The translations under genes and the position numbers were made by a program. The notes beneath the pieces are model-generated. The model worked only from the letters and a program-made list of their open reading frames with translations. It made no database searches and had not been told where the DNA came from. Shown here one piece after another: positions 1-64,000 of a DNA stretch of 64,000 nucleotides (its first letter is position 1; each line of letters opens with the position of its first letter). The DNA comes from Nevskiaceae bacterium. GTDB lineage: Bacteria; Pseudomonadota; Gammaproteobacteria; Steroidobacterales; Steroidobacteraceae. The DNA lies in contig VEQP01000001.1 of the NCBI GenBank assembly GCA_018883185.1, positions 1 through 64,000 on the forward strand, given 5' to 3'.

Positions 1-195
1 ATCCCGCAATATGCAGGCAAACAAATTCGTGCACTGCGCGAGCGCGTGAAAGTCAGTCAGACGGTGTTCGCATCTTTGCTGAACACGAGCGCTTCGACGG
101 TACGCAAGTGGGAGATTGGTGAGAAGCGGCCGAGCGGTCCGTCTCTAAAGCTTCTCAATTTATTGGATCGCAAAGGTCTCGACGCGGTGCTTTAA
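1..195 (+). CDS. HigA/NadS-like XRE antitoxin, 3' part
   Basis: Reading from base 1, 64 codons run to a TAA at 193-195; the start lies outside the window. The product is a lambda-repressor-type helix-turn-helix: a SQTVFASLL helix, then the recognition segment STVRKWEIGEKRPSGP, then a short leucine-rich tail. The phrase KWE.GEKRPSGPSLKLL is typical of HigA-2/NadS-type antitoxins that repress their own operon and neutralise a RelE-like mRNase. The toxin would be upstream, outside the window. The family call is firm; the specific pair is inferred. Confidence 0.75.
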   Translation: MPQYAGKQIRALRERVKVSQTVFASLLNTSASTVRKWEIGEKRPSGPSLKLLNLLDRKGLDAVL

Positions 196-270
196 CTGAA
201 AACTCTCCGCTCACCCACCGAGTGCTGATACGAATCGAGCGTCATAACTTACACACGGCTTGGCGGCCTA

Positions 271-309
271 TCCCTTGGTCCGCAGGTGTGAATCCAAGCG
301 GGCCCAGTC
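271..309. repeat. 39-bp direct repeat, copy A (before brnTA)
   Basis: This 39-bp sequence recurs at 921-959 with one difference (T at 287, C at 937). The pair brackets brnT-brnA. Inside the repeat, GGTCCGC (277-283) can pair with GCGGGCC (298-304) over 7 bp including one G-T pair, and CTTGG (274-278) with CCAAG (294-298), so it can fold. It resembles a short interspersed palindromic element or a cassette boundary more than a transposon end. No integron recombination site is recognisable. Confidence 0.8.
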
Positions 310-349
310 GCCGATGATCTGGCGGGAAGTTGTAGTTACAATAACGTCG

Positions 350-625
350 ATGCGCATCACCTATGATCCGGTCAAGCGTGCGAAGACGTTTCAGGGCCGT
401 GGGCTCGACTTCGACGACGCCGTTAAAGTGTCTTCGGGAGTCACATTCGAGGTCGAGGATACGCGTCGAGACTATGGCGAGACCCGAATGATCTGCTTCG
501 GCTGGTTGAAGGATCGCCTGGTGGTAATCGGTTACACACCTCGCGGCAGTAACCGCCACATATTCAGCATGAGGAAAGCTAATGACCGCGAAAAAGCGCG
601 CCTCGCGCCGCTCCTTGAAATCTGA
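350..625 (+). CDS. brnT: BrnT family type II toxin
   Basis: 91 residues. The BrnT pattern is clear: MRITYDPVKRAKTF at the N-terminus, the RDYGETRMICFGW strand, a VVIGYTPRG strand, and the C-terminal IFSMRKANDREK, corresponding to the family's conserved arginine-rich end. BrnT is a RelE-fold ribonuclease that inhibits translation. In-frame codons exist upstream to 260, but they run through the 271-309 repeat, so the ATG at 350 directly before the conserved domain is preferred. The gene overlaps brnA by 44 bases. The usual N-x-x-K-H-G signature is altered (KTFQGRG), so activity should not be assumed. Confidence 0.85.
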   Translation: MRITYDPVKRAKTFQGRGLDFDDAVKVSSGVTFEVEDTRRDYGETRMICFGWLKDRLVVIGYTPRGSNRHIFSMRKANDREKARLAPLLEI

Positions 626-857
626 CCTTGTACGGTCGGATGCTCACGTTGTGACCGTCAAAGAGTACAAAGAACTCCCCGAGTTGACGCCGGAGATGAT
701 CGCGCGTGGTTCAATTCGAAAAGGAGGGCGCCCGGTATCAACGAATCCTCGGAAGTTGATAACCATTCGGTTGCCTGCCGATGTCATCGCACGCTGGAAG
801 TCCACCGGTCCCGGTTGGCAGACACGAATGGCTGATCGACTCAGTAAAGCTCGATAA
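582..857 (+). CDS. brnA: BrnA family antitoxin
   Basis: 91 residues, starting inside the end of brnT, the usual toxin-first arrangement of brnTA. The N-terminus is basic. The middle carries the LPELTPEMIARGSIRKGGRP segment that precedes the DNA-binding part in BrnA proteins, and the C-terminus is a ribbon-helix-helix-like unit (KLITIRLPADVIARWKSTG, then WQTRMADRLSKA). BrnA binds BrnT and represses the brnTA promoter. The operator would lie in 196-349, where the 39-bp repeat also sits. Confidence 0.88.
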   Translation: MTAKKRASRRSLKSDLVRSDAHVVTVKEYKELPELTPEMIARGSIRKGGRPVSTNPRKLITIRLPADVIARWKSTGPGWQTRMADRLSKAR

Positions 858-887
858 AAGTAAATCTGACGCAACCGTTTGAAGATC

Positions 888-913
888 AAGCCCTGCAGCG
901 TAAGACAGGGTTT
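888..913 (+). terminator. Possible hairpin terminator after brnA
   Basis: AAGCCCTG (888-895) pairs with CAGGGTTT (906-913) across a 10-base loop, 30 bases after the brnA stop. Only a short T tract is part of the stem and no clear U-run follows, so it may instead belong to the repeat element at 921-959. Confidence 0.35.
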
Positions 914-920
914 CTCATAA

Positions 921-959
921 TCCCTTGGTCCGCAGGCGTGAATCCAAGCGGGCCCAGTC
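921..959. repeat. 39-bp direct repeat, copy B (after brnTA)
   Basis: Second copy of the 271-309 sequence, 38 of 39 bases identical and in the same orientation, 650 bp from the first. It sits between the hairpin at 888-913 and the decayed antitoxin at 966-1136. Direct repeats around a complete toxin-antitoxin pair would be expected of a cassette-like insertion or recombination between short repeats. Confidence 0.8.
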
Positions 960-965
960 TTATGG

Positions 966-1136
966 TTATGCAGCTCGGCGTTTTTTCTCGGCTTGAGCCA
1001 GATCAAAGGTGCTCTGCAGGTTCATCCAGAGACGGGCAGAGGTGCCGAGTGTTTCTACGAGGTCGAGCGCTGCATCTGCCGTGATTACACTGTTAGCATG
1101 CAAAGCGACGGCATGAAAAGGGCCGATGGATCGCAG
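966..1136 (-). pseudogene. higA antitoxin remnant (C-terminal part)
   Basis: On the minus strand a 56-residue open stretch, closed upstream by a stop at 1137-1139, reads VITADAALDLVETLGTSARL, then WMNLQSTFDLAQAEKK. This is the HigA C-terminal signature (ITADTALRL...FGTS..FWLNLQ..YDL). No ATG or good start precedes it and the N-terminal helix-turn-helix is absent, so it is probably a truncated gene. The 308 bp between brnA and the aldo-keto reductase contain this remnant, the repeat copy and the hairpin; I see nothing else there. Confidence 0.6.
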
Positions 1137-1165
1137 CTAAAATCGGTAACGAGCAGGACACCAAC

Positions 1166-2131
1166 ATGTTGATACGCGGTCTCGGGCAGTCGGGCATTTC
1201 GGTATCGGCCATCGGGCTCGGCTGTATGGGGCTCTCCGAGTTCTACGGTGCACCCACCGAAGAATCCGTGGCGGTTGATCTGCTTCACCGGTCCCTTGAT
1301 CTGGGTGTGACCCACTTTGATACGGCGGAGATTTACGGGCAAGGCCGTAACGAAGAGCTCCTCGGGAAGGCGTTCGCCGGACGCTGGCATCAGCTGGTTC
1401 TGGCCACCAAGTTCGGCCCTCAACGCGACCCGGCCACGGGCGCTGTTACTGGCATAGACGGCTCGCCCGCCAGTGTCCGCCGTTCGTGTGAGGGCAGTCT
1501 GAAGCGACTGCGTACCGAGCGGATCGATCTCTATTACCTGCACCGTGTGGATCCGGCCACACCGATCGAGGAGACGGTGGGGGCGATGGCGACGCTGGTG
1601 CGCGAGGGCAAGATCAGAGCAATTGGTCTGTCAGAGGCATCCGCCGAGACGATCGAACGGGCACAAGCCGTTCATCCCATCGCCGCGCTTCAGTCGGAAT
1701 ATTCCATATTCAGCCGTGACATCGAGAAGGACATCCTTCCCGCGTGCCTGCGGCACGGCATCAGTTTGGTCGCCTACTCGCCCCTCGGCAGAGGCATGCT
1801 CACAGGCCGGTTCGCGGCATCGGACGATCGCCCTGCCGAAGCGAACGATTTCCGCGCCAACCTGCAGCCCCGATTCAGGACGGGTAACTTCGAGTCGAAC
1901 CTCAGGCTGGTCGAGGTGCTCCGGCATCTTGCTGCCGGGAAGGGATGTTCGGCGGCGCAGCTCGCCCTGGCGTGGGTATTGGAGAAGGGAGAGCATGTCG
2001 TGGCCATTCCCGGCACCACCAGGTTGGCGAATCTCCAGTCCAACCTGGCCGCACTCGATTGCCGGTTGACGTCTGAGGACCTCGCAACTCTCGGCGAGTT
2101 AGCAGGCCAGGTGCTTGGGAGCCGCTACTAG
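1166..2131 (+). CDS. Aldo/keto reductase (YakC/AKR13-like)
   Basis: 321 residues, full length for an NADPH-dependent aldo/keto reductase TIM barrel. The catalytic tetrad is visible: Asp52 and Tyr57 (FDTAEIYG), Lys82 (LATKFG) and His126 (YYLHRVD). The C-terminal cofactor-binding segment reads VVAIPGTTRLANLQSN. It would reduce small aldehydes or ketones in the cytosol; the substrate cannot be told. It stands alone, 35 bases before dgcN, and could be co-transcribed with it. Confidence 0.9.
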   Translation: MLIRGLGQSGISVSAIGLGCMGLSEFYGAPTEESVAVDLLHRSLDLGVTHFDTAEIYGQGRNEELLGKAFAGRWHQLVLATKFGPQRDPATGAVTGIDGSPASVRRSCEGSLKRLRTERIDLYYLHRVDPATPIEETVGAMATLVREGKIRAIGLSEASAETIERAQAVHPIAALQSEYSIFSRDIEKDILPACLRHGISLVAYSPLGRGMLTGRFAASDDRPAEANDFRANLQPRFRTGNFESNLRLVEVLRHLAAGKGCSAAQLALAWVLEKGEHVVAIPGTTRLANLQSNLAALDCRLTSEDLATLGELAGQVLGSRY

Positions 2132-2166
2132 GCCGAGCGGCATGTGACAATTCTGGACCGGTCACT

Positions 2167-3198
2167 ATGATTGAAAAGCTCACCTCTCTAGTCCTGCAAA
2201 AGCCTTATCTGCTCTTCTTGGCGGATGTGGACGATATGGTGACGGCGAAGACCGCGTGCGGCATTCGTGACTGGGCGCGCGATAGCGTCGTTGGGCAGTG
2301 GCGAACATCGCCAAAGGCCGTGGATTTAGGACTTCCGGAATTCGACCCTGAAGCTGCTGTCGTTCAAGGAGCGCGCTCGGTCATCGTCGGTGCCGCTCCG
2401 TCGGGCGGTGAGCTGCCGAGCCATTGGGTGGCGTCTTTGGTCCAGGCGGCGAATGCGGGTCTGGATATTGTGTGCGGTTTGCATAGCAAGTTATCCAGCA
2501 ACCCCGAGCTGGTGGCTGCGGCGCACAAGAGCGGCGTTGCGCTGATCGATGTCCGCACCCCGCCGCAAGACCTGCCCGTTGGAACGGGAATTCGGCGCAG
2601 CGGCAAAAGGGTGCTGGCGGTGGGCGCAGATTGCGCCATCGGCAAGAAATACGCGACGTTGTCGATTGCCCGGGAAATGGCGCGACGCGGATGGGATCAC
2701 CATTTTCGGGCCACAGGTCAAACGGGCATCATGATATCGGGCGGCGGTATTCCAATGGATGCCGTGGTCGCCGACTTTCTCGCGGGTGCCGCAGAGGTTT
2801 TGTCACCTGATGCTGATCCATCTCATTGGGACGTCATCGAGGGGCAAGGTTCATTATTCCACCCGGCCTACGCCGGGGTAACACTCGGCCTGATCCACGG
2901 ATCACAGCCCGATGCTCTGATATACGTCCATTCGCTGACTCGCGGGGAGATTGATGGCGTTCCTGGCTATCGGCTGCCAGATCTGGCCACAGGTATCGCG
3001 CGAAGTATTGAAGCAGCACAGCTGACCAATCCGGATGTGCGCCTTGCCGGTATTGCTATCAACACGGCGCATCTATCCGAAGACGAGGCCCGCGATGTCC
3101 TGGCAGGGCTGGCCAAATCCCATGATGCGCCTTGCTTTGATCCGCTGCGTTTTGGTGTCGAGGCTGTGATCGACCGTCTGGCTGAATGGGCACCATGA
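2167..3198 (+). CDS. dgcN: DgcN/DUF1611 D-glutamate N-acetyltransferase-like protein
   Basis: 343 residues covering the full DUF1611 family: an N-terminal Rossmann-like part (about 1-140) and a C-terminal P-loop-like domain starting at VLAVGADCAIGKKYATL (phosphate-loop residues about 153-161). Characterised relatives (DgcN) acetylate D-glutamate as the first step of a pathway in which DgcA racemises N-acetyl-D-glutamate. The immediately overlapping downstream gene is such an epimerase (ATGA overlap at 3195-3198), which makes this role likely. Family membership is seen; substrate is inferred from family and context. Base composition here is less GC-rich than after 7.1 kb. Confidence 0.82.
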   Translation: MIEKLTSLVLQKPYLLFLADVDDMVTAKTACGIRDWARDSVVGQWRTSPKAVDLGLPEFDPEAAVVQGARSVIVGAAPSGGELPSHWVASLVQAANAGLDIVCGLHSKLSSNPELVAAAHKSGVALIDVRTPPQDLPVGTGIRRSGKRVLAVGADCAIGKKYATLSIAREMARRGWDHHFRATGQTGIMISGGGIPMDAVVADFLAGAAEVLSPDADPSHWDVIEGQGSLFHPAYAGVTLGLIHGSQPDALIYVHSLTRGEIDGVPGYRLPDLATGIARSIEAAQLTNPDVRLAGIAINTAHLSEDEARDVLAGLAKSHDAPCFDPLRFGVEAVIDRLAEWAP

Positions 3199-4184
3199 AG
3201 ATCGACATTGCCTCGCACCGTTGGCCGCTTAACGAACCGTTTGAAATTGCGCGCGGTGTTGAGCTTGATGTGGAGTTGATCGAGGTGACCCTGACTGACA
3301 GTCAGGGCCGTGTTGGTCGCGGCGAGGCCGCCGGCGTTGATTATGACGGGGAAACCGGTGACAGCATGACGGGACAGCTGGAGGCTGCACGTCCAGCGCT
3401 CAACGATAGCTTGACCTTCGATGATGTGCAGTCGCTTCTACCCAAAGGTGGTGCGCGCAATGCACTCGATTGTGCCTTATGGGATCTGGCGAGCAAACGA
3501 GCGGGCCGGGCCGCTGCCGACCTTGCCGGGCTGACGCCCCTCAAGCCGCTAGTGACGGCCTTTACCATCGGGTTGGGATCGCTTGCGCAAACAGCGGAGC
3601 GGGCGCGCCGCGTACAGCATTTTCCGCTGATCAAGATCAAGCTTGATGCGACACGACATATCGATCGGGTCAAATGCGTACGCGATGCCGCACCGCAGGC
3701 CGAATTGATCGTCGATGCCAATCAGGCATGGGATCGTGCGCTGCTCGAAAATTTGTTGCCGCGTCTGGAAGTTGAAGGCGTGACCTTGATCGAGCAACCG
3801 CTTGAGGCAGGGCGCGATGCCGATCTTGCCGGGCTTGAGTCGCCAATCCCGGTAGGGGCCGATGAAAGTCTGACAGATATGGCATCGTTTGCAGCGATTG
3901 CGCCCTTCTATCAGGTCATCAACATCAAGCTCGATAAATGCGGCGGACTGACAGAAGCATTGCGCCTTGCAAGCGCGGCGCGCGCCGCAGGGATGGAGAT
4001 CATGGTCGGCAATATGCTGGGTACTTCGCTCGGTATGGCACCGGCTTTTCTGGTCGCACAGCAAGCGCGCTGGGCGGACCTTGACGGTCCGCTTTTGTTG
4101 GCTGGGGACCGACCCTACGCGATGCAATTCCATCTCGGTATTGTTGAATCAGTACCGCCAGCGCTTTGGGGAGGGGCAGATTGA
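3195..4184 (+). CDS. dgcA: DgcA-like N-acetyl-D-glutamate racemase / dipeptide epimerase (enolase superfamily)
   Basis: 329 residues from the ATG at 3195, which overlaps the dgcN stop (ATGA); an ATG at 3186 is also in frame but the overlap start fits coupling. This is an enolase-superfamily barrel of the dipeptide-epimerase branch. The base motif is Lys147-x-Lys149 (IKIKL), metal ligands are Asp174 (VDANQ), Glu200 (IEQPL) and Asp223 (GADES), and the opposite lysines are 245/248 (INIKLDKCGG). It would epimerise the alpha carbon of N-acetyl-glutamate or an acidic dipeptide. Next to dgcN, N-acetyl-D-glutamate is the best guess; L-Ala-D/L-Glu from murein is the alternative. Confidence 0.85.
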   Translation: MKIDIASHRWPLNEPFEIARGVELDVELIEVTLTDSQGRVGRGEAAGVDYDGETGDSMTGQLEAARPALNDSLTFDDVQSLLPKGGARNALDCALWDLASKRAGRAAADLAGLTPLKPLVTAFTIGLGSLAQTAERARRVQHFPLIKIKLDATRHIDRVKCVRDAAPQAELIVDANQAWDRALLENLLPRLEVEGVTLIEQPLEAGRDADLAGLESPIPVGADESLTDMASFAAIAPFYQVINIKLDKCGGLTEALRLASAARAAGMEIMVGNMLGTSLGMAPAFLVAQQARWADLDGPLLLAGDRPYAMQFHLGIVESVPPALWGGAD

Positions 4185-4405
4185 CGTCAACTGAAATGGT
4201 AACGCACTGACCGATCGATGCTGCCGATCAGGCATTAATGGGGCACTCGCTGAGGGGACTCACCTGTCTTGCGTCAATGTTCACGGCTCCCGCCACATGC
4301 TCGACCAGTCGCAAGTTAAAGGCATTTCGACGGTAGAGATCGCAAAACCAATCGCCCGTAGCCGTATCAACGCCGCGCGGCCGCAACGCATCAAAGGAGG
4401 GTGAT

Positions 4406-5749
4406 ATGCAAAAGAACTACCGTTGGGAACGGCAGCCCGACGCTGCAGCGGCACTTTCTGCATGGCTTGCCGATGCTTGTACGCGCTCGCCGGCGCTGAC
4501 CGCTTTGCATGGTCGCTTGCTGGAGGCGGCAGGAGTGCGTCTTCGCGATATCATTGATCATGTCGACACAAATAACCCAGCGGAGCTTGAACTGTTCAGC
4601 GCCGCTGGATGGTCGGTAACGGCGGACAGTGTCTGGAAGAACATGAGCGGTCTGTTTCCCGCGGTTATTGCCCGTGGACCCGTGACCGTCTGGCTGCGCG
4701 TAGAGGCAGTGGAAGACTTTCTGGCGACGAACAATATCAGCGCGACCATTGAAGGCGACCTCCATGGCCCGTTCCGCAGGGCAATCATTGCGAATGATGC
4801 AGTCCGGGTCGGCGTGCTCGAACGCAATGGTCACCCCGGGTATGATGTTCCCGCTGTCGCCCCCGCCGACATTCGTTCAGCGCGCCTGCACCTGCAGGCA
4901 TTCAAGGCGCGGCGGCGGCAGTTCGATACGGTTGCGCAGGGCCTTATCCATACCGAGGGGCTGGTTGATGCCGCAGTCGCGGACATCGGCCCGAACTGGG
5001 CCTGCGATTTGTGGCTCAAGGCAGAACGCGACTTTTGGATGACACGCTGCCCCTCCGGCCGAGTGCAAAAGGCGCGGCAAGATTCCATCGGAATCGGCTG
5101 GTGCAACATTGATCACCACACCTATGACGGCTCGCGCGCGCATTACCGGCACTCCATTCGAATCTTCGAAAAGTTGGGCTATGAGCGGCGCGAAATGCTC
5201 TATGCGGGCGAACTGGCGGGATGGGGCAGCCAGGTGCTTGAGCAGCCGGTGATTGGTTCCACCATCTTTGCCGATGTCGATTTGGCTCCACATGAACTGA
5301 CGGTTGACTTTGCGCATGAAGTTTTACCAGAGCTGCCGAAGCATCGGCGCGCCGGGCTGCTAACGGAGTTGCTGGGTGAGTCCATATTGGAAGCCGGTCT
5401 CAACCATGTGGCAGCACTTTACGATCACGTTCTTTTGCATGGTCAGTTGAAGCAGCGGAACATCAGCATGATGGCCCCGTTTACCGACTGGCCGCATCTC
5501 TACCAGGAGCTGACCGAAGGAGACTGGTGCGCAGTCGATCCCGCACGGGTCGATCGGCTGGAGGCTGGCGGGCATATCGGGGCGGATGAAGCAGAACGCT
5601 TGCGTCTTGAGGGATCCATCGTCACGCATCTGGAAAATATTGAGCGCAATGACGGTTACAAGGGCTTCAACCGTGAGGGCATTGACAGCGTTTTGCGCAA
5701 GCTTGATCCGCGCGCCTATCTGGCCACCGCAAATGATGTCGGATCATGA
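4406..5749 (+). CDS. Uncharacterised 447-aa protein, possible VOC-fold metalloenzyme
   Basis: Not recognised with confidence. It is a soluble protein with a good ribosome site (AAAGGAGGG) before the ATG. The best-structured part is residues about 230-345: DHHTYDGSRAHYRHSI, LGYERREMLYAGE, WGSQVLEQP and FADVDL. The His...Glu spacing recalls vicinal-oxygen-chelate (glyoxalase-like) folds. Length and the N-terminal helical part are also reminiscent of DUF1338/HglS 2-oxoadipate dioxygenases, but conserved residues do not line up convincingly. It overlaps the next gene, a D-2-hydroxy-acid dehydrogenase, by 4 bases, so it may make or consume the same 2-hydroxy or 2-oxo acid. The 221 bp before it contain no gene I can support. 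Confidence 0.45.
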   Translation: MQKNYRWERQPDAAAALSAWLADACTRSPALTALHGRLLEAAGVRLRDIIDHVDTNNPAELELFSAAGWSVTADSVWKNMSGLFPAVIARGPVTVWLRVEAVEDFLATNNISATIEGDLHGPFRRAIIANDAVRVGVLERNGHPGYDVPAVAPADIRSARLHLQAFKARRRQFDTVAQGLIHTEGLVDAAVADIGPNWACDLWLKAERDFWMTRCPSGRVQKARQDSIGIGWCNIDHHTYDGSRAHYRHSIRIFEKLGYERREMLYAGELAGWGSQVLEQPVIGSTIFADVDLAPHELTVDFAHEVLPELPKHRRAGLLTELLGESILEAGLNHVAALYDHVLLHGQLKQRNISMMAPFTDWPHLYQELTEGDWCAVDPARVDRLEAGGHIGADEAERLRLEGSIVTHLENIERNDGYKGFNREGIDSVLRKLDPRAYLATANDVGS

Positions 5750-7113
5750 GTACGGGCTCGGTATATTTGCGAACGCTGTTCGGCGACCGCTATGTAGAAA
5801 CGGCGGCGGTCCGGCAGCATCATGGCGGTGGCGAAGGCTTTCGCGGCAACCATGCACCCGATGCAGTGCTATATGCCGAGAGCACGGAGGATGTGGCGCT
5901 GGCGGTCCATCATTGTGCCAACCATCGCTTCCCGATCATTCCATTCGGTGTCGGTACGTCTCTGGAAGGCCAGGTTGAAGCGATCCACGGCGGCCTGTGC
6001 ATCGACCTGTCACGAATGAACAAGGTGCTGGCTGTCAGCGCGGATGATCTTGATTGCCGCGTGGAAGCAGGCGTAACGCGTGAACAGCTCAACGCAGAAA
6101 TCAAGGGGCAGGGGCTCTTCTTCCCGTTGGACCCTGGCGCCAATGCCACGCTCGGCGGCATGGCAGCCACCCGCGCATCGGGCACCAATGCCGTGCGCTA
6201 TGGCACCATGCGCGACGTTGCGCTTGGCCTGACCGTGGTGACTCCGCAAGGCGCAGTGATCAAAACGGGGGGGCGGGCCCGAAAATCGTCGGCAGGCTAT
6301 GACCTCACCCGCCTTTATGTGGGGAGCGAAGGCACGCTTGGGATCATCACCGAGGTGCAACTGCGGTTGTTCGGTGTTCCCGAAACCATCGCAGCTGCCA
6401 GCGTGCAGTTTCAGGCACTGTCGCATGCCACCGCAGCGGTGCAGATCATCCTGCAGTTGGGCATTCCGCTGGCCCGTATCGAGCTGCTCGACGCACTCCA
6501 GATGAAGGCGTGTATCGCCTATTCCAAATTGTCCGAATACAGCGAGCGAGCGACCCTGTTCCTGGAGTTTCATGGCACCCCGGTGAGCGTTGCCGATCAG
6601 GTTGCCCAGGTCGAGGCCATAGTGCGCGAGTTTGATGCTTTGCCGTTTCGCTGGGCAACGGCAACCGAGGATCGGACGGCGCTATGGACTGCGCGGCACA
6701 ACGGCTACTGGGCAGCGCGTGCGCTGGCACCAGGAAAGGATAGCTTTGCCACCGATGCTTGCGTCCCGATCTCACGTCTTGCCGACTGCATCGACGCCTG
6801 TCAGGCGCTGGCGCAAGACAGCGGACTGCTTACGCCGATCGTCGGCCATGTCGGCGATGGCAATTTTCATATGCTGATACTGCATGACGCGAAAGATCCG
6901 GCAGAGCTCGCGCGGGCAGAGGCGCTTTCGCTCGCGGTCGCCCGGGAAGCCATCGCCCGTGGTGGCACCTGCACCGGTGAACACGGTATTGGCTTGCACA
7001 AGAAGGCACTGCTGCGCGAGGAACATGGCGACGCCGTGGAGGTGATGGCCACCATCAAGCGCGCGCTTGATCCACTTGGCATCATGAATCCCGGGAAGAT
7101 GGTTGATGCCTAG
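5746..7113 (+). CDS. FAD-linked D-2-hydroxy-acid (D-lactate type) dehydrogenase
   Basis: 455 residues: FAD_binding_4 domain about 35-215 (PFGVGTSLEGQ, then DPGANATLGGMAATRASG, then YDLTRLYVGSEGTLGIITE) and FAD-oxidase C-terminal domain about 215-453 with HVGDGNFH and CTGEHGIGLHKK. This is the cytochrome-type D-lactate dehydrogenase / D-2-hydroxyglutarate dehydrogenase family, which oxidises D-2-hydroxy acids and passes electrons to quinone or cytochrome. Translation is coupled to the preceding unknown protein (ATGA). D-lactate is the default substrate; D-2-hydroxyglutarate is possible given the D-glutamate genes nearby. Confidence 0.88.
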   Translation: MSTGSVYLRTLFGDRYVETAAVRQHHGGGEGFRGNHAPDAVLYAESTEDVALAVHHCANHRFPIIPFGVGTSLEGQVEAIHGGLCIDLSRMNKVLAVSADDLDCRVEAGVTREQLNAEIKGQGLFFPLDPGANATLGGMAATRASGTNAVRYGTMRDVALGLTVVTPQGAVIKTGGRARKSSAGYDLTRLYVGSEGTLGIITEVQLRLFGVPETIAAASVQFQALSHATAAVQIILQLGIPLARIELLDALQMKACIAYSKLSEYSERATLFLEFHGTPVSVADQVAQVEAIVREFDALPFRWATATEDRTALWTARHNGYWAARALAPGKDSFATDACVPISRLADCIDACQALAQDSGLLTPIVGHVGDGNFHMLILHDAKDPAELARAEALSLAVAREAIARGGTCTGEHGIGLHKKALLREEHGDAVEVMATIKRALDPLGIMNPGKMVDA

Positions 7114-7129
7114 TATCGCGTCAGCGCGG

Positions 7130-8293
7130 TCAGCCCCGCGGCAGCCAGGCAGCGAGTGCCTCGAGCGCGCGTTCCACCTCGGGCGTCGTCACCGCGAACG
7201 AGAAGCGCACGCAGCGGCGGCCGCCGTGCGGATCGAAGTCGATGCCGGGGGCCGCGGAGACGCCCGTTGCCTCCAGCATCTGCCGGCAGAATCCGAGGCT
7301 GTCGTTGGTCCAGCAGCCGGCATCGACGTACAGGTAAAACGCTCCGTCGGGTGCCACGACGTCGCGGAAGCCGAGTTGCGGCAGCGCCTGCAGCAGCAGG
7401 CTGCGGTTGCGTGTATAGATCTGCAGCGCCGCCTCCAGGGCGGCGGGATCGTCGAACGCGCCGAGCGCGGCGTGCTGTGAGATTGCCGGTGGCGTCAGGA
7501 AAAGATTGACGAGGTACGCTGAGAGGGTCGCTGCGAGTTCTTGCGGCACGACCAGCCAGCCGAGCCGCCAGCCAGGCATGCGGAAGTACTTCGAGAAGCT
7601 GTTGATGACGATTGCGTCGCTGTCGATCTCGAGCACCGAGGTGGCGCGCGTCCCGTAGGTGATCCCGTGGTAGATCTCGTCGCAGATCAGGTGGATCCCG
7701 CGGGTGTGGCAGTAGTCGATGAGTGCGGCGAGTTCGTCGCGGCTCAGCACGGCCCCGGTGGGATTGGCCGGGCTCGCCACGACAAGCCCGCGAGGACGCT
7801 CGGCCAGCCTCTCGAGCGCCGACGGCGTCAGGCGGAAGCCCACATCGGGACCGCAGTCCACTTCGATGCAGCGGCGACCGAGCGCGGAGATCGTGTTGCG
7901 GTAGGCCGGGTAGCCGGGCCGCGCGACGGCGATCCCGTCGCCGGCGGCAAACAGCGCCGCGAAGGTTGCGACGAGCGCGGCGCTCGCACCCAACGTCAGC
8001 AGAATACGCGACGGTGCGACGTCGACGCCGTACGTCTCGGCGTAGTGCTGCGCGATCCGCGCGCGCAGATCCGGTGACTCCCAATAGCCCAGCGGGCCGC
8101 CACGCATGGCGCGCTCGGCGGCCGCGAGCACACCTGGCGGTGCTGCCATCGTCGGCTGGCCGAAGTGCATCGGCACGATGTCGCGCCCGGTGCGGGCGAG
8201 CGCCGCGGCCTGCTCGCCAATCAGGCCGGCGTAGAACGGCGGAACCGTCGCGCCGCGTGGGGGTATCCCCGCGGTCTTTGGATGCTGCTGCAA
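7130..8293 (-). CDS. PLP-dependent aminotransferase (class I/II)
   Basis: 387 residues, fold-type I aminotransferase. PLP-contacting motifs: SPANPTG (Asn177), CDEIYHG (Asp205) and the Schiff-base lysine SFSKYFRMPGWR (Lys235); FSFAVTTPEVERAL lies near the C-terminus. It would move an amino group from an amino acid to a 2-oxo acid; the substrate cannot be assigned. It follows the D-aminoacylase-like gene on the same strand with a 30-bp gap, so the two are probably one operon in which freed amino acids are deaminated. It converges with the FAD dehydrogenase (16 bp between stops). Confidence 0.88.
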   Translation of the reverse strand: MQQHPKTAGIPPRGATVPPFYAGLIGEQAAALARTGRDIVPMHFGQPTMAAPPGVLAAAERAMRGGPLGYWESPDLRARIAQHYAETYGVDVAPSRILLTLGASAALVATFAALFAAGDGIAVARPGYPAYRNTISALGRRCIEVDCGPDVGFRLTPSALERLAERPRGLVVASPANPTGAVLSRDELAALIDYCHTRGIHLICDEIYHGITYGTRATSVLEIDSDAIVINSFSKYFRMPGWRLGWLVVPQELAATLSAYLVNLFLTPPAISQHAALGAFDDPAALEAALQIYTRNRSLLLQALPQLGFRDVVAPDGAFYLYVDAGCWTNDSLGFCRQMLEATGVSAAPGIDFDPHGGRRCVRFSFAVTTPEVERALEALAAWLPRG

Positions 8294-8323
8294 GCGTACC
8301 TCCCGTGCAGGACCGACCAGGCG

Positions 8324-9916
8324 CTAGCCTACCGTGCCGTCGGCGCGAAGACGCAGCGGGCGACCGGGGCGATACCCCGTCGCCACGCCGTCCTCGATCA
8401 CGAACTCGCCGTTAACGAGTACGTGCGCGATGCCGACCGGATACTGGTGGGGCGAGGTGAATGTGGCCGTGTCGGCGATCTCATCGGGCGCGAAGACGGT
8501 GACGTCCGCGTAGTGCCCGGGCCGCAGCAGGCCGCGCAGCACGAGGCCGTGCGCTGTGGCAGGACCGTGCGTCATCTTGCGCACGGCGTCCTCGAGGCTC
8601 AACACCGCACGCTCGCGCACGTAGCGGGCCAGCACGCGTGGAAAGCCGCCGTAGGAGCGCGGGTGTGGCACGCCGCGGCCGAACTCGACGAGGTCACCGT
8701 CTGCGCTGATGCAGGCCAGCGGGTGCCTCAGGAAGGTCTCGACGTCCGCCTCGTCCATCGCGTGAAAGACCGCCGTGAAACCGCCGGCAGCTTGCAGGTC
8801 GATCAGCGTCTCGAGTCCGGCGTTCAGATCGAGGGGGCGTCCGAGCGATGCGACGTAGTCGGCCAGTGTGCGTCCCGCAAACCCGGCGGGACCATCGCGG
8901 AACTGGATACTCGAAAGTTCGCCGCCCGTCTGGTCGGCGTAGATGCGCAGCATCTGCGCCTTCAGCCGCCCGCGAGTGGACGGGTCGTCGGCACGCTCGC
9001 GGAACGCCGCCGTTCCACCCTCCAGCGCCCACGCCGGGAACACCACGTCCGAGTAGGTGCTGTAGGCGGTGTATGCGTAGACGTCGAAAGTCGTGCGCAA
9101 CCCGTCGGCGTTCGCCGCATCAAGGCGCGCGAGGAATTGTGCGCTCCGGCCGTGGTTGGCCCGGCCGGTGGACTTGACGTGGCTGACATGTACGCGCAGG
9201 TTCGTGCGCCGTGCGACCTCCAGTGCCTCCTCGAGCGCCGGTATTAGGCGTGCTCCTTCGTCGCGCAGGTGCGTCACGTACATCGCCCCGGGCCGTGCGG
9301 CGACGCGCCCGAGGCTCACGACTTCGTCGAGCGTGGCGAAGGCGGCCGGCACGTACTCGAGTCCGGTTCCAAAGCCGATCGCGCCGTCGCTCATTGCCTC
9401 CCGCACGAGCGTCTCCATCGCACTCATCTCGGCGCTCGATGGCGCACGGTTTGCGAGCCCCATCACGCGACGGCGTGTCCATGTATGTCCCGCGGTCCAG
9501 GCGGTGTTCGGCGCGGCCCGCAGCGAATCGAGGAACCGGCCGAGCGGATACGGCTGGTCGATGCTGTGCAGGCTCGCGACCAGAGTCGTCACGCCCTGAC
9601 GCAGGTAGTTGGTCGCATCGGGCAATTGGTCGATCGTCGAGATATGGGCGTGCGGTTCTATGAACCCCGGTGCGACCACGAGTCCACCCACGTCGTGGAC
9701 CAGGGCGTCGCGGGCTTCGCGGGCCGCTTGCGGCCCCGTTGCAACGATCCGCTCGCCGCGGATCAGGACGTCACCCCGATAACGTGGTGTTCCGGAGCCA
9801 TCGACGATTGTCCCGCCGCGCAGCAGAGTGTCCCGCAGTGTGGTCGCGGTCACTCGTGGTGCGACCAGACTGCCGAGACCCGCAGCCATGCCTGCCAGTG
9901 CGGTGCGTCGATCCAT
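8324..9916 (-). CDS. Exported N-acyl-D-amino-acid deacylase-like amidohydrolase
   Basis: 530 residues from the ATG at 9916. Longer frames upstream are low-complexity and unlike the family. The N-terminus MDRRTALAGMAAGLGSLVAP looks like a Tat signal. The amidohydrolase core has the metal motif His89-x-His91 (FIEPHAH), His216 (THLRDEG) and His246 (HVSHVKS), and a late Ala-Asp-Gly (ISADGDL) that fits the catalytic Asp. The family hydrolyses N-acyl-D-amino acids. The cysteine that follows GxTT in classical D-aminoacylases is not present (TTLVASLHS), so metal site and specificity may differ. It is upstream of the aminotransferase and divergent from an amino-acid permease. Confidence 0.8.
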   Translation of the reverse strand: MDRRTALAGMAAGLGSLVAPRVTATTLRDTLLRGGTIVDGSGTPRYRGDVLIRGERIVATGPQAAREARDALVHDVGGLVVAPGFIEPHAHISTIDQLPDATNYLRQGVTTLVASLHSIDQPYPLGRFLDSLRAAPNTAWTAGHTWTRRRVMGLANRAPSSAEMSAMETLVREAMSDGAIGFGTGLEYVPAAFATLDEVVSLGRVAARPGAMYVTHLRDEGARLIPALEEALEVARRTNLRVHVSHVKSTGRANHGRSAQFLARLDAANADGLRTTFDVYAYTAYSTYSDVVFPAWALEGGTAAFRERADDPSTRGRLKAQMLRIYADQTGGELSSIQFRDGPAGFAGRTLADYVASLGRPLDLNAGLETLIDLQAAGGFTAVFHAMDEADVETFLRHPLACISADGDLVEFGRGVPHPRSYGGFPRVLARYVRERAVLSLEDAVRKMTHGPATAHGLVLRGLLRPGHYADVTVFAPDEIADTATFTSPHQYPVGIAHVLVNGEFVIEDGVATGYRPGRPLRLRADGTVG

Positions 9917-10025
9917 GCGGGTGTTGCTCCGGGCCCCCACGCCAGCGCCGCAGCGAAGGCTCGGGCGTTTACACGAGACATGTCGCGCGGACGACGGTGA
10001 GCGAAACCGGGTGTAGTCTAGCACC

Positions 10026-10041
10026 GGATAAGAAACTATCC
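10026..10041. promoter_or_regulatory. Inverted repeat in the amidohydrolase/permease divergent region
   Basis: GGATA (10026-10030) and TATCC (10037-10041) form an inverted repeat with a 6-base centre, 27 bases before the permease ATG, within the 151-bp divergent spacer. A dimeric repressor such as the XRE-cupin protein at 11442 could use it; that link is speculative. Confidence 0.3.
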
Positions 10042-10067
10042 ACCCTTGACGCCAGACGGAGTTCGCC

Positions 10068-11438
10068 ATGTCACCGGATCCCGCATCGAGCGACGTTGCA
10101 TCGCAGGCGCACACGGCCGCGGCCGTTGCGGCTGCGGACGGGGGCCTGCCGCGCCGGTTCGGCGCCTGGACGGCGGCGCTCGCCGTTGTCGGCATCATCG
10201 TTGGCAGCGGCATCTTCCGGGCTCCGCCGATCGTGGCCGGACTGGTCGGGGAGCCGCTCGCAATACTCGCGGTGTGGGTCGCCGGCGGATTGCTCGCGCT
10301 TGGGCTTGGGTTGTTGCTCGCCGAACTCGGCAGCGCGATGCCGCGCGCGGGCGGGCAGTACGTGTTCCTGCGCGAGGCTTTCGGTGGTGCAACCGCGTTC
10401 GTCTTCGGGTGGACGTTCCTGCTGGTGAACCCGGCCGCGTGGGCGGCGCTCGCGGTCACCGCAGCAGAGTTCCTTGCCTACGTCGTCCCGCTCGACGGGA
10501 CGGGCCAGCGTATCGTGGCCGTGACGCTGATCGTTGCACTCGCCTTGGCGAACTGTCGCTCCGCGGTCCTCGGCGCAGGCATCCAGAGCCTCGCGACCGT
10601 CGCGAAGGTGCTGGCGCTCGTCGCGCTCGTGGCGTTCGTGGTGTCCGATCCGCACGGCGGCGGAGCGCTCGCTGCGCCGGGCAAGTCGGCTGCCGGGATG
10701 GGGGCCTGGCTCATGGCGCTCGTGGTCGTGCTCTGGGCGTACGACGGCGCCGGCTCATTTTGCTCGCTCGCCGGCGAGATACGGAATCCGGCGCGCAATC
10801 TTCCGCGCGCCATCGTCGGCGGGCTGTTGGTCGTGATGGCGATCTTCGTCGCGGTGAACGGGGCGCTGCTCTACGCGCTGCCGCTCGACGTGCTCGCCGC
10901 GTCGCCGCTGCCGCTCTCAACTGCGGTCGAGGCGCGGTTCGGCAGCGCCGCGGTGGCGGTCGTGGCGCTCGCGGTCGTGATCGCGACGACCGGGTCGCTG
11001 TCGGCATGTACGCTGTCCGATCCTCGCGTGCTCTACGCGATGGCCAGGGACGGGAACTTCTTCCGCGGTGTGGCCCGCGTGGACCGCAGACATCTCACGC
11101 CCGTCGTCGCCATCGGGTTGCATGCGCTGGTGGCCTGCCTCTACGTGTCCGTGCGGACCCTAGAGCAGCTCGCGGCGACGTTCGTACTCGGCCTGGTACC
11201 GTTCTATGCGCTGGTGGCGGTCGCTGCGTGGCGCCTGCGACCGCGGACCTCGCCCCCGTTCCGAGCCCCGGCCGTGGCGCTGCTCGCCGCGTGCTGGGTC
11301 GTCACCGCCTTGCTGCTGATCGCGAACGCACTGATAGAGACGCCCTCCATCGCCGGCCTGAACCTCGCGATCACCGCGGCGGGAATCCCGGTCTATCTGG
11401 CGTGGCGCCGCTTCCGCGCCGCCGCCGCGCCACCGTGA
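10068..11438 (+). CDS. APC-superfamily amino-acid permease
   Basis: 456 residues, about 12 hydrophobic segments. The first transmembrane segment carries the APC signature VGIIVGSGIFRAPP (unwound substrate-binding helix), and ELGSAMPRAGGQYVFLREAFG follows in TM2-3, as in LAT/APA transporters. It is an inner-membrane amino-acid importer or exchanger. The start ATG follows GACGGAG. It is divergent from the D-aminoacylase-like operon and convergent with the XRE-cupin regulator (3 bp between stops). Which amino acid is carried is not visible. Confidence 0.88.
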   Translation: MSPDPASSDVASQAHTAAAVAAADGGLPRRFGAWTAALAVVGIIVGSGIFRAPPIVAGLVGEPLAILAVWVAGGLLALGLGLLLAELGSAMPRAGGQYVFLREAFGGATAFVFGWTFLLVNPAAWAALAVTAAEFLAYVVPLDGTGQRIVAVTLIVALALANCRSAVLGAGIQSLATVAKVLALVALVAFVVSDPHGGGALAAPGKSAAGMGAWLMALVVVLWAYDGAGSFCSLAGEIRNPARNLPRAIVGGLLVVMAIFVAVNGALLYALPLDVLAASPLPLSTAVEARFGSAAVAVVALAVVIATTGSLSACTLSDPRVLYAMARDGNFFRGVARVDRRHLTPVVAIGLHALVACLYVSVRTLEQLAATFVLGLVPFYALVAVAAWRLRPRTSPPFRAPAVALLAACWVVTALLLIANALIETPSIAGLNLAITAAGIPVYLAWRRFRAAAAPP

Positions 11439-11441
11439 GGC

Positions 11442-12059
11442 TCAGACGGGTGGCGAGTTGGCGCTGACGATCACGCACTCGTCGGGGCCCGGATTGCGGA
11501 ACCGGTGGGGAACCCGGCTCGGGAACAGGAACCCCTCGCCCGGGCCCAGCACCCGCGTCTGGTTGCCGACCGTGAGCTCGATGCGGCCTTGCACGACCAT
11601 CCCGCCTTCCTCACCACTGTGCGAGTAGGGCTCGCTAGCCGTCTCGGCTCCCGGGGCGTAGCGTTCGAAGAGGATCTGCAGCGGACGGCTCTTCAGGTTG
11701 CGGCCTACCTGCTTGAGCGACACGCCGCCGCCGCCGACCTCGAGCAGATCTGCCTGCGCGAAGAACACCTGCGGCTCCGCCTGCGGGTCGATCGCGAAGA
11801 ACTCCGACAACGTCATCGGGAAGGAGTCGAGGATTTTGCGCAGCGTGCCGACCGAGGGACTGATCTTGCCGCGCTCGACGAACGAGATCGTGCCATGGGT
11901 AAGACCGGCACGCTGGCCCAGCTCGCGCTGCGAGTAGCCGAACAGCTCGCGTACGTACTTCAGGCGATGGCCGAGTTCCGCGTCGCGCGAGACACCTGAA
12001 TTCTTTGTGCCCGGCTTGACGGGCCTGCGGGAGGACGCGGAGTGTGGCTTGCGGGGCAT
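11442..12059 (-). CDS. XRE-cupin transcriptional regulator (PuuR-like)
   Basis: 205 residues. N-terminal helix-turn-helix about 27-80 (LGHRLKYVRELFGYSQRELG, then GLTHGTISFVERGKISPSVG) and a C-terminal cupin about 120-200 (YSHSGEEGGMVVQGRIEL, LGPGEGFLFPSRVPHRFRN). Such regulators sense small molecules with the cupin barrel and often control amine or amino-acid catabolism. The basic N-terminal 25 residues are extra. It lies 32 bp after the beta-lactamase-fold gene on the same strand, so it may share its transcript. Confidence 0.88.
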   Translation of the reverse strand: MPRKPHSASSRRPVKPGTKNSGVSRDAELGHRLKYVRELFGYSQRELGQRAGLTHGTISFVERGKISPSVGTLRKILDSFPMTLSEFFAIDPQAEPQVFFAQADLLEVGGGGVSLKQVGRNLKSRPLQILFERYAPGAETASEPYSHSGEEGGMVVQGRIELTVGNQTRVLGPGEGFLFPSRVPHRFRNPGPDECVIVSANSPPV

Positions 12060-12091
12060 GATGTATTTCTCGCTGCTGAGTGACCGGCGGT

Positions 12092-13567
12092 TCAGTCCGG
12101 AGAAACCCAGTAGATCTTCTCTTCCGGCGTGTAGCCGACGACGATGTGCTCGACGAGATCGGTGTACGTCATACGATAGCGCCGCAGCGTCGCACTGCCG
12201 AGCGTGCGCTGTTCGATGAAGTCGAAGCCCGTCGGCTCGCCCGTGAGGTCGACGGGTCGATTGGCGATCCCGCGTTCTCCGGAGGGGCCGTCAACGATCA
12301 GCCGCAGTTCCGGTGCGAGCGCATCGCGCGCAACGGGCTTGTTGCCGCGCAGCAGGATGCCGCGGGCGGCGGTCGTCAGGTCCGGGCGGTCGTCCCGCGC
12401 GGGCGTGAGCGACAGCATCGTCGAGCCGGGCGCGACCGTCTCCGCTGCGAGGTGGCCGATGTAACGTTGCACGCGCGAACCAAACAGCCGGACGTTCGTC
12501 AGCACCATCACCGAGACGCCCGATTCCGGCATGCGCAGAAAGAAGGCGGTGAAGCCGGGCAGACCTCCGGTGTGGGAGTGGATGGCACGACCGCGCGTCG
12601 ATTCCACGAACCAGGCGCTCGCGTATGGGACGGAGAGTCCGCTCGCGAGACGAGCAGGCTCGAGCATCGTGCGCCACAGCGCCGGGCTCAGCACCCTGTG
12701 GTTCGCGAGCGCGGTATCCCAACGCAACGAGTCCTCGGCGCTGATCAAGAGCGGCCCGTCCGGATAGCCCGAGTACGCGTTCTCCATCCTGATCGCGTGG
12801 CGATACGTACGGCTCGATGGCTGCCACAGGTAAGGCTCGGCACGGTTCGCGATGATTTCCTCGGCGGCGTCAACGCGCGCATCCACGAGCCCGGCGGGCT
12901 GCAGCACCCGCTCGGCAATGTACTTGGCGTAAGGACGGCCCGAGGCGGCTTCGATGAGCCAGCCAAGCAGCATGTAGTTCATGTTCGAGTAAGCCCACGT
13001 GCGACCCGTCTCGAACAGCATCGGCTTGGCCGCTGCCGCCGCGATCACCTCGGCACGGGTGTGGGACTTCGTCTCGTCGAACTCGTTGCCCTCGTAGTCA
13101 GGGATGCCGCTGGTGTGGTGCAGAAGGCTCGCGATCGGTCGGGCGGCCCAGGCATCGGGGATGTCCGTCAGGTGACGACCGATCGGCTCGTCGAGCGCGA
13201 AGTGCTGCTCACCGGCGAGCTGCAGGACGGCGGTTGCCGTGAAGTGCTTGCCCACCGAAGCGATATGGAAGAGCGTCCGCGGCGTCACCGGGACGGCGAA
13301 GGGCAGGGAAGCGCTTCCCATCCCGAGCGCAGCGCTGCTGCTGCTGCGGGTCACCGCAAGGCCAAGGCCGGCGACGTGGTGGTGCGCAACGATCGGCGCG
13401 AGGCGCTGCCTGAGCGCTGCCTCGACGGCGGACTCTCCGGTGGCAGAGGCGGGCTGGGGGGTTGCCGCGCCGCTGATCGGTGCCCATACGCCGAGTGTGC
13501 TGCCGGCACCGGCCACCACGGCGACTGTCCCTTGCAGAAGATCCCGGCGCGTCACTCGCTCGCTCAT
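12092..13567 (-). CDS. Tat-exported serine hydrolase, beta-lactamase / penicillin-binding fold
   Basis: 491 residues. Twin-arginine signal (VTRRDLLQG, residues 6-13, then a hydrophobic stretch). Catalytic Ser104-x-x-Lys107 (ASVGKHF), Tyr193-Ser-Asn195 and the third box His332-Thr-Gly-Gly335 put it in the class C beta-lactamase/DD-peptidase superfamily (S12). A C-terminal lipocalin-like part of about 130 residues follows. Plausible substrates are D-aminoacyl peptides or esters; antibiotic resistance should not be inferred. It is divergent from the double S9 peptidase gene across a 141-bp spacer. Confidence 0.87.
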   Translation of the reverse strand: MSERVTRRDLLQGTVAVVAGAGSTLGVWAPISGAATPQPASATGESAVEAALRQRLAPIVAHHHVAGLGLAVTRSSSSAALGMGSASLPFAVPVTPRTLFHIASVGKHFTATAVLQLAGEQHFALDEPIGRHLTDIPDAWAARPIASLLHHTSGIPDYEGNEFDETKSHTRAEVIAAAAAKPMLFETGRTWAYSNMNYMLLGWLIEAASGRPYAKYIAERVLQPAGLVDARVDAAEEIIANRAEPYLWQPSSRTYRHAIRMENAYSGYPDGPLLISAEDSLRWDTALANHRVLSPALWRTMLEPARLASGLSVPYASAWFVESTRGRAIHSHTGGLPGFTAFFLRMPESGVSVMVLTNVRLFGSRVQRYIGHLAAETVAPGSTMLSLTPARDDRPDLTTAARGILLRGNKPVARDALAPELRLIVDGPSGERGIANRPVDLTGEPTGFDFIEQRTLGSATLRRYRMTYTDLVEHIVVGYTPEEKIYWVSPD

Positions 13568-13708
13568 TCAAACGTCCTCCCGTGGGTCTCCGAGTCTAGC
13601 TTCGGAGCTCGCCAAAATCATCGCCAAGATCTTCGGCCGCCGATTGATGTATAAAATCCTAACCATCGTTGTCCGTGTGATTTCCGCGCTTTCATCCCGG
13701 GGGCCGAC

Positions 13709-16700
13709 ATGCGCCACTTTTTTGTCTCCTTGATCTGTCTCGCTGCAAGCTCCTTCGTCTGCACCGCGCACGCCGCACCGACGCCTGAGCAGGGGCAGCG
13801 CTACCGCGACTACCTGGACTTCGAGCGGCTCGCGCCGCCGGTCCGGGTCGAGCCTGAGTGGCAGGCCGACGGTTCGTCCTTCGACTATCTCGAGACGACC
13901 GCCGACGGCCGCACCCGCGTCACCATCGACGCGCTGCGAGGCACTGTAAAGCGCGTACCGTCCACGAATGAGCGCGCCACCACGCCGCCGGCACCGACGT
14001 ACCCCCGGCAGTTCCTGCTTGCGCCGCCCGTTCCCGTCCCGCACGTGCGCTCACCGGACGGCACCCGGTACGCGCTGGTGCGCGACGGTGATCTTTGGGT
14101 GCGCGAGGCCGCGGATGCTGCGGGGCACAGGCTGACTTCGAGCGCGGCGCAGGACATCGCGTGGGACCTCGATGCGACGCGCCTCTATGGCGTCAGTCGC
14201 CCGGTACCGGCGCAGCCATGGTCGCCCGATGGCCGCTGGCTGTTCGCCACGCGCGTGGATCGTACCGCCGTCCCCAAGGCGCCCGACATCGACTTCCTTG
14301 GCGATGACGTGTCTTTCCGCTACAGCCCCGTCGAAGTTCCCGGCCAGCCGATGCCGACGGTCGAGGCGTACGCCGTCGAAGTGCAGAGCGGCCGCGTGGT
14401 GCCGCTGCGCCTCGGTGACACTGCTGACCGCTACTTCACGCTGCTCGCCTGGCTGCCCGACTCGAGCGAAGTGCTCTTCGCGCGGACGGCGCGCGACTTT
14501 CGGACAATCGAGATCCTCGCGGCTGATCCGCGCACAGGGAGCGTCCGCACGGTGCTGACGGAGCGCGGCGCCACCTGGGTGCGCAACGGCCACGACCTCG
14601 TGTACTCGGGTCGCGTCGGCTTCACGCTCTTGCCTGACGGCCGCGGTTTTCTGTGGGAGTCCGAGCGCGACGGCTGGAATCACCTCTACCGGTACGACCT
14701 GCAGGGCCGGCTCGTCAGCCAGCTCACCCGGGGCGCGTTCCCGGTGGTCGACGTCGAAGCGATCGATACGCGCACGGGGTACGTGTACCTCACGGCACAG
14801 GCGGAGCCGCGCGTCTACGACGTGCATCTCTACCGGGTGCCGCTGCGGGGCGGACGACTGGAGCGGTTGACGGAGCACGACGGCCAGCACGAGATCCAGT
14901 TCGCGCCGTCGCTGCGCTATTTCCTCGACACGCACTCCTCGCCCGTACGCCCGACCCGCGTGGACCTGCGTCGCGCCGATGGCCGTCTCGTACGCACGCT
15001 CGCCGCGCAGGACATCACGAAGCTCGAAGCCGCAGGCTGGCGCGCGCCCGAGGAGTTCGTCGTCAAGGCCGCGGATGGCCAGACCGACCTGCACGGCGTC
15101 ATGTACAAGCCGTACGATTTCGATCCGGCACGCAAGTATCCGGTCGTGCAGCACGTCTATGGTGGTCCGCAGATCGCCTACGTGCGGCGCGGTTTCGACC
15201 CGCTGCCGATGCCGCATCGGAACCACCCGCTCGCGCTCGCACAGCTCGGCTACGTGGTGGTGGTGCTCGACGGCCGCGGTACTCCGGGCCGCTCCAAGGC
15301 ATTCCACGACGCGGCCGCGGGTGACTGGCAGGTCGTCGCCGACGACCAGGCCGCAGCGTTGCGCCACCTCGCGGCGCAACGGCCGTACCTCGACCTCGGG
15401 CGCGCCGGCATCTACGGCCACTCGTGGGGTGGCGGCAATGCGTTCCGCGCGATCGCCCTGCATGCCGATCTCTACCGCGCCGCGGTGGTCAGCGGTCCGG
15501 GTCTCGACTGCAGGACCATCCTGTGCGAACCGTACGTCGGGCTCATGCCGCAAGCCGCGGCCGTGTACGAGCGGCAGTCGCTCTACCGGCTCGCGCCGCG
15601 CATCCGCGGTGCACTGATGCTGGTCGCCGGCACCAACGAGGCGCCGATGTTTCATGCGGTCATGCGGATGTCGCGTGCGCTCGTCGACGCTGGTGTGCGC
15701 CATGAAGTCGTCCCGCTGCCCGGCGAGTTCCACGGCTACCGCGGCAAGGCGCTCGACTACGTGCTGCAGGCGACCACGGACTTTTTCGCAACGCATCTGA
15801 ACGACGAGCCGGTACGTCTCGGACCGCTGCAGAAGCCGCTCGCCAAGCCCTACGGCGAGTGGGTCTCGCCCGTGCAGGCGAAGGACCTCGCGATCGGCGG
15901 CACGCGCTACTCGGAGCTCGTGGCCGATGAAGGATCACTCTACTGGCTTGAGCCGATCATGACGGAGGGCCGCACGGTCGTGATGCGGCGCACGCCGTCG
16001 GGTGCCGTCGAGACCGTCACGCCAGCCGGCTTCAGCGTGCGCACCCGCGTGCACGAATACGGCGGCGGTGGCCTCAGGGTTGCCCGCGGTGTCGTTTACT
16101 TCACGAATGCGCGCGATCAGCAGCTCTGGCGCCAGCGGCCCGGCGCACCGCCGGAAGCACTGACGCGCGAGACCGGCACCCGCTACGCGAACTGTGCCGC
16201 CGACCCGGCGCGCCAGCGGCTCGTTTGCGTGCGCGAAGATCATCGGGGCGCCGGCGAGCCGCGCAACGCGCTGGTCGCCGTCCCGCTCACCGCCGGGCCG
16301 CCCGTCATTCTTTTCGAAGATACCGACTTCGTGTCGGACCCGGCTTTCGACGCCGCCGGCGGTCGCCTCGCGTTCCTCGCGTGGAACCACCCGAACATGC
16401 CATGGGATCGCGTCGAGGTGCGTGTGGCCAAGGTGCGAGCCGACGGTTCGCTCGCGCGGCCGCGCGCGATCAACGCCGGCATTGATGAAGCGGCACGGAC
16501 ACCGCGCTGGGGCGGCGACGGCAGCCTGTACTTCGTTGGCGACCGGGACGGCTGGTGGAATTTCCTGCGCTGGGACGGAAAGCGCGTACACGCCGTGACC
16601 CGCGAGTCTCTCGAGTTCGGCTTCGCGGCTTGGGAGCTCGGCGCCGAGACCTGGAGCTTTCTGCCCGACGGCCGCATCGTCAGCGCGTACAACGAAGCCG

Positions 16701-17758
16701 GCGACGAGGGTATCGCCGTCATCGACCCCCGCGACGGCCGCGTACAGCGCCTCGCGCCCACGGTGGTCGGCGCACGGTCGGTCGCCGCCCGCGACGGTAA
16801 GGCGTGGTTCGAGGCTGGATTCCGTGATCGCGCGCACGCGCTGGTCGAGCTGGATCTCGCCTCCGGGTCGCTCGAGGTGCTGCGCTCGTCGGCCTCGCCC
16901 GGCTTCGAGGTCGGCGCCTCCAGCGCGGTTGCGGTGAGCTATCCGACCACCGACGGGATGACGGCGCATGGGTTCTACTATCCGCCGGCGCATCCGCAGT
17001 ATCGCGGCCCCGACGGCGCGAAACCGCCGCTCATCGTGATCGCCCACGGCGGTCCCACGAACCACACCACGCCCGCCTACAACGTCGGCACCCATTACTG
17101 GACCAGCCGCGGCTTCGCGGTGCTCGACCTGAACTACCGGGGCTCGACGGGCTTCGGTCGCGATTATCGACGCAGCCTGTATGGCCGGATGGGCGAGTAC
17201 GACGTCGCCGATGCCGTGCAGGGCGCGAAGTACGTCGCGGAGCGGGGGCTCGCCGATCCTGACCGCCTGCTCATCCGCGGTAACAGCGCCGGCGGCTTCA
17301 TCGTGCTGGCCGCGCTCACGTTTCACGATGTCTTCCGTGCTGGTGCGAACTACTTCGGCGTCAGCGACCTCGCGGCGCTGCGCGCCGACACGCACAAGTT
17401 CGAGTCTCGCTACATCGAGACGCTGATCGGGCCCTGGCCCGCGCAACGCGACCGTTACCGCGAACTTTCCCCGATCTACAACCTCGACGGCCTCGACCGG
17501 CCGCTCATCGTGTTCCAGGGGCTCGACGACAAGGTCGTGCCGCCGGACCAGTCGTCGCGGATCGTCGAGGCGCTGCGTACCCGCGGGATCCCGATCGCGT
17601 ACCTCGAGTTCGCGGGCGAGGCCCACGGCTTCCGGCAACTGAAGACGAACGTCGAGGCGCGCGAGGCGGAACTCGCGTTCTACGGCCGGATTCTCGGCTT
17701 CGAGCCCGCCGGCGAGCTTCCCGCGGTACGCATCGACAACCTGCCCCAAGACCCCTGA
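13709..17758 (+). CDS. Secreted tandem S9 peptidase (two propeller-hydrolase units in one chain)
   Basis: 1349 residues with a signal peptide ending near Ala22 (CTAHA). It holds two complete S9-type units: propeller about 25-450 plus alpha/beta hydrolase about 455-700 (DPP-IV-like), then propeller about 705-1060 plus hydrolase about 1070-1340 (acylaminoacyl/prolyl-oligopeptidase-like). Nucleophiles are Ser572 (GHSWGG) and Ser1193 (GNSAGG). Unit 2 has Asp1273/1274 (GLDDKVVP) and His1306 (EAHGF). Unit 1 has His675 (EFHGY) but Asn643-Glu644 where the acid Asp is expected. Normal S9 proteins are 600-750 residues, so this is a fusion or tandem duplication. The frame is uninterrupted across both. 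Confidence 0.88.
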   Translation: MRHFFVSLICLAASSFVCTAHAAPTPEQGQRYRDYLDFERLAPPVRVEPEWQADGSSFDYLETTADGRTRVTIDALRGTVKRVPSTNERATTPPAPTYPRQFLLAPPVPVPHVRSPDGTRYALVRDGDLWVREAADAAGHRLTSSAAQDIAWDLDATRLYGVSRPVPAQPWSPDGRWLFATRVDRTAVPKAPDIDFLGDDVSFRYSPVEVPGQPMPTVEAYAVEVQSGRVVPLRLGDTADRYFTLLAWLPDSSEVLFARTARDFRTIEILAADPRTGSVRTVLTERGATWVRNGHDLVYSGRVGFTLLPDGRGFLWESERDGWNHLYRYDLQGRLVSQLTRGAFPVVDVEAIDTRTGYVYLTAQAEPRVYDVHLYRVPLRGGRLERLTEHDGQHEIQFAPSLRYFLDTHSSPVRPTRVDLRRADGRLVRTLAAQDITKLEAAGWRAPEEFVVKAADGQTDLHGVMYKPYDFDPARKYPVVQHVYGGPQIAYVRRGFDPLPMPHRNHPLALAQLGYVVVVLDGRGTPGRSKAFHDAAAGDWQVVADDQAAALRHLAAQRPYLDLGRAGIYGHSWGGGNAFRAIALHADLYRAAVVSGPGLDCRTILCEPYVGLMPQAAAVYERQSLYRLAPRIRGALMLVAGTNEAPMFHAVMRMSRALVDAGVRHEVVPLPGEFHGYRGKALDYVLQATTDFFATHLNDEPVRLGPLQKPLAKPYGEWVSPVQAKDLAIGGTRYSELVADEGSLYWLEPIMTEGRTVVMRRTPSGAVETVTPAGFSVRTRVHEYGGGGLRVARGVVYFTNARDQQLWRQRPGAPPEALTRETGTRYANCAADPARQRLVCVREDHRGAGEPRNALVAVPLTAGPPVILFEDTDFVSDPAFDAAGGRLAFLAWNHPNMPWDRVEVRVAKVRADGSLARPRAINAGIDEAARTPRWGGDGSLYFVGDRDGWWNFLRWDGKRVHAVTRESLEFGFAAWELGAETWSFLPDGRIVSAYNEAGDEGIAVIDPRDGRVQRLAPTVVGARSVAARDGKAWFEAGFRDRAHALVELDLASGSLEVLRSSASPGFEVGASSAVAVSYPTTDGMTAHGFYYPPAHPQYRGPDGAKPPLIVIAHGGPTNHTTPAYNVGTHYWTSRGFAVLDLNYRGSTGFGRDYRRSLYGRMGEYDVADAVQGAKYVAERGLADPDRLLIRGNSAGGFIVLAALTFHDVFRAGANYFGVSDLAALRADTHKFESRYIETLIGPWPAQRDRYRELSPIYNLDGLDRPLIVFQGLDDKVVPPDQSSRIVEALRTRGIPIAYLEFAGEAHGFRQLKTNVEAREAELAFYGRILGFEPAGELPAVRIDNLPQDP

Positions 17759-17801
17759 TGCCGGGCCGTAATGGCCTGGGTCGCGCCCTGCAGAGCCCGC
17801 G

Positions 17802-20021
17802 TCAGTTGTCCGCCGCCGGCGGAATGATCAGTCCGAAACGGCGAAAGAGCGCGTCGGGGTCGGGATCGCGGCCGCGGAAGTCGCGGAATGCCTCGCTCAT
17901 CGGCCGCGAGTTGCCGGCCTCAAGGATGGTGCGCCGATAGTGCGCCGCGACCTGCGGGTCGTAGAGCCCGCCGGGTGCCGCGAGAAACTTCTCGGCGATG
18001 TCCGCGGCCAACGCGTCCGACCAGAAGTAGGTGTACACGGCAGCGCCGTACAACTCGGAGAAGGGATGCGGTGCATGCGCCACTCTCAGCAGGGGCGTGA
18101 CCATCGTCGGCATGGAGAGGTCTGCGAGCGTATCGCGCTCGATCGCCATGGCGTCGATTGCACGCCCGTCGGCGACACGGTGCATGCGCAGGTCCACCAG
18201 CGCCGTGGCGAGGTAGTCGAGGTTCAGGCTGAATACCCGATCGGCGCGGTTGACGCGCTCGATCCGCTCGATCAGTTCCACCGGTATGGCGGCGCGCGAC
18301 TGATGGTGCCGCATGAAGCGTTGCAGCAGTTCGCGATCGAGCAGCCAGCGCTCCTGCAGCAGTGCCGGCGTCTCGATGAAGTCGGCGGGCACGCGCAGGC
18401 TGCCGAGCGCGCGATAGCGCGTGCCGTTGACGATGAAGTGCAGGGCATGGCCGAACTCGTGGAAGATCACGTTGGCCCGCTCCCATTCGAGGAGCGGTGC
18501 GGAGCCATCCGCGGGGGCGACGACACTGGAGTGCAGCGTGGCGATGGGCAGCACTTCGAACTCGCCGCGCTCCGCCGTGCGCTGTTCGGTCGCCCACGAT
18601 GCGGGCCCCTTGCCTTGGCGCTGGAAAAGATCGAGATACAGCACGCCTACCGTCTGCGAGCCGCGGACCACTTCGTAGACGCGGATCTCCGGGGCCACCG
18701 TCGGTACGCCCGTGAGTTGGCGCAGCGACAGGCCGTAGACGCGCTCTGCCGCCCACGTCATGCCGTCGATCACGTTCTGCAGCGTGAGGTAGGGGCGGAC
18801 TGATTCGCTGTCGAAGTCGAACCTGAGCTTTCGGTGCTTTTCGGCGTAGTACAGCCGGTCCCAGGGTTGCAACGCGAAGTCGGCGCCCTCGGCCTTGGCG
18901 AGCGCCTGCAGTTCGGCAAGGTAGCCTTTGGTGATCGGCAGCAGGACTTTCCAAGCGCGCTGCAGCATGTGTTCGGCGGTCTCGGGCGAGCCCACCATCC
19001 GGCTCGCGGCTGCGTAGTGTGCGTAGCTCGTGTAGCCGAGCAGGCGCGCTTTCCTGCCGCGCAGAGTCAGGATCTCGGCCATGACCGGTCGATTGTCGAA
19101 ATCGCCGCTCTGCGCGCCGCGGCCGTCCCACAGACGAAACACGCGCTCGCGCAGGGCGCGCGAGTCCGCGCGGGTGAGCACTGGCCATACCGACGGTCGC
19201 TGGATCGGAATCGCCCAGAGCTCGGGCTTGCCTCGCGTTACCGCAGCCGCCTTGGCCGCTTCGACCCGGTCCGCCGGCAGCCCACGCAGTTCGGCAGGGT
19301 CGTCGACGAATACGACCAGCGATTCCTCCTCGCGCGCCAGGTTCTGACCGAACTTCGCCATGAGCTGCGCCAGTCGGCCATTGATTTCCTTGAGCGTCGA
19401 CTGGTCCGCGGCGTCGAGACCTGCGCCGCGACGTCGCCGATCCTCGTAGACCACCTGTATCAGCCGTTGCGCCTCGGCCGTGGGCGCCGAGCGCGGCAGA
19501 TCTGCATGCAAAGCGCTGATGCGCGCATTGAGCAAGGGATCGAACGCGATCTCGTCATCCAGCGCCGCCGATAGCGGCAACACGCGGCCGGCAACCGCCC
19601 TGATCTGCTCGTTGCTCGCGCTACCGGTGTAGATCTGCAGCAAACGCTCGACCCGCAGCAGGGCGGTGCCGCTGGCATCGAGGGCCGCCACCGTGTTCTC
19701 GAAGGTCGGCGGAGCGGCTTGTGTGGCGATGGCCCGAACCTCGGCCCGCTTCAGGTCGACGGCCCGCCGATATGCCGATTCGAGTGCCGCGGGGGTCGCT
19801 TGATCGACAGGCGGCAGGCCGCCAAAGGGACCCGGCCAAGCGCTCGTCAGCACGCTGTAGGTTGGATCTTCGGCAGCGAGCGCCGCGGATGACTGGAAGC
19901 CGCTCTGCATGACCCATCCCAGCAGCGTTGCAGACAGCAGGGTCGGGGCAAGGATCGGCCGACTGCGGGCCCGGTTGCTTTTGGGGTTGCAGCGGGTGCG
20001 GTTGAAGTTGTCAGGGAACAT
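17802..20021 (-). CDS. Periplasmic M3 peptidyl-dipeptidase (Dcp-like)
   Basis: 739 residues. N-terminal basic stretch, hydrophobic segment and AALAA site near residue 50 indicate export. The M3 zinc motif His521-Glu-Phe-Gly-His525 is complete, with Glu550 (DFIETPA) as third ligand. Dcp-type enzymes remove C-terminal dipeptides from oligopeptides. It converges with the double S9 gene and is divergent from the AraC regulator. Its upstream region carries an AraC-type half-site and a -10-like box matching two other promoters in the window (20088-20150), so it is probably AraC-controlled. Confidence 0.9.
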   Translation of the reverse strand: MFPDNFNRTRCNPKSNRARSRPILAPTLLSATLLGWVMQSGFQSSAALAAEDPTYSVLTSAWPGPFGGLPPVDQATPAALESAYRRAVDLKRAEVRAIATQAAPPTFENTVAALDASGTALLRVERLLQIYTGSASNEQIRAVAGRVLPLSAALDDEIAFDPLLNARISALHADLPRSAPTAEAQRLIQVVYEDRRRRGAGLDAADQSTLKEINGRLAQLMAKFGQNLAREEESLVVFVDDPAELRGLPADRVEAAKAAAVTRGKPELWAIPIQRPSVWPVLTRADSRALRERVFRLWDGRGAQSGDFDNRPVMAEILTLRGRKARLLGYTSYAHYAAASRMVGSPETAEHMLQRAWKVLLPITKGYLAELQALAKAEGADFALQPWDRLYYAEKHRKLRFDFDSESVRPYLTLQNVIDGMTWAAERVYGLSLRQLTGVPTVAPEIRVYEVVRGSQTVGVLYLDLFQRQGKGPASWATEQRTAERGEFEVLPIATLHSSVVAPADGSAPLLEWERANVIFHEFGHALHFIVNGTRYRALGSLRVPADFIETPALLQERWLLDRELLQRFMRHHQSRAAIPVELIERIERVNRADRVFSLNLDYLATALVDLRMHRVADGRAIDAMAIERDTLADLSMPTMVTPLLRVAHAPHPFSELYGAAVYTYFWSDALAADIAEKFLAAPGGLYDPQVAAHYRRTILEAGNSRPMSEAFRDFRGRDPDPDALFRRFGLIIPPAADN

Positions 20022-20087
20022 GGGAGAGCCTCATTTAGGATCGGCGCCGATTGCCCGTGCCCGAGGTGCCCGGTCCGGGACGCGTCG

Positions 20088-20150
20088 ATGTTACGGGTCG
20101 GGGGGAACGGCTTTCGGGCAAGCGTTACTCGTTTTTCGGCAAACGGGCAC
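20088..20150 (-). promoter_or_regulatory. AraC-type operator and -10 box for the M3 peptidase
   Basis: Read on the minus strand: proximal half-site GTAACGCTTGCCCGA (20128 to 20114), a perfect match to GTAACGCNNNCCCGA; 22 bp upstream a weak copy GTGCCCGTTTGCCGA (20150 to 20136); and TAACAT (20093 to 20088) 20 bp downstream of the proximal half-site. The layout matches 21346-21409 and 27109-27172 within one base. It lies between the divergent araC-like and M3 genes, so it may also serve autoregulation. Confidence 0.6.
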
Positions 20151-20221
20151 CTCCTGCTGGCGGCCTGCCCGCCGCCGGCGCCGTTGCACCGGCCGGGTTC
20201 CGGTGCGAGCATCGGGCGTCT

Positions 20222-21349
20222 GTGAGCACGTCGACCGACACGTACGTCAAGCCTGCTGCGACGACGCCTGCTGAGAGGACGCCAGCTTGTGGCCCGCCGG
20301 TGCCGCTTGCGATGTCGTTTTCCGAGTTGCAGGGTATCGCGCGGCGCGGCGGCGTTGCCCAGCGCGTACAACGTATGTCCGAGCCGGTTGCTGATCCGGC
20401 GTTGCTTTGCGATCTTGCCGCGCTCGCACCGCATGCCTGTAGCGGACTGAGCGAGGTGCTGGACCTGTCGGACGACTTGCTGCTCGTGCGCTCGGACTTC
20501 AGTGCCGGTCCGGAGACTCAAGCCCGCTCCCGCCGGTGGTGTCTGGATACCCGCGGCTGGCTGTATCTGCACTTCCGCCTCGACGGTCTGACCCGCGAAC
20601 AAGCACCCGATGGCCGGGAACGCACCCTTGGCGGTGGCGCTTTCCTGCTGGCGACTGCCTCACGACCCCAGTCCCTCGTGCGCGAGGTCCTCTCGGATCA
20701 GTGGCGAGTCGTCACTATCGCCTTCCGGCCCTCCTTCGCCGATCGTGACCTGAAGGCGCCCGAGGGTTCGCTGCCCACCGAATTGCGGCGCTTCAAGTCC
20801 GGTGATGCCACAGACTTTTTTTATGCGAGTCATTTGACCGCTGACATGAATTCAGCGGTCCGCTCGCTGCTCACACCATCGATCCGCACGGCGGTCCGGC
20901 CGATCTACCTGCGCGCCAAGGTGGTCGAGTTGGTGTGCCTCGCGATCGAGCAGCTGCAGGAGCCGATGGCAACGGTCGAGCCGCCACTGAAACTGAGCCA
21001 CCGCGACAGCCGCGCGCTCGAGGAGGCCCGTCGTGTCCTCGACAGCTGCCTGGAGCCCGTGTCACTCGAGCAGCTCGCACGCCGCGTGGGCCTCAACCGC
21101 CGCAAGCTCGCCCTCGGCTTCAAGATGCTGTTCGGCGCTACCGTCGGCGAGTATCACCGCGACGTGCGGCTCGAGACCGCCTACCGCATGCTGGCATCGG
21201 CCACCGCCTCGGTCGCCTACGCGTCGCATGTTGCGGGCTACAGCGACGTCGGCAGTTTCGGCAAGGCTTTTCGGGCGCGTTACGGCACTCTGCCCTCCGC
21301 GGTGAGGCCGAGCGCGTCGGCGCGCCGGCTGGGTCTGCCGCGCAAGTAA
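20222..21349 (+). CDS. AraC-family transcriptional regulator
   Basis: 375 residues from the GTG at 20222 (other in-frame starts: 20051, which would place coding over the operator, and the ATG at 20312). The last 100 residues form the AraC/XylS double helix-turn-helix: SLEQLARRVGLNRRKLALGF, then VAYASHVAGYSDVGSFGKAF and RARYG. The N-terminal 250 residues are an effector/dimerisation domain without recognisable ligand residues. Its stop codon lies inside the distal half-site of the promoter of the next operon. Three promoters around it share the motif GTAACGCNNNCCCGA, so it is the natural candidate activator. Confidence 0.88.
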   Translation: MSTSTDTYVKPAATTPAERTPACGPPVPLAMSFSELQGIARRGGVAQRVQRMSEPVADPALLCDLAALAPHACSGLSEVLDLSDDLLLVRSDFSAGPETQARSRRWCLDTRGWLYLHFRLDGLTREQAPDGRERTLGGGAFLLATASRPQSLVREVLSDQWRVVTIAFRPSFADRDLKAPEGSLPTELRRFKSGDATDFFYASHLTADMNSAVRSLLTPSIRTAVRPIYLRAKVVELVCLAIEQLQEPMATVEPPLKLSHRDSRALEEARRVLDSCLEPVSLEQLARRVGLNRRKLALGFKMLFGATVGEYHRDVRLETAYRMLASATASVAYASHVAGYSDVGSFGKAFRARYGTLPSAVRPSASARRLGLPRK

Positions 21350-21409
21350 CGCAGACCCGATTATTCGGTAACGCCAGCCCGACAGCTGATCATCCGTGAA
21401 GGCTAACCT
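21346..21409 (+). promoter_or_regulatory. AraC-type operator and promoter of the DUF885 operon
   Basis: Two 15-bp half-sites in direct repeat, GTAACGCAGACCCGA (21346-21360) and GTAACGCCAGCCCGA (21368-21382), period 22 bp with spacer TTATTCG. A -10-like TAACCT (21404-21409) lies 21 bp after the proximal half-site. Two helical turns between half-sites and a proximal site abutting the -35 position are the class II AraC-activator layout. The first half-site overlaps the stop codon of the regulator gene. Confidence 0.75.
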
Positions 21410-21469
21410 CGGCAGTGATCCGCCTGATCGGGTGGGCAAGGTGGGGACTATGCCGCGGAGCAGGACATC

Positions 21470-23167
21470 GTGACGGCCAGCGAGCGACTGCAGTCGCTGG
21501 CGGCGGAGTTCTGGGAATTCCGGCTGCGCGAGTTTCCGACGATCGCCCACGATGTCGGCGACCCGCGCTACCGGCGCGAGTTGTTCCGCGAGTCGATCGA
21601 AGACCACGAGCGCCGTGCAGGGGCGGCTCGCGCCTTCGCGGCGCGGCTCGCGCGCATCCACATCGCCGAGCTCATCGGCCAGAGCCGCTATTCGCATCGC
21701 TTGTTGCAGCGTGAGCTCGACTCCATCGTCGAACATCACCGCTACGCGACGCCGCTCCGCCCCATGCTGTTCCCGGAAAGTCCGGATCTGATGATCGCGT
21801 TCGCGCTGCAGCGCACGACGATCCGCAACCGTGCCGACGCGGACGATTACCTCGCCCGGCTCGCCACCCTGCCCGGGTACTTTGCCGATCGCCGGTCCCG
21901 TCTGCTTGCCGGCGCCGCTGCGGGCTATCGGCTGCCCCGGGCGCTGCTGCCCAGGGTGCTGGCCTCGGTGGAGGCGCATCTTGGCCTGCCCGATGAGCAG
22001 AGCGCATGGATGCGCCCGTTTGCGACGCTGCCGTCTGGCGACGTTCGCTTCGAGGACGCTCGCGTGCGGCTTGGGCAACTGATCGCGAACGAGCTGCGAC
22101 CCGCCTACTTGCGGTGGCGCGACACTCTGCGCGATGACTACGCGAGTCGATGCCGGGACTCGATCGGCCTGAGCGCGGAGCCGGACGGCGCGGCGTACTA
22201 CGGCTTCCTCGCCCGCGAGTACACCAGCACCGGCGATACGCCCGCGCAGATCCACGCCGCCGGTCTCAATGAGGTGATGCGCATCAGCGGCGAGATGGAC
22301 AAAGTGGCGGCCCGTGCGGGGTTCGGCGGCGACATGGCGGCAATGCGGCACCACCTCGCGACCGATGCACGCTTCCGCTCGCGTACCAAGGAGGAATTGC
22401 GGGAGCGCCTCGAGGTACTCGCCAAGCGTATAGAGCGGCGGATTCCGGAATTCTTTGGGCGGATTCCCCGGATGACTTACGGCATCGAATCCATTCCCGA
22501 GGCGCAGTCGGCGCAGTTGCCTCCGGCCTACGCGCAGCCGAATCCACCCAACCGCTCCAGCGCCGGAGTTTTCTGGGTGACTGGGTTGCCGGACCGCTGT
22601 CCGACGACGATGCACGTCCCGCTGACCCTGCACGAGGCATGGCCCGGGCACCTGATGCACATCGCGCTGCTGCAGGAGATGGACGAACTGCCGGCGTTCC
22701 GACGGTACGGGATGATGGGCTACACCGCCTACATTGAAGGCTGGGCGCTGTACTGCGAGCAGCTTGGTCACGACCTCGGCCTCTACGACGATCCGTTCGC
22801 GCATTACGGTCAGCTCGAGATGGAGATGTGGCGCGCCGTGCGGCTCGTGGTCGATACCGGCATCCATGCGCTAGGCTGGTCGCGCGATGCCGCGATCGGC
22901 TACATGACCTCGCACCTTGCGCTGCCGGGCCCGACGATCGAGGCCGAGGTTGATCGCTACATCGGCATGCCTGGTCAGGCGCTCGCCTACAAGGTGGGCG
23001 AACTGCGGATCCGCGGCCTGCGCGAGGAGGCCGCGCGCCGCCTCGGCGAGCGCTTCGACCTGCGTGCGCTCCACGATGCGCTGAGCGGAGCGGGGCCGGT
23101 GACGCTCGAGCTGCTGGAGGAGCATGTGCGGATGTGGATGGACGACGCTGCGGTCGCGGTGTCCTGA
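21470..23167 (+). CDS. DUF885 metallopeptidase-like protein
   Basis: 565 residues from the GTG at 21470. It shows the DUF885 motif His388-Glu-x-x-Pro-Gly-His394 (LHEAWPGHLMH) and the family's GYTAYIEGWALYCEQLG block about 30 residues later. These proteins look like gluzincin-type peptidases. No signal peptide is visible, so it is probably cytoplasmic, unlike the DUF885 protein at 59203. It is the first gene of a five-gene run (to 27060) with overlapping or near-touching starts, downstream of an AraC-type promoter. Confidence 0.85.
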   Translation: MTASERLQSLAAEFWEFRLREFPTIAHDVGDPRYRRELFRESIEDHERRAGAARAFAARLARIHIAELIGQSRYSHRLLQRELDSIVEHHRYATPLRPMLFPESPDLMIAFALQRTTIRNRADADDYLARLATLPGYFADRRSRLLAGAAAGYRLPRALLPRVLASVEAHLGLPDEQSAWMRPFATLPSGDVRFEDARVRLGQLIANELRPAYLRWRDTLRDDYASRCRDSIGLSAEPDGAAYYGFLAREYTSTGDTPAQIHAAGLNEVMRISGEMDKVAARAGFGGDMAAMRHHLATDARFRSRTKEELRERLEVLAKRIERRIPEFFGRIPRMTYGIESIPEAQSAQLPPAYAQPNPPNRSSAGVFWVTGLPDRCPTTMHVPLTLHEAWPGHLMHIALLQEMDELPAFRRYGMMGYTAYIEGWALYCEQLGHDLGLYDDPFAHYGQLEMEMWRAVRLVVDTGIHALGWSRDAAIGYMTSHLALPGPTIEAEVDRYIGMPGQALAYKVGELRIRGLREEAARRLGERFDLRALHDALSGAGPVTLELLEEHVRMWMDDAAVAVS

Positions 23168-24000
23168 TGACGGCGCTGACCACCCACGGGACATCCGGGT
23201 CGGCAGGCACCACGGCCAGCGGCCTGCGTTATGAAGTCCACGGATACGGGAAGCCGCTGTTTCTCGGTTTTCCGCTCATGGCATCGCACGCAGAAATCTT
23301 TGGTGCAGACGCCGGCCGCGTGCGGCAGGGATTTCTCGACCGCCTGACCGACAGCTACCGCGTCCTGCTCGTCGACTATCCGGGCATAGGCGGCAGCGCA
23401 ACGATCCCGCCCGCGGAACTCACGGCCGAGCGCGTCACTGCGGATATGCTGGAGGTGGCCGATGCGGCGGGTTTCGAGCGCTTCGCATGGTGGGGCGGCA
23501 CGTTCGGCGCCGTGACAGGACTCGCGCTTGCCGCCGCCAGCGACCGGATCAGCGCGCTCCTCTGTGCGGGCTGGTCGCCGCTCGGGATTCCCTATCAGGA
23601 CATCGCCGCGGCGGTCAGGGCGCAGTGGCATGATCCGCCGCCACACGCGCGGGTGGTGTTGCGCGAGCCGGCACAGTATGCGCAATGGGCGACCTTCTAC
23701 GGCAGCCTCGACGATCGCTGGGAGGCGCGGACCGTGGCGGCGATCCGCTGCCCCCGGGCAGTGGTTTACGGCGAACACGCCGCTACCACTGCGGGCAGCT
23801 GTCCGCTGCCGCTCGCTGCCACGATCAGGGCAAGGCGCGCGGAACTCGAGGCGCTGGGATGGTACGTCGCCGAAGTCCCGGCAGCCGATGCCGGGCTGAT
23901 CCTCGAGCCTGAAAGGCTGGTTCCGGCCGCCCGGGAGTTTCTCGATTCCGCCTTGAAAATCAACCCGTACCAGGCACCTCAGGTCGCCCGGCAGGAGTAA
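23167..24000 (+). CDS. Alpha/beta hydrolase-fold protein with Thr at the nucleophile elbow
   Basis: 277 residues; the ATG overlaps the previous stop by one base (TGATG). The fold is suggested by LLVDYPGIGGS, the elbow WWGGTFGAVTG and a late strand AVVYGEHAA. The nucleophile position of G-x-S-x-G reads G110-G111-Thr112-F113-G114, so the usual serine is Thr. The acid and histidine positions are not obvious either. It may be a binding or non-hydrolytic member, or use Thr as nucleophile. It is co-transcribed with the DUF885 gene and a second alpha/beta hydrolase. Confidence 0.7.
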   Translation: MTALTTHGTSGSAGTTASGLRYEVHGYGKPLFLGFPLMASHAEIFGADAGRVRQGFLDRLTDSYRVLLVDYPGIGGSATIPPAELTAERVTADMLEVADAAGFERFAWWGGTFGAVTGLALAAASDRISALLCAGWSPLGIPYQDIAAAVRAQWHDPPPHARVVLREPAQYAQWATFYGSLDDRWEARTVAAIRCPRAVVYGEHAATTAGSCPLPLAATIRARRAELEALGWYVAEVPAADAGLILEPERLVPAAREFLDSALKINPYQAPQVARQE

Positions 24001-24006
24001 ACGACA

Positions 24007-25209
24007 ATGAATGAACTGCTGTCTTTCATGAGCCACGACTGGGCTGGCCTTGCCATCGCTGTCGTCATCGTGGCCGTCGGTGGCGGGTTGGTGGTCGCTG
24101 CGCGACGTCGCCGGTCGCGTCCGCTGCGGCTCGTCGGCTGGTTGGTGATCGCTCTCGGCGGCGTCCTCGCGGCTGGTGCCACCTACCATCTGGCGCGCGC
24201 CGCACAGATTCGCGCGCAATACCCTGCGCCCGGGAAAATGGTGGACGTCGGTGGCTACCGGCTGCATGTGCTTGCCGAGGGCGAAGCGCGCGGGCAGCCA
24301 GCCATCGTCTGGATGCCCGGAGGCCACGGTGGCGGCTTTGGCTTCTACCACCTGCATGCGGCGATGCGTGGTGAGGCGCGATCCATCCTCATTGATCGGC
24401 CGGGCTCCGGCTGGAGTGACGCGGGACCCTTTCCGCGCACCACACCGCGCGAGGTCGAGGAGGTGATCGCCGCGCTGCGAAACGCGGGTGAGCGGGGCCC
24501 CTTCGTGTTCGCCGGCCACTCGTTCGGCGGGCTGCTGCTCGCCAATATTGCGCGACGTCATCCGGAACTCGCCGCCGCAGTGGTCTTGATCGATGCAACG
24601 CCCCCGGATGCCCTCAACTACGCGCCGCCCAATCCGTTCATCGATGACATGTTCCGCGAGGCCACCGTTGGCATGTTCCAGCGCGCCTTCGGTTTGCACG
24701 GAGACCTGCTGCAGCGCGTCTTTCCACGGCAGGAGCCGCCGGAGTTCGCGCGTATCTCGCGGCTTGTGGAGCAGCAACTCGGGGCGGCGGGACGGGCGTT
24801 GCGCGCCGTCGAGGACTCGCCGCGCAAGTTCGCGGCGAACCGTTCGAGCTTCGAGGAATTGCGGCGTGGTGGACTCGGCTACGAGGAGACGGTCTACGAC
24901 GGCGATCTTGGCGATCTGCCGGTGTATCTGGTCGCGCCGCCGCGGATGGCGGAGTTCGAGACCGTGGCCAAAGAGGTCCTGGGCGCCAACGCCACACCCG
25001 AGCAGCGCGAGACCGCGCGTCTGCAGCGTTTCTACACTCTGACCCGCGAGCGGTACATGCATGTCTCTTCGCGTGCTGTTCGCGTGTATGCCCCTGATGG
25101 CAGTGGTCACAACTTCCCCTACGAGCATCCGCAGTTCGTGGTGGAGACGATGCGTCGGGTGCTGCGTGACGTGACCCCGGCCGCCGCCGGTGACGCACCG
25201 GCACGATGA
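24007..25209 (+). CDS. Membrane-anchored alpha/beta hydrolase
   Basis: 400 residues. Two N-terminal hydrophobic segments (about 13-31 and 41-59) separated by RRRRSRPLR suggest an inner-membrane hairpin anchor. The hydrolase domain begins near residue 78 (VDVGGYRLHV) and has oxyanion motif MPGGHGGG, the elbow Gly170-His-Ser172-Phe-Gly174 and a candidate C-terminal His in DGSGHNFPY. Substrate unknown: peptide amide, ester or lactone are all possible. Second hydrolase of the putative AraC-controlled operon; its stop overlaps the next start (ATGA). Confidence 0.82.
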   Translation: MNELLSFMSHDWAGLAIAVVIVAVGGGLVVAARRRRSRPLRLVGWLVIALGGVLAAGATYHLARAAQIRAQYPAPGKMVDVGGYRLHVLAEGEARGQPAIVWMPGGHGGGFGFYHLHAAMRGEARSILIDRPGSGWSDAGPFPRTTPREVEEVIAALRNAGERGPFVFAGHSFGGLLLANIARRHPELAAAVVLIDATPPDALNYAPPNPFIDDMFREATVGMFQRAFGLHGDLLQRVFPRQEPPEFARISRLVEQQLGAAGRALRAVEDSPRKFAANRSSFEELRRGGLGYEETVYDGDLGDLPVYLVAPPRMAEFETVAKEVLGANATPEQRETARLQRFYTLTRERYMHVSSRAVRVYAPDGSGHNFPYEHPQFVVETMRRVLRDVTPAAAGDAPAR

Positions 25210-25697
25210 GCGCACCTGCCGCCGTCGAGTTCGATCTGGCGATCCGCAGCGTCATCCTGATCGATGCACCGGCGCAGGACGTTTGGCGTTGGCTCGCGCG
25301 CCTGCAGGACTGGAAGCCGAGCGTCGTCTCGCTCGAGCGCCTCGCCGGCGAGCCGGACGCGGAGGGCGAGACGTTGCGCATCGGTCAGCGGCCCGGCGAC
25401 ACGACGGCCCACGTCCTCATGCGCACGGTCCGCTCGCAACCGCATGAGTGGAAGCTGCAGACGCTGCGTGCGGAAGACGGCGACACGATGGACGGCTACG
25501 TGTCCTACACGTTGACCGATGGTCAGGGCGGCACGCAGCTCGGCTGCGCGGTGAGCGCGCGCTGCCGCATGCCGCTGCCGCCGGGTGTCGGCAGCGCCCG
25601 CGATTTCGAGCGCCTCGCCAATGCCTCGACACTGGCAAAACTCGAGGCCGATCTCGTCAGACTGAAACAGCGGGTGGAGCATGGGCGCGAGCGCTGA
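25206..25697 (+). CDS. SRPBCC (START-like) family protein
   Basis: 163 residues with the SRPBCC N-terminal pattern: SVILIDAPAQDVWRWLARLQDW, followed by alternating strands and a long C-terminal amphipathic helix (LAKLEADLVRLKQRVEH). Such proteins bind hydrophobic ligands in a deep pocket; catalytic residues are not evident. Coupled to the hydrolase before it (ATGA) and overlapping the transporter after it by 17 bases, so all three are probably translated together. Confidence 0.72.
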   Translation: MSAPAAVEFDLAIRSVILIDAPAQDVWRWLARLQDWKPSVVSLERLAGEPDAEGETLRIGQRPGDTTAHVLMRTVRSQPHEWKLQTLRAEDGDTMDGYVSYTLTDGQGGTQLGCAVSARCRMPLPPGVGSARDFERLANASTLAKLEADLVRLKQRVEHGRER

Positions 25698-27060
25698 GTC
25701 GCGCGTGGCCAAGCCCGCGGCACTCGGGGTGACGGTCGTTGCGGCCTATGCGCTGCCACAGTTCTCGCAGTCGCTGATCCACGGCCCGGTCGGCGGCATC
25801 ATTCAGGGCATCTACGCACGGGAGTTCGCGCTGCCGTTGGCGGCCATCGCCACGGTGCTGCTGGTCGCGAGCATCGTCGACGCGTTTCTCAATCCCCTGG
25901 TTGGCTACGCTTCGGATCGTCATCGCCAGGCCGGTGGTTCGCGCAAGCCCTGGATATTCGTGGGTACTCTGGTCTGCATGGCGGCGAGCTGGTTCCTGTT
26001 CGTGCCCACACCGCCGGTCACAGCTACTTACTTCCTCGTCTGGCTGCTGCTTGCCTATCTCGGCTGGGCGCTCGTCGAAGTGCCGCACGCAGCGTGGATG
26101 CCGGAGATCACGCGGCAGTACGACGAGCGTACCCGCCTCGCCACCTGGCGCGCGGCCTGCGCGTATCTCGGCGTCACGACCTTCATGGCGTTGCCCTACC
26201 TGCCGTTTTTGCCCTCCGCTACCTTCACCGCAGAAAGCCTGCGCTGGACCGCGATCCTCGCGCTCATCGCCCTGCCGACCTTCGCGCTCGCGGCGCTGTG
26301 GTTCGTGCCTGCCGGCCACGCGGCCTCGCCGGCCGGCACCGCTGGCCCCCGGCTCGAGTGGCGCGGCGTGCTGCGCAACCGCCCGCTGCGCGTATTTGCA
26401 GCGGCGTTCCTGCTCTACCAGCTCGCACCCGGTGTCCTCAACGGCGTGCTTTTCTTTTACGTGGTCACCCATCTCGGACAGGAGAAACTGCTCGCCGGGT
26501 TACTACTGATGACGGTGATTGCCGGAATGGCGTCCATCCCGGCTTGGGGATGGCTCTGCCGAAGGATCGGCAAGCACCGGGCGTGGTCTGTGGCCTGCAT
26601 GATGGGCGCGGTGCTGATCCCGTGCTTTGCGCTGGTGCCGCCGGGGCCGGTTGGGACGGTCCCGCTGATCCTCATCCAGCTCGGGGTCGTGGTCTCGTTC
26701 GCGATCTTTCCGGTGGCCGCGCCCGCGGTGCTCGCGGATGTCGTCGACTACGCGCGCCTGCGATACGGCGCGGATTACGGCGGTTCCTACTTCGCGATCT
26801 ACAACGTCTTCTACAAGTCTTTGGCGAACGTCGGCGCCGCCGCCGCGTTGGGCGCGATCGGCATCGCAGGCTTCGACGTCCAGGCGGCGACCCAACCGCA
26901 GGCCGGTACGACAGTTCTGCTGCTGGTGTTCTGTGGCATACCGGCGCTGCTGCTGGCCGCGGCTGCGCCGTTCATCTGGCGCTTTCCGATCGATGCGCGA
27001 CGTCAGGGGATCATCGCCCGACGACTCGCGCTGCGCGACGCGCGGCTGGCCCGGTCGTAA
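25681..27060 (+). CDS. MFS transporter, GPH (MelB-like) family
   Basis: 459 residues, about 12 transmembrane segments. The GPH signature appears as DAFLNPLVGYASDRHRQAGG (TM2-loop-TM3), with VPHAAWMPEITRQYDERTRL in the next loop and YARLRYGADYGGSYFAIYN before the last helices. This is a cation-coupled inner-membrane symporter of glycosides or other organic solutes. It is the last gene of the operon starting at 21470, so it may import what the TonB-dependent receptor at 27293 brings into the periplasm. Confidence 0.87.
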   Translation: MGASAESRVAKPAALGVTVVAAYALPQFSQSLIHGPVGGIIQGIYAREFALPLAAIATVLLVASIVDAFLNPLVGYASDRHRQAGGSRKPWIFVGTLVCMAASWFLFVPTPPVTATYFLVWLLLAYLGWALVEVPHAAWMPEITRQYDERTRLATWRAACAYLGVTTFMALPYLPFLPSATFTAESLRWTAILALIALPTFALAALWFVPAGHAASPAGTAGPRLEWRGVLRNRPLRVFAAAFLLYQLAPGVLNGVLFFYVVTHLGQEKLLAGLLLMTVIAGMASIPAWGWLCRRIGKHRAWSVACMMGAVLIPCFALVPPGPVGTVPLILIQLGVVVSFAIFPVAAPAVLADVVDYARLRYGADYGGSYFAIYNVFYKSLANVGAAAALGAIGIAGFDVQAATQPQAGTTVLLLVFCGIPALLLAAAAPFIWRFPIDARRQGIIARRLALRDARLARS

Positions 27061-27108
27061 ATTGCAGGCCGTGTCGAGGCGTTGTTTTTCGATGACAAGG
27101 GCGCGCAA

Positions 27109-27172
27109 GTAACGCCTGCCCGATTATTCGGTAACGCCAGCCCGAAAACCCGCTGGCCGCCGGCGCTAGCCT
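27109..27172 (+). promoter_or_regulatory. AraC-type operator and promoter before the TonB-dependent receptor
   Basis: Half-sites GTAACGCCTGCCCGA (27109-27123) and GTAACGCCAGCCCGA (27131-27145), period 22 bp, spacer TTATTCG identical to that at 21361-21367. TAGCCT (27167-27172) lies 21 bp after the proximal half-site, and the bases around it (GCTARCCTC then GTGA) also match the 21.4-kb promoter. A second promoter (27226-27257) lies between this one and the gene. Confidence 0.72.
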
Positions 27173-27225
27173 CTGCCGGTGACCCTCGATGTGGGTGTCG
27201 CCGGACGTCCTGTCGTTAACCTGCA

Positions 27226-27257
27226 TTGACAGGAACTGACACCAACGTCAGTATAAT
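27226..27257 (+). promoter_or_regulatory. Promoter with 20-bp spacer and dyad operator (receptor 1)
   Basis: -35 TTGACA (27226-27231) and -10 TATAAT (27252-27257) with a 20-bp spacer that contains CTGAC (27236-27240) and GTCAG (27247-27251) as an inverted repeat. The same arrangement occurs before the receptor gene at 34663. A long spacer filled by a dyad is known from MerR-type promoters, and also fits steric repression by a TetR protein. Confidence 0.7.
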
Positions 27258-27292
27258 ATTTTAACCGCAGCCGGTTATTCGAGAGGTGTCGG

Positions 27293-29401
27293 ATGTCAAA
27301 GTCTATCGTCACAGCGTTATCCGCAGCTTTGGTCGGTACCTCGCTGGTCGCGCCCGGCGTGGCCGCCGATGACGGCGCTCTGGCCGAGGTCGTGGTCACG
27401 GCACAACGCCGCGAGCAGAAGCTCTCCGAGGTCCCCGTCGCCATCAGCGCGATCACCGCCCAGGAATTTCAGCGGCGCAGTGCGCAAAGCCTCGACGACA
27501 TCCAGGCGATGGTGCCGTCCCTGCGGATGGTCGACATCGGCCCCGGCTCGCAGCGCATCCAGTTGCGTGGCGTCTCGCAGTACCTCGGTCAAGCCACGGT
27601 CGGCAACTACATCGACGAGTTCTCGGTCACCAACCCGGGACCGGTCGGTGTCGCCGAGGTGCAGCTGATCGACCTCGAGCGGGTCGAAGTCCTGCGTGGT
27701 CCGCAACCCGCGCTGTACGGTGAAGGTTCGATGGGCGGAACGATCCGCTACATCACCGCGGATCCGGATCTGGAGACGCCGCGGGGGTCGGTCGCCGCCG
27801 AGGGGAGCAGCACCGCGGACGGCGAGATGGGATACCGCGTCGAGGGTATCGCCAGTTTCCCGATCGCTCCCGGCGTTGCCGGCCTGCGTCTCGCCGCCCA
27901 GAAGCGCAAGGTCGGTGGCTGGGTGGACAGCCCCAGCGGCGAAGACTACAACGGACGCGAGGTCACCACGGTGCGCGCCAAGCTGCTGGCGCAGCCGAGC
28001 GAGCAGTTCACCGTCTCGCTGCTGGGCCTTTACAACGAGTCGACTCAGGATTCGATCAGCTTCTCGCTGGACGGCTTGAAGACGGCGCAGAAGTCGATCA
28101 CGCCGGCCAACCAGAAGTACACGCTCGGCGTCCTGCAGGCCAGCTACGATTTCGGCGCCGTCACGCTGCAGAGCGTCACCGGCTACCTCGACCAGAGTTC
28201 GTTCGCGCGGCGTGACATCGGCCCCTTCTTCAACACGCTTTTCGGTTTCCCGGCGTTCACGGCGGCGTTCAGCGATGCGAACGGAACCTTCGAGCGCGTT
28301 TCCCAGGAACTGCGCTTGACCTCCCGCAGTGACCAGACCTTCCGCTATTTGTTCGGTGCCACTGTCGCGGAAGGCAAGGGCGGTGGTCCCCAATTCACCA
28401 CCTACAAGCCCGCGCCATTTCCGGCCTTCGGCATTTTCAATGACCGGTTCGACCCGTACGTGAAGAGCGAGACCACGGCCATTTACGGCAATCTCGAATT
28501 CGACTTCGCCAGCCGTTTCACGCTCGAGGCCGGCGGCCGGTATTTCCGCGAGAAGCTTACACAGCGGGGAACGACCACCAGCTTCGATGCCGGCGGTCCC
28601 GGCGTGCCGCGGACCAGCACCGTGGCCGGCAAGGGCACGTTCAGCACCTTCAATCCACGCGTGTCCTTGCGGGCGGATTTCGACGGTCGGCTGGTCTACG
28701 CCTCGGCGGCCCGCGGGTTCCGGTCGGGTGGCTTCAATCTCGCTCAGGGTTCGCAGAATCCGACCTTCGACCCCGAGAGCCTCTGGACTTACGAGGTGGG
28801 CACGAAGTTGTCATTCCTCGACAACCGGCTCTACCTGGAGGCTGCGGTCTATTACCAGGACTACACCGACATCCAGAGCACGAATGTCACGCCGCTCGGC
28901 GGGACGGCGGTGTTCAACTCGGGCAAGGCTGATGGTTCGGGCGTCGATCTGGCGCTGGTCCTGCGGCCGACAGACACGTTCCGTCTGACCACCAGCTGGG
29001 GCTACAACGACGTGAGCTTCACCACCACCGCCGTCGACAAGCGGGCCGGTGACCCGCTCGATCTGGTACCGCCCAACAACGTCTCGGTCGCCGCGGAGTG
29101 GCGCCCGGCGAAGTCGGGCAACATCCAGTGGACCGTCAACGTCGACGCGAACTACACCGAGAAGGGCGCCATCATTCTCCGACAGATCGCGGCGCTGGGC
29201 TTCCGGGCGGTGGCGCCCAACGACTCGCGTACGCTCGTCAATGCGCGTGTCAGCGCCGACTTCGGCAACTACGAAATCTTTGGATACGGCACCAATCTGG
29301 GCAACGCGTTGAAGCAGGTGAATCCGTCCTTCGCTGCCTTCGTGGAGCCCATCTTCACGCAGCCGCGCACGATCGGCGCCGGAATCCGGTACCAGTTCTG
29401 A
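27293..29401 (+). CDS. TonB-dependent outer-membrane receptor 1
   Basis: 702 residues. Signal peptide 1-24 (GVAA), TonB-box-like EVVVTAQRR near 31-39, plug domain to about 150 (VEVLRGPQPALYGEGSMGG), then a beta-barrel of roughly 22 strands ending with the aromatic IRYQF. The plug phrase is PALYGEGS instead of the common GTLFGRNT, so it diverges from the other two receptors. The gene has both the AraC-type operator and the dyad promoter upstream and is followed 2 bp later by a secreted SRPBCC-like protein. The ligand is unknown; peptides are suggested by context. Confidence 0.92.
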   Translation: MSKSIVTALSAALVGTSLVAPGVAADDGALAEVVVTAQRREQKLSEVPVAISAITAQEFQRRSAQSLDDIQAMVPSLRMVDIGPGSQRIQLRGVSQYLGQATVGNYIDEFSVTNPGPVGVAEVQLIDLERVEVLRGPQPALYGEGSMGGTIRYITADPDLETPRGSVAAEGSSTADGEMGYRVEGIASFPIAPGVAGLRLAAQKRKVGGWVDSPSGEDYNGREVTTVRAKLLAQPSEQFTVSLLGLYNESTQDSISFSLDGLKTAQKSITPANQKYTLGVLQASYDFGAVTLQSVTGYLDQSSFARRDIGPFFNTLFGFPAFTAAFSDANGTFERVSQELRLTSRSDQTFRYLFGATVAEGKGGGPQFTTYKPAPFPAFGIFNDRFDPYVKSETTAIYGNLEFDFASRFTLEAGGRYFREKLTQRGTTTSFDAGGPGVPRTSTVAGKGTFSTFNPRVSLRADFDGRLVYASAARGFRSGGFNLAQGSQNPTFDPESLWTYEVGTKLSFLDNRLYLEAAVYYQDYTDIQSTNVTPLGGTAVFNSGKADGSGVDLALVLRPTDTFRLTTSWGYNDVSFTTTAVDKRAGDPLDLVPPNNVSVAAEWRPAKSGNIQWTVNVDANYTEKGAIILRQIAALGFRAVAPNDSRTLVNARVSADFGNYEIFGYGTNLGNALKQVNPSFAAFVEPIFTQPRTIGAGIRYQF

Positions 29402-29403
29402 TC

Positions 29404-30045
29404 ATGCCTCGACGGTCAGTACGGAACCCCGTCGCGATCATCGCCGCCTGCTTGCTGGCAGGCGGCGTTCTTCCGGGCTTTGCGGCGTCGGCTTCGGCGT
29501 CGGCGGGGTCTGCGGTTTCGCCGGTCCGGGTCGGATCCACGGCGGTACTCGTCTCCGAGATGTCGGTACCCCCCGACTTTCTTTGGGCGGAACTGAAGCG
29601 CATGTATGTTCTGGCCGAAAAATTCCGCGACCAGGGTTTCACCGTCGAGCAGATCACTGACGACTCCACTGCCTGGCTGGGCGGCACCATCATCACGAAG
29701 GTCGATCAGGGCCGTGTCGACCGGCGCATCGCGCGTTTCACGGCCATCGATGACGCCCGCCGACTGCTGGCACTTGAGGCGGACTATGCCGACGGGATGT
29801 CGGTTCTGGCGAGCTACGAGGTGACACCGACCGCCGGCGGTTGCACCCTGCGCCTCGTTGCACACGCTCGCAGCACTGAGCGCATCGCGCACTCGGGTGA
29901 GCTGCGTCAGAGCGATGTGCAGCGGCATGTCCGACGGCTGGTGGCCGATGCCGAGGAAGGTCTCCGCGCCGAATGGCAGGTGCAGAAGCAGCGTATCGAG
30001 GCGCTTCACCGGGATGCTGCATCGGCCAAGGCGGCCGGAAAGTAG
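29404..30045 (+). CDS. Secreted SRPBCC-like protein
   Basis: 213 residues beginning 2 bases after the receptor stop. The N-terminal segment VAIIAACLLAGGVLPGFAASA is a probable signal peptide. The body has an SRPBCC-like order: an early strand and helix (VLVSEMSVPPDFLWAELKRM), long strands (GGCTLRLVAHARSTERI) and a C-terminal long helix. Family assignment is tentative; no catalytic residues are recognised. Position right after a TonB-dependent receptor suggests a periplasmic role in handling the imported ligand. Confidence 0.6.
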   Translation: MPRRSVRNPVAIIAACLLAGGVLPGFAASASASAGSAVSPVRVGSTAVLVSEMSVPPDFLWAELKRMYVLAEKFRDQGFTVEQITDDSTAWLGGTIITKVDQGRVDRRIARFTAIDDARRLLALEADYADGMSVLASYEVTPTAGGCTLRLVAHARSTERIAHSGELRQSDVQRHVRRLVADAEEGLRAEWQVQKQRIEALHRDAASAKAAGK

Positions 30046-30083
30046 CGTTCCGTCCCGTCCGTTCTGGATCGCTGCAGGCCAGC

Positions 30084-31163
30084 ATGTTCACTCGCCCGAT
30101 CGCGCCGCTGGCGGACGCTGAGTTTGCCGCGCATGAAGAAATCGTTGTCTGCTACGACCCGGACGCCGGGCTGAGCGCACTGATTGCCGTCCACGACACC
30201 TCGCTCGGTCCGGCTGCCGGCGGCTGTCGCCTATACCCGTATGCGGATGCCGGCGCGGCGCTGCACGACGTGCTGCGACTGTCGCGAGCGATGTCGCTGA
30301 AGAACGCACTCGCCGGCCTGCCGCTCGGTGGCGGCAAGTCGGTCATCATCGCCAGACCGCAGGACAAGACTCCGCAATTGCTGCGCGCTTTCGCCGCGCG
30401 CGTTACCGCGCTGCAAGGTCGCTACTGGACTGCCGAGGACATCAACATCGGCCCCGCTGACGCCGACCTGTTGCGCGACAACTGTCCGTACGTGTTCGGA
30501 CTGAGCGCGGCGCGCGGCGGCAGCGGTGATCCGTCGGCCTACACGGCGGCTGGCTGCTTCCACGGGATACGCGCCTGTCTGCAATACCTGCATGGCAATG
30601 ACGACCCCGCAGGTCTGCACGTCACGATTCAGGGCGTCGGTCGGGTGGGCTACGAACTTGCGCGTCAACTCGTGCAGGCCGGCGCTCGACTGACCATCAC
30701 CGACGTGGACGCGCAGCGCGCCGCTGCGGTGGCCGCGGAGCTCGGCGCCGAGCGGGTCGGTCCGGCCGACATCCACCGTGTTGCCAGTGACGTCTTCGCG
30801 CCTTGCGCGATGGGCGCGACGATCAATCTGCACACCATCGCGGAACTGGGCGCGCCGATCATCTGCGGCGTGGCCAACAACCAGATCGCCGATGCGGCTG
30901 CCCGCGCCGCGCTGCTCGAGCGGGGCGTGCTCTACGCGCCCGACTACGTCGTGAACGCAGGCGGCATGCTGCATGCCAGCACCGACATCTTCGGGCGGCG
31001 CGATCCCGCGGAAGTCGATCGGCGCATCCGCGGCATCTTCGATACGACGAGCGAAATCCTGTCGGCTGCCGCCCAGCGAAAAGTGAGCACCGAAGTGGTC
31101 GCCGACGAACTTGCCAACGCCCGCATCGCTGCGGCGCGCGCAACGAGGGTGGCAGGCCGATGA
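30084..31163 (+). CDS. Leucine/branched-chain amino acid dehydrogenase
   Basis: 359 residues from the ATG at 30084. Glu/Leu/Phe/Val-dehydrogenase family: GGCRLYPY, the two lysines Lys73 (SLKNA) and Lys85 (LGGGKSV) of the active site, and a Rossmann motif IQGVGRVGYELA near 185. It oxidatively deaminates branched-chain amino acids to 2-oxo acids with NAD+. The length and GGGKS context fit leucine dehydrogenase better than glutamate dehydrogenase. It is followed by an overlapping NTF2-like gene (ATGA). The fused 2-oxoacid oxidoreductase at 41052 could take the product onward. Confidence 0.88.
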   Translation: MFTRPIAPLADAEFAAHEEIVVCYDPDAGLSALIAVHDTSLGPAAGGCRLYPYADAGAALHDVLRLSRAMSLKNALAGLPLGGGKSVIIARPQDKTPQLLRAFAARVTALQGRYWTAEDINIGPADADLLRDNCPYVFGLSAARGGSGDPSAYTAAGCFHGIRACLQYLHGNDDPAGLHVTIQGVGRVGYELARQLVQAGARLTITDVDAQRAAAVAAELGAERVGPADIHRVASDVFAPCAMGATINLHTIAELGAPIICGVANNQIADAAARAALLERGVLYAPDYVVNAGGMLHASTDIFGRRDPAEVDRRIRGIFDTTSEILSAAAQRKVSTEVVADELANARIAAARATRVAGR

Positions 31164-31507
31164 GCGAGTCACTGATCCGCGAGATGTTCGCCACCATCGA
31201 CGTTCGCGACTGGTCCCGCCTCGATCGCTACTTCACGGCCGACGTCGTTTATGAGCGCCCCGGCTACGCGCCGGTGAGCGGCCTGCCGGCCCTGCTCGAC
31301 TTCTATGATCGGACCCGCATCATCGCCGCCGGCCGTCACGACCTCTGGCAAGTCATTGCCGACAACGACCGGGCGGCCTGCTGGGGACGCTTCGTCGGAC
31401 AAAGTCGCGACGGTGCGGTGCTCGACGAGCGCTTTGCTGACGTCTACCTGCTCGTCGCCGGCAGGATCGCCAAACGGTCCACACACTTCTTCCGACCAGC
31501 GATCTGA
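31160..31507 (+). CDS. NTF2/SnoaL-like small protein
   Basis: 115 residues, start overlapping the dehydrogenase stop (ATGA). The cone-like NTF2 pattern is visible: an N-terminal helix pair (IREMFATIDVRDWSRLDRYF), then FTADVVYERPGYAPVSG, then the C-terminal strands (AACWGRFVGQSRDGAV, FADVYLLVAGRI). Such proteins are isomerases, hydrolases or binding proteins; none can be chosen here. The last gene before the convergent dehalogenase. Confidence 0.72.
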   Translation: MSESLIREMFATIDVRDWSRLDRYFTADVVYERPGYAPVSGLPALLDFYDRTRIIAAGRHDLWQVIADNDRAACWGRFVGQSRDGAVLDERFADVYLLVAGRIAKRSTHFFRPAI

Positions 31508-31515
31508 CCGGCCGT

Positions 31516-31530
31516 CGCCATGACATGGCG
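31516..31530. terminator. Palindrome between convergent genes
   Basis: CGCCATG and CATGGCG flank a single A in the 26 bp between the convergent NTF2-like and dehalogenase genes. As RNA the outer CGCC/GGCG bases could pair around a short loop in either direction. No T-run is present, so a bidirectional terminator is only a possibility. Confidence 0.3.
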
Positions 31531-31533
31531 CCT

Positions 31534-32457
31534 TTAGCCGTGTGTTGCGCCCGCGAAATGAGCCAATGCAGCGTGGGCAACGGCTTCGCCCCGCTCCTGC
31601 ACGAAGTGGTTGGAGTCGGCCAGCGTCATGGGCGGCGGGCAGCCGCGGATCTGCCGCTGCAGCCACTGCATGGCGACGGGTGGGATCACCACGTCCTGCA
31701 GGCCAATCGCCATGAAACTTTGGCCGAGCCACTCGTGCCGCCACCACTGCAGCGCTTCGCGTGATACCGCGGCACCGTCGGCGTCCGGGCTGTCGCAGAC
31801 CAGATTGGGGAAGCGGCGCGCGCCGGCCTTGTAAGTCAGATCAGGGAACGGCGCGTCGTAGGCCGCCGCCTCCGCGTCGGTCAGGTTCGGGCAGTAACGC
31901 TTGAGCAGCCGTCCGACCGCGAAGTCCGGATTGGCATTGACCCAGGCACGCCATCCATAAAAGCCTTCGCCCAATGGCTTGAGGCCGGTGGCCAGCATCG
32001 TGTTCATGGCGATCAGTCGCTGGTACCGCGCCGGCTCAGCCATCGGTAGCGTCAGACCGAGTAGACCGCCCCAGTCCTGCACGACCAGGGTGATGCCGCG
32101 CAGGTCAAGATGGCGGACGAACGCCAGCAGCGCGGCGCGATGGCGGGAAAAGGTATACCAACTCTCGTCGACGGGCTTGTCCGAGCGCCCGAAGCCGAAC
32201 AAGTCCGGCGCGACGACGCGTGCGCCGGTTGCCAGGAAAGCCGGCAGCATGCGCCGGTAGAGGTAACTCCACGTTGGCTGGCCATGCAGGCAGAGGAACG
32301 TGACCTCGGAGTGCGGATCTCCCTCGTCAAGGTAGTGCATGCGCAGGCCTTCGAAGCCCGGCAACGAGTCCACGTAATGCGGGGCCCACGGATAGCCCGG
32401 CAAGCCTGCAAAGCGTTCGTCGGGGGTGCGCAGAACGCCGGGGAGTGGGGGAGACAT
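31534..32457 (-). CDS. Haloalkane dehalogenase (HLD-I type alpha/beta hydrolase)
   Basis: 307 residues. Instead of a serine elbow it has VVQDWGGLLG, with Asp128 as nucleophile and Trp129 as first halide-binding residue, the hallmark of DhlA-like haloalkane dehalogenases. HGQPTW (58-63) forms the oxyanion/halide side, Asp255 (GLQDVV) is the acid position and His284 (SNHFVQE) the base. It would hydrolyse carbon-halogen bonds of alkyl halides to alcohols; epoxide hydrolases share the fold but normally carry the second-site tyrosines instead. It is 10 bp downstream of receptor 2 on the same strand, so probably co-transcribed. Confidence 0.83.
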   Translation of the reverse strand: MSPPLPGVLRTPDERFAGLPGYPWAPHYVDSLPGFEGLRMHYLDEGDPHSEVTFLCLHGQPTWSYLYRRMLPAFLATGARVVAPDLFGFGRSDKPVDESWYTFSRHRAALLAFVRHLDLRGITLVVQDWGGLLGLTLPMAEPARYQRLIAMNTMLATGLKPLGEGFYGWRAWVNANPDFAVGRLLKRYCPNLTDAEAAAYDAPFPDLTYKAGARRFPNLVCDSPDADGAAVSREALQWWRHEWLGQSFMAIGLQDVVIPPVAMQWLQRQIRGCPPPMTLADSNHFVQERGEAVAHAALAHFAGATHG

Positions 32458-32467
32458 GTTTTCCTCT

Positions 32468-34663
32468 CTAATAACGGAATCTGACGGTGAGGCCGTAGGA
32501 TTGCGGGTCGTTCAGCTCGACAAACTTCTGCCCGACCACGCCAACACCAAACAAGTCGAACAGGCGCTGGACGACTTTAGTGTCCGTCAGATTCTTGCCC
32601 CAAAGAAAGACTGACCACTTGCCACCCTGCGTTTCATAGCCGAATCGAGCATTGTAGAGTTCGTAGGCACGCTGCTTCCCGTCACGCTGGTTGTCCTGAG
32701 TCAAGAAGGCGTTACCTCGCAGGTTCGCCTCGCCGAGAACGACCCAGTCGCCCTTTGCCGAAGGGATTCGGTACTCGGCGTAGAGATTGCCGCTGTATGT
32801 TGGGGCATAGGGAATCGTGCGCAACGGCTCACCTGTGGGCAGGGTGCCTTCGTCGTATTTGGCGCTGACCACCGAGATGCCCGCACCCAAACGCAGATTG
32901 TCGGTGGGGAGGGCCTCGAGATCCGCCTCGAAGCCGGTGGAGTGGGCCGCGCCGGCATTCAGGATGACCGGGTCATAGGCCGGAGTGCCCGGGTTGTCGA
33001 CACGAATCTGGATGGACTGCCAGTCCATGAAATACGCCGCCGCGTTGAGCACCAAACGACGATCCGCGAGTTCGGCCTTGAGCCCGATCTCGTAATTCCA
33101 GAGTTTTTCAGGGTTGAACGACAGGTTGCTCGAATCCCCCAGCGCGTCATTGAACCCGCCGCTCTTGAATCCCTGGCTGATGGTGGCGTAGGCCATCAGA
33201 TTCTCCGTCCAGCGAAACTGCGCTGTGAAGTTGGGCGTGAACTGCGACCAGGAGTCCTCGGAGGCGAGTGCAACATCACCTCCTAGCAGCTCGAGCGGAT
33301 CCGACTGCACGTAGTCGATGGTTTTCTTTTCGTTGGTGTAACGTCCGCCTGCGGTCAGCACCACGCGCTCACTCACGGGCCATGTCAGGCTGGCGAAGCC
33401 GGCGTAACTGCGCGAGGTCATCGCTGCATCCGAGCCCGCCTGCAATCCAGCCAGACTCGGTGCGCCAAGCAGCGTTGCCAGATCCCGACCGACTTCGATG
33501 AAGCTCAAGTTGGTCGAATCCTGGTTGTAGAAGTAGACGCCCGCGAGCCACTTGACGGCACCTGTGGTCCAATCGAGGCGAATCTCGCCGGAGTAACGGT
33601 CGACTTTTTCAGGATCACCGTCGTACAGAAACGCGACGGGCGAGCGATCGGTGTCAGCCCGGTTGTAGAAATCATGGGTTCGATACGAAGCGATGGCGGT
33701 CACTCCGACACCGCCGACCTTGGTGTTGAAGTTCAGTGCCGCTCCCCACATGTCGAGCGTCTCGACATTGAGCTGGTCGCCATAGACCTTGCGGTCGAAG
33801 GCACTCGCGTTTCGCGGATAACGGAACAGATCGACCGCTTGCGTCAGGGTGGCGGCTTCGTTGTAGCGCAGCGTGTCGTAGTTGATGGTGTTCTGGTCAA
33901 CCTTGGTGTAGTCACCGGTCAGCAGCAGCTCGGTGTCGTCATCCATACGGAACAGCAACTGCCCTCGCGTCGCCCAATTGTGCTGGTCGTTGACGTCACG
34001 GTTCAGCGTGACGTTGCGCGCTCGGCCGTCGCGGTCGTTGTACGTCATCGAAATCTTGCCCAGCAGCCGATCCGATCCGAGCGGCCCGGACATCAGCGCA
34101 CCGACTCGAACGTAGTTGCGGTCGCCATAGGTCAGTTCGCTGTCGGCCGTGAAACTCTCGGTGGGGCGTCGGGTAACGATGTTGATCACGCCGCCGATGG
34201 TGTTGCGGCCAAACAGGGTTCCTTGCGGACCACGCAGCACCTCGACCCGCTCGATGTCGAACAGGTCGAAGGTGTTGCCCGCGCCCTGGCTGGTGAAGAC
34301 TTCATCAACATAGGTGCCGACGGCGGGGTCGGCGCCGGCCGATCCGGCGCCGCCATATACGCCGCGCAGCGACGTTGGCGAAAACTTGAGATCGCCCATG
34401 GCCGTGTAGTTCAGCCCCGGCACGCGCAGCGAGATGTCAGCGAGGCTCGAGACGCCAAGTCGCTGCATCTGCGCCGAACTCACGGCGGTGATGGAGATCG
34501 GTACATCCTGGATCGACTCGGCCCGTTTCGTGGCGGTGACCACGATTTCTTCGAGGCCCTGGGTTTCCGCCAGGGCGGTTTCCGCGCTGAGCGCAGGACC
34601 CGGCATAACCAACGCGGTGCCGATCAACGCCGCCGAGAAAGCCGTAAGGGTGAACCTTGACAT
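32468..34663 (-). CDS. TonB-dependent outer-membrane receptor 2
   Basis: 731 residues. Signal peptide to about residue 27 (GPALSA), TonB-box-like EEIVVTATKR, plug domain with VEVLRGPQGTLFGRNTIGG, barrel ending in an aromatic residue (LTVRFRY). Its promoter region (34696-34727) and ribosome-binding leader closely resemble those of receptor 1, and the signal peptides are also alike, indicating related genes. The TetR-type gene is divergent from it, and the dehalogenase follows it. Confidence 0.92.
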   Translation of the reverse strand: MSRFTLTAFSAALIGTALVMPGPALSAETALAETQGLEEIVVTATKRAESIQDVPISITAVSSAQMQRLGVSSLADISLRVPGLNYTAMGDLKFSPTSLRGVYGGAGSAGADPAVGTYVDEVFTSQGAGNTFDLFDIERVEVLRGPQGTLFGRNTIGGVINIVTRRPTESFTADSELTYGDRNYVRVGALMSGPLGSDRLLGKISMTYNDRDGRARNVTLNRDVNDQHNWATRGQLLFRMDDDTELLLTGDYTKVDQNTINYDTLRYNEAATLTQAVDLFRYPRNASAFDRKVYGDQLNVETLDMWGAALNFNTKVGGVGVTAIASYRTHDFYNRADTDRSPVAFLYDGDPEKVDRYSGEIRLDWTTGAVKWLAGVYFYNQDSTNLSFIEVGRDLATLLGAPSLAGLQAGSDAAMTSRSYAGFASLTWPVSERVVLTAGGRYTNEKKTIDYVQSDPLELLGGDVALASEDSWSQFTPNFTAQFRWTENLMAYATISQGFKSGGFNDALGDSSNLSFNPEKLWNYEIGLKAELADRRLVLNAAAYFMDWQSIQIRVDNPGTPAYDPVILNAGAAHSTGFEADLEALPTDNLRLGAGISVVSAKYDEGTLPTGEPLRTIPYAPTYSGNLYAEYRIPSAKGDWVVLGEANLRGNAFLTQDNQRDGKQRAYELYNARFGYETQGGKWSVFLWGKNLTDTKVVQRLFDLFGVGVVGQKFVELNDPQSYGLTVRFRY

Positions 34664-34695
34664 CTGATACCTCTCGATAAGGCGAATTGCTAAAA

Positions 34696-34727
34696 ATAAT
34701 ACTGACGTCGGTATCAGTTTTTGTCAA
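34696..34727 (-). promoter_or_regulatory. Promoter with 20-bp spacer and dyad operator (receptor 2)
   Basis: On the minus strand: -35 TTGACA (34727 to 34722), 20-bp spacer, -10 TATTAT (34701 to 34696). The spacer holds CTGAT...GTCAG, with the same positions as at 27226-27257; about 30 of 36 bases match between the two promoters. It lies in the 120-bp region between receptor 2 and the divergent TetR-type gene, the likely binding protein. Confidence 0.7.
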
Positions 34728-34783
34728 CGTACCCGTTGCGCCCAGTTGCGACCTCGATGTTGATCCCCTATCGTCGAGGGCCC

Positions 34784-35620
34784 ATGAGAGACTCTGGCAC
34801 GCGCCGCAAGCGTCAACCACCGACGGCCCTCGAGCACCGCTCTAGGCCGCGAAAGAAAGTTGCGTCCCCGCATTACGCCGAATTGCTGGCTGCGCTGCAG
34901 AGGCACAACGGCGCCCGGCGCAAGGGTGAGCGCACCCGCGACCGGCTGCGGCTGGCAGCTGTCCAGACACTCGAGCAGCGGGGTTACCTGCAGCTGCGGG
35001 TGGCGGACATCTGCAAAAAGGCCAAGGTTTCGCCGGCGGTGTTCTACCTGTACTACCCGAACAAGGAAGCGATCACCGTTGAGGTGCTCTCCGAGTTTCT
35101 GCGCCACACGTTTGGGCTGGATGAAGCGCCCGAAACGCCCGAAGCGCCCCGGCAGAGGCGACCGCTGTTTACATCGCTGGTCGCAAAAAACCTCAGTTGG
35201 ATCAGTGCGCTACGTGCGAATGCCGGGTTGGGTCGGTGTCTGCTGCAACTGGCCGACCAAGTGCCGGAATTCAAGGTGCTGGTATCGCAGACGAACCACC
35301 AATGGTGTCTCCTGATATCCGAAAAGATGATGGAGCGATTGCCTGCCGTGGAGATCGACCGTAACTCCCTGTTGCTCGCCGTGTACGCCTTGACCGGCAT
35401 GGTCGACGAGATCTGCCGAAAGTTGCTCGTGTCGAATGACGAGCACCTCGTGGCGATCGCCGGTGCCACGGTCGCTGACGATCACGCGCTGGCCGAGTTC
35501 ATTTCACTGTTGTGGTACCGGGCGCTGTTTGCCTGCGACCCATCGCAGTTGCAGCACGAGGCTGCAAAGCAGCTGCGCAACCTTCGCAACGCCCCGCAAG
35601 CGGCATCCGACGACGCATGA
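34784..35620 (+). CDS. TetR-family transcriptional regulator
   Basis: 278 residues from the ATG at 34784 (GAGGG just upstream; ATG 34757 is an alternative). The helix-turn-helix is RDRLRLAAVQTLEQRGYLQL, then VADICKKAKVSPAVFYLYYPNKEAI, at about residues 45-95. The basic N-terminal 40 residues are longer than usual. The C-terminal ligand domain is all-helical with no recognisable signature. Divergent from receptor 2 and upstream of the MaoC operon, it could control both and, through the shared dyad promoter, receptor 1. Confidence 0.87.
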   Translation: MRDSGTRRKRQPPTALEHRSRPRKKVASPHYAELLAALQRHNGARRKGERTRDRLRLAAVQTLEQRGYLQLRVADICKKAKVSPAVFYLYYPNKEAITVEVLSEFLRHTFGLDEAPETPEAPRQRRPLFTSLVAKNLSWISALRANAGLGRCLLQLADQVPEFKVLVSQTNHQWCLLISEKMMERLPAVEIDRNSLLLAVYALTGMVDEICRKLLVSNDEHLVAIAGATVADDHALAEFISLLWYRALFACDPSQLQHEAAKQLRNLRNAPQAASDDA

Positions 35621-35655
35621 GGTCATCGCCGGACGCTGCAAAACGCCGTTTAGTT

Positions 35656-35673
35656 GCGTCACGTATGTGACGC
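35656..35673. promoter_or_regulatory. Perfect 7-bp-arm palindrome before the MaoC operon
   Basis: GCGTCAC (35656-35662) and GTGACGC (35667-35673) around GTAT, 36 bp before the MaoC start. A likely operator of a dimeric repressor or activator. Its half-site is not the CTGAC/GTCAG of the two receptor promoters, so a different protein may bind. Confidence 0.5.
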
Positions 35674-35709
35674 TGACATCATATTCACATCTATCCAGGA
35701 GTTTTCGAT

Positions 35710-36204
35710 ATGGGCCAGCCCTCGATGAAAGACATTTTCCAACGGTTCCAGCCCGGTAAAGATCTGGGTGCTTCCGGCTGGATCGAGGTCACGCAGTCGA
35801 TGGTCGACAAGTTCGGCGAGGCGACGCTGGATGACGATCCCATGCACGTCGATCCGGAGTGGTCGCGTCGCTACAGCCCGTTCGGTCAAACCGTGGCGTT
35901 CGGCTTCCTGACCATATCGCTGTTGACGAACATGATGCTCCATCAATTGCTGAAAGCGGACTCGTCACGTCACGATGCGGAGGATGGCGTCTACCTGAAC
36001 TACGGGTTCGACCGCTTGCGACTGGTCGCGCCGGTGCCGGTCGGATCACGGGTCCGGGGGCATTTCGGCGTATTGGAAGTGCGGCCCGACGCGAAGGGCC
36101 GCTCGATCATCAAGTTCGGCGTCAACATGGAGTGCGACCAGAGCGACCGCCCTGTACTGGTCGCCGAATGGCTCACTTGTTGGGTGCCACCGAACTCCCT
36201 GTGA
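35710..36204 (+). CDS. MaoC-like dehydratase
   Basis: 164 residues, single hot-dog domain. The (R)-hydratase motif is present as Asp41...His46 (DDDPMHVD). Start ATG follows CCAGGAG. MaoC proteins hydrate trans-2-enoyl-CoA or related thioesters. It is the first gene of a run with a GPH carrier, an acyl-CoA ligase and a CocE-type hydrolase, which supports acyl-CoA metabolism; the exact acyl group is unknown. Confidence 0.85.
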   Translation: MGQPSMKDIFQRFQPGKDLGASGWIEVTQSMVDKFGEATLDDDPMHVDPEWSRRYSPFGQTVAFGFLTISLLTNMMLHQLLKADSSRHDAEDGVYLNYGFDRLRLVAPVPVGSRVRGHFGVLEVRPDAKGRSIIKFGVNMECDQSDRPVLVAEWLTCWVPPNSL

Positions 36205-36214
36205 CTCGCAACCC

Positions 36215-37549
36215 ATGAGTCGCGAGGATCGCCCGCTGACCCGGACCACTGTCGCGGGATACGCGCTCGGGTCGCTGGGTACCGGCCTCTACTCGACCGT
36301 TCCCACGGTGCTGCTGCTGTATTTCTGCACGGAGATCCTGCTGATCAGCCCGGCGATCGCATCGTTGATCGTGTTCGTGCCGAAAGCGTGGGCGATCCTC
36401 TGGGACCCGATCGTGGGCGCATGGTCGGATCGCGCCCGTTCCAGCCATGGCCGGCGTGCGCCCTTCCTCGCGGTCGGGGCCATCGGCATGGCGATCTCTT
36501 TCCCGCTGCTGTTCGCCTCGCCGTCCCTCGGCCCCACGGCGACCGTGGTCTATGTCTCGGTTACTTACTTCGCCATGGCAACGTTGTATTCGCTGTTTGC
36601 AGTGCCGTACTGCGCCGTCCCCGCCGAGCTCGGCAGTGCTGCCGAGCGCGAACGGTTGTTGCTGTGGCGCATGGTGTTGTCGATGACCGGGGTGTTGATC
36701 GGCGCGGGGGTGGCGCCGCACCTCGTGGAACTCATGGGCGGCGGTAAACGGGGATACACGCTCATGGCATTGCTGTTCGCCGTCACCTGCGGGATCGCCA
36801 TGTTCGCGGCCTACCAGGCTGTGCGCCGTCGCCTCGCCGCGCCCGGTATGACCTATATCACCACGCCTATGGCGCGTTGCGTGCGCCGTGTCCTCGCCAA
36901 CGGCGAGTACGTGCAGTTGTGGATTGCCTATCTGCTCGCCACCAGTGGTGTGGCCATGTTCTTGAGCATGGTTCCATACTACGTGACCTATCTTTTGCAG
37001 CGGCCCGAAAGTGACGCCGGCACGGCGCTGATGGCTCTGCTCGCGGGAAACATCTGCGCTCTGCCCCTGTGGGGCCGGGCGCTCAGGCGCTGGGACGGCT
37101 GGTCGACATTCCTGGCTGCACTCGTTCTTTTTATCGGGATTTCAGCGTCGTTCTGGTTCATGCCTGCCACACACGGACTCGCTGCGGTCTTGCCGTTCTT
37201 TTTTCTGCTTGGCGTGCCGTTTGCCGGCCTGCAACTGTTGCCGTTCGCGCTGCTCGCGCACCTGACCAATGCCGACGCCGCCGATGGTGGTCGCAACGAG
37301 GGGCTCTACACCGGCGTATGGACCTCCGGTGAAAAGCTGGCGCTTGCCCTCGGCCCGGCGGTCACCGGCCTCAGCCTCGCGTGGTCAGGCTACGTTTCCG
37401 GAGCGGCCGTGCAGGCGGATTCCGTGCTGCGGAACATGCACGCAATTTTGATATTCGGTCCCGCGCTATTCCTGCTGCCGACCGCATTGCTGGTGGCGAA
37501 GCGGGCGTTCGCCAAGCGGACAAGCTTTCCTGAACCGAGGCCGACATGA
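36215..37549 (+). CDS. MFS transporter, GPH (MelB-like) family
   Basis: 444 residues, about 12 transmembrane segments. GPH features: KAWAILWDPIVGAWSDRARS between TM2 and TM3, then SLFAVPYCAVPAELGSAAERERLLLWRM, and NEGLYTGVWTSGEKLALALG near TM10-11. A cation-coupled symporter of the same family as the one at 25681, sitting in an analogous place near a TonB-dependent receptor. It is 10 bp after the MaoC gene and overlaps the acyl-CoA ligase start by 4 bases. Confidence 0.86.
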   Translation: MSREDRPLTRTTVAGYALGSLGTGLYSTVPTVLLLYFCTEILLISPAIASLIVFVPKAWAILWDPIVGAWSDRARSSHGRRAPFLAVGAIGMAISFPLLFASPSLGPTATVVYVSVTYFAMATLYSLFAVPYCAVPAELGSAAERERLLLWRMVLSMTGVLIGAGVAPHLVELMGGGKRGYTLMALLFAVTCGIAMFAAYQAVRRRLAAPGMTYITTPMARCVRRVLANGEYVQLWIAYLLATSGVAMFLSMVPYYVTYLLQRPESDAGTALMALLAGNICALPLWGRALRRWDGWSTFLAALVLFIGISASFWFMPATHGLAAVLPFFFLLGVPFAGLQLLPFALLAHLTNADAADGGRNEGLYTGVWTSGEKLALALGPAVTGLSLAWSGYVSGAAVQADSVLRNMHAILIFGPALFLLPTALLVAKRAFAKRTSFPEPRPT

Positions 37550-39144
37550 ACCCTACCGACGACGAGCCCAAAGATATCCGTCGCGTCAGCGATTTCGTGA
37601 CGTGGTACGCCAAGCGCACCCCGGAGTCCGAGGCGCTCGTCATCGACGATTTGCGTATCGACTACCGACAACTGCAAGCCCGGGTTTCCGCCGTCGCGCT
37701 CGCGCTCTTGGCCGCTGGGGTCGCGAAGGGCGACCGGGTGGTGACGTTGTCGACGCCGCACCCCGACTACTTCGTGCTGTTCCTCGCCGCCTCGTCCATC
37801 GGCGCCATCTGGGTCGGATTGAACCCGAAGTACCGTCGTGAGGAACTGCTCTACGTCGCCGTCGACTGCGAGCCCGTCGTCATGTTTACGCGCACCCGGA
37901 TCGGGAACCGCGATTACGGCGAGGACATCGAGGCGATCCGTGCCGCAGTGCCGAGCCTCAGGCGCCTCGTGGCGCTGGACGATATCGCTGCTGGAAGCCC
38001 GCTCGCAAACATCCAGTCGATGCAGCAGTTCCTCGATGTCCCGACCTCGAGCGATACGTTCGCACTCGACGCAGCGCGGTCGGCGTGCGGAGACCGTGAT
38101 CCTTGCCTCATCGTCTACACCTCCGGCTCGACCGGTCGTCCGAAGGGTGCCGTGCTGCATCATGAGGGCATCATCCGCTGCTGCCTGGCGCAGAACCGTC
38201 TGTGGCCTGTGCCGCAGCAACGCGTGCTGAACTTTCTGCCGGTCAATCACGTCGGCTGCGTCGTCGATCTCTCGTGTCCTACGCTGGCGGCCGGGGGCTG
38301 TCTCGTGTTCATGGAACAGTTCGACGTAGGCGAATCGCTGCGCCTGATGCAGAGCGAGCGCATCAGCTGGTGGGCCTCGGTCCCGTCGGTCTTCCAGATG
38401 CAGCTTGCGCATCCGGATTTTGCCCGTTGCGATCTGTCGGCCGTCGAACTGATCGTCTGGGAAGGCGCGGCGATGCCACAGCCGATGATCGAGCGATTGC
38501 TGCAAATTTGTCCGCGCCTCGCGACCAATTACGGCATGACCGAGACGACCAGCGCGATCACCGCCGAAGCGCCAACGACTGACCTCGAGATTCTCGCCAA
38601 CGCGGCGGGCCTGCCGTTCGACGATGTCGAGATCCGGCTCGTCAAGGCGGACGGCGCCATTGCCGAGTCGGGCGAGCCGGGTGAAGTGCAGGCGCGCTCG
38701 GCGTACAACATGCTGGGTTACTGGCGCCGCCCGCAGGAAACCGCAGCGACACTGTTGCCTGAAGGCTGGCTGCGAACCGGCGACATCGGTGTTCGCCGTC
38801 CGGATGGGCGCCTGCGGCTGATCGGCCGCCTGAAGGAGATGTTCAAGTCGGGTGGCTACAACGTTTACCCGCGCGAGGTCGAGGCAGTGATCGAGGAGCA
38901 TGCCGCCGTCGATACGGCCGCCGTCGTGGGTATACCGGACACGCTCTGGGGGGAGGTGGGTGTCGCCTATGTGCTCGCCCGGGCTCCGGTGTCCGCCGAC
39001 ACCTTGCTGGCCCACTGCCGGCAGCGGCTGGCCAACTACAAAGTGCCGAAGCGGCTGTATGTCGTTGATGCGTTACCGCTGCTGCCCATCGGTAAGGTCG
39101 ACAAGGTTGCGTTGCGTCAGCGTGCGCAGACAGAGACGGGTTAG
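37546..39144 (+). CDS. Acyl-CoA synthetase (AMP-binding, class I adenylate-forming)
   Basis: 532 residues. Adenylation signature YTSGSTGRPKGAVL near 190-205, NYGMTETTS near 325, TGDIG near 410 and GRLKEMFKSGGYNVYPREVE near 427-446. The catalytic lysine is in LLPIGKVDK at the C-terminus. It activates a carboxylic acid with ATP and CoA. ATGA overlap with the transporter indicates tight coupling. Together with the MaoC dehydratase it points to breakdown of a carboxylic acid, perhaps one released from an imported conjugate. Confidence 0.9.
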   Translation: MNPTDDEPKDIRRVSDFVTWYAKRTPESEALVIDDLRIDYRQLQARVSAVALALLAAGVAKGDRVVTLSTPHPDYFVLFLAASSIGAIWVGLNPKYRREELLYVAVDCEPVVMFTRTRIGNRDYGEDIEAIRAAVPSLRRLVALDDIAAGSPLANIQSMQQFLDVPTSSDTFALDAARSACGDRDPCLIVYTSGSTGRPKGAVLHHEGIIRCCLAQNRLWPVPQQRVLNFLPVNHVGCVVDLSCPTLAAGGCLVFMEQFDVGESLRLMQSERISWWASVPSVFQMQLAHPDFARCDLSAVELIVWEGAAMPQPMIERLLQICPRLATNYGMTETTSAITAEAPTTDLEILANAAGLPFDDVEIRLVKADGAIAESGEPGEVQARSAYNMLGYWRRPQETAATLLPEGWLRTGDIGVRRPDGRLRLIGRLKEMFKSGGYNVYPREVEAVIEEHAAVDTAAVVGIPDTLWGEVGVAYVLARAPVSADTLLAHCRQRLANYKVPKRLYVVDALPLLPIGKVDKVALRQRAQTETG

Positions 39145-39157
39145 CAAGGGGTCAACC

Positions 39158-40978
39158 ATGATGATTCAATCTTTTCGTGCGCTCGCCATCGCGCTACTCG
39201 TGAGTTGTGCGGCCTCCATTGCCGGCGTCGCTGCTGCCAGTGAGGGCGCGGCGAAGCGCCAGAGCGATCAGTCGTATTACGTGGAGATGCGCGACGGGGT
39301 CTCCCTGGCCATGAGTCTCTATTTCCCTAAGTCAAAGCAGGCCGGCGCAAAACTGCCCGCCGTGCTGATGCAGACGCGCTACGGACGGGCCGGACTCGGG
39401 ATCTGGGTCAGAACGCAGCGCTGGCTGGACGATGGATTCGTGGTTGTCGCGGTGGACACACGCGGGTCGACCGCGTCGTTTGGCCAGCGACTCACGGAGC
39501 TGTCGCCGCAGCAGATCGCCGACGTCGACGAAATCGTGCGGCATGTTAAGTCGCAGGCCTGGAGCTCCGGCCAGGTCTTCGTGGCCGGACAGTCCTACGC
39601 GGCTGACACGGCCGACTTGGCAACTTCGCGTCCGGCAGCCGATTTACTTGGCGGTGTCATCCACGAGACGGATTTCGACATCTATGCGCATCTGATGGCT
39701 CCGGGTGGCGTCATCAATCGTGGGTTTCTCGCTGAATGGGGGAAGATGACGCGCGGTATGGACCTCGGACGAGGCGGCTTCGACCCGAACGCGCCGCCGC
39801 GCAATTGCCTCGTGCAGGCGTCCGATTGCGCAGCGCTTTATCCCGTGCTGCAGCCGGTGGACAACGACAAGGACTACGCCCGGCTGCGTGCGGCGCTCGC
39901 CGGCAAGAACCGCTGGCTGAGCGAGGATTTGCTGAACATCACCTTCCGTGACGACAAGGGACACAACGGCTACGGGCTGTTCGACATCTCGCCGGCCTCG
40001 CAACTGGCTGGTCTGCGTCAGGCGAAGGTGCCGGTGCAGTACTGGGGTTCCTGGATCGACGGTGGAACGGCCGAGGCGGCGCTCGCGCGTTTCCGGTCCC
40101 TGCCGGAAGTCCCGATGGAGGTCTGGATCACGGGCAACGACCACAGCAACTACCGTAATGCCGATCCGTTCTTTCCCGAGATCATCGAGCCGAAGCCGAT
40201 CTTGTCGGATCAGCTGGACCTGCAGAGCCGATTCGTGCGCGAGCGCCTAGCCGGGAAGAAGGCATCCCGACAGATTCACTACTACGTACTGGGTGCCGGC
40301 GAGTTCCGCACGACATCCACGTGGCCCGTGCCGGATGCGAGGCCCTGGACGCTGCATCTGGCCGCTGATCGCATGCTCGCCGAGCAAGCCGGCGCCGCAA
40401 GTCGTGTCGTCCACGACGTCGATCTGACGGTCGGCACGGGAGCGCGGACGCGTTGGTCGACGCAGATCGGTACGCCGCCCGCTTACGAGGATCGACGGGA
40501 AGTCGATCGGCGCCTGCTGACATTTGACTCGGCTCCGGTGGAGGAGGCGATGGAAATCGTCGGGACGCCGGTCGTCACGCTGGTGTTGTCCACTCAAAGC
40601 GATGATCCGGCCGTGTTCGCGTACCTGGAGGATGTGGCCCCGGATGGACGGGTGACTTATGTGACGGAGGGCATGTTCCGCGCCATCCACCGCCGACCGG
40701 CGGATCGATCTGCGTTGCCGTACGACCAAGGTCCCGCTGCCCACAGTTTCAAGCGCGCAGATGCCGAGTTGGTACACCCGGGTGTGGTGATGACGCTCGA
40801 GTTTCCGCTGATGCCGGTGGCTGCACTGATACGCCCCGGCCATCGGCTGCGCCTCGCCATCGCCGGAGCCGACAAGGACTGGTTCACCGTCTACTCGAAC
40901 GGTGGGCCTGAGCGCTTCGATATTCGCTTGGGTGCGGACGGCAGTCACGTGACGCTCCCCGCTCGTCCATGGCGATGA
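39158..40978 (+). CDS. CocE/NonD-type alpha/beta hydrolase (X-Pro peptidase family), exported
   Basis: 606 residues from the ATG at 39158. The N-terminus MMIQSFRALAIALLVSC ends in a lipobox-like LVSC (Cys17), so it may be a lipoprotein. Hydrolase domain: YYVEMRDGVSLAMSLYFPK, VAVDTRGSTAS, the elbow Gly-Gln-Ser146 (VAGQSYAADT); C-terminal jelly-roll about 350-606 ending near LRLAIAGADKDW. Relatives cleave acyl bonds in esters, amides or X-Pro peptides. It is 13 bp after the ligase and could release the acid that the ligase activates. Confidence 0.87.
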   Translation: MMIQSFRALAIALLVSCAASIAGVAAASEGAAKRQSDQSYYVEMRDGVSLAMSLYFPKSKQAGAKLPAVLMQTRYGRAGLGIWVRTQRWLDDGFVVVAVDTRGSTASFGQRLTELSPQQIADVDEIVRHVKSQAWSSGQVFVAGQSYAADTADLATSRPAADLLGGVIHETDFDIYAHLMAPGGVINRGFLAEWGKMTRGMDLGRGGFDPNAPPRNCLVQASDCAALYPVLQPVDNDKDYARLRAALAGKNRWLSEDLLNITFRDDKGHNGYGLFDISPASQLAGLRQAKVPVQYWGSWIDGGTAEAALARFRSLPEVPMEVWITGNDHSNYRNADPFFPEIIEPKPILSDQLDLQSRFVRERLAGKKASRQIHYYVLGAGEFRTTSTWPVPDARPWTLHLAADRMLAEQAGAASRVVHDVDLTVGTGARTRWSTQIGTPPAYEDRREVDRRLLTFDSAPVEEAMEIVGTPVVTLVLSTQSDDPAVFAYLEDVAPDGRVTYVTEGMFRAIHRRPADRSALPYDQGPAAHSFKRADAELVHPGVVMTLEFPLMPVAALIRPGHRLRLAIAGADKDWFTVYSNGGPERFDIRLGADGSHVTLPARPWR

Positions 40979-41051
40979 AGGTCGGACTTGAGCGCGTCCA
41001 TGTCATGATGACAGGCGGGCAGGTTTGCACGGGAGACGGCAGTTTCCTTCC

Positions 41052-44000
41052 ATGAGCACGCGCAACGACGGATCACTTCGCCAGTGGCGTCTCGACGACC
41101 GGTACCAGCAGCTCGATGGACGGCAGTTCCTGACCGGCACCCAGGCACTGGTGAAATTGCCCCTGCTGCAGCGTGCTCTCGATCAAGCAGCCGGGCTCAA
41201 TACTGCAGGCTTCATTGCGGGTTATCGCGGATCGCCGCTCGGAAACTTTGACACCGCGCTGTTCGGGCAAAAGCAGCGTCTGCAACAGAACGGCATTCAT
41301 TTCGCGCCAGCAGTCAACGAAGAGTTGGCGGCGACCGCCGTGTGGGGGTCGCAGCAGGCCAATCAATTGCCTTTCGGTGCACGTCACGATGGTGTGTTTG
41401 CCATGTGGTACGGCAAAGGCCCCGGTGTCGACCGGTCGGGCGATGCGATCAAGCATGGCAACTACGCCGGGGCATCACGTCATGGCGGCGTGTTGGTGTT
41501 GGCGGGCGACGATCACGGCGGCAAATCTTCGACGGTGGTCTATCAGTCCGACCCCGCACTGCAGTCGTTCTCGGTGCCGGTTCTGCATCCCGCCTCCGTG
41601 CGCGATTATTTTCAGGTCGGACTCTTTGGCTGGGCACTATCGCGCGCTACCGGATTGTGGGCGGGCTTCAAATGTGTCACCGATGTCGTCGAGTCGGCGG
41701 CAGGCTTTGACTTCGATTTGGGCAGCCAGCGTTTTTCGCCCATCGACGCCATCATTCCCGATCGATTCCGTGACCCTGGGGTGCTGCTGCAGGTGCAGGA
41801 GGAGGAGGGTCTGCTCAGGTATCGCCTTCCGGCTGCCCTCGAATTCGCGCGCATCAATCCCATTGATGAGATCGTCGCCATGCCACCACCCGGCGGTCTT
41901 GGCGTGATCGCCGTGGGCAAAGCTTACGGCGATCTGATGCAGGCGCTGCAGCAGCTCGGGCTTACGGCGACGGAGCTCAGGGCCCGCGGAATCGGCGTCT
42001 ACAAACTGCAGCTTGCGTGGCCCGTGGAGCCGACGCAGCTGCGCCGTTTCGCGGCCGGTTGCCGGGAGTTGCTGGTCATCGAGGAGAAGCGCCGGTTTGC
42101 CGAGCCGCAGGTTGCCAGCGTCTTGTTCAACCAGCTCGCGGACCGTCCGCTGCTGAGCGGCAAGCGCAGCCATGACGGTCAGGTGCTGTTTCCGGAGCAC
42201 GGTGAACTGACGCCGGCAGCAGTCAGATCAGTGCTGATCGGCAGGCTTGAGCAGCTGGGCTTGCTGACGGAGGAGTTGCGCAATGCGCATGCTGCGCTGT
42301 GCCGCCGCGAGAGCGCAGCGCTCACCATGGTGCGTCCGACAGTCAACCGCACGCCGGCGTTCTGTTCCGGCTGCCCGCACAACCGCTCCACGAAAGTGCC
42401 GGAGGGGGCGGCGGCGCTCGCCGGCATCGGCTGTCACGTGATGGCTATCTTCTTGCCCGATCGTTCGACCATGCGTCCGACCCAGATGGGCGGCGAGGGC
42501 GCCAACTGGATCGGCATGTCCCCCTTCGTCGAGCGGACGCATGTCTTTCAAAATCTGGGTGACGGCACGTATTTTCATTCGGGCTTGATCGCGATCCGCG
42601 CCGCCGTCGCGGCCAAGATCAACATCACCTACAAAATATTGCTCAACGATGCGGTCGCGATGACCGGTGGTCAGGCCGTCGATGGCGTGCTGAACGCAGG
42701 GCGGATCGTCGCGCAGCTGGCTGCAGAGGGCGTGGCGCGGGTCGTCGTCGTCACCGACGAAGTCGACGGCTACCACGAAAGGCAGGGGCTATCGCGCGAT
42801 GTGGTGGTGAAGGATCGAGACGAACTGCTCCCGGTCGAGGAGGAACTGGCGCGCACGTCGGGCGTTACCGCGCTGATCTACGACCAGACCTGCGCCGCCG
42901 AAAAACGTCGCCGACGAAAACGAGGCAGATACCCCGATCCGGCAAAGCGCTATTTCATCAACAGCGCCGTCTGCGAGGGTTGCGGCGACTGCGGCAAGCA
43001 GTCGAGCTGCGTCAGTCTCGCCCCTGTGGAGACGCTGTTCGGCACGAAGCGACGGATTGACCAGAGTTCGTGCAACAAAGATTACTCATGCGTCGACGGC
43101 TTCTGTCCGTCCTTTGTCTCGGTGGTCGGGGGCAAGCCGCGTTCGCAGGCCGCAGCGCCTGCCGTGGAGAGTCCGGCCGCCAGCGTTTCGCTGGCTGATC
43201 CGCCGATGCCCGACGCGGCATGCTCCAACATCCTGGTGGCCGGCATTGGTGGCACAGGTGTCGTGACGATCGGCGCCATCATCGGCACGGCCGCGCATCT
43301 TTCGGGCAAGGCTTGCTCGCTGCTCGATCTCACCGGCCTCAGTCAAAAAAATGGTGCCGTACTCAGCCACGTCCGTCTGGCCGACAGCGACGATCAACTG
43401 CCTGCGGCGCGCATCGGCGTAGGCGAGGCTGACGCGCTGATCGGCTGTGATTTGCTGGTCGCGGCGAGTCCGGAAGCCGTCAAGACCTATCATCCCGCCA
43501 CCTCGGTGGCGCTCAACACCAAGTTGGTCGCGGTGGCGGCGTTCCAGCAGAACCGCTCGCTCGAACTTGGCGGCGAGCGGGCGCTCGACATCGTTGGGTC
43601 CGCCACCGATCTGGACGCCAGGGTACAGTTCGATGCCACTCGGGAGGCGGAGGCGCACTTCGGGGATGCGATTTTCTCCAACATGATCATGTTGGGGGTG
43701 GTCTACCAGATGGGCAAGTTGCCGCTCAAGTCCGCAGCCATCGAGGAGGCGATCCGTCTCAACGGCGTCGCTGTCGAGAAGAATCTGGCCGCCTTCCGGC
43801 GCGGTCGTGCGGTCGCCGGCGCATCGCTCAGCGCTGGTGCGCCGGGCGGCGACGCGTCGCAGGTCGACAGGCCAGCCGAAACGCTCGAGGCAGCGACCGA
43901 TCGGTACGCCGCGTGGCTGGAGGCGTACCAGGATCGACGCTACGCACAGACTTATCTCGATATCGTCGGCGACGTCCGCCGTTGCGAGCAACGCGTGCAT

Positions 44001-44525
44001 CCAGGCTCGACCGTCCTGACGAATGTGGTGGCGCGGAATCTGGCGAAACTCATGGCGTACAAGGACGAGTACGAAGTTGCGCGACTGTTCAACACGGCCG
44101 ACTTTGCGCGCGAGTTGGCTGAGCAGTTCGAGGGTGACTACACCATCCGCTACAACTTTTCGCCGCCGTTGTTCGCCCGCAAAAATCTGCATAGCGGGCG
44201 GCCGGCCAAATACGAATTCGGCGGCTGGGTGCGCCCGCTGCTCGCGCTGCTCGCGAAGGCCAGGCGGCTGCGTGGCTCAATTTTTGATGTGTTCGGCATG
44301 ACCGAAGAGCGCCAGCTTGAGCGCGCTCTGATCGTCGAGTACCGGGCCGCCATTGAGCTCATCAAGACCCGCCTGAATGCGGGGAATCTCGACGAGGCCG
44401 TGCAGGCGCTGGCCCTCGCTGATGAGGTCCGTGGCTACGGCCCGGTGAAGCTGCAGGCCATCGATCGATATCGACCCGCATTCAAGGCCGCTGTGGCTAG
44501 ATTTGCCGATCCGACCGAGCCTTAA
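41052..44525 (+). CDS. Fused indolepyruvate/2-oxoacid:ferredoxin oxidoreductase
   Basis: 1157 residues from the ATG at 41052. The order of the fused family is visible: pyrimidine-binding transketolase part (LTGTQALVKLPLLQRALDQA, GYRGSPLG), a thiamine-diphosphate domain with LGDGTYFHSG and NITYKILLNDAVAMTGGQ near 505-541, a ferredoxin-like Cys block near 640-685 (VCEGCGDCGKQSSC, SCNKDYSCVDGFC) and the gamma domain from about 723 (VAGIGGTGVVTIGAI). It oxidatively decarboxylates aryl- or branched-chain 2-oxo acids to acyl-CoA. With the leucine dehydrogenase at 30084 it would complete amino-acid oxidation. Confidence 0.92.
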   Translation: MSTRNDGSLRQWRLDDRYQQLDGRQFLTGTQALVKLPLLQRALDQAAGLNTAGFIAGYRGSPLGNFDTALFGQKQRLQQNGIHFAPAVNEELAATAVWGSQQANQLPFGARHDGVFAMWYGKGPGVDRSGDAIKHGNYAGASRHGGVLVLAGDDHGGKSSTVVYQSDPALQSFSVPVLHPASVRDYFQVGLFGWALSRATGLWAGFKCVTDVVESAAGFDFDLGSQRFSPIDAIIPDRFRDPGVLLQVQEEEGLLRYRLPAALEFARINPIDEIVAMPPPGGLGVIAVGKAYGDLMQALQQLGLTATELRARGIGVYKLQLAWPVEPTQLRRFAAGCRELLVIEEKRRFAEPQVASVLFNQLADRPLLSGKRSHDGQVLFPEHGELTPAAVRSVLIGRLEQLGLLTEELRNAHAALCRRESAALTMVRPTVNRTPAFCSGCPHNRSTKVPEGAAALAGIGCHVMAIFLPDRSTMRPTQMGGEGANWIGMSPFVERTHVFQNLGDGTYFHSGLIAIRAAVAAKINITYKILLNDAVAMTGGQAVDGVLNAGRIVAQLAAEGVARVVVVTDEVDGYHERQGLSRDVVVKDRDELLPVEEELARTSGVTALIYDQTCAAEKRRRRKRGRYPDPAKRYFINSAVCEGCGDCGKQSSCVSLAPVETLFGTKRRIDQSSCNKDYSCVDGFCPSFVSVVGGKPRSQAAAPAVESPAASVSLADPPMPDAACSNILVAGIGGTGVVTIGAIIGTAAHLSGKACSLLDLTGLSQKNGAVLSHVRLADSDDQLPAARIGVGEADALIGCDLLVAASPEAVKTYHPATSVALNTKLVAVAAFQQNRSLELGGERALDIVGSATDLDARVQFDATREAEAHFGDAIFSNMIMLGVVYQMGKLPLKSAAIEEAIRLNGVAVEKNLAAFRRGRAVAGASLSAGAPGGDASQVDRPAETLEAATDRYAAWLEAYQDRRYAQTYLDIVGDVRRCEQRVHPGSTVLTNVVARNLAKLMAYKDEYEVARLFNTADFARELAEQFEGDYTIRYNFSPPLFARKNLHSGRPAKYEFGGWVRPLLALLAKARRLRGSIFDVFGMTEERQLERALIVEYRAAIELIKTRLNAGNLDEAVQALALADEVRGYGPVKLQAIDRYRPAFKAAVARFADPTEP

Positions 44526-44637
44526 CCCCGATTGAGGTTTCCCCCGCCCGGTGCGTCAGTCAACGGAGCACCTCCGATCCGTGCACGCCGTCCGAGAGTC
44601 GGTCGGCGGTCGAGGGGTGCAACGCGGAGTAATTCCA

Positions 44638-46889
44638 TGCCACGACTGACTCGGTCAACCATCATCGATATTGCCGTACGTTTCGCTCTGGTCGGCGGCG
44701 CCCTCGCCGCGGCGCTCCCCGTGCTCGCAGCCGAGGACGGCGCGCTCGCCGAGGTCGTTGTGACCGCCCGCAAGCGCACGGAAACGCTGCAGGAAGTGCC
44801 ACTCGCGGTCAGTGCCATCGACGGCGCCACCCTAGAGGCGCAAGGCATCGCCAACATCACCGACACCTACTCCCGTGTTCCCAACCTGTATTTCACCGCC
44901 GCCGGCGGTGCGAGCCCGACTTCCGATTATCAGTACCTCACGATCCGCGGCGTTGGCTTCAATGGCGGCCTTGAGCCCGCGGTCGGCGTGTTCATCGATG
45001 GCATGTACCAGCCTCAAATCGGCTTCGACACGAGCTTCATCGACGCCGAACGCGTCGAGGTGCTGCGCGGTCCGCAGGGCACGCTGTTCGGCCGCAACAC
45101 CCAGGGCGGAGCCGTCAACATCGTCACCCGCAAGCCAGGCAACGAGTTCGAGGGCCGAGTGGAACTCGAGGGCGGCCGTTTCGGTACGTATCGCGGACTG
45201 GTCAGCCTGTCGGGACCGCTGGCCGACAGCCTGTCTGCGGGGCTCACCCTGCAGTACGGATCCACCGATGGTTATGCCCGCAACATCACGCTCAACCGCG
45301 ACTACTTCTCCAAGCAACTGGTTGCCCGCGGCACGGTCGTCTGGTCGCCGAGCGAGCGCCTCAAGGCCACGCTGACCCTCGATGCCAGCCGCCGCGACAT
45401 GAAAGAACTCGGTCTCGGAGTACCGCTGAGCTGCAACTGCTACAACGCCGTTGCCGACCAGATCGGACCGAACGACTACAAAGACGGCAACGGCATCCAG
45501 CTGAATGTGGACTGGCAACTTGGCGAGTCGGTCACGCTCACTTCGATCACCGGTCGTCGCGACGTCAAGTCGCAGATGCAATGGGACTGGGATGGCCGGG
45601 TTACCAACCTGACACCCGTCCCGCTCAATGCCGTGACCCAGACGAACGCGCCGCCGATCGTGCCGATCCAGGTCGCGACGCAGCCCGTCTCGGCCTCCGG
45701 TGTCTTCCAGCTCCAGAATCTCGAGCAGGAGTTCACCAGCCAGGAGCTGCGGCTCTCCGGCGTGGGTGAAAAGTTCGACTGGCTGGTCGGCGCCTACTGG
45801 TTCCAGCAGGACATGCTGCAACCGCGCGCGGTGGATATCGGGCTCGCTGGTGCCGGCCTTGTGCCGCCGCTCTACATCCGTGAGCGCTTCACGGAGAAGC
45901 GCGACGGCTGGGCTGCGTTCGGTCAGGTCACCTTCCGCCCGGCCGACAAGTGGGAGATTACGCTCGGCACCCGCTACTCCGACGAAACGGCGGACACCGA
46001 CGGCCAGCGGGTGATCAACATCGCCAACGTGGCAATCCGCGCCTTCCTCAAGACCAACAACTTCAACGCCGACAACGTCTCCAGCATGGCCTCGGTGTCG
46101 TACGCCGTTACGCCGGACGTCAACGTCTATGCCACCTGGGCGCAGGGATGGAAGGCGGGCGGCATCAACCGCTATCCGAGCCGCGCAGGACAGGACTTGC
46201 CCTATGCCGACGAGAAGTCCACCAACTACGACCTCGGGCTCAAGGCCACTTGGCTCGATGGGCGCGTGACCACCAATCTCGCGCTGTTCCACATCGATAT
46301 CGAGGAGCAGCAGACCCTCAACGTGGTTCCCGATCCGAACGGCCTCACGCCCATCACCGTGGTCGCCAATGCCGGCAAGAGCACGAGCCGCGGCGTCGAG
46401 CTCGAGATTTCTGCGCGACCCAGCGACAACCTGCGGCTCGGCCTGAGCTACGGGCTCACCGACACCCGCTTCGATCGCTTCATCCAGTTCGGCGTCGATC
46501 GCGCGGGCGATCCGTTCTGGTCCATCCCGAAGAACACCGCCTCGGCAACCCTCGATTGGTCGCTGCCGCTCGCCTCGGGCCGCTCGATCGACCTCGGATT
46601 ATCGTGGCAGTACGTCGACGACTACACCATTCCCGACGGGTCGTCGCTCTCGCCATCGCCGGATTTCGAGAACGTCAACGAAAGCTACAGCCGGGTGAAC
46701 CTGCGCGCGGGCATGGAGTTTGAGAGCGGTTGGGAGGTGTCGGCTTACGTGCGCAACGTGTTCGACAGTTTCGACTACACGCTCATCGGTCGCGATTTCG
46801 TCGCGCCGGTGCCCTTCACCAACAACACGCTCTACGTGGTACCGCTCGAGCCCCGCAACGTCGGGCTGCAGGTCCGCAAGCGCTTCTAA
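44638..46889 (+). CDS. TonB-dependent outer-membrane receptor 3
   Basis: 750 residues from the ATG at 44638. Signal peptide to about residue 31 (LPVLAA), TonB-box-like EVVVTARKRTE, plug with VEVLRGPQGTLFGRNTQGG, barrel ending in LQVRKRF. No CTGAC/GTCAG promoter or AraC half-site is present in the 112 bp upstream, so it may be transcribed with the oxidoreductase or have its own control. Ligand unknown. It converges with the POT transporter gene. Confidence 0.92.
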
Positions 46890-46902
46890 CGGATCGGGAC
46901 CG

Positions 46903-48333
46903 CTAGATCCGCGTCCCCCGCGTCCGCCGGGCCACGAACAGGAAGATCGTGCCGGCGGTCGCGAGGAGGACGGCAATCGAGGAGAACAGCACGCCGAGGC
47001 CGTCCGCCGTCGACAGGTCGAACAGGCTGCCGGTCAACCCCGCCGCGAGGCCACCGAGGCCGAGCGAAAGGAACCACAACCCGGTCGCGAACGAGACGCG
47101 AGAGGCCGGCGCGTAGCGGGTCGCTGCGCCGAGCCCGATGGGCGAGAGCAGGATCTCGCCGATGGCCAGCAGCACATAGGTGCCGACCAGCCACCACGGC
47201 GCCGCCCCCCCGGGGGGGGCGCCCAATGCGGCGACGGCGGCTACGGCGATGGCTCCGCCGGCGACCAGGAGGCCGGCGGCGAACTTCGCGACGGCGTCCG
47301 GCTCAGCGCCGCGACGCGCGAGCCGAAGCCAGGCGATGGCAAACAGTGGGGCAAGCAGAACCACTCCCGCGGGATAGACCGACTGGAACCACGCCGCGGG
47401 AATCTCGGCGCCGAACGCGGTCCGATCGATGAAGCGGGACGCAAATAGCGTGAGTGACGCCGCCGCCTGCTCGCCCGCACACCAGAAAGCCACCGCGCCG
47501 CAGAACAGACCGGCGAGCAGACGCACGTTGCGCCGCTCCGTGACGTCGGCCCCGCAACGGTACAGATAGAAAAACCCGCTGACCGTGGCCGCACTGACGA
47601 CAACGAGAAACCCCTTCACCAGTACCACCGGAGACACGTTGGTGAGTAGCAGCGCTGCGCCCGCCACGCCGAGTACGGTGAGCAGCAGCACCCGGGGCGG
47701 CAACCGCCGCGCGGCGTCGCCCGGCTCACGCAACTGGGGTGCGATACGCGAGAAGATCGCGAGCCCAAGCGCCATGCCGGCCGCTGCGACCGCATAGCCC
47801 GCCGACCAGCCAAAGCGGCCAGCAAAAGTCGCCGCGAGCAGCGGTCCGCCGATCCCACCGATGTTGATGCCGACGTAGAATATCGTCAGCGCCCCGTCGA
47901 GCGAGCGTCCCTCTTGACGCGCTGCGCGGGCCACCAGCGGCACGATGCTCGCCTTGAGGGTCCCGGCGCCGACCGCAATCAGCGCGAGGCCGACAGTAAA
48001 CGGCGCGAGGCCGTCCGCGATCGCTAGCAGCAGGTTGCCGAAGAACATGGCCCCGCCGGCATACCAGATGGCGCGCACCGGCCCGAGGTAGCGGTCGGCC
48101 AGCAAGCCGCCCGGCAAGGCCGATAGATAGACGGCGGCGGCAAACAAGCCGTATGCCGCCGCTGCCTCGGCATCGGCGAGACCAAAGCCGCCCGCGGCGG
48201 GCGCCGCAACGAGATGCAGCACCAGCAGGCTGCGCAGGCTGTAGTAGGTGAATCGCTCCCAGAGTTCGGTGGCCGACAGCCACAGCACTACCCGTCCACC
48301 CGAGGTATCACCGGTCTGCGACGGCGCGCTCAT
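46903..48333 (-). CDS. POT/PTR family peptide:proton symporter
   Basis: 476 residues, 12 or more transmembrane segments. POT signatures: PGGLLADRYLGPVRAI (loop 2-3) and LTIFYVGINIGGIGGPL (TM5), matching GG.xADxx.G and FYxxINxG. It imports di- and tripeptides with protons across the inner membrane. It overlaps the upstream soxD gene by 4 bases, an unexpected partner. A C7-G8 homopolymer palindrome interrupts the codon pattern near residue 375. Confidence 0.9.
   Translation of the reverse strand: MSAPSQTGDTSGGRVVLWLSATELWERFTYYSLRSLLVLHLVAAPAAGGFGLADAEAAAAYGLFAAAVYLSALPGGLLADRYLGPVRAIWYAGGAMFFGNLLLAIADGLAPFTVGLALIAVGAGTLKASIVPLVARAARQEGRSLDGALTIFYVGINIGGIGGPLLAATFAGRFGWSAGYAVAAAGMALGLAIFSRIAPQLREPGDAARRLPPRVLLLTVLGVAGAALLLTNVSPVVLVKGFLVVVSAATVSGFFYLYRCGADVTERRNVRLLAGLFCGAVAFWCAGEQAAASLTLFASRFIDRTAFGAEIPAAWFQSVYPAGVVLLAPLFAIAWLRLARRGAEPDAVAKFAAGLLVAGGAIAVAAVAALGAPPGGAAPWWLVGTYVLLAIGEILLSPIGLGAATRYAPASRVSFATGLWFLSLGLGGLAAGLTGSLFDLSTADGLGVLFSSIAVLLATAGTIFLFVARRTRGTRI
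47205..47219. repeat. C7-G8 homopolymer palindrome inside the POT gene
   Basis: Seven C (47205-47211) followed directly by eight G (47212-47219) in the coding region of the peptide transporter, encoding a Gly-Ala-Pro-Pro-Gly-Gly loop. Such runs are prone to slippage; a one-base change would shift the reading frame. Confidence 0.9.
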
Positions 48334-48605
48334 CGGCCGATCTCCGGCCGTGGGTCACCCATGCGATACACGGCGAGGATCTCGTGGGTCACGGTGTCGC
48401 GCGCGACGTTGAACCATTGTTCGCAGCCCTGCGTGTGGCACCAGCGCTCGAAATGCGTGCCCTTGGGGTTCTCGCGCTGGAACAGATATCGAGCCCAGCT
48501 GGCATCGTCGACATCGTGGGCGGGTCTGGCGACATGCGCCTCGCCACCGTAGGTGAACTCGGGCTCATCGCGCGGACCGCACCAAGGGCAGGAAAGGGTA
48601 AGCAT
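48330..48605 (-). CDS. soxD: Sarcosine oxidase delta subunit
   Basis: 91 residues from the ATG at 48605 (MLTLSCPWCGPRDEPEFTYG). The zinc-binding CPWCG start and the WARYLFQRENPKG, then HFERWCHTQGC, segments are diagnostic of SoxD. In heterotetrameric sarcosine oxidase it binds zinc and completes the complex. In most genomes soxD lies between soxB and soxA. Here it is on the opposite strand, 2.6 kb from soxB, and paired with a peptide transporter. It is divergent from a TetR-type gene with a perfect palindrome between them. Confidence 0.88.
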   Translation of the reverse strand: MLTLSCPWCGPRDEPEFTYGGEAHVARPAHDVDDASWARYLFQRENPKGTHFERWCHTQGCEQWFNVARDTVTHEILAVYRMGDPRPEIGR

Positions 48606-48694
48606 GGCAAGCATCCGTAACAGGGCGTATGGCTGTTCTGACGCACCGCCCTGTCCACACCTCATCCGACGAGGGCAGCGGGGCGAGGATTGTG

Positions 48695-48712
48695 TCAACC
48701 TTCGAAGGTTGA
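48695..48712. promoter_or_regulatory. Perfect 18-bp palindrome between soxD and tetR
   Basis: TCAACCTTCGAAGGTTGA is its own reverse complement over all 18 bases. It lies 46 bp before the TetR-type start and 90 bp before soxD, in their divergent spacer, as expected for an operator of that TetR protein. I found no second full copy in the window. Confidence 0.68.
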
Positions 48713-48757
48713 TTATCGTCAGTCGATTACCGTCCCCGCACAGCTTCGAAGAATCGC

Positions 48758-49369
48758 ATGCCGAATTCCCCGCGACCACCTCCAGCAACGCGCAAACAAC
48801 GCCCGCAAGGCCCAAGCCGCGCCGCGCCACTCGGGCGCGATGCGTGGTTGCGCGTCGCGCGCCAGACCCTGATCCGCGAGGGTATTCGCGGCATCGAAAT
48901 CGGCAAACTCGCTCGCAAGCTGCGGGCGACGCGTGGCGGCTTCTACTGGTTCTTCAACGCCCGACAACAACTGCTCGATGAGCTTCTCGCCGACTGGGAA
49001 CAGACGAACAGCGCCACCTTCAAGGCCATCCTCGAGGGGGCTGAGTCGAATTGGGCGGGCCGGATGGACCGTCTGGCCCGCATGTTCATCGATGAGGAAG
49101 GCTTCAGCCCCGCCTACGACTCGGCGGTGCGCGACTGGGCGCGTGTATCGCGCAAAGTGGCTAGCACCGTACGTCGGGTCGACGAACAGCGGATCGCGCT
49201 GCTGGCACGCGCGTTCCGCGGCATGGACCATGCGGACGATGAGGCGTTCGTGCGTGCGCGGATCTTCTACTTCCATCAGGTGGGGTACTACGCGATGGAC
49301 GTGCGCGAGTCGCGCGAGGATCGGCTGCGCCTGCTGCCGCTCTACACCAAGGCCCTGATGGGCCGCTGA
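48758..49369 (+). CDS. TetR-family transcriptional regulator
   Basis: 203 residues. The helix-turn-helix region is about 28-75 (ARQTLIREGIRGIEIGKLAR, then KLRATRGGFYWFFNARQQLLDELL). The C-terminal domain is helical (VRRVDEQRIALLARAF, YFHQVGYYAMDVRES). The N-terminal 25 residues are basic and proline-rich. It is divergent from soxD-POT and probably binds the palindrome at 48695-48712. The effector is unknown; sarcosine or a peptide would make sense. Confidence 0.88.
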   Translation: MPNSPRPPPATRKQRPQGPSRAAPLGRDAWLRVARQTLIREGIRGIEIGKLARKLRATRGGFYWFFNARQQLLDELLADWEQTNSATFKAILEGAESNWAGRMDRLARMFIDEEGFSPAYDSAVRDWARVSRKVASTVRRVDEQRIALLARAFRGMDHADDEAFVRARIFYFHQVGYYAMDVRESREDRLRLLPLYTKALMGR

Positions 49370-49489
49370 CGCCCCCCTCCGCGGCCGGCCAGCGCCGCCG
49401 CCTCAACCGCCGGTTGTGCTGCCGGCGGCTCGACATCCTGCTGTCTTGACAAGCCGCGCGGGCACCGCGATGCTCGCTCCATACAACAG

Positions 49490-49513
49490 TGTCCGTACAT
49501 ACGTGTATGGACA
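49490..49513. promoter_or_regulatory. 10-bp-arm inverted repeat before the ECF sigma gene
   Basis: TGTCCGTACA (49490-49499) and TGTATGGACA (49504-49513) pair with one mismatch around TACG, 23 bp before the ATG at 49537. It could be an operator or an RNA hairpin just ahead of the ribosome site. The 167-bp spacer also has a TTGACA at 49446, without a convincing -10 at normal distance. Confidence 0.4.
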
Positions 49514-49536
49514 ACATTTGAACGGGGACACCGCGG

Positions 49537-50082
49537 ATGCCGCTCGCCGCGTCGACGATGACAGCAGCCCGACCGCTAGCCGCCGGCCCATTGGATGCCA
49601 GGTTCGTCGAGTTGCACTTGCGTTTCCGTGGTCCACTGCAGCGCTTTTTCCGCAGCTATCGCCTGAACGCCGATGATGTGGCTGACTTGACGCAGGAAGT
49701 CTTCATGCGCCTCGGTAGCACACGCTGCCCGGCCGACCTGCACTGCCCCGATGCGTATGTCTACACGCTTGCGCGCAACCTGCTGCGCGACCGGGCGCGG
49801 CGCTTGTACACGCGGGCCGCGAAGGTGTCAGTGGGTATCGACGAGGTGGAGTTGGTGTGCGGGGCGGCCACGCCCGAAGAGGCGATGGAGCACGCGGAGC
49901 GGCTGTCGGAGGTGCTGGCGACCATCGAAAAGCTCAAGCCCGCGGCACGCCGTGCCTTCCTGCTGCACCGACTGCACGGCTACAGCTACGCCGAGATCGC
50001 GCGCACAACCGGCGTCTCGGTGAGCATGATCGAAAAGCACGTGATGTCGGCGATGCTGGCGCTGCGGCAGCTCAGCACCTGA
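49537..50082 (+). CDS. ECF-type sigma factor (FecI-like)
   Basis: 181 residues (an ATG at 49558 is also possible). Region 2 is RFFRSYRLNADDVADLTQEVF and YVYTLARNLLRDRARRL; region 4 is LKPAARRAFLLHRLHGYSYA, then EIARTTGVSVSMIEKHV. The pattern fits the FecI group that switches on TonB-dependent receptor genes. The usual partner, a FecR-like anti-sigma factor, is not next to it: the following gene is on the other strand. It may be an orphan sigma factor, with its signal chain elsewhere. Confidence 0.88.
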   Translation: MPLAASTMTAARPLAAGPLDARFVELHLRFRGPLQRFFRSYRLNADDVADLTQEVFMRLGSTRCPADLHCPDAYVYTLARNLLRDRARRLYTRAAKVSVGIDEVELVCGAATPEEAMEHAERLSEVLATIEKLKPAARRAFLLHRLHGYSYAEIARTTGVSVSMIEKHVMSAMLALRQLST

Positions 50083-50094
50083 AATCGCCGACGG

Positions 50095-51105
50095 TCAGGC
50101 GCCGACGTCCAGTCGGCGTGGCCAGGTCGCTTTGGCGACGCGCAACAGATTTCCGCCAAGCACCTTGCGCACGTCAGCAACGCGATAGCCGAGGCGCAGC
50201 AGTTCGGCCGCGATTTCAGGCATCTGCTCGGGAGCCACGAGCCGCAGACCTCCGGCGTAGCCGCCCTCAGCGGGAAAGGTCTGTGGATGCACCTTGAAGT
50301 AGTCCTCTAGCTCCTGCATGTCGAACACGTAGTCGAGTCCGATGCCCACGTGGTCGATCCCGACCAGTTGGACGACGTGGTCGATATGTCGCGCGACGGT
50401 GGCCGAGCTGTTGTCGTTGGCGCCGAGGAACATGCCGATGCCATTGATGCCGACGACGCCGCCCGTCGCAGCGCAGGCGCGGATCGCCTCGTCGCGGATG
50501 TTCCGTTTGTGCTTCCACAACGCGAGCGGATTGGAGTGCGAAAAAATCACCGGCTTGGTGGCATGCCGCATCACGTCCATGGTGGTTCGATGCCCGGTGT
50601 GGCTGCAGCAGGCGGTCATGCCCACCCGCTCCATCTCCGTGACCACCGCACGCCCGAACTTCGTCAGACCCCGATCGGTATCCTGACAGCCGCCTCCCAA
50701 CAGATTGTTGCGGTTGTAGGCCATGGACATCCAGCGCACGCCGAGGTCTCGATACGTCTCGACGAGGCTGAGCTGGCCGTTGAGCGCGCTGCCGCCCTCG
50801 ATGTCGAAGAACACGCCGAGACGGCGGTCCGCTCGCGTCAGGTCGGCGACTGTTGCCACCAGTCGGTACTGGCGGGGGTGGCGGCGGATCCAACTGCGGA
50901 AGGCGGCCAGCATCCGGAAAGACTCGGCCCACGGAATCGCGTCGAAACCCACATTGAGACCGACCACGCGCGTTCCCGCCCGTCGGTAGCGCTCCAGTTG
51001 CGGCAGGAACCTCTCGTCTTCCGCGCGCAGTGGCATGCAGGCATGGTTGTCCCAGACGAGTGTTCCAGCGAGTAGTTCTCGTACGCGGGAGTCGGTCGAG
51101 TCCAT
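50095..51105 (-). CDS. M19 membrane-dipeptidase family protein
   Basis: 336 residues, renal-dipeptidase barrel. Metal-site positions: His21 in WDNHACMP, Glu103 (FFDIEGG), His169 (CSHTGH), His190 (FSHSN) and Asp257 (GIGLDY). The normal H-x-D reads His21-Ala-Cys23, so the Asp ligand is Cys. No signal peptide, so cytoplasmic. M19 genes of this kind often neighbour glycine-betaine/dimethylglycine/sarcosine catabolic genes, and here it is divergent from soxB (145-bp spacer). Substrate may be a dipeptide or a related small amide. Confidence 0.82.
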   Translation of the reverse strand: MDSTDSRVRELLAGTLVWDNHACMPLRAEDERFLPQLERYRRAGTRVVGLNVGFDAIPWAESFRMLAAFRSWIRRHPRQYRLVATVADLTRADRRLGVFFDIEGGSALNGQLSLVETYRDLGVRWMSMAYNRNNLLGGGCQDTDRGLTKFGRAVVTEMERVGMTACCSHTGHRTTMDVMRHATKPVIFSHSNPLALWKHKRNIRDEAIRACAATGGVVGINGIGMFLGANDNSSATVARHIDHVVQLVGIDHVGIGLDYVFDMQELEDYFKVHPQTFPAEGGYAGGLRLVAPEQMPEIAAELLRLGYRVADVRKVLGGNLLRVAKATWPRRLDVGA

Positions 51106-51250
51106 GGGTGTCTCCGTTCAAGCTTGGAAGTACAGACGCAGCAGCGCTGCGGGCACTCATCGAGCGCTGCGCGCACTCGACGAGTACTGAGGGGTCCAAC
51201 GTCTGCTGCGTCCATCAACACGTCGACAATGCTCGCAATCGGGTTGATCG

Positions 51251-52495
51251 GTGTCCAAGTATTCCTTCGCGCGACTCGCAATGCACGCCCTGCAAGGCCA
51301 TCGGCGCTGGCCGCGTGTGCTGCGCGATCCGTCACCGCGAGAGGCCTACGACGTCATCATCGTGGGCGGCGGCGGCCACGGTTTAGCCACGGCGTACCAT
51401 CTCGCCCGGGACCACGGCATCCGTCGGGTGGCGGTGCTTGAGCGCGCCGCGATTGGTCAGGGAAACAGCGGCCGCAACACCCAGGTGTCGCGTTCCGATT
51501 ACTTCCATTTGGTGAGTTCACGTTTTTATGAGCGGTCACTGCAGCTCTACGAGGGCCTGTCGCGGGAACTGAACTTCAACGTGATGCTCAGCCAGCGCGG
51601 CAAGATCAACTTGGCGCATGACAGCCATGAACTCGAGATCCTGCGTCGCGCCACCAACGCCTGTCGCGCCAACGGCGTCGATGGCGAGATGCTCTCGGCC
51701 GAGGACCTGTACCGGTTGATGCCAGCGCTGAACCGCCATGCTCGCTATCCGATCATCGGTGGCAGCGTCCAGTGGCGCGGCGGCATTTCTCGACATGACG
51801 CCGTGGTCTCTGCTTATGCCCGTGCGGCAACCGGGTTGGGCGTCGACATCATCCAGGGCTGCGAGGTGCGAGATTTCCTGCGCCGGGGTGACACCCTGGT
51901 CGGCGTCGAGACCAACCGCGGCCGGATCGCGGCCCCGCGGATCTGCCTCGCCGTTGCCGGGCACTCCACGCAGTTGGCCCGCAAAGCGGGGCTTGAACTG
52001 CCGCTGACCAGCATGGCGCTGCAGGCCATGGTCAGCGAACCGGTAAAGCCCCTGCTTGATCACGTTGTGATGTCGGCCAAGATTCATGTGTACCTCAGCC
52101 AGTCCGATCGCGGCGAAATCGTCATCGGTGGCGGCGCCGATGCCTACCCGTCGTATGCGCAACGTGGCGGTCTGCCGCTGCTGGAAGCCAACGTCCGCGC
52201 GGCGCTCGAACTGTTTCCTGCGCTGTCGCGGCTGCGTCTCATGCGTCAGTGGGCGGGCACGGTGGACATCTCGCCGGACACCACGCCGATCATGGGGCCG
52301 ACGCCGGTTCCGGGCCTCTACGTCAACTGCGGCTGGGGTACGGGCGGCTACAAAGCGATTCCTGCGGGTGGCGAAACCATGGCGTATACGCTGGCGACCG
52401 GACGCCCCCACCGGCTGATCGAAGCCTTTGGTCTCGATCGCTTCGTGGCAGGACGCCTCATCGACGAGGGCGCCGCCGCCGGGGTCGCTCACTGA
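51251..52495 (+). CDS. soxB: Sarcosine oxidase beta subunit
   Basis: 414 residues from the GTG at 51251. The N-terminus MSKYSFARLAMHALQGHRRW and the FAD motif YDVIIVGGGGHGLATAYHLA are characteristic of heterotetrameric SoxB. It carries FAD and the covalent FMN region (NTQVSRSDYFH), with a DAO fold throughout. It oxidatively demethylates sarcosine to glycine, passing the one-carbon unit to tetrahydrofolate on SoxA. First gene of soxB-soxA-soxG and a gamma-glutamyltransferase-family gene, all overlapping. Confidence 0.93.
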   Translation: MSKYSFARLAMHALQGHRRWPRVLRDPSPREAYDVIIVGGGGHGLATAYHLARDHGIRRVAVLERAAIGQGNSGRNTQVSRSDYFHLVSSRFYERSLQLYEGLSRELNFNVMLSQRGKINLAHDSHELEILRRATNACRANGVDGEMLSAEDLYRLMPALNRHARYPIIGGSVQWRGGISRHDAVVSAYARAATGLGVDIIQGCEVRDFLRRGDTLVGVETNRGRIAAPRICLAVAGHSTQLARKAGLELPLTSMALQAMVSEPVKPLLDHVVMSAKIHVYLSQSDRGEIVIGGGADAYPSYAQRGGLPLLEANVRAALELFPALSRLRLMRQWAGTVDISPDTTPIMGPTPVPGLYVNCGWGTGGYKAIPAGGETMAYTLATGRPHRLIEAFGLDRFVAGRLIDEGAAAGVAH

Positions 52496-55491
52496 TGGCC
52501 CGACCCGGTCAGATCGCCGACGCCGAATCCGCGGTCGCACGCGACAGTTTTCGCTTGCCGACGGGCGGTGGGATCGATCGCTCGCGCATCATCGGTTTTC
52601 GCTGGGACGGGCGGCCGCTGACCGCCTATGTTGGTGACACGCTGGCCTCCGCGCTGCTTGCGCAGGGCGAGCGCGTGGTGGCTCGCAGTTTCAAGTTTCA
52701 TAGGCCACGCGGCATTCTGAGTGCAGGCGCGGAGGAGCCCAACGGCCTCGTGGCAGTCGGCAGCGGCGAGCGCATCGAGCCGACTGCGCGCGCCACCTTG
52801 CTGCCGGTGTTCGATGGTCTCGAGGCGAGACCGCAGAATTGCTGGCCGGGTCTGCATTTCGATGTCGGTCGCGTGCTCGATGTGCTGGCGCCGCTCTGGC
52901 CGGCTGGCTTTTACAACAAGACCTTCATCTGGCCCTCCTGGCGCGCCTACGAGGGTCTGATCCGCCGCACCGCCGGTCTTGGCGAGGCGCCGCGCGCGGC
53001 GGACCCGGATTGCTATGAGGCCGTCAACCTTAACTGCGACCTGCTGATCGTCGGCAGCGGCGCCGCGGGCCTCGGCGCAGCCATGGTGGCCGCTCGCGCG
53101 GGTGCTACGGTCGTGCTGGTCGAGCAGGACCCGCAATTCGGCGGCCACCTGCTCGTCGAGTCCGCGACCATCGACACGCTACCGGCCATCGAGTGGGTGC
53201 GGCGCACGGTGAGCGAACTGCGGCAAAACCCTCGCGTCCGACTGCTGCCGGCTACGACGGCTTTCGGCCTCTATGATCACGGCCACGCGGGCCTGCTCGA
53301 GCGAGTCACTGACCTCGATGCCGCCGCCGCAGTGCGTCACCGGTACTGGCGCGTTCACGCGCGCGCCACTGTCGTTGCCGCAGGCGCCATCGAGCAGCCG
53401 TGGGTGTTCGAATACAACGATCTGCCGGGCATCATGCTCGCTGGCGCGGTACGCAGCTATCTGCGTCGGCAGGCGGTCGCGGTCGGTCGGCGTGTCGTGT
53501 TCGCGACCAACAACGACTCGGCCTATCTCGCGGCACTCGATTTGGCTCGCGCCGGAGTGGCTGTTGCCGCCTTGGTGGACAGCCGTGCCGAGCCGCCGAG
53601 CGCACTGACAGCCGAACTGCGTGCGGTGGGTGTATCGGTGCACGCCGATGCCGTCATCGGTCGCGCCCGCGGCGGCAAGCAGCTGGAGGCGGTCGAGATT
53701 TGCTCGCGCCAGCCGGGTGCAGCGACGCTGCGTGTCGACTGCGATGCGCTCGGCATGTCTGCAGGCTGGGCGCCCGCGGTGCATCTGTGGTCGCAGGCGC
53801 GCGGTCGTCTGCGCTTCGACGACGATCGACAATGCTTTTTGCCGATCCATGGCAGCGCACCGCTTGCGGTAGCCGGTGCGCTCGCCGGTGCCCACGGCCT
53901 CGCCGACTGTTTCGCGAGTGCCTCCGCAGCGCTGCTCGCTGAGTCGGCGCGTGCCGGGCTGCCGCTGCACACTGCGCAATCGATGCCGCGGGTCGACGAG
54001 TTTCACTCGAGTCACCAAGTGGACAAGACCAGAGTCTCACCCCGAGGACGACGGCATCGCCAATGGGTGGACTACGCGCACGATGTGACGCTCGCCGATC
54101 TCGATCTAGCCGTCAGGGAGGGCTTCGACGCCATCGAGCATCTGAAGCGGTATACCACCGTCGGCATGTCGGTGGACCAAGGCAAGACGAGCAACCTCAA
54201 TGCCCTGCTGGTGACGGCGTCCCTGACCGGTCGGCCCGCTGAGGCGGTGGGTACGACGACCTTTCGCCCGCCCTACTCGCCGGTCACGCTGGGTGCGCTC
54301 GCCGGAGGCGATACCGGCGAATTCTATGCGCCCCGTCGGCACTTGCCCGCGCACGCCGAGCACGCCCGGCTAGGCGCTGTGTTCGAAGAAGCCTCAGGTT
54401 GGATGCGACCGGCGTGGTACCCGCGTTCCGGCGAGTCGAAGCAGCAGGCTATCAGCCGCGAAGTCCTCGCCGTGCGCGATACGGTAGGTCTGTTCGATGC
54501 GTCACCGCTCGGCAAGATCGAGGTGCAGGGGTCGGACGCCGCGCGCTTCCTCGACTCGTTCTACGTCAACAATATCCGCACGCTGGAGATTGGTCGCACC
54601 CGCTACGGTCTGATGCTCAACGAGAACGGCGTGATCATCGACGACGGCACGATCGCGCGCCTCGGTCCGCAGCATTTCCTGCTCACTACCACCAGCGGCG
54701 GCGCCACGCGGATCGCCCATTGGCTCGACGACTGGCGACAGTGCGAATGGCCGCAGCTTGAGGTGGTCCTCACACCGGTGACAACGCAGTGGGCAACCAT
54801 CGCCCTCGCCGGGCCTCGCGCGCGCGAGGTGTTGTCTGACTTCGATACCGACATCGACCTGTCGCCGACGGCCTTGCCGCACATGCACATTCGCACTGGG
54901 CAGCTGGCCGGGGTACCGGTCCGATTGTATCGAGCCAGCTTTTCTGGCGAACTCGGCTACGAGATCAACGTGCCAGCACGGTATGCGCGCGCTCTGTGGC
55001 AGGCTCTCGAGGAGGCCGGGCGCCGCTTCGACATCACTCCGTACGGCACCGAGGCGCTGCTGTTGCTGCGTCTCGAAAAAAGCTTCCTGCACGTTGGCAT
55101 CGACACCGATGGCACGAGCTCACCGGACGACGTGGGCTGGGGTGAGATCGCGGCACGGAAGCAGGCCGACTACATCGGCAAACGCTCCCTGTCGCGTCCG
55201 GAGAACCGACGCGCCGACCGTCTGCAACTGGTCGGCCTCAGCGGTGACGATGACCTGCTGACTGTGGGGGCGCACCTGCGCCTGCCTGGCACCCAGGAAG
55301 GCAGCGACGGCTGGGTGACCTCCGCAGCCTTCAGCCCCACGCTCGGTAAACGGATCGCGCTCGGCGTGCTGCGTGGCGGCCGCTCGCGCATCGGTCAGCC
55401 GGTGACGCTGTTCGACTTCGGCCGTGAGGGAAGGGCGCAGGTTGCAGCGACCCCTTTCTTTGATCCCAAGGGCGAACGCCTGCATGGCTGA
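52495..55491 (+). CDS. soxA: Sarcosine oxidase alpha subunit
   Basis: 998 residues, ATG sharing one base with the soxB stop. N-terminal 2Fe-2S-like ferredoxin fold without the cysteine set (LTAYVGDTLASALLAQG, ARSFKFHRPRGILSAG), a dinucleotide-binding domain (LLIVGSGAAGLGAAMVAARA), and from about residue 610 a GcvT-like folate domain (YPRSGESKQQAISREVLAV, then LGYEINVPA). It binds NAD+ and channels formaldehyde from the beta subunit to tetrahydrofolate. Usual length. The expected soxD between soxB and soxA is missing and lies at 48330. Confidence 0.93.
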   Translation: MARPGQIADAESAVARDSFRLPTGGGIDRSRIIGFRWDGRPLTAYVGDTLASALLAQGERVVARSFKFHRPRGILSAGAEEPNGLVAVGSGERIEPTARATLLPVFDGLEARPQNCWPGLHFDVGRVLDVLAPLWPAGFYNKTFIWPSWRAYEGLIRRTAGLGEAPRAADPDCYEAVNLNCDLLIVGSGAAGLGAAMVAARAGATVVLVEQDPQFGGHLLVESATIDTLPAIEWVRRTVSELRQNPRVRLLPATTAFGLYDHGHAGLLERVTDLDAAAAVRHRYWRVHARATVVAAGAIEQPWVFEYNDLPGIMLAGAVRSYLRRQAVAVGRRVVFATNNDSAYLAALDLARAGVAVAALVDSRAEPPSALTAELRAVGVSVHADAVIGRARGGKQLEAVEICSRQPGAATLRVDCDALGMSAGWAPAVHLWSQARGRLRFDDDRQCFLPIHGSAPLAVAGALAGAHGLADCFASASAALLAESARAGLPLHTAQSMPRVDEFHSSHQVDKTRVSPRGRRHRQWVDYAHDVTLADLDLAVREGFDAIEHLKRYTTVGMSVDQGKTSNLNALLVTASLTGRPAEAVGTTTFRPPYSPVTLGALAGGDTGEFYAPRRHLPAHAEHARLGAVFEEASGWMRPAWYPRSGESKQQAISREVLAVRDTVGLFDASPLGKIEVQGSDAARFLDSFYVNNIRTLEIGRTRYGLMLNENGVIIDDGTIARLGPQHFLLTTTSGGATRIAHWLDDWRQCEWPQLEVVLTPVTTQWATIALAGPRAREVLSDFDTDIDLSPTALPHMHIRTGQLAGVPVRLYRASFSGELGYEINVPARYARALWQALEEAGRRFDITPYGTEALLLLRLEKSFLHVGIDTDGTSSPDDVGWGEIAARKQADYIGKRSLSRPENRRADRLQLVGLSGDDDLLTVGAHLRLPGTQEGSDGWVTSAAFSPTLGKRIALGVLRGGRSRIGQPVTLFDFGREGRAQVAATPFFDPKGERLHG

Positions 55492-56059
55492 GCCGGCGAC
55501 AACCCAGCGGCTTGCGGCTGAGCCGGCGCTGCCGGCCGGCGATACGCCCATCGCCCCGGGCACTGTGCTGCGCGTGCGGGGACCGCGCGCGCTAGTGCGA
55601 CTGCAGATTCCGCGGCGCATGATCCCTGACGCCGGTGCCATGCGCGTGGGTTCGACGATCCTGCCGAGCACGCCGGGTCGCTGTACGATCGGTGATCCGG
55701 CCGCATTGTGGTTGGCGCCAGACGGCTGGCTGCTGGTGAGCGAGTCGCGGGACGGCGCCTCGCTCGTCACCGAGATACGCCGCGACTGCGGCGAGCCTTC
55801 CGTGGCCGCCATCGATGTATCCGACTCGCTGGTCGTCCTCGAGCTCGACGGTCCGCGAACACGGGAACTGCTGGCGCGCGGCACGTCTGTCGAGCTTGCC
55901 GACGAAACACTGGTGCACGGCCGCTGCACGCGGCTGCGTTTCGCACAGTTACCGGTGATCCTGCGACCCCGCGATGCCGGGCGAGTTGAATTGATCGTGG
56001 ATCGCGGGCCGGCGGCATGGCTGCGCGACTGGTTCATCCATACGGGGAGTCTGCTATGA
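55484..56059 (+). CDS. soxG: Sarcosine oxidase gamma subunit
   Basis: 191 residues, starting 8 bases inside the end of soxA. Structure follows SoxG: a truncated GcvT/YgfZ-like fold with RRMIPDAGAMRVGSTILPST, LWLAPDGWLLVS and AAIDVSDSLVVLELDGPRTR. Contacts the alpha and beta subunits and has no cofactor of its own. Overlaps the following gene by ATGA. Confidence 0.85.
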   Translation: MAEPATTQRLAAEPALPAGDTPIAPGTVLRVRGPRALVRLQIPRRMIPDAGAMRVGSTILPSTPGRCTIGDPAALWLAPDGWLLVSESRDGASLVTEIRRDCGEPSVAAIDVSDSLVVLELDGPRTRELLARGTSVELADETLVHGRCTRLRFAQLPVILRPRDAGRVELIVDRGPAAWLRDWFIHTGSLL

Positions 56060-57834
56060 ACGGCAATCAGCGACGGGAGTTTCTCAAGGCGGCGGGCTTG
56101 GCGGCGAGCGGGGCCGCCGCGGCGGGCAGCGGCGCCGTCGCCGCGACGCCTCGTGCCAGTGCGCCCGCGATGTCGCGGCAGGGGCCGAAGGAGGTGGTGC
56201 GCGACAAGCGTGCGGTGGCGAGCAGCCAGAGTCCGATCGTCACCCGCGCAATGCTCGACACGCTGCGCGCCGGCGGCAACGCGGTGGACGCGGTCATCTG
56301 CGGCAGCATCGTCCAGGCGACCGTGCAACCGGAAATGACCAACCACACCGGTACCGTCAGCGCGCTGGTCTACGACGCAAAGACCGCCAAGGTCCACTAC
56401 CTCAACAGCAGCGGCACGCTGCACCCGACGCTGCCACCGTTCCGTCCTTACCCGCCCGGCGTCGGCGGCCTCGCTGCGGGCTCACCGATGGCCTGCATCC
56501 CGGGCTTCATGCCGGGCATGCGCGCCCTGCACGAACGTTTCGGCACTCGGCCGTGGGCCAGCCTCGTCGAGCCAGCGATCCCGTGGGCGGAAGATGGCTT
56601 CCCGGTCGACGAGTTCCAGCGCTCCCTGTTAGACCTATTTATTGATGGCTCTGCGTTCTTTCCGGATATGCGTGCGCTGTTCGCGCCCGAAGGCTGGTCG
56701 CCCTCAGTCGGCACACTGCTGCGCAACCCCGCGCTCGCACGCACGCTGCGCGGCCTTGCCGCAGAGGGCCCGGGATACTTCACGGAGGGGGAATGGGCGC
56801 GCGCGTTCGTCGCCCGCGGCAACGAACTCGGCTGGAAGGTCCAGCTCTCCGACCTCTCGGCGAATCCGCCGCGCTGGGTCGACCCGATCCGCTATCGGCA
56901 CAAACAGTACGAGATCGTGCAGCCGGCGCCCCCGGAACGGCAGGCGCTCTACTGCTGCATCGTGCTCGGCATCCTGCGCCACCTCGATGTGTCATCGCTC
57001 GGGCACTACAGCGAATCGGCCGAGAGTCTGTACTACATGGCGCAGGCCCTGCGCCGCGCCGGCTTCGAACTCGGCATGCTGCACGATCCGCAATTCTTTG
57101 ATACGCCGCTGGACGTCTGGATGTCCGAGGACTACCTCGCCAGTCTCGCCGCCATCCTCAAGCGCTCGCGTCCGAAGGCCGGCGTCGACCTGACGAAGCA
57201 CGTGGAGCTCTCCACGCATCCCGGATTCGCTCGGGCGTTCGGCTGGAACGGTGGCGCGCCCGAGCCGCCGTCGAAACAGCCGGCCGGCAGTTGCGAACTG
57301 ACCTGCGTGGACGCGCAGGGCAACTGGGTGCAGATGATGAATACCCTGCAGGCCGGCGGCATTCCGGGCATGGTTGTCGGCGGTGTACCGATGTGGGGCA
57401 CGCACGCGCAGTTCGGCATGGACGCCGCCATCCACGGCTGGCTCGGCGTGCCCGGCAGCCGCATCCGTTGCGTGATGAGCAATACGCTCGTGCTGCGCGA
57501 CGGCCGACCTTGGCTCTCGATGGGCTCGCCGGGCAATGTGTACTGCACCGTGCCGCAGATGCTGTCGAACGTACTCGATTACAGCTTCGAACCCTACGAG
57601 GCGGCGGTGCTGCCGCGTATGCTGCCGATGGCCGACGACTACGGCATCACGGTGGAGACGCGCATCCCGGAACGCGTGCTGCGCGATCTGGCGAAGCTCG
57701 GCGCCACCCTGCGCCCACTGCCGCCGTTCCATGTCCCGATGGGCTCTTACCAGCAGGCCTGGCGGGATCCGGTTACGGGCCGCCTCAGCGCCAGCACCGA
57801 CCCGCGGCGCGCCGGGCAGGCGGGTGGCTTCTAG
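56056..57834 (+). CDS. Gamma-glutamyltransferase family protein, Tat-exported
   Basis: 592 residues. Tat-like signal RREFLKAAGLA, then the family N-terminal part (AVASSQSPIVTRAMLDTLRAGGNAVDAV). The autocleavage site that normally reads T-T-H-x-S-V-V-D appears as Ser412-Cys413-Glu-Leu-Thr-Cys-Val-Asp, so the N-terminal nucleophile Thr is replaced by Ser with Cys following. The C-terminal family blocks (GGIPGMVVGGVPMWG, LSMGSPGNVY) are present. It could still be active with Ser or Cys as nucleophile, or act on other amides. Coupled to soxG (ATGA), which links it to N-methylglycine use. Confidence 0.78.
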   Translation: MNGNQRREFLKAAGLAASGAAAAGSGAVAATPRASAPAMSRQGPKEVVRDKRAVASSQSPIVTRAMLDTLRAGGNAVDAVICGSIVQATVQPEMTNHTGTVSALVYDAKTAKVHYLNSSGTLHPTLPPFRPYPPGVGGLAAGSPMACIPGFMPGMRALHERFGTRPWASLVEPAIPWAEDGFPVDEFQRSLLDLFIDGSAFFPDMRALFAPEGWSPSVGTLLRNPALARTLRGLAAEGPGYFTEGEWARAFVARGNELGWKVQLSDLSANPPRWVDPIRYRHKQYEIVQPAPPERQALYCCIVLGILRHLDVSSLGHYSESAESLYYMAQALRRAGFELGMLHDPQFFDTPLDVWMSEDYLASLAAILKRSRPKAGVDLTKHVELSTHPGFARAFGWNGGAPEPPSKQPAGSCELTCVDAQGNWVQMMNTLQAGGIPGMVVGGVPMWGTHAQFGMDAAIHGWLGVPGSRIRCVMSNTLVLRDGRPWLSMGSPGNVYCTVPQMLSNVLDYSFEPYEAAVLPRMLPMADDYGITVETRIPERVLRDLAKLGATLRPLPPFHVPMGSYQQAWRDPVTGRLSASTDPRRAGQAGGF

Positions 57835-57847
57835 CGCCAGCCGCCGA

Positions 57848-59206
57848 TCAGGTGAGCGCCGCGAGGAAGACTGTGCCGATGGCCGCCGGACACACGAGCC
57901 GCAGCATCCACAGGATCGCGCTGCGTACCCGCGGGCTCGACTGGGACAGGTTCTCGTCGAGCACCGCACGGGGCAGACGCCAGCCCACGAACACGGCCGT
58001 TAGCAGCGCACCGATTGGCAGCATCACGTTGGCGGTGATGTAGTCCGCCACATCGAACCAGGTGCGCTCGGTGAAGCGCTCGATCCCGCCGAGCGGGTGC
58101 CAGCCCGCAAGGAGATTGAACGACAGCAGCGACAGCAAGCCGAGCGCCCAGCTGGCACCGAGCATCGACACCACGGCTGTTCGCCGCGGCAAGCGCAGCC
58201 GCTGCTCGAACCAGGCCACGGCGGCCTCGATCCCTGCCATCGAGGGCGTGAGTGCCGCCACCACGAGCAGCACGAAGAACACCGTGCCGACGAGCTGGCC
58301 ACCTGGCATCAACGCGAAGGTAGCGGGCAGCACGTTGAAGACGAGATCCGGTCCCTGCGCGGGGTCCATCCCGAAGCGGAACACCAGCGGGAACACGAGC
58401 AGCGTGGCCAGCAGCGATACCACGAGGATGGACAGCACCGTGAGGGTGGCCGAGCGCAGCAATGAACTGTCGGCCGGCGCATAGGCGCCGTAGGCAATCA
58501 TCATCGCCATACCGACGCCCGTCGCATAGAAGGCCTGGCCGATGGCCGTCAGGGCCACTTCGCCGTCGATGCGCGCGAAATCGGGCTGGAAGGCAAAGGC
58601 GAGACCGCGCGCCACATCGCCCGTGACCAGCGCGTAGACCACAAGCAGCCCGAGCAGGCCAAGCAGCACCGGTGCGCGCCAGCGGTTGACGAGCTCAAGC
58701 CCACGCACGACGCCCCGGCTGCAGATGAAGCCGAGCAGTGCGAGGAAAGCGAGGTGCCAGGCGCCCATGGTCAAAGGGTCGGCGAGGAATCCCCGCCACT
58801 CGGCGGCGAGTTGCGGCGTGCCGAGTCCGTTGAGCTGCCCGCTTGCGCACTTCCAGGCGTAGGCCAGCACCCAGCCGGCGATGATGGTGTAGTAGGACAT
58901 CACCACGAAGGTCGCCAGGGTGCCGAGCACGCCGATCGCGTTCCATGCCCGCGAGCGCCCCGCCGCCACGGCGACCGCACCGGCGGCCTGCGCGGGGTTC
59001 AGCCGCGCCCGTCGCCCGATGAGGAACTCGGCAACCAGCATCGGGATGGCGATCATCACGCAGGCGGCGACGAACACGAGGATGAAGGCACTGCCGCCCT
59101 GCGTACCGACGAGATAAGGGAAGCGCCAGATGCTGCCCAAGCCCACCGCGGCCCCGATGGTCGCCAGGTAGAAACCGAGTCCCGAGGACCAGCGCGCGGC
59201 GCTCAT
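57848..59206 (-). CDS. NSS family sodium-dependent amino-acid symporter
   Basis: 452 residues, about 12 transmembrane segments. TM1 has the LeuT-type signature (YLATIGAAVGLGSIWRFPY), with GGSAFILVF following. Such proteins import amino acids with sodium. The start overlaps the DUF885 gene end by 4 bases on the same strand, so it is the last gene of P450 - DUF885 - NSS. It would import the amino acids freed in the periplasm by the exported peptidase. Substrate is not determinable. Confidence 0.9.
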   Translation of the reverse strand: MSAARWSSGLGFYLATIGAAVGLGSIWRFPYLVGTQGGSAFILVFVAACVMIAIPMLVAEFLIGRRARLNPAQAAGAVAVAAGRSRAWNAIGVLGTLATFVVMSYYTIIAGWVLAYAWKCASGQLNGLGTPQLAAEWRGFLADPLTMGAWHLAFLALLGFICSRGVVRGLELVNRWRAPVLLGLLGLLVVYALVTGDVARGLAFAFQPDFARIDGEVALTAIGQAFYATGVGMAMMIAYGAYAPADSSLLRSATLTVLSILVVSLLATLLVFPLVFRFGMDPAQGPDLVFNVLPATFALMPGGQLVGTVFFVLLVVAALTPSMAGIEAAVAWFEQRLRLPRRTAVVSMLGASWALGLLSLLSFNLLAGWHPLGGIERFTERTWFDVADYITANVMLPIGALLTAVFVGWRLPRAVLDENLSQSSPRVRSAILWMLRLVCPAAIGTVFLAALT

Positions 59207-61026
59207 GGGGTCGGCACGCCGAAAGTGCTGCGGACATGACGCTGCAGGATGCCCATGGGCATGGCGCCGCCGTCGAGCACTGCGTCGTGGAAGGCCTTGA
59301 TGTCGAAACGCTCGCCTTGGCTGGCGCGCAGTTCGCGGCGCAAATCATCGATCACGCGATAACCGATCTTGTAGCCCAGCGCCTGTCCGGGGATTGCGGT
59401 GGAGTAGCGCAGCGTCTCGGTGTCGATCTCGGTCGCCGACTGGTAGGTGTTTTCGAGCATGTAGCGCCGGGCCTCCTCCAGCGTCCAGCCGAAATAGTTG
59501 AGACCCGTGTCCACCACGAGGCGCGACGAGAGGAAGGAGTCGAGCATCAGCCGGCCGAGTCGGTCGTAAGGGTCGTCGTAGAGACCCATCTCGCCCGCGA
59601 CCTCGGCGGCATACTCCGCCCAGCCCTCGGTGTAGGCATTGAAGCCGAACTCGCCGATGCGGCGCCGGAACGGCGGCAACGACTCATTCTCGAGCTGTAA
59701 AGCAATCTGGAAGTGATGCCCGGGCAACAGCTCGTGGTAGATGATCGGGTCGGTGAAGATCAAGGGTCGATCGGTGAGCCGCGAGCCATTGAAGTGATAC
59801 TCGCCGACGGGCTGGCTTGCCGAGGGCGGCGCGTAATAGCCAAAGGTCATGCTGGCTTCGGCCGCGGCATCGAGCCGACGCACACCCCAGGGCGCCCGCG
59901 GCTGATGGTTGAAGTACGCCGGCAGCAGCGGAGTGATCCGCGCCATGGCGCGACGATAGCGGCCGGCGACATCCTCCGGGCTGCGAGCGATGAAGCGTTT
60001 CTCGCTTTGCAGCCACGCGCGGATGCCCGCCCGGCCGCCCTTTATTTGCAGCTGCTGCGCGAGTGCCTCGATCTCGCCGTTGTTGCGGCGGATGCGCGCC
60101 TCGCCGTAATCGCGCAAATCAGCGGGATCGACGTCGAGCGAAGTGTGGAAGCGCGCGAGGTCCCGGTAAACTTCCTTGCCGCCGGGGTATTGCGACAGCC
60201 CCACCGTGGCGGGCCCGGTGCGCGCCGCCTCGTCGAGTGCCGCCACCAATGCGGTGCGCGCTCTTTCGAGAGGGCCATCGACACGTTGCCGAACCTCGGC
60301 GCTGAACGCCGCGCGGGCCGTCGTATCGAGCGGGGCGATCCGTGGCTCGATGCCGGTGGCGAGTGCGGCAAATCTTGGCTGCAGCGAGCGGAAGAACTCC
60401 GCTGCCGGCGCGGCCGCCGGTGCCGGCAGACGGATGCCGCGAGCCGACTGACGCGCCAAGCGATCGCGGGTGGTGTCGATGCGCTCGGCCATGGACGTCA
60501 GCAGCGACAAGTACGCCTGCCGGTCGGTCAGCGTCGCCAGCGGGTTGGCCGCGGCGGCACCGAAGGCCACCGTGAGATCGAAGGTCGTGTAGGCGGTGAC
60601 CGGGAACTCGTACCACCAGTTGCGCTCGGTCTGGGTGCGCTGCTCGAGCGACCAGCGCAGGATCTCGAGACTCAGCCGGTCGCGCGCCTCGAGGCGTGCC
60701 TGATCCAGAGTGGCCAGCTCGTCGAGATAGCGGCGCGAACTGACGATCTCCTCGCGCGCCTCATCGAGACTGCCCACCGGAATGCGTTCGACCAGCAGTC
60801 CCTGCTGCAGGCGCGAGGACACATCCCGTGACGCCCGCTCCGCCATGTAGCGCTCGATGACCTGGGCGAGTCCGGCGTCGCCAATGCCGTTCGACCCGCC
60901 ATCGGCCCGGGCCGTCGGTGCCCACCCCGAGACTGCAAGCAGCAGTGCAAGGCAAAGGAGAGCAGCGACTCGAAGACTCAGCGGGCGATTTGTCGGTGCG
61001 GCAGAGCGCAAGAATGCTGTGTGCAT
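59203..61026 (-). CDS. Exported DUF885 metallopeptidase-like protein
   Basis: 607 residues from the ATG at 61026, which has GAGGG at a good distance; a longer frame to 61065 lacks one. Signal peptide 1-41 (LRVAALLCLALLLAVSGWAP). The DUF885 motif is His431-Glu-Leu-Leu-Pro-Gly-His437, with NAYTEGWAEYAAEVAGEMG later. Same family as the protein at 21470 but exported and only partly alike. Probably a periplasmic peptidase feeding the NSS symporter that overlaps it. Confidence 0.86.
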   Translation of the reverse strand: MHTAFLRSAAPTNRPLSLRVAALLCLALLLAVSGWAPTARADGGSNGIGDAGLAQVIERYMAERASRDVSSRLQQGLLVERIPVGSLDEAREEIVSSRRYLDELATLDQARLEARDRLSLEILRWSLEQRTQTERNWWYEFPVTAYTTFDLTVAFGAAAANPLATLTDRQAYLSLLTSMAERIDTTRDRLARQSARGIRLPAPAAAPAAEFFRSLQPRFAALATGIEPRIAPLDTTARAAFSAEVRQRVDGPLERARTALVAALDEAARTGPATVGLSQYPGGKEVYRDLARFHTSLDVDPADLRDYGEARIRRNNGEIEALAQQLQIKGGRAGIRAWLQSEKRFIARSPEDVAGRYRRAMARITPLLPAYFNHQPRAPWGVRRLDAAAEASMTFGYYAPPSASQPVGEYHFNGSRLTDRPLIFTDPIIYHELLPGHHFQIALQLENESLPPFRRRIGEFGFNAYTEGWAEYAAEVAGEMGLYDDPYDRLGRLMLDSFLSSRLVVDTGLNYFGWTLEEARRYMLENTYQSATEIDTETLRYSTAIPGQALGYKIGYRVIDDLRRELRASQGERFDIKAFHDAVLDGGAMPMGILQRHVRSTFGVPTP

Positions 61027-61130
61027 GATTAACCCTCGATTCTGTACTGATTTCTGACGCCGCAAGGCGACCGACCCTCAACGCCAGCCCCGTGCGTCCG
61101 CGGAGGGCCCGCACAGTCGCGAGGGATGCC

Positions 61131-62360
61131 TTACCGCCGCGGCCGCCAAACGACCGGCAGTCGATCCGGCTGACGAAACTCGTAGCCTCGCGGACAGTAT
61201 TGCTGCGGAGCATCGACCGTCAGGCCCTCGAGCCGCGCATACAGCCGCTCGAGGGCGATTCTGGCCTGCAGGCGCGCCAGATGTAGCCCGATGCAGAAGT
61301 GGCTGCCGGTGGCGAAGGCGAGATGCCGCGGCAGTGGATTTCTGTCGATGTCGAACCGCTCGGCATCGGCAAGGAAGGCGGGGTCGCGGTTGGCGGCGGC
61401 GAGCATGCAATTCACCGTGTCGCCCGCACGAAAACGGTGACCGTGGAAATCCACGTCCGCCCGCGCATACCGGGTGGCCGATTGCACCGGCGACTGCCAA
61501 CGCAGCACCTCCTCGATGACCCGGGGCAGCAGCCCCTGATCCTGCCGCACTCGCGCTTCCGTCTGCGGATGCATGGCCAGCGTCCAGACGCTGTTGAGGA
61601 TCAGCGCCTCGACCGTCGAAATGCCGCCGAACATGATGATCGAGGCGTTGCGGCAGATTTCCTCGTCCGTGAGCCGCCGCTCGTCGGGCTGGTTGACCAG
61701 CTCGGCCAGGAAACCTGCATCGGTCGTACCCCGCACTTTGGCAATGCCGACCATGAGGAAGGCGTGGAACTGCGCAACGCTCGCGGCAGCGGCGGCCTTG
61801 ATCTGCTCGTTGCCGGAAAAATTGGCGAGCGCTTTCTCGAAGACGTCGTACCAGATGCGTAGTTGCGGCGCCGCAGTCTGGGGCAGACCGAACACATGCA
61901 GGATCGTGCGTACGGGCAATTGTGCGGCGAATGCGGCCCGCAGGTCCACCCCGGGAGACCCGGCGAAGTCGTCGATCAATTCGTCGACCAGACGGCTAAT
62001 GGCGTCGGTGAAACCGGTACGGACGGCTTGCGGTTGGAACGCCGGTCGCGCCGCACGCTTGTAGCGGGCGTGCTGCTCGCCCTCTGCCGAGAGCATCTGC
62101 ATGCCGAAGGTGCCGCGGATCACCGAGGCCGGCGACGAGGTGGCAAAGCGCGCATCGTCGAGCAGGATCTCCGTGACCTGCCCATGACCCACCACCCACC
62201 ACATGCCGAGTTCTTCGACCCAGGTGACCGGCTCCCGCTCTTGGAGAGACCGGTAGACGGGATAGGGATCGTTCAGCAGTTGCTGCTCCGTGATCGTCGC
62301 ACCGATCGGATAGCGCCCTGCCGAGCGGATGGGGGCTGCGGGGTCGGTTACAGGGTCCAT
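61131..62360 (-). CDS. Cytochrome P450 (bacterial class I type)
   Basis: 409 residues, soluble, no membrane anchor. Heme loop FATGSHFCIGLHLARLQ with Cys356; Glu284-x-x-Arg287 (EEVLR) of the K helix; I-helix FGGIST (244-249) where the acid-alcohol pair would be, here Gly-Ile-Ser-Thr. It needs a ferredoxin and reductase from elsewhere, as none is near. It oxidises an unknown, perhaps hydrophobic, substrate. The next gene on its strand is the exported DUF885 protein, 105 bp downstream. Confidence 0.92.
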   Translation of the reverse strand: MDPVTDPAAPIRSAGRYPIGATITEQQLLNDPYPVYRSLQEREPVTWVEELGMWWVVGHGQVTEILLDDARFATSSPASVIRGTFGMQMLSAEGEQHARYKRAARPAFQPQAVRTGFTDAISRLVDELIDDFAGSPGVDLRAAFAAQLPVRTILHVFGLPQTAAPQLRIWYDVFEKALANFSGNEQIKAAAAASVAQFHAFLMVGIAKVRGTTDAGFLAELVNQPDERRLTDEEICRNASIIMFGGISTVEALILNSVWTLAMHPQTEARVRQDQGLLPRVIEEVLRWQSPVQSATRYARADVDFHGHRFRAGDTVNCMLAAANRDPAFLADAERFDIDRNPLPRHLAFATGSHFCIGLHLARLQARIALERLYARLEGLTVDAPQQYCPRGYEFRQPDRLPVVWRPRR

Positions 62361-62371
62361 GGGAGTGAGGG

Positions 62372-62450
62372 GTGCCGGGAACAGGACTCGAACCTACACC
62401 CGCCCATTATGAACGCGCCACTCTAGCCGGGCGACAGTGCCGTGGCGCCA
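62372..62450 (-). tRNA. Decayed tRNA-like sequence (CAT anticodon)
   Basis: On the minus strand a T-arm with TTCGAGT loop (62397 to 62381), an anticodon-like loop TTCATAA, a D-stem-like CACT/AGTG pair and a 3' end TCCCGGCACC occur in tRNA order. The 5' acceptor strand does not pair with the 3' one and the anticodon stem has a mismatch, so it is probably a tRNA remnant rather than a working tRNA-Met. It lies in the 132 bp between the P450 and nitroreductase genes. Confidence 0.35.
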
Positions 62451-62492
62451 ATCCTCGCGATAAAATAATCGTTTGGCCAGAGGAGATTTTTT

Positions 62493-63164
62493 GTGTCTAC
62501 CCAACGACTGAGTTATGAAATAGCCCCGCTCGATGACGAGTCTCGCATCCAGCGCGCACGAGAATTCGCGGCCACACTGTCGAAACGACGTACCGTCCGA
62601 CACTTCGACTCGAAACCCGTCGCCTGGGAGGTTATTGAGGCGGCGCTCGAGGCGGCCTGTTCAGCGCCATCGGGCGCGAATCAGCAACCTTGGCGTTTTG
62701 TCGCCGTCGAAGACCCGGCGGTGAAGAAGCGTATTCGTGAAGCAGCAGAAGCCGAGGAGCGAGAGTTTTATTCGCATCGAGCCAGTGATGAGTGGCTTGA
62801 CGCATTGCGGCCCCTTGGGACTGACGCTGAAAAACCGTTTCTCGAGACAGCGCCGTGGTTGATTGCCATTTTCGTTGAGCGTTTTGGCACCGGGCCCGAT
62901 GGGAAAAAGCAGAAACGGTACTACCCGGATGAGTCCGTCGGCATCTCGACCGGCCTTCTGATCGCAAGCCTTCACCTCGCGGGCCTTGCCACGCTGACGC
63001 ACACGCCGAGTCCGATGAAATTCCTCAATGATATCCTCGGCCGACCGCGTGACCTGGAGCGTCCTTTTCTGCTACTCGTGGTCGGTCATCCGGCGCCGGG
63101 ATGTACCGTGCCGGATATCACGCGTTTGCCCGCATCGACCACCGTCATGTACATGCGAGCGTGA
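62493..63164 (+). CDS. Nitroreductase family protein (iodotyrosine-deiodinase-like)
   Basis: 223 residues from the GTG at 62493, preceded by a strong AGAGGAGA ribosome site. FMN-binding motif [14 protein letters not shown] and the [14 protein letters not shown] segment identify the nitroreductase/IYD branch, in which members dehalogenate aromatics or reduce nitro or enone groups; [20 protein letters not shown] completes the dimer core. Base composition is less GC-rich than the P450 gene and resembles the following gene. Confidence 0.87.
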
Positions 63165-63236
63165 CCCGAGCCGGCTTCGAGCCTGCCGGTCACCTGCGTG
63201 CCGACACTATCGATCACAGTAACTCAGGGAAAGCCG

Positions 63237-64000
63237 ATGCGTCCGACCAGAGTCGTAACCAAGCTACTGACGATACTCACGTGGAGTTTGTTGTCGCCGT
63301 CATCTTGGGCGGAAGACGCAAGCATCACCGATGGCTGCCGTGGCGACCTAAACTATCTCCCCGGATTTTTACTCGCCAACGACACGGGCGCCGCCGACAA
63401 CCGCAGATATCGTGGTGAGGCGGTAATCGCCGCGGCCTATGACGAGGCGGACCGCGAAGCTGCTACCGTCAAGAGTGAAAGTGACTGTCTTGCCGTGATC
63501 TCGACTTATCTGAAGGCGTGGCGTGAGAAGCATCTGGCCATCGTCCCGGCGGACTGGTCGCCGCTCGATGATGCGAAGAGTTCCGCAGAAAGCACCTCGT
63601 CCGCCGCCGCGCCTCAGGCGCGCATTCACTGGCTGTCAAATGAAACAGTGGTTCTCACATTCCCCACTTTCTATGCGACGGCAGCTGAGGACATCGCAAC
63701 GATGATGACCCACAACCAGCGCCGACTCGCCCGTACGCCGAATTGGATCATCGACGTGCGAAACAACGATGGCGGCGACGATGGCACTTACGCACCGATC
63801 GCCGCCGCCGTAATCGGCAACCCCATCTTGATGGCCGGCGTTGAGTTTCTATCGACGCCGGCCAACATCGAGGGCACAGCAGGTATTTGTGATCTTTATG
63901 CTCCCGGGGATGCCCGTTGCGCGGCCCAGGTTGGATCGCTGGTGGCACTGATGCGGGCGGCCAAGCCCGGCACCTACGTGCCGCACCCGCGCCTCGGCAA
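63237..64000 (+). CDS. S41-like secreted peptidase, 5' part
   Basis: About 254 codons are present; the gene runs past the window end. The N-terminus is a signal peptide (KLLTILTWSLLSPSSWA, cleavage near residue 25) after an AGGGAAA site. A tail-specific-protease-like core begins about residue 130, with the conserved turn IIDVRNNDGGDDGTY near 171-185, where S41 proteins have DLRxNxGG. The catalytic Ser-Lys region would lie beyond the window. Family call is moderate; several S41 relatives bind ligands without proteolysis. Confidence 0.65.
   Translation, partial: MRPTRVVTKLLTILTWSLLSPSSWAEDASITDGCRGDLNYLPGFLLANDTGAADNRRYRGEAVIAAAYDEADREAATVKSESDCLAVISTYLKAWREKHLAIVPADWSPLDDAKSSAESTSSAAAPQARIHWLSNETVVLTFPTFYATAAEDIATMMTHNQRRLARTPNWIIDVRNNDGGDDGTYAPIAAAVIGNPILMAGVEFLSTPANIEGTAGICDLYAPGDARCAAQVGSLVALMRAAKPGTYVPHPRLG

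Follow-up and report, generated by a model that had tools for sequence, protein, structure and literature searches.

Within the 64,000-nt stretch of Nevskiaceae bacterium contig VEQP01000001.1 analysed here (the window), a 15-bp sequence recurs around a gene for an AraC-family protein, which raises the question whether these repeats are the operators of that protein and, if so, what it controls. The features on which the answer depends are:

20222..21349, + strand: AraC-family regulator (PF12833 HTH_18, E 3.4e-18; orthologs in five relatives)
20114..20150, − strand: M3 operator, with a perfect proximal (20114-20128) and a weak distal half-site (20136-20150)
21346..21382, + strand: tandem operator of the DUF885 operon, 22-bp period (motif scan, site alignment)
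27109..27145, + strand: TonB receptor operator, within the 44-bp near-copy
27102..27145, + strand: 44-bp near-copy of 21339-21382, 41/44 identical
20088..20093, − strand: −10-like TAACAT of the M3 peptidase, 20 nt past the proximal half-site
21404..21409, + strand: −10-like TAACCT of the DUF885 operon, 21 nt past the proximal half-site
27167..27172, + strand: −10-like TAGCCT of the TonB receptor, 21 nt past the proximal half-site

Paired half-sites at three promoters

The motif scan of the window gave exact matches to GTAACGCNNNCCCGA at 21346-21360, 21368-21382, 27109-27123 and 27131-27145 on the plus strand and at 20114-20128 on the minus strand, so that the two tandem pairs and the perfect-plus-weak pair lie where the initial annotation had placed them. 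The half-site reads GTAACGC-N3-CCCGA (15 bp), with GTAACGC as box A and CCCGA as box B; the distal half-site of the M3 operator retains 7/12 specified bases (counted by eye), and the araC stop codon TAA falls within the first half-site of the 21346-21382 pair. Both strong pairs also have the 22-bp period and the spacer TTATTCG that had been claimed for them, but this spacer is not a general feature, since it goes with the 44-bp near-copy and the 7-nt spacers of the aligned sites in other genomes differ from it. At up to two mismatches the half-site alone shows only weak enrichment in the window (16 matches vs 8.95 expected, with 2/100 shuffles as high), and the signal therefore resides in the exact, paired sites.

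In the host draft genome (2,805,050 bases, 71 contigs) there are seven exact half-sites vs one for the reversed control, and five of the seven belong to the locus in the window. The other two (C24:1870 and C64:23280) were rejected as operators because they are inside called ORFs and have no tandem partner under the criterion used. The tandem pattern at up to three mismatches returned the two pairs and one 2-mismatch match, which is inside an ORF, vs one reversed-control match, and no further pairs were found outside ORFs in this genome. Occurrence at many unrelated loci, which the initial annotation had named as evidence against a dedicated regulon, is thus not what the host genome contains.

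The −10 boxes described 20-21 bp beyond the proximal half-site are present at all three promoters. Among ten aligned sites of 22-bp period, which, coming from related genomes, are not independent, a TANNNT is located at 20 nt in 4/4 M3 sites and at 21 nt in 6/6 DUF885/TonB sites, with no other TANNNT in the 53 nt scanned at any of them, and the proximal half-site has at most one mismatch in 10/10. Tandem direct half-sites of about 15 bp with a 21-22-bp period are as expected for class II AraC/XylS activators, and so is the fixed distance to a −10 box with the proximal site abutting or overlapping the −35 region, as found at 10/10 sites of 22-bp period; the place of the −35 region was calculated from a 17-bp spacer, no −35 hexamer having been identified.

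Sites and regulator in the family

We searched 217 genomes of the family for the two-half-site motif, all of them except G200 also being included in the AraC protein search. Pairs of 22-bp period with 0-1 mismatch occur in 5/217 genomes (G000, G020, G134, G105 and G052) at nine places, each within approximately 6 kb of an AraC ortholog, while the reversed control of the 22-bp pattern gave two matches; the scan of genome and relatives that had been proposed as a check confines such pairs to AraC-ortholog loci. The orthologs are 75% (G020), 55% (G134), 54% (G105), 53% (G052) and 52% (G201) identical to the protein in the window. Sites precede both the M3 and the DUF885 genes in G020, G134 and G052, and in G105 a site precedes DUF885 and the contig stops inside M3. 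In 6/6 site-bearing genomes the AraC gene has a site at its 3' end, ahead of DUF885 or TonB.

In G201 the ortholog is flanked by two imperfect pairs of 21-bp period, each of which has two mismatches and lacks a TANNNT at 20-21 nt. At this stringency the 21-bp pattern was found at three places vs 15 for the reversed control in the 217 genomes, and what makes the G201 pairs credible is solely their position on either side of the ortholog. The pairing of motif and regulator is limited to a subclade, since the 46% homologs in G185 and G127 lack the motif; next to the G185 homolog, two upstream regions were searched for tandem repeats (20-23 or 32-33 bp, 11/15 or more bases equal) and gave no related motif. 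Outside the family, no AraC orthologs were found among 396 genomes sampled from the order (E 1e-35), and among 369 genomes sampled at class level only the genome itself was recovered (E 1e-30). A contig search for orthologs returned one locus, in the Steroidobacteraceae MAG LE19-196.1M, which is probably the genome of G020, and 220 plasmid records had AraC-type matches that were weaker and in every case covered less than 80% of the query. Tandem matches with two mismatches away from AraC orthologs (G214, G115, G032, G000:C7 and G072) are inside called ORFs and were ascribed to chance, while a 20-bp-period pair with 4+1 mismatches in locus L044 (G002) and pairs with up to eight mismatches from a looser scan of L085-L088 were excluded from the counts as noise.

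Co-occurrence across the 217 genomes, conserved targets and conserved −10 spacing together support what the initial annotation proposed, a compact AraC regulon acting on three promoters. We consider it very probable that the locus is a local regulon in which the AraC protein acts as a class II activator of the M3 peptidase, the DUF885 operon and the TonB receptor for the use of peptide-like substrates, and that it arrived on a GC-rich island and had its receptor swapped by way of an operator copy. An uncharacterised AraC clade thereby gains an operator and a set of targets that are precise and testable. As the AraC gene clusters with its sites, gene, sites and targets could also be co-inherited for other reasons.

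The regulator and its likely mode of action

At its C-terminus the regulator carries a DNA-binding domain of AraC type with two HTH motifs (PF12833, 66.2 bits vs a cut-off of 33.6), which is matched by the solved AraC-type domains 3oio and 3mn2. The five proteins that accompany 22-bp sites do not differ in the HTH segments NRRKLALGFK and GYSDVGSFGKA. An alternative start at ATG 20312 was preferred by the codon-usage gene call. The N-terminal region has no Pfam domain at E 0.001, and is cupin-like in the predicted model (pLDDT 71.8, pTM 0.53), which resembles the sensor domains of AraC and BgaR (E ~1e-4, TMt 0.50-0.64). The match of the model to full-length ToxT had an E-value of 3.6e-9, with low TM-scores (0.28-0.43) that do not support the domain arrangement. 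Fifteen named AraC NCBIfam equivalog models were matched, none reaching its cut-off (best by E-value 40.6 vs 208 bits). A ligand, probably derived from the peptide-like substrate, would bind the cupin-like domain, upon which two protomers would sit head to tail on the direct half-sites of 22-bp period, the proximal one abutting or overlapping the −35 region and recruiting RNA polymerase to the −10 box 20-21 nt away.

As a switch the regulon is of a well-known type, to which it adds a new case, and is built like the XylS, MtlR and SphR regulons. Of the "new-looking" half-site only the exact sequence can be upheld as new, as direct half-sites of 15 bp, arranged in tandem and placed over the −35 region or upstream of it, are the standard layout of AraC/XylS activators (PMC5481539, PMC4514859, PMC3900636). 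XylS at Pm of the Pseudomonas putida TOL plasmid likewise uses two 15-bp direct half-sites with a box A and a box B each, the proximal site being filled first and the XylS and RNA polymerase sites overlapping (PMC5481539), but its half-site is TGCA-N6-GGTA rather than GTAACGC-N3-CCCGA, and its spacer of 6 bp (PMC4514859) corresponds to a 21-bp period, in contrast to 22 bp here and 21 bp in G201. MtlR at PmtlE of Pseudomonas fluorescens has the same 15-N7-15 geometry with a 22-bp period, although that promoter combines a strong upstream half-site with a weak downstream one, a strong downstream site making it constitutive (PMC4514859), whereas here the downstream (proximal) half-site is the more conserved. 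SphR of Pseudomonas aeruginosa also governs a compact three-promoter regulon through 15-bp direct half-sites, placed 6-8 bp apart, but differs in half-site (TGNCCSNNRNNSNCC), sphingosine response and targets (PMC3900636). In the open PMC literature we found no paper naming GTAACGC together with AraC, and none on the AraC family in the Steroidobacteraceae.

The same protein could use the same sites to repress its targets, at least without ligand, as AraC itself both activates and represses, and a repressor could equally occupy the −35 region, which the proximal site would touch. We nevertheless regard this as unlikely, as the fixed 20-21 nt to the −10 box, the TANNNT promoters and the tandem direct repeats suit activators such as XylS and MtlR. 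It is quite improbable that a different regulator, encoded close by or at some other place, uses the pairs as operators, with the AraC gene as a bystander. The GC-rich island that holds the regulon does encode TetR-type (34721-35620) and HTH-cupin (11442-12059) regulators, both of which have close homologs in the stretch from G020, and the six site-bearing genomes have further cluster genes in common, so co-occurrence alone cannot single out AraC; however, TetR operators are usually palindromic while a tandem direct repeat of 15+7+15 follows the AraC/XylS layout, homologs of these two regulators were not seen in the stretches examined of G134, G105, G052 and G201, and it is the AraC gene that has the 3'-end site throughout. 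That the pairs are a small non-regulatory dispersed repeat, copied a few times as the 44-bp near-copy might suggest, is hardly credible, since between genomes the half-sites, unlike their spacers and flanks, are conserved, the −10 distance is constant, and the host genome has no more pairs outside ORFs.

Probable target genes, a possible receptor exchange and the island

The genes behind the three promoters, which the AraC protein would activate, are:

17802..20021, − strand: M3 (Dcp-like) metallopeptidase (PF01432, E 7.8e-83; HEFGH motif)
21470..23167, + strand: DUF885 protein, first operon gene (PF05960, E 1.9e-138; PDB 3o0y 'lipoprotein', E 3.6e-63)
23167..24000 (start perhaps 23134), + strand: alpha/beta hydrolase 1 (PF00561, 28 bits vs cut-off 25.8 for ORF 23134-24000)
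24007..25209, + strand: alpha/beta hydrolase 2 (PF00561, E 1e-13; homolog in G020, G134, G105)
25206..25697, + strand: SRPBCC/polyketide_cyc2-like protein (PF10604, E 1.5e-10; homolog in G020, G134, G105)
25681..27060, + strand: GPH/MFS_2 symporter (PF13347, E 1.4e-65; homolog in G020, G134, G105, G052)
27293..29401, + strand: TonB-dependent receptor (PF00593/PF07715)

Alpha/beta hydrolase 1 has a homolog in the operon of G020, G134, G105 and G052, and the M3 peptidase starts with a signal-like segment (by eye) and is probably periplasmic. The products could form a pathway from outer-membrane uptake via periplasmic cutting and inner-membrane transport to cytoplasmic hydrolysis, which would tie DUF885 proteins to a programme of peptide-like uptake and hydrolysis. 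Pfam lists DUF885 as of unknown function, and, judged from the starts of their abstracts, the open PMC papers listed for the term had no bearing on it.

The 44-bp copy departs from its counterpart at three positions, which make up the NNN of the first half-site. The receptor tree contained 15 rows, of which 13 were used for AU tests (the long-branch rows G185_AraC46 and G020_23883 being removed): the window receptor as sister of the G020 operon receptor was rejected (p-AU 7.8e-10), and its union with all four operon receptors was not (p 0.184). Judged from these sequences, the TonB receptor in the window is probably no ortholog of the receptors in the relatives' operons. In this lineage the operon lacks a receptor gene of its own, and another receptor may have come under control through the copy of the araC-end operator. 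On balance we lean towards a horizontally mobile peptide-use regulon, with its operator embedded in the 3' end of the regulator gene, that was rewired by 44-bp copying before a non-orthologous TonB receptor, and of which related lineages hold natural 22/21-bp variants of one half-site. If true, the growth of a regulon through operator duplication can here be read straight from the sequence. The copy and the spacing variants are natural experiments on target acquisition by AraC-type regulons and on how tightly the spacing is constrained.

The regulon is located on a GC-rich island of approximately 55 kb, with flanks at about 7.1 kb and 62.4 kb, on which the set would have come in; no tRNA gene marking an integration point was found in the window. 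Many island proteins match G020 at 64-90%, which prompted the question whether the contig is misbinned. The island was probably acquired, a reading preferred over a misbinned contig because a protein at 116.7 kb on the same contig is 95% identical to proteins of two genomes of its own genus (G180 and G155), and the remainder of the contig is lower in GC (0.58-0.65 per 8 kb).

The AraC cluster and its half-site motif

The genes under study were assigned with Pfam as follows:

17802-20021, M3 peptidase
20222-21349 (+), AraC-type regulator (araC)
21470-27060, DUF885 protein, two alpha/beta hydrolases, SRPBCC-like protein and GPH symporter
27293-29401, TonB-dependent receptor

The M3 protein contains HEFGH and has an N-terminus that looks signal-like by eye, and no NCBIfam equivalog scored above its own cut-off for the regulator. 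The initial annotation had placed a 15-bp half-site (GTAACGC-N3-CCCGA) at three promoters, and these sites were borne out: perfect tandem pairs with a 22-bp period (15-N7-15) are found at 21346-21382 and 27109-27145, and on the minus strand the perfect half-site at 20114-20128 is paired with a weak distal one. The draft genome (2,805,050 bases, 71 contigs) contains seven exact half-sites, five of them within the window (reversed motif as control: 1), while the tandem pattern with up to three mismatches gave the two pairs and one 2-mismatch match (reversed control: 1). This extra match and both remaining exact half-sites lie inside called ORFs.

We also searched the genomes of the family. With up to two mismatches, the 22-bp tandem pattern occurs at 13 places in 8 of 217 genomes (reversed control: 2), and the nine matches with 0-1 mismatches are confined to the window's own genome and four relatives (G020, G134, G105 and G052), each within the cluster of the AraC ortholog. 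The four 2-mismatch matches (G214, G115, G032 and contig C7 of the own genome) were rejected, being outside this cluster and inside ORFs. The set of sites is genuine and specific, and its conservation extends over a subclade.

The protein search for the regulator covered the 217 family genomes minus G200. Among 200 genomes including the own, orthologs were found in G020 (75% identity), G134 (55%), G105 (54%) and G052 (53%), and among 16 further genomes in G201 (52%). A site lies upstream of the M3 homolog in the window, G020, G134 and G052 (in G052 M3 is called over about half its length only, and in G105 the contig ends within M3), and a site overlapping the araC end, ahead of DUF885, is present in the window and all four relatives. 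In G020 the operon order is DUF885, hydrolase, TonB receptor, hydrolase, SRPBCC, GPH; G134 and G105 have an additional second DUF885 gene, and in G052 the receptor is followed by a shortened GPH, with neither hydrolase 2 nor SRPBCC called in between. Between M3 and araC there is an M19 dipeptidase homolog in G134, G105 and G052, and a P450 homolog in G105 (a fragment in G052); the window homologs of these genes, at 50095-51036 (31-33% identity) and 61131-62360 (46-51%), are without the motif.

Promoter layout and the regulator

Ten sites with the 22-bp period were aligned (three from the window, two each from G020, G134 and G052, one from G105). TANNNT follows the proximal half-site by exactly 20 nt at the M3 sites (4/4) and by exactly 21 nt at the DUF885/TonB sites (6/6), with no further TANNNT in the 53 nt scanned at the ten sites. 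Calculated with a 17-bp spacer, a -35 hexamer would lie across the downstream edge of the proximal half-site, as in the class II layout, although no -35 hexamer was identified. In the nine sites passing a symmetric criterion, which leaves out the window's M3 site, the proximal half holds 28.2 bits, the distal half 22.9 and the spacer 7.3, making the proximal half the more constrained one. This fits XylS, where the proximal site is occupied first (PMC5481539). The 15-N7-15 geometry is shared with MtlR, whereas its proximal half is weak, the opposite of the situation here (PMC4514859). A close precedent is the SphR regulon, with three promoters and direct 15-bp half-sites spaced 6-8 bp (PMC3900636).

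An AlphaFold2 model of the regulator from seven sequences (pLDDT 71.8, pTM 0.53) matched the AraC and BgaR sensor domains with its N-terminal part (E about 1e-4); full-length ToxT gave better E-values, but low TM-scores. The modelled N-terminus fits a cupin-like sensor, with moderate certainty. The presence of M3, M19, DUF885 and hydrolase genes alongside a TonB receptor suggests a peptide-like substrate class. The regulator may be ligand-gated and bind head-to-tail on the half-sites, and would then act as a class II activator of genes for taking up and hydrolysing a peptide-like compound.

Homologs with 46% identity were found in G185 and G127, in which neither the 22-bp nor the 21-bp tandem pattern was found. 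In G185 (contig C85, stretch L042, 8766-12252) a TonB receptor lies directly downstream of this homolog and the motif is absent; its first HTH reads NRNK, vs NRRK in the others. The G185 protein is perhaps a sister regulator of different DNA specificity.

Operator duplication, probable receptor replacement and spacing variants

The points of greatest interest are the duplicated operator, together with a probable exchange of the receptor, and the 21/22-bp spacing variants. The regions 27102-27145 and 21339-21382 are identical at 41/44 positions, with all three mismatches making up the N3 of the first half-site. The 5' flank included in the copy, CGCGCAAGTAA, consists of the last sense codons of araC and its stop, suggesting that the sequence was copied from there to the TonB gene. 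In the window the two hydrolases adjoin without an intervening receptor (24000 to 24007), and a different TonB receptor with its own site lies downstream of the operon. This receptor (27293) has 30-39% identity to the operon receptors, and it falls outside the 100/100 clade made up of those of G020, G134, G105 and G052. In tests on 13 rows, placing it as sister of the G020 operon receptor was rejected (p-AU 7.8e-10), and uniting it with the whole four-receptor clade was not (p 0.184). The other cluster genes have 64-81% identity to G020 (72-81% for araC, DUF885, M3, both hydrolases and GPH; 64% for SRPBCC), and the G020 operon receptor has no other match at E 1e-40 in the draft genome that the window comes from (completeness 89.6%); the receptor was therefore likely replaced in the window lineage.

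In the 217 genomes the 21-bp tandem pattern occurs at three places, twice at the G201 cluster and once in G072, the latter rejected as within an ORF. Since the 21-bp reversed control gave 15 places, the G201 pairs are credited for their location: they adjoin the 52% ortholog (contig C14, stretch L085, 4045-8010), with the araC-end site ahead of a TonB gene and the other ahead of hydrolase 2. Neither G201 pair has TANNNT at 20-21 nt.

The surrounding island

Called genes at 7130-62360 have a GC3 of 0.75-0.88, vs 0.61-0.73 on either side within the window, and GC in 8-kb blocks is 0.63-0.69 in the island and 0.58-0.65 in the remaining contig. A contig protein at 116.7 kb, PntA- or alanine-dehydrogenase-like in appearance, shares 95% identity with proteins of two members of the same genus, G180 and G155. 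The regulator ortholog is absent from G180, G155 and the other 21 genus members of the 200-genome search, where the best match is a distant AraC-type protein (E 2.5e-22). The island was likely acquired horizontally, and is a probable amino-acid/peptide catabolic island.

This block of roughly 55 kb contains peptidase, amidohydrolase, amino-acid permease, PTR2, sarcosine-oxidase-like and TonB genes. A Glu/Leu/Phe/Val dehydrogenase at 30084-31163 is closest to the model for the tryptophan dehydrogenase ScyB, although its 324.9 bits fall short of the 600-bit cut-off, and is followed by a SnoaL-like protein; homologs of both are found near the G020 cluster. Finally, the 1349-aa protein encoded at 13709-17758 combines a DPPIV_N region with two stretches of Peptidase_S9, as though its chain held two S9-type units, and has 84% identity to a 1348-aa protein of G020.
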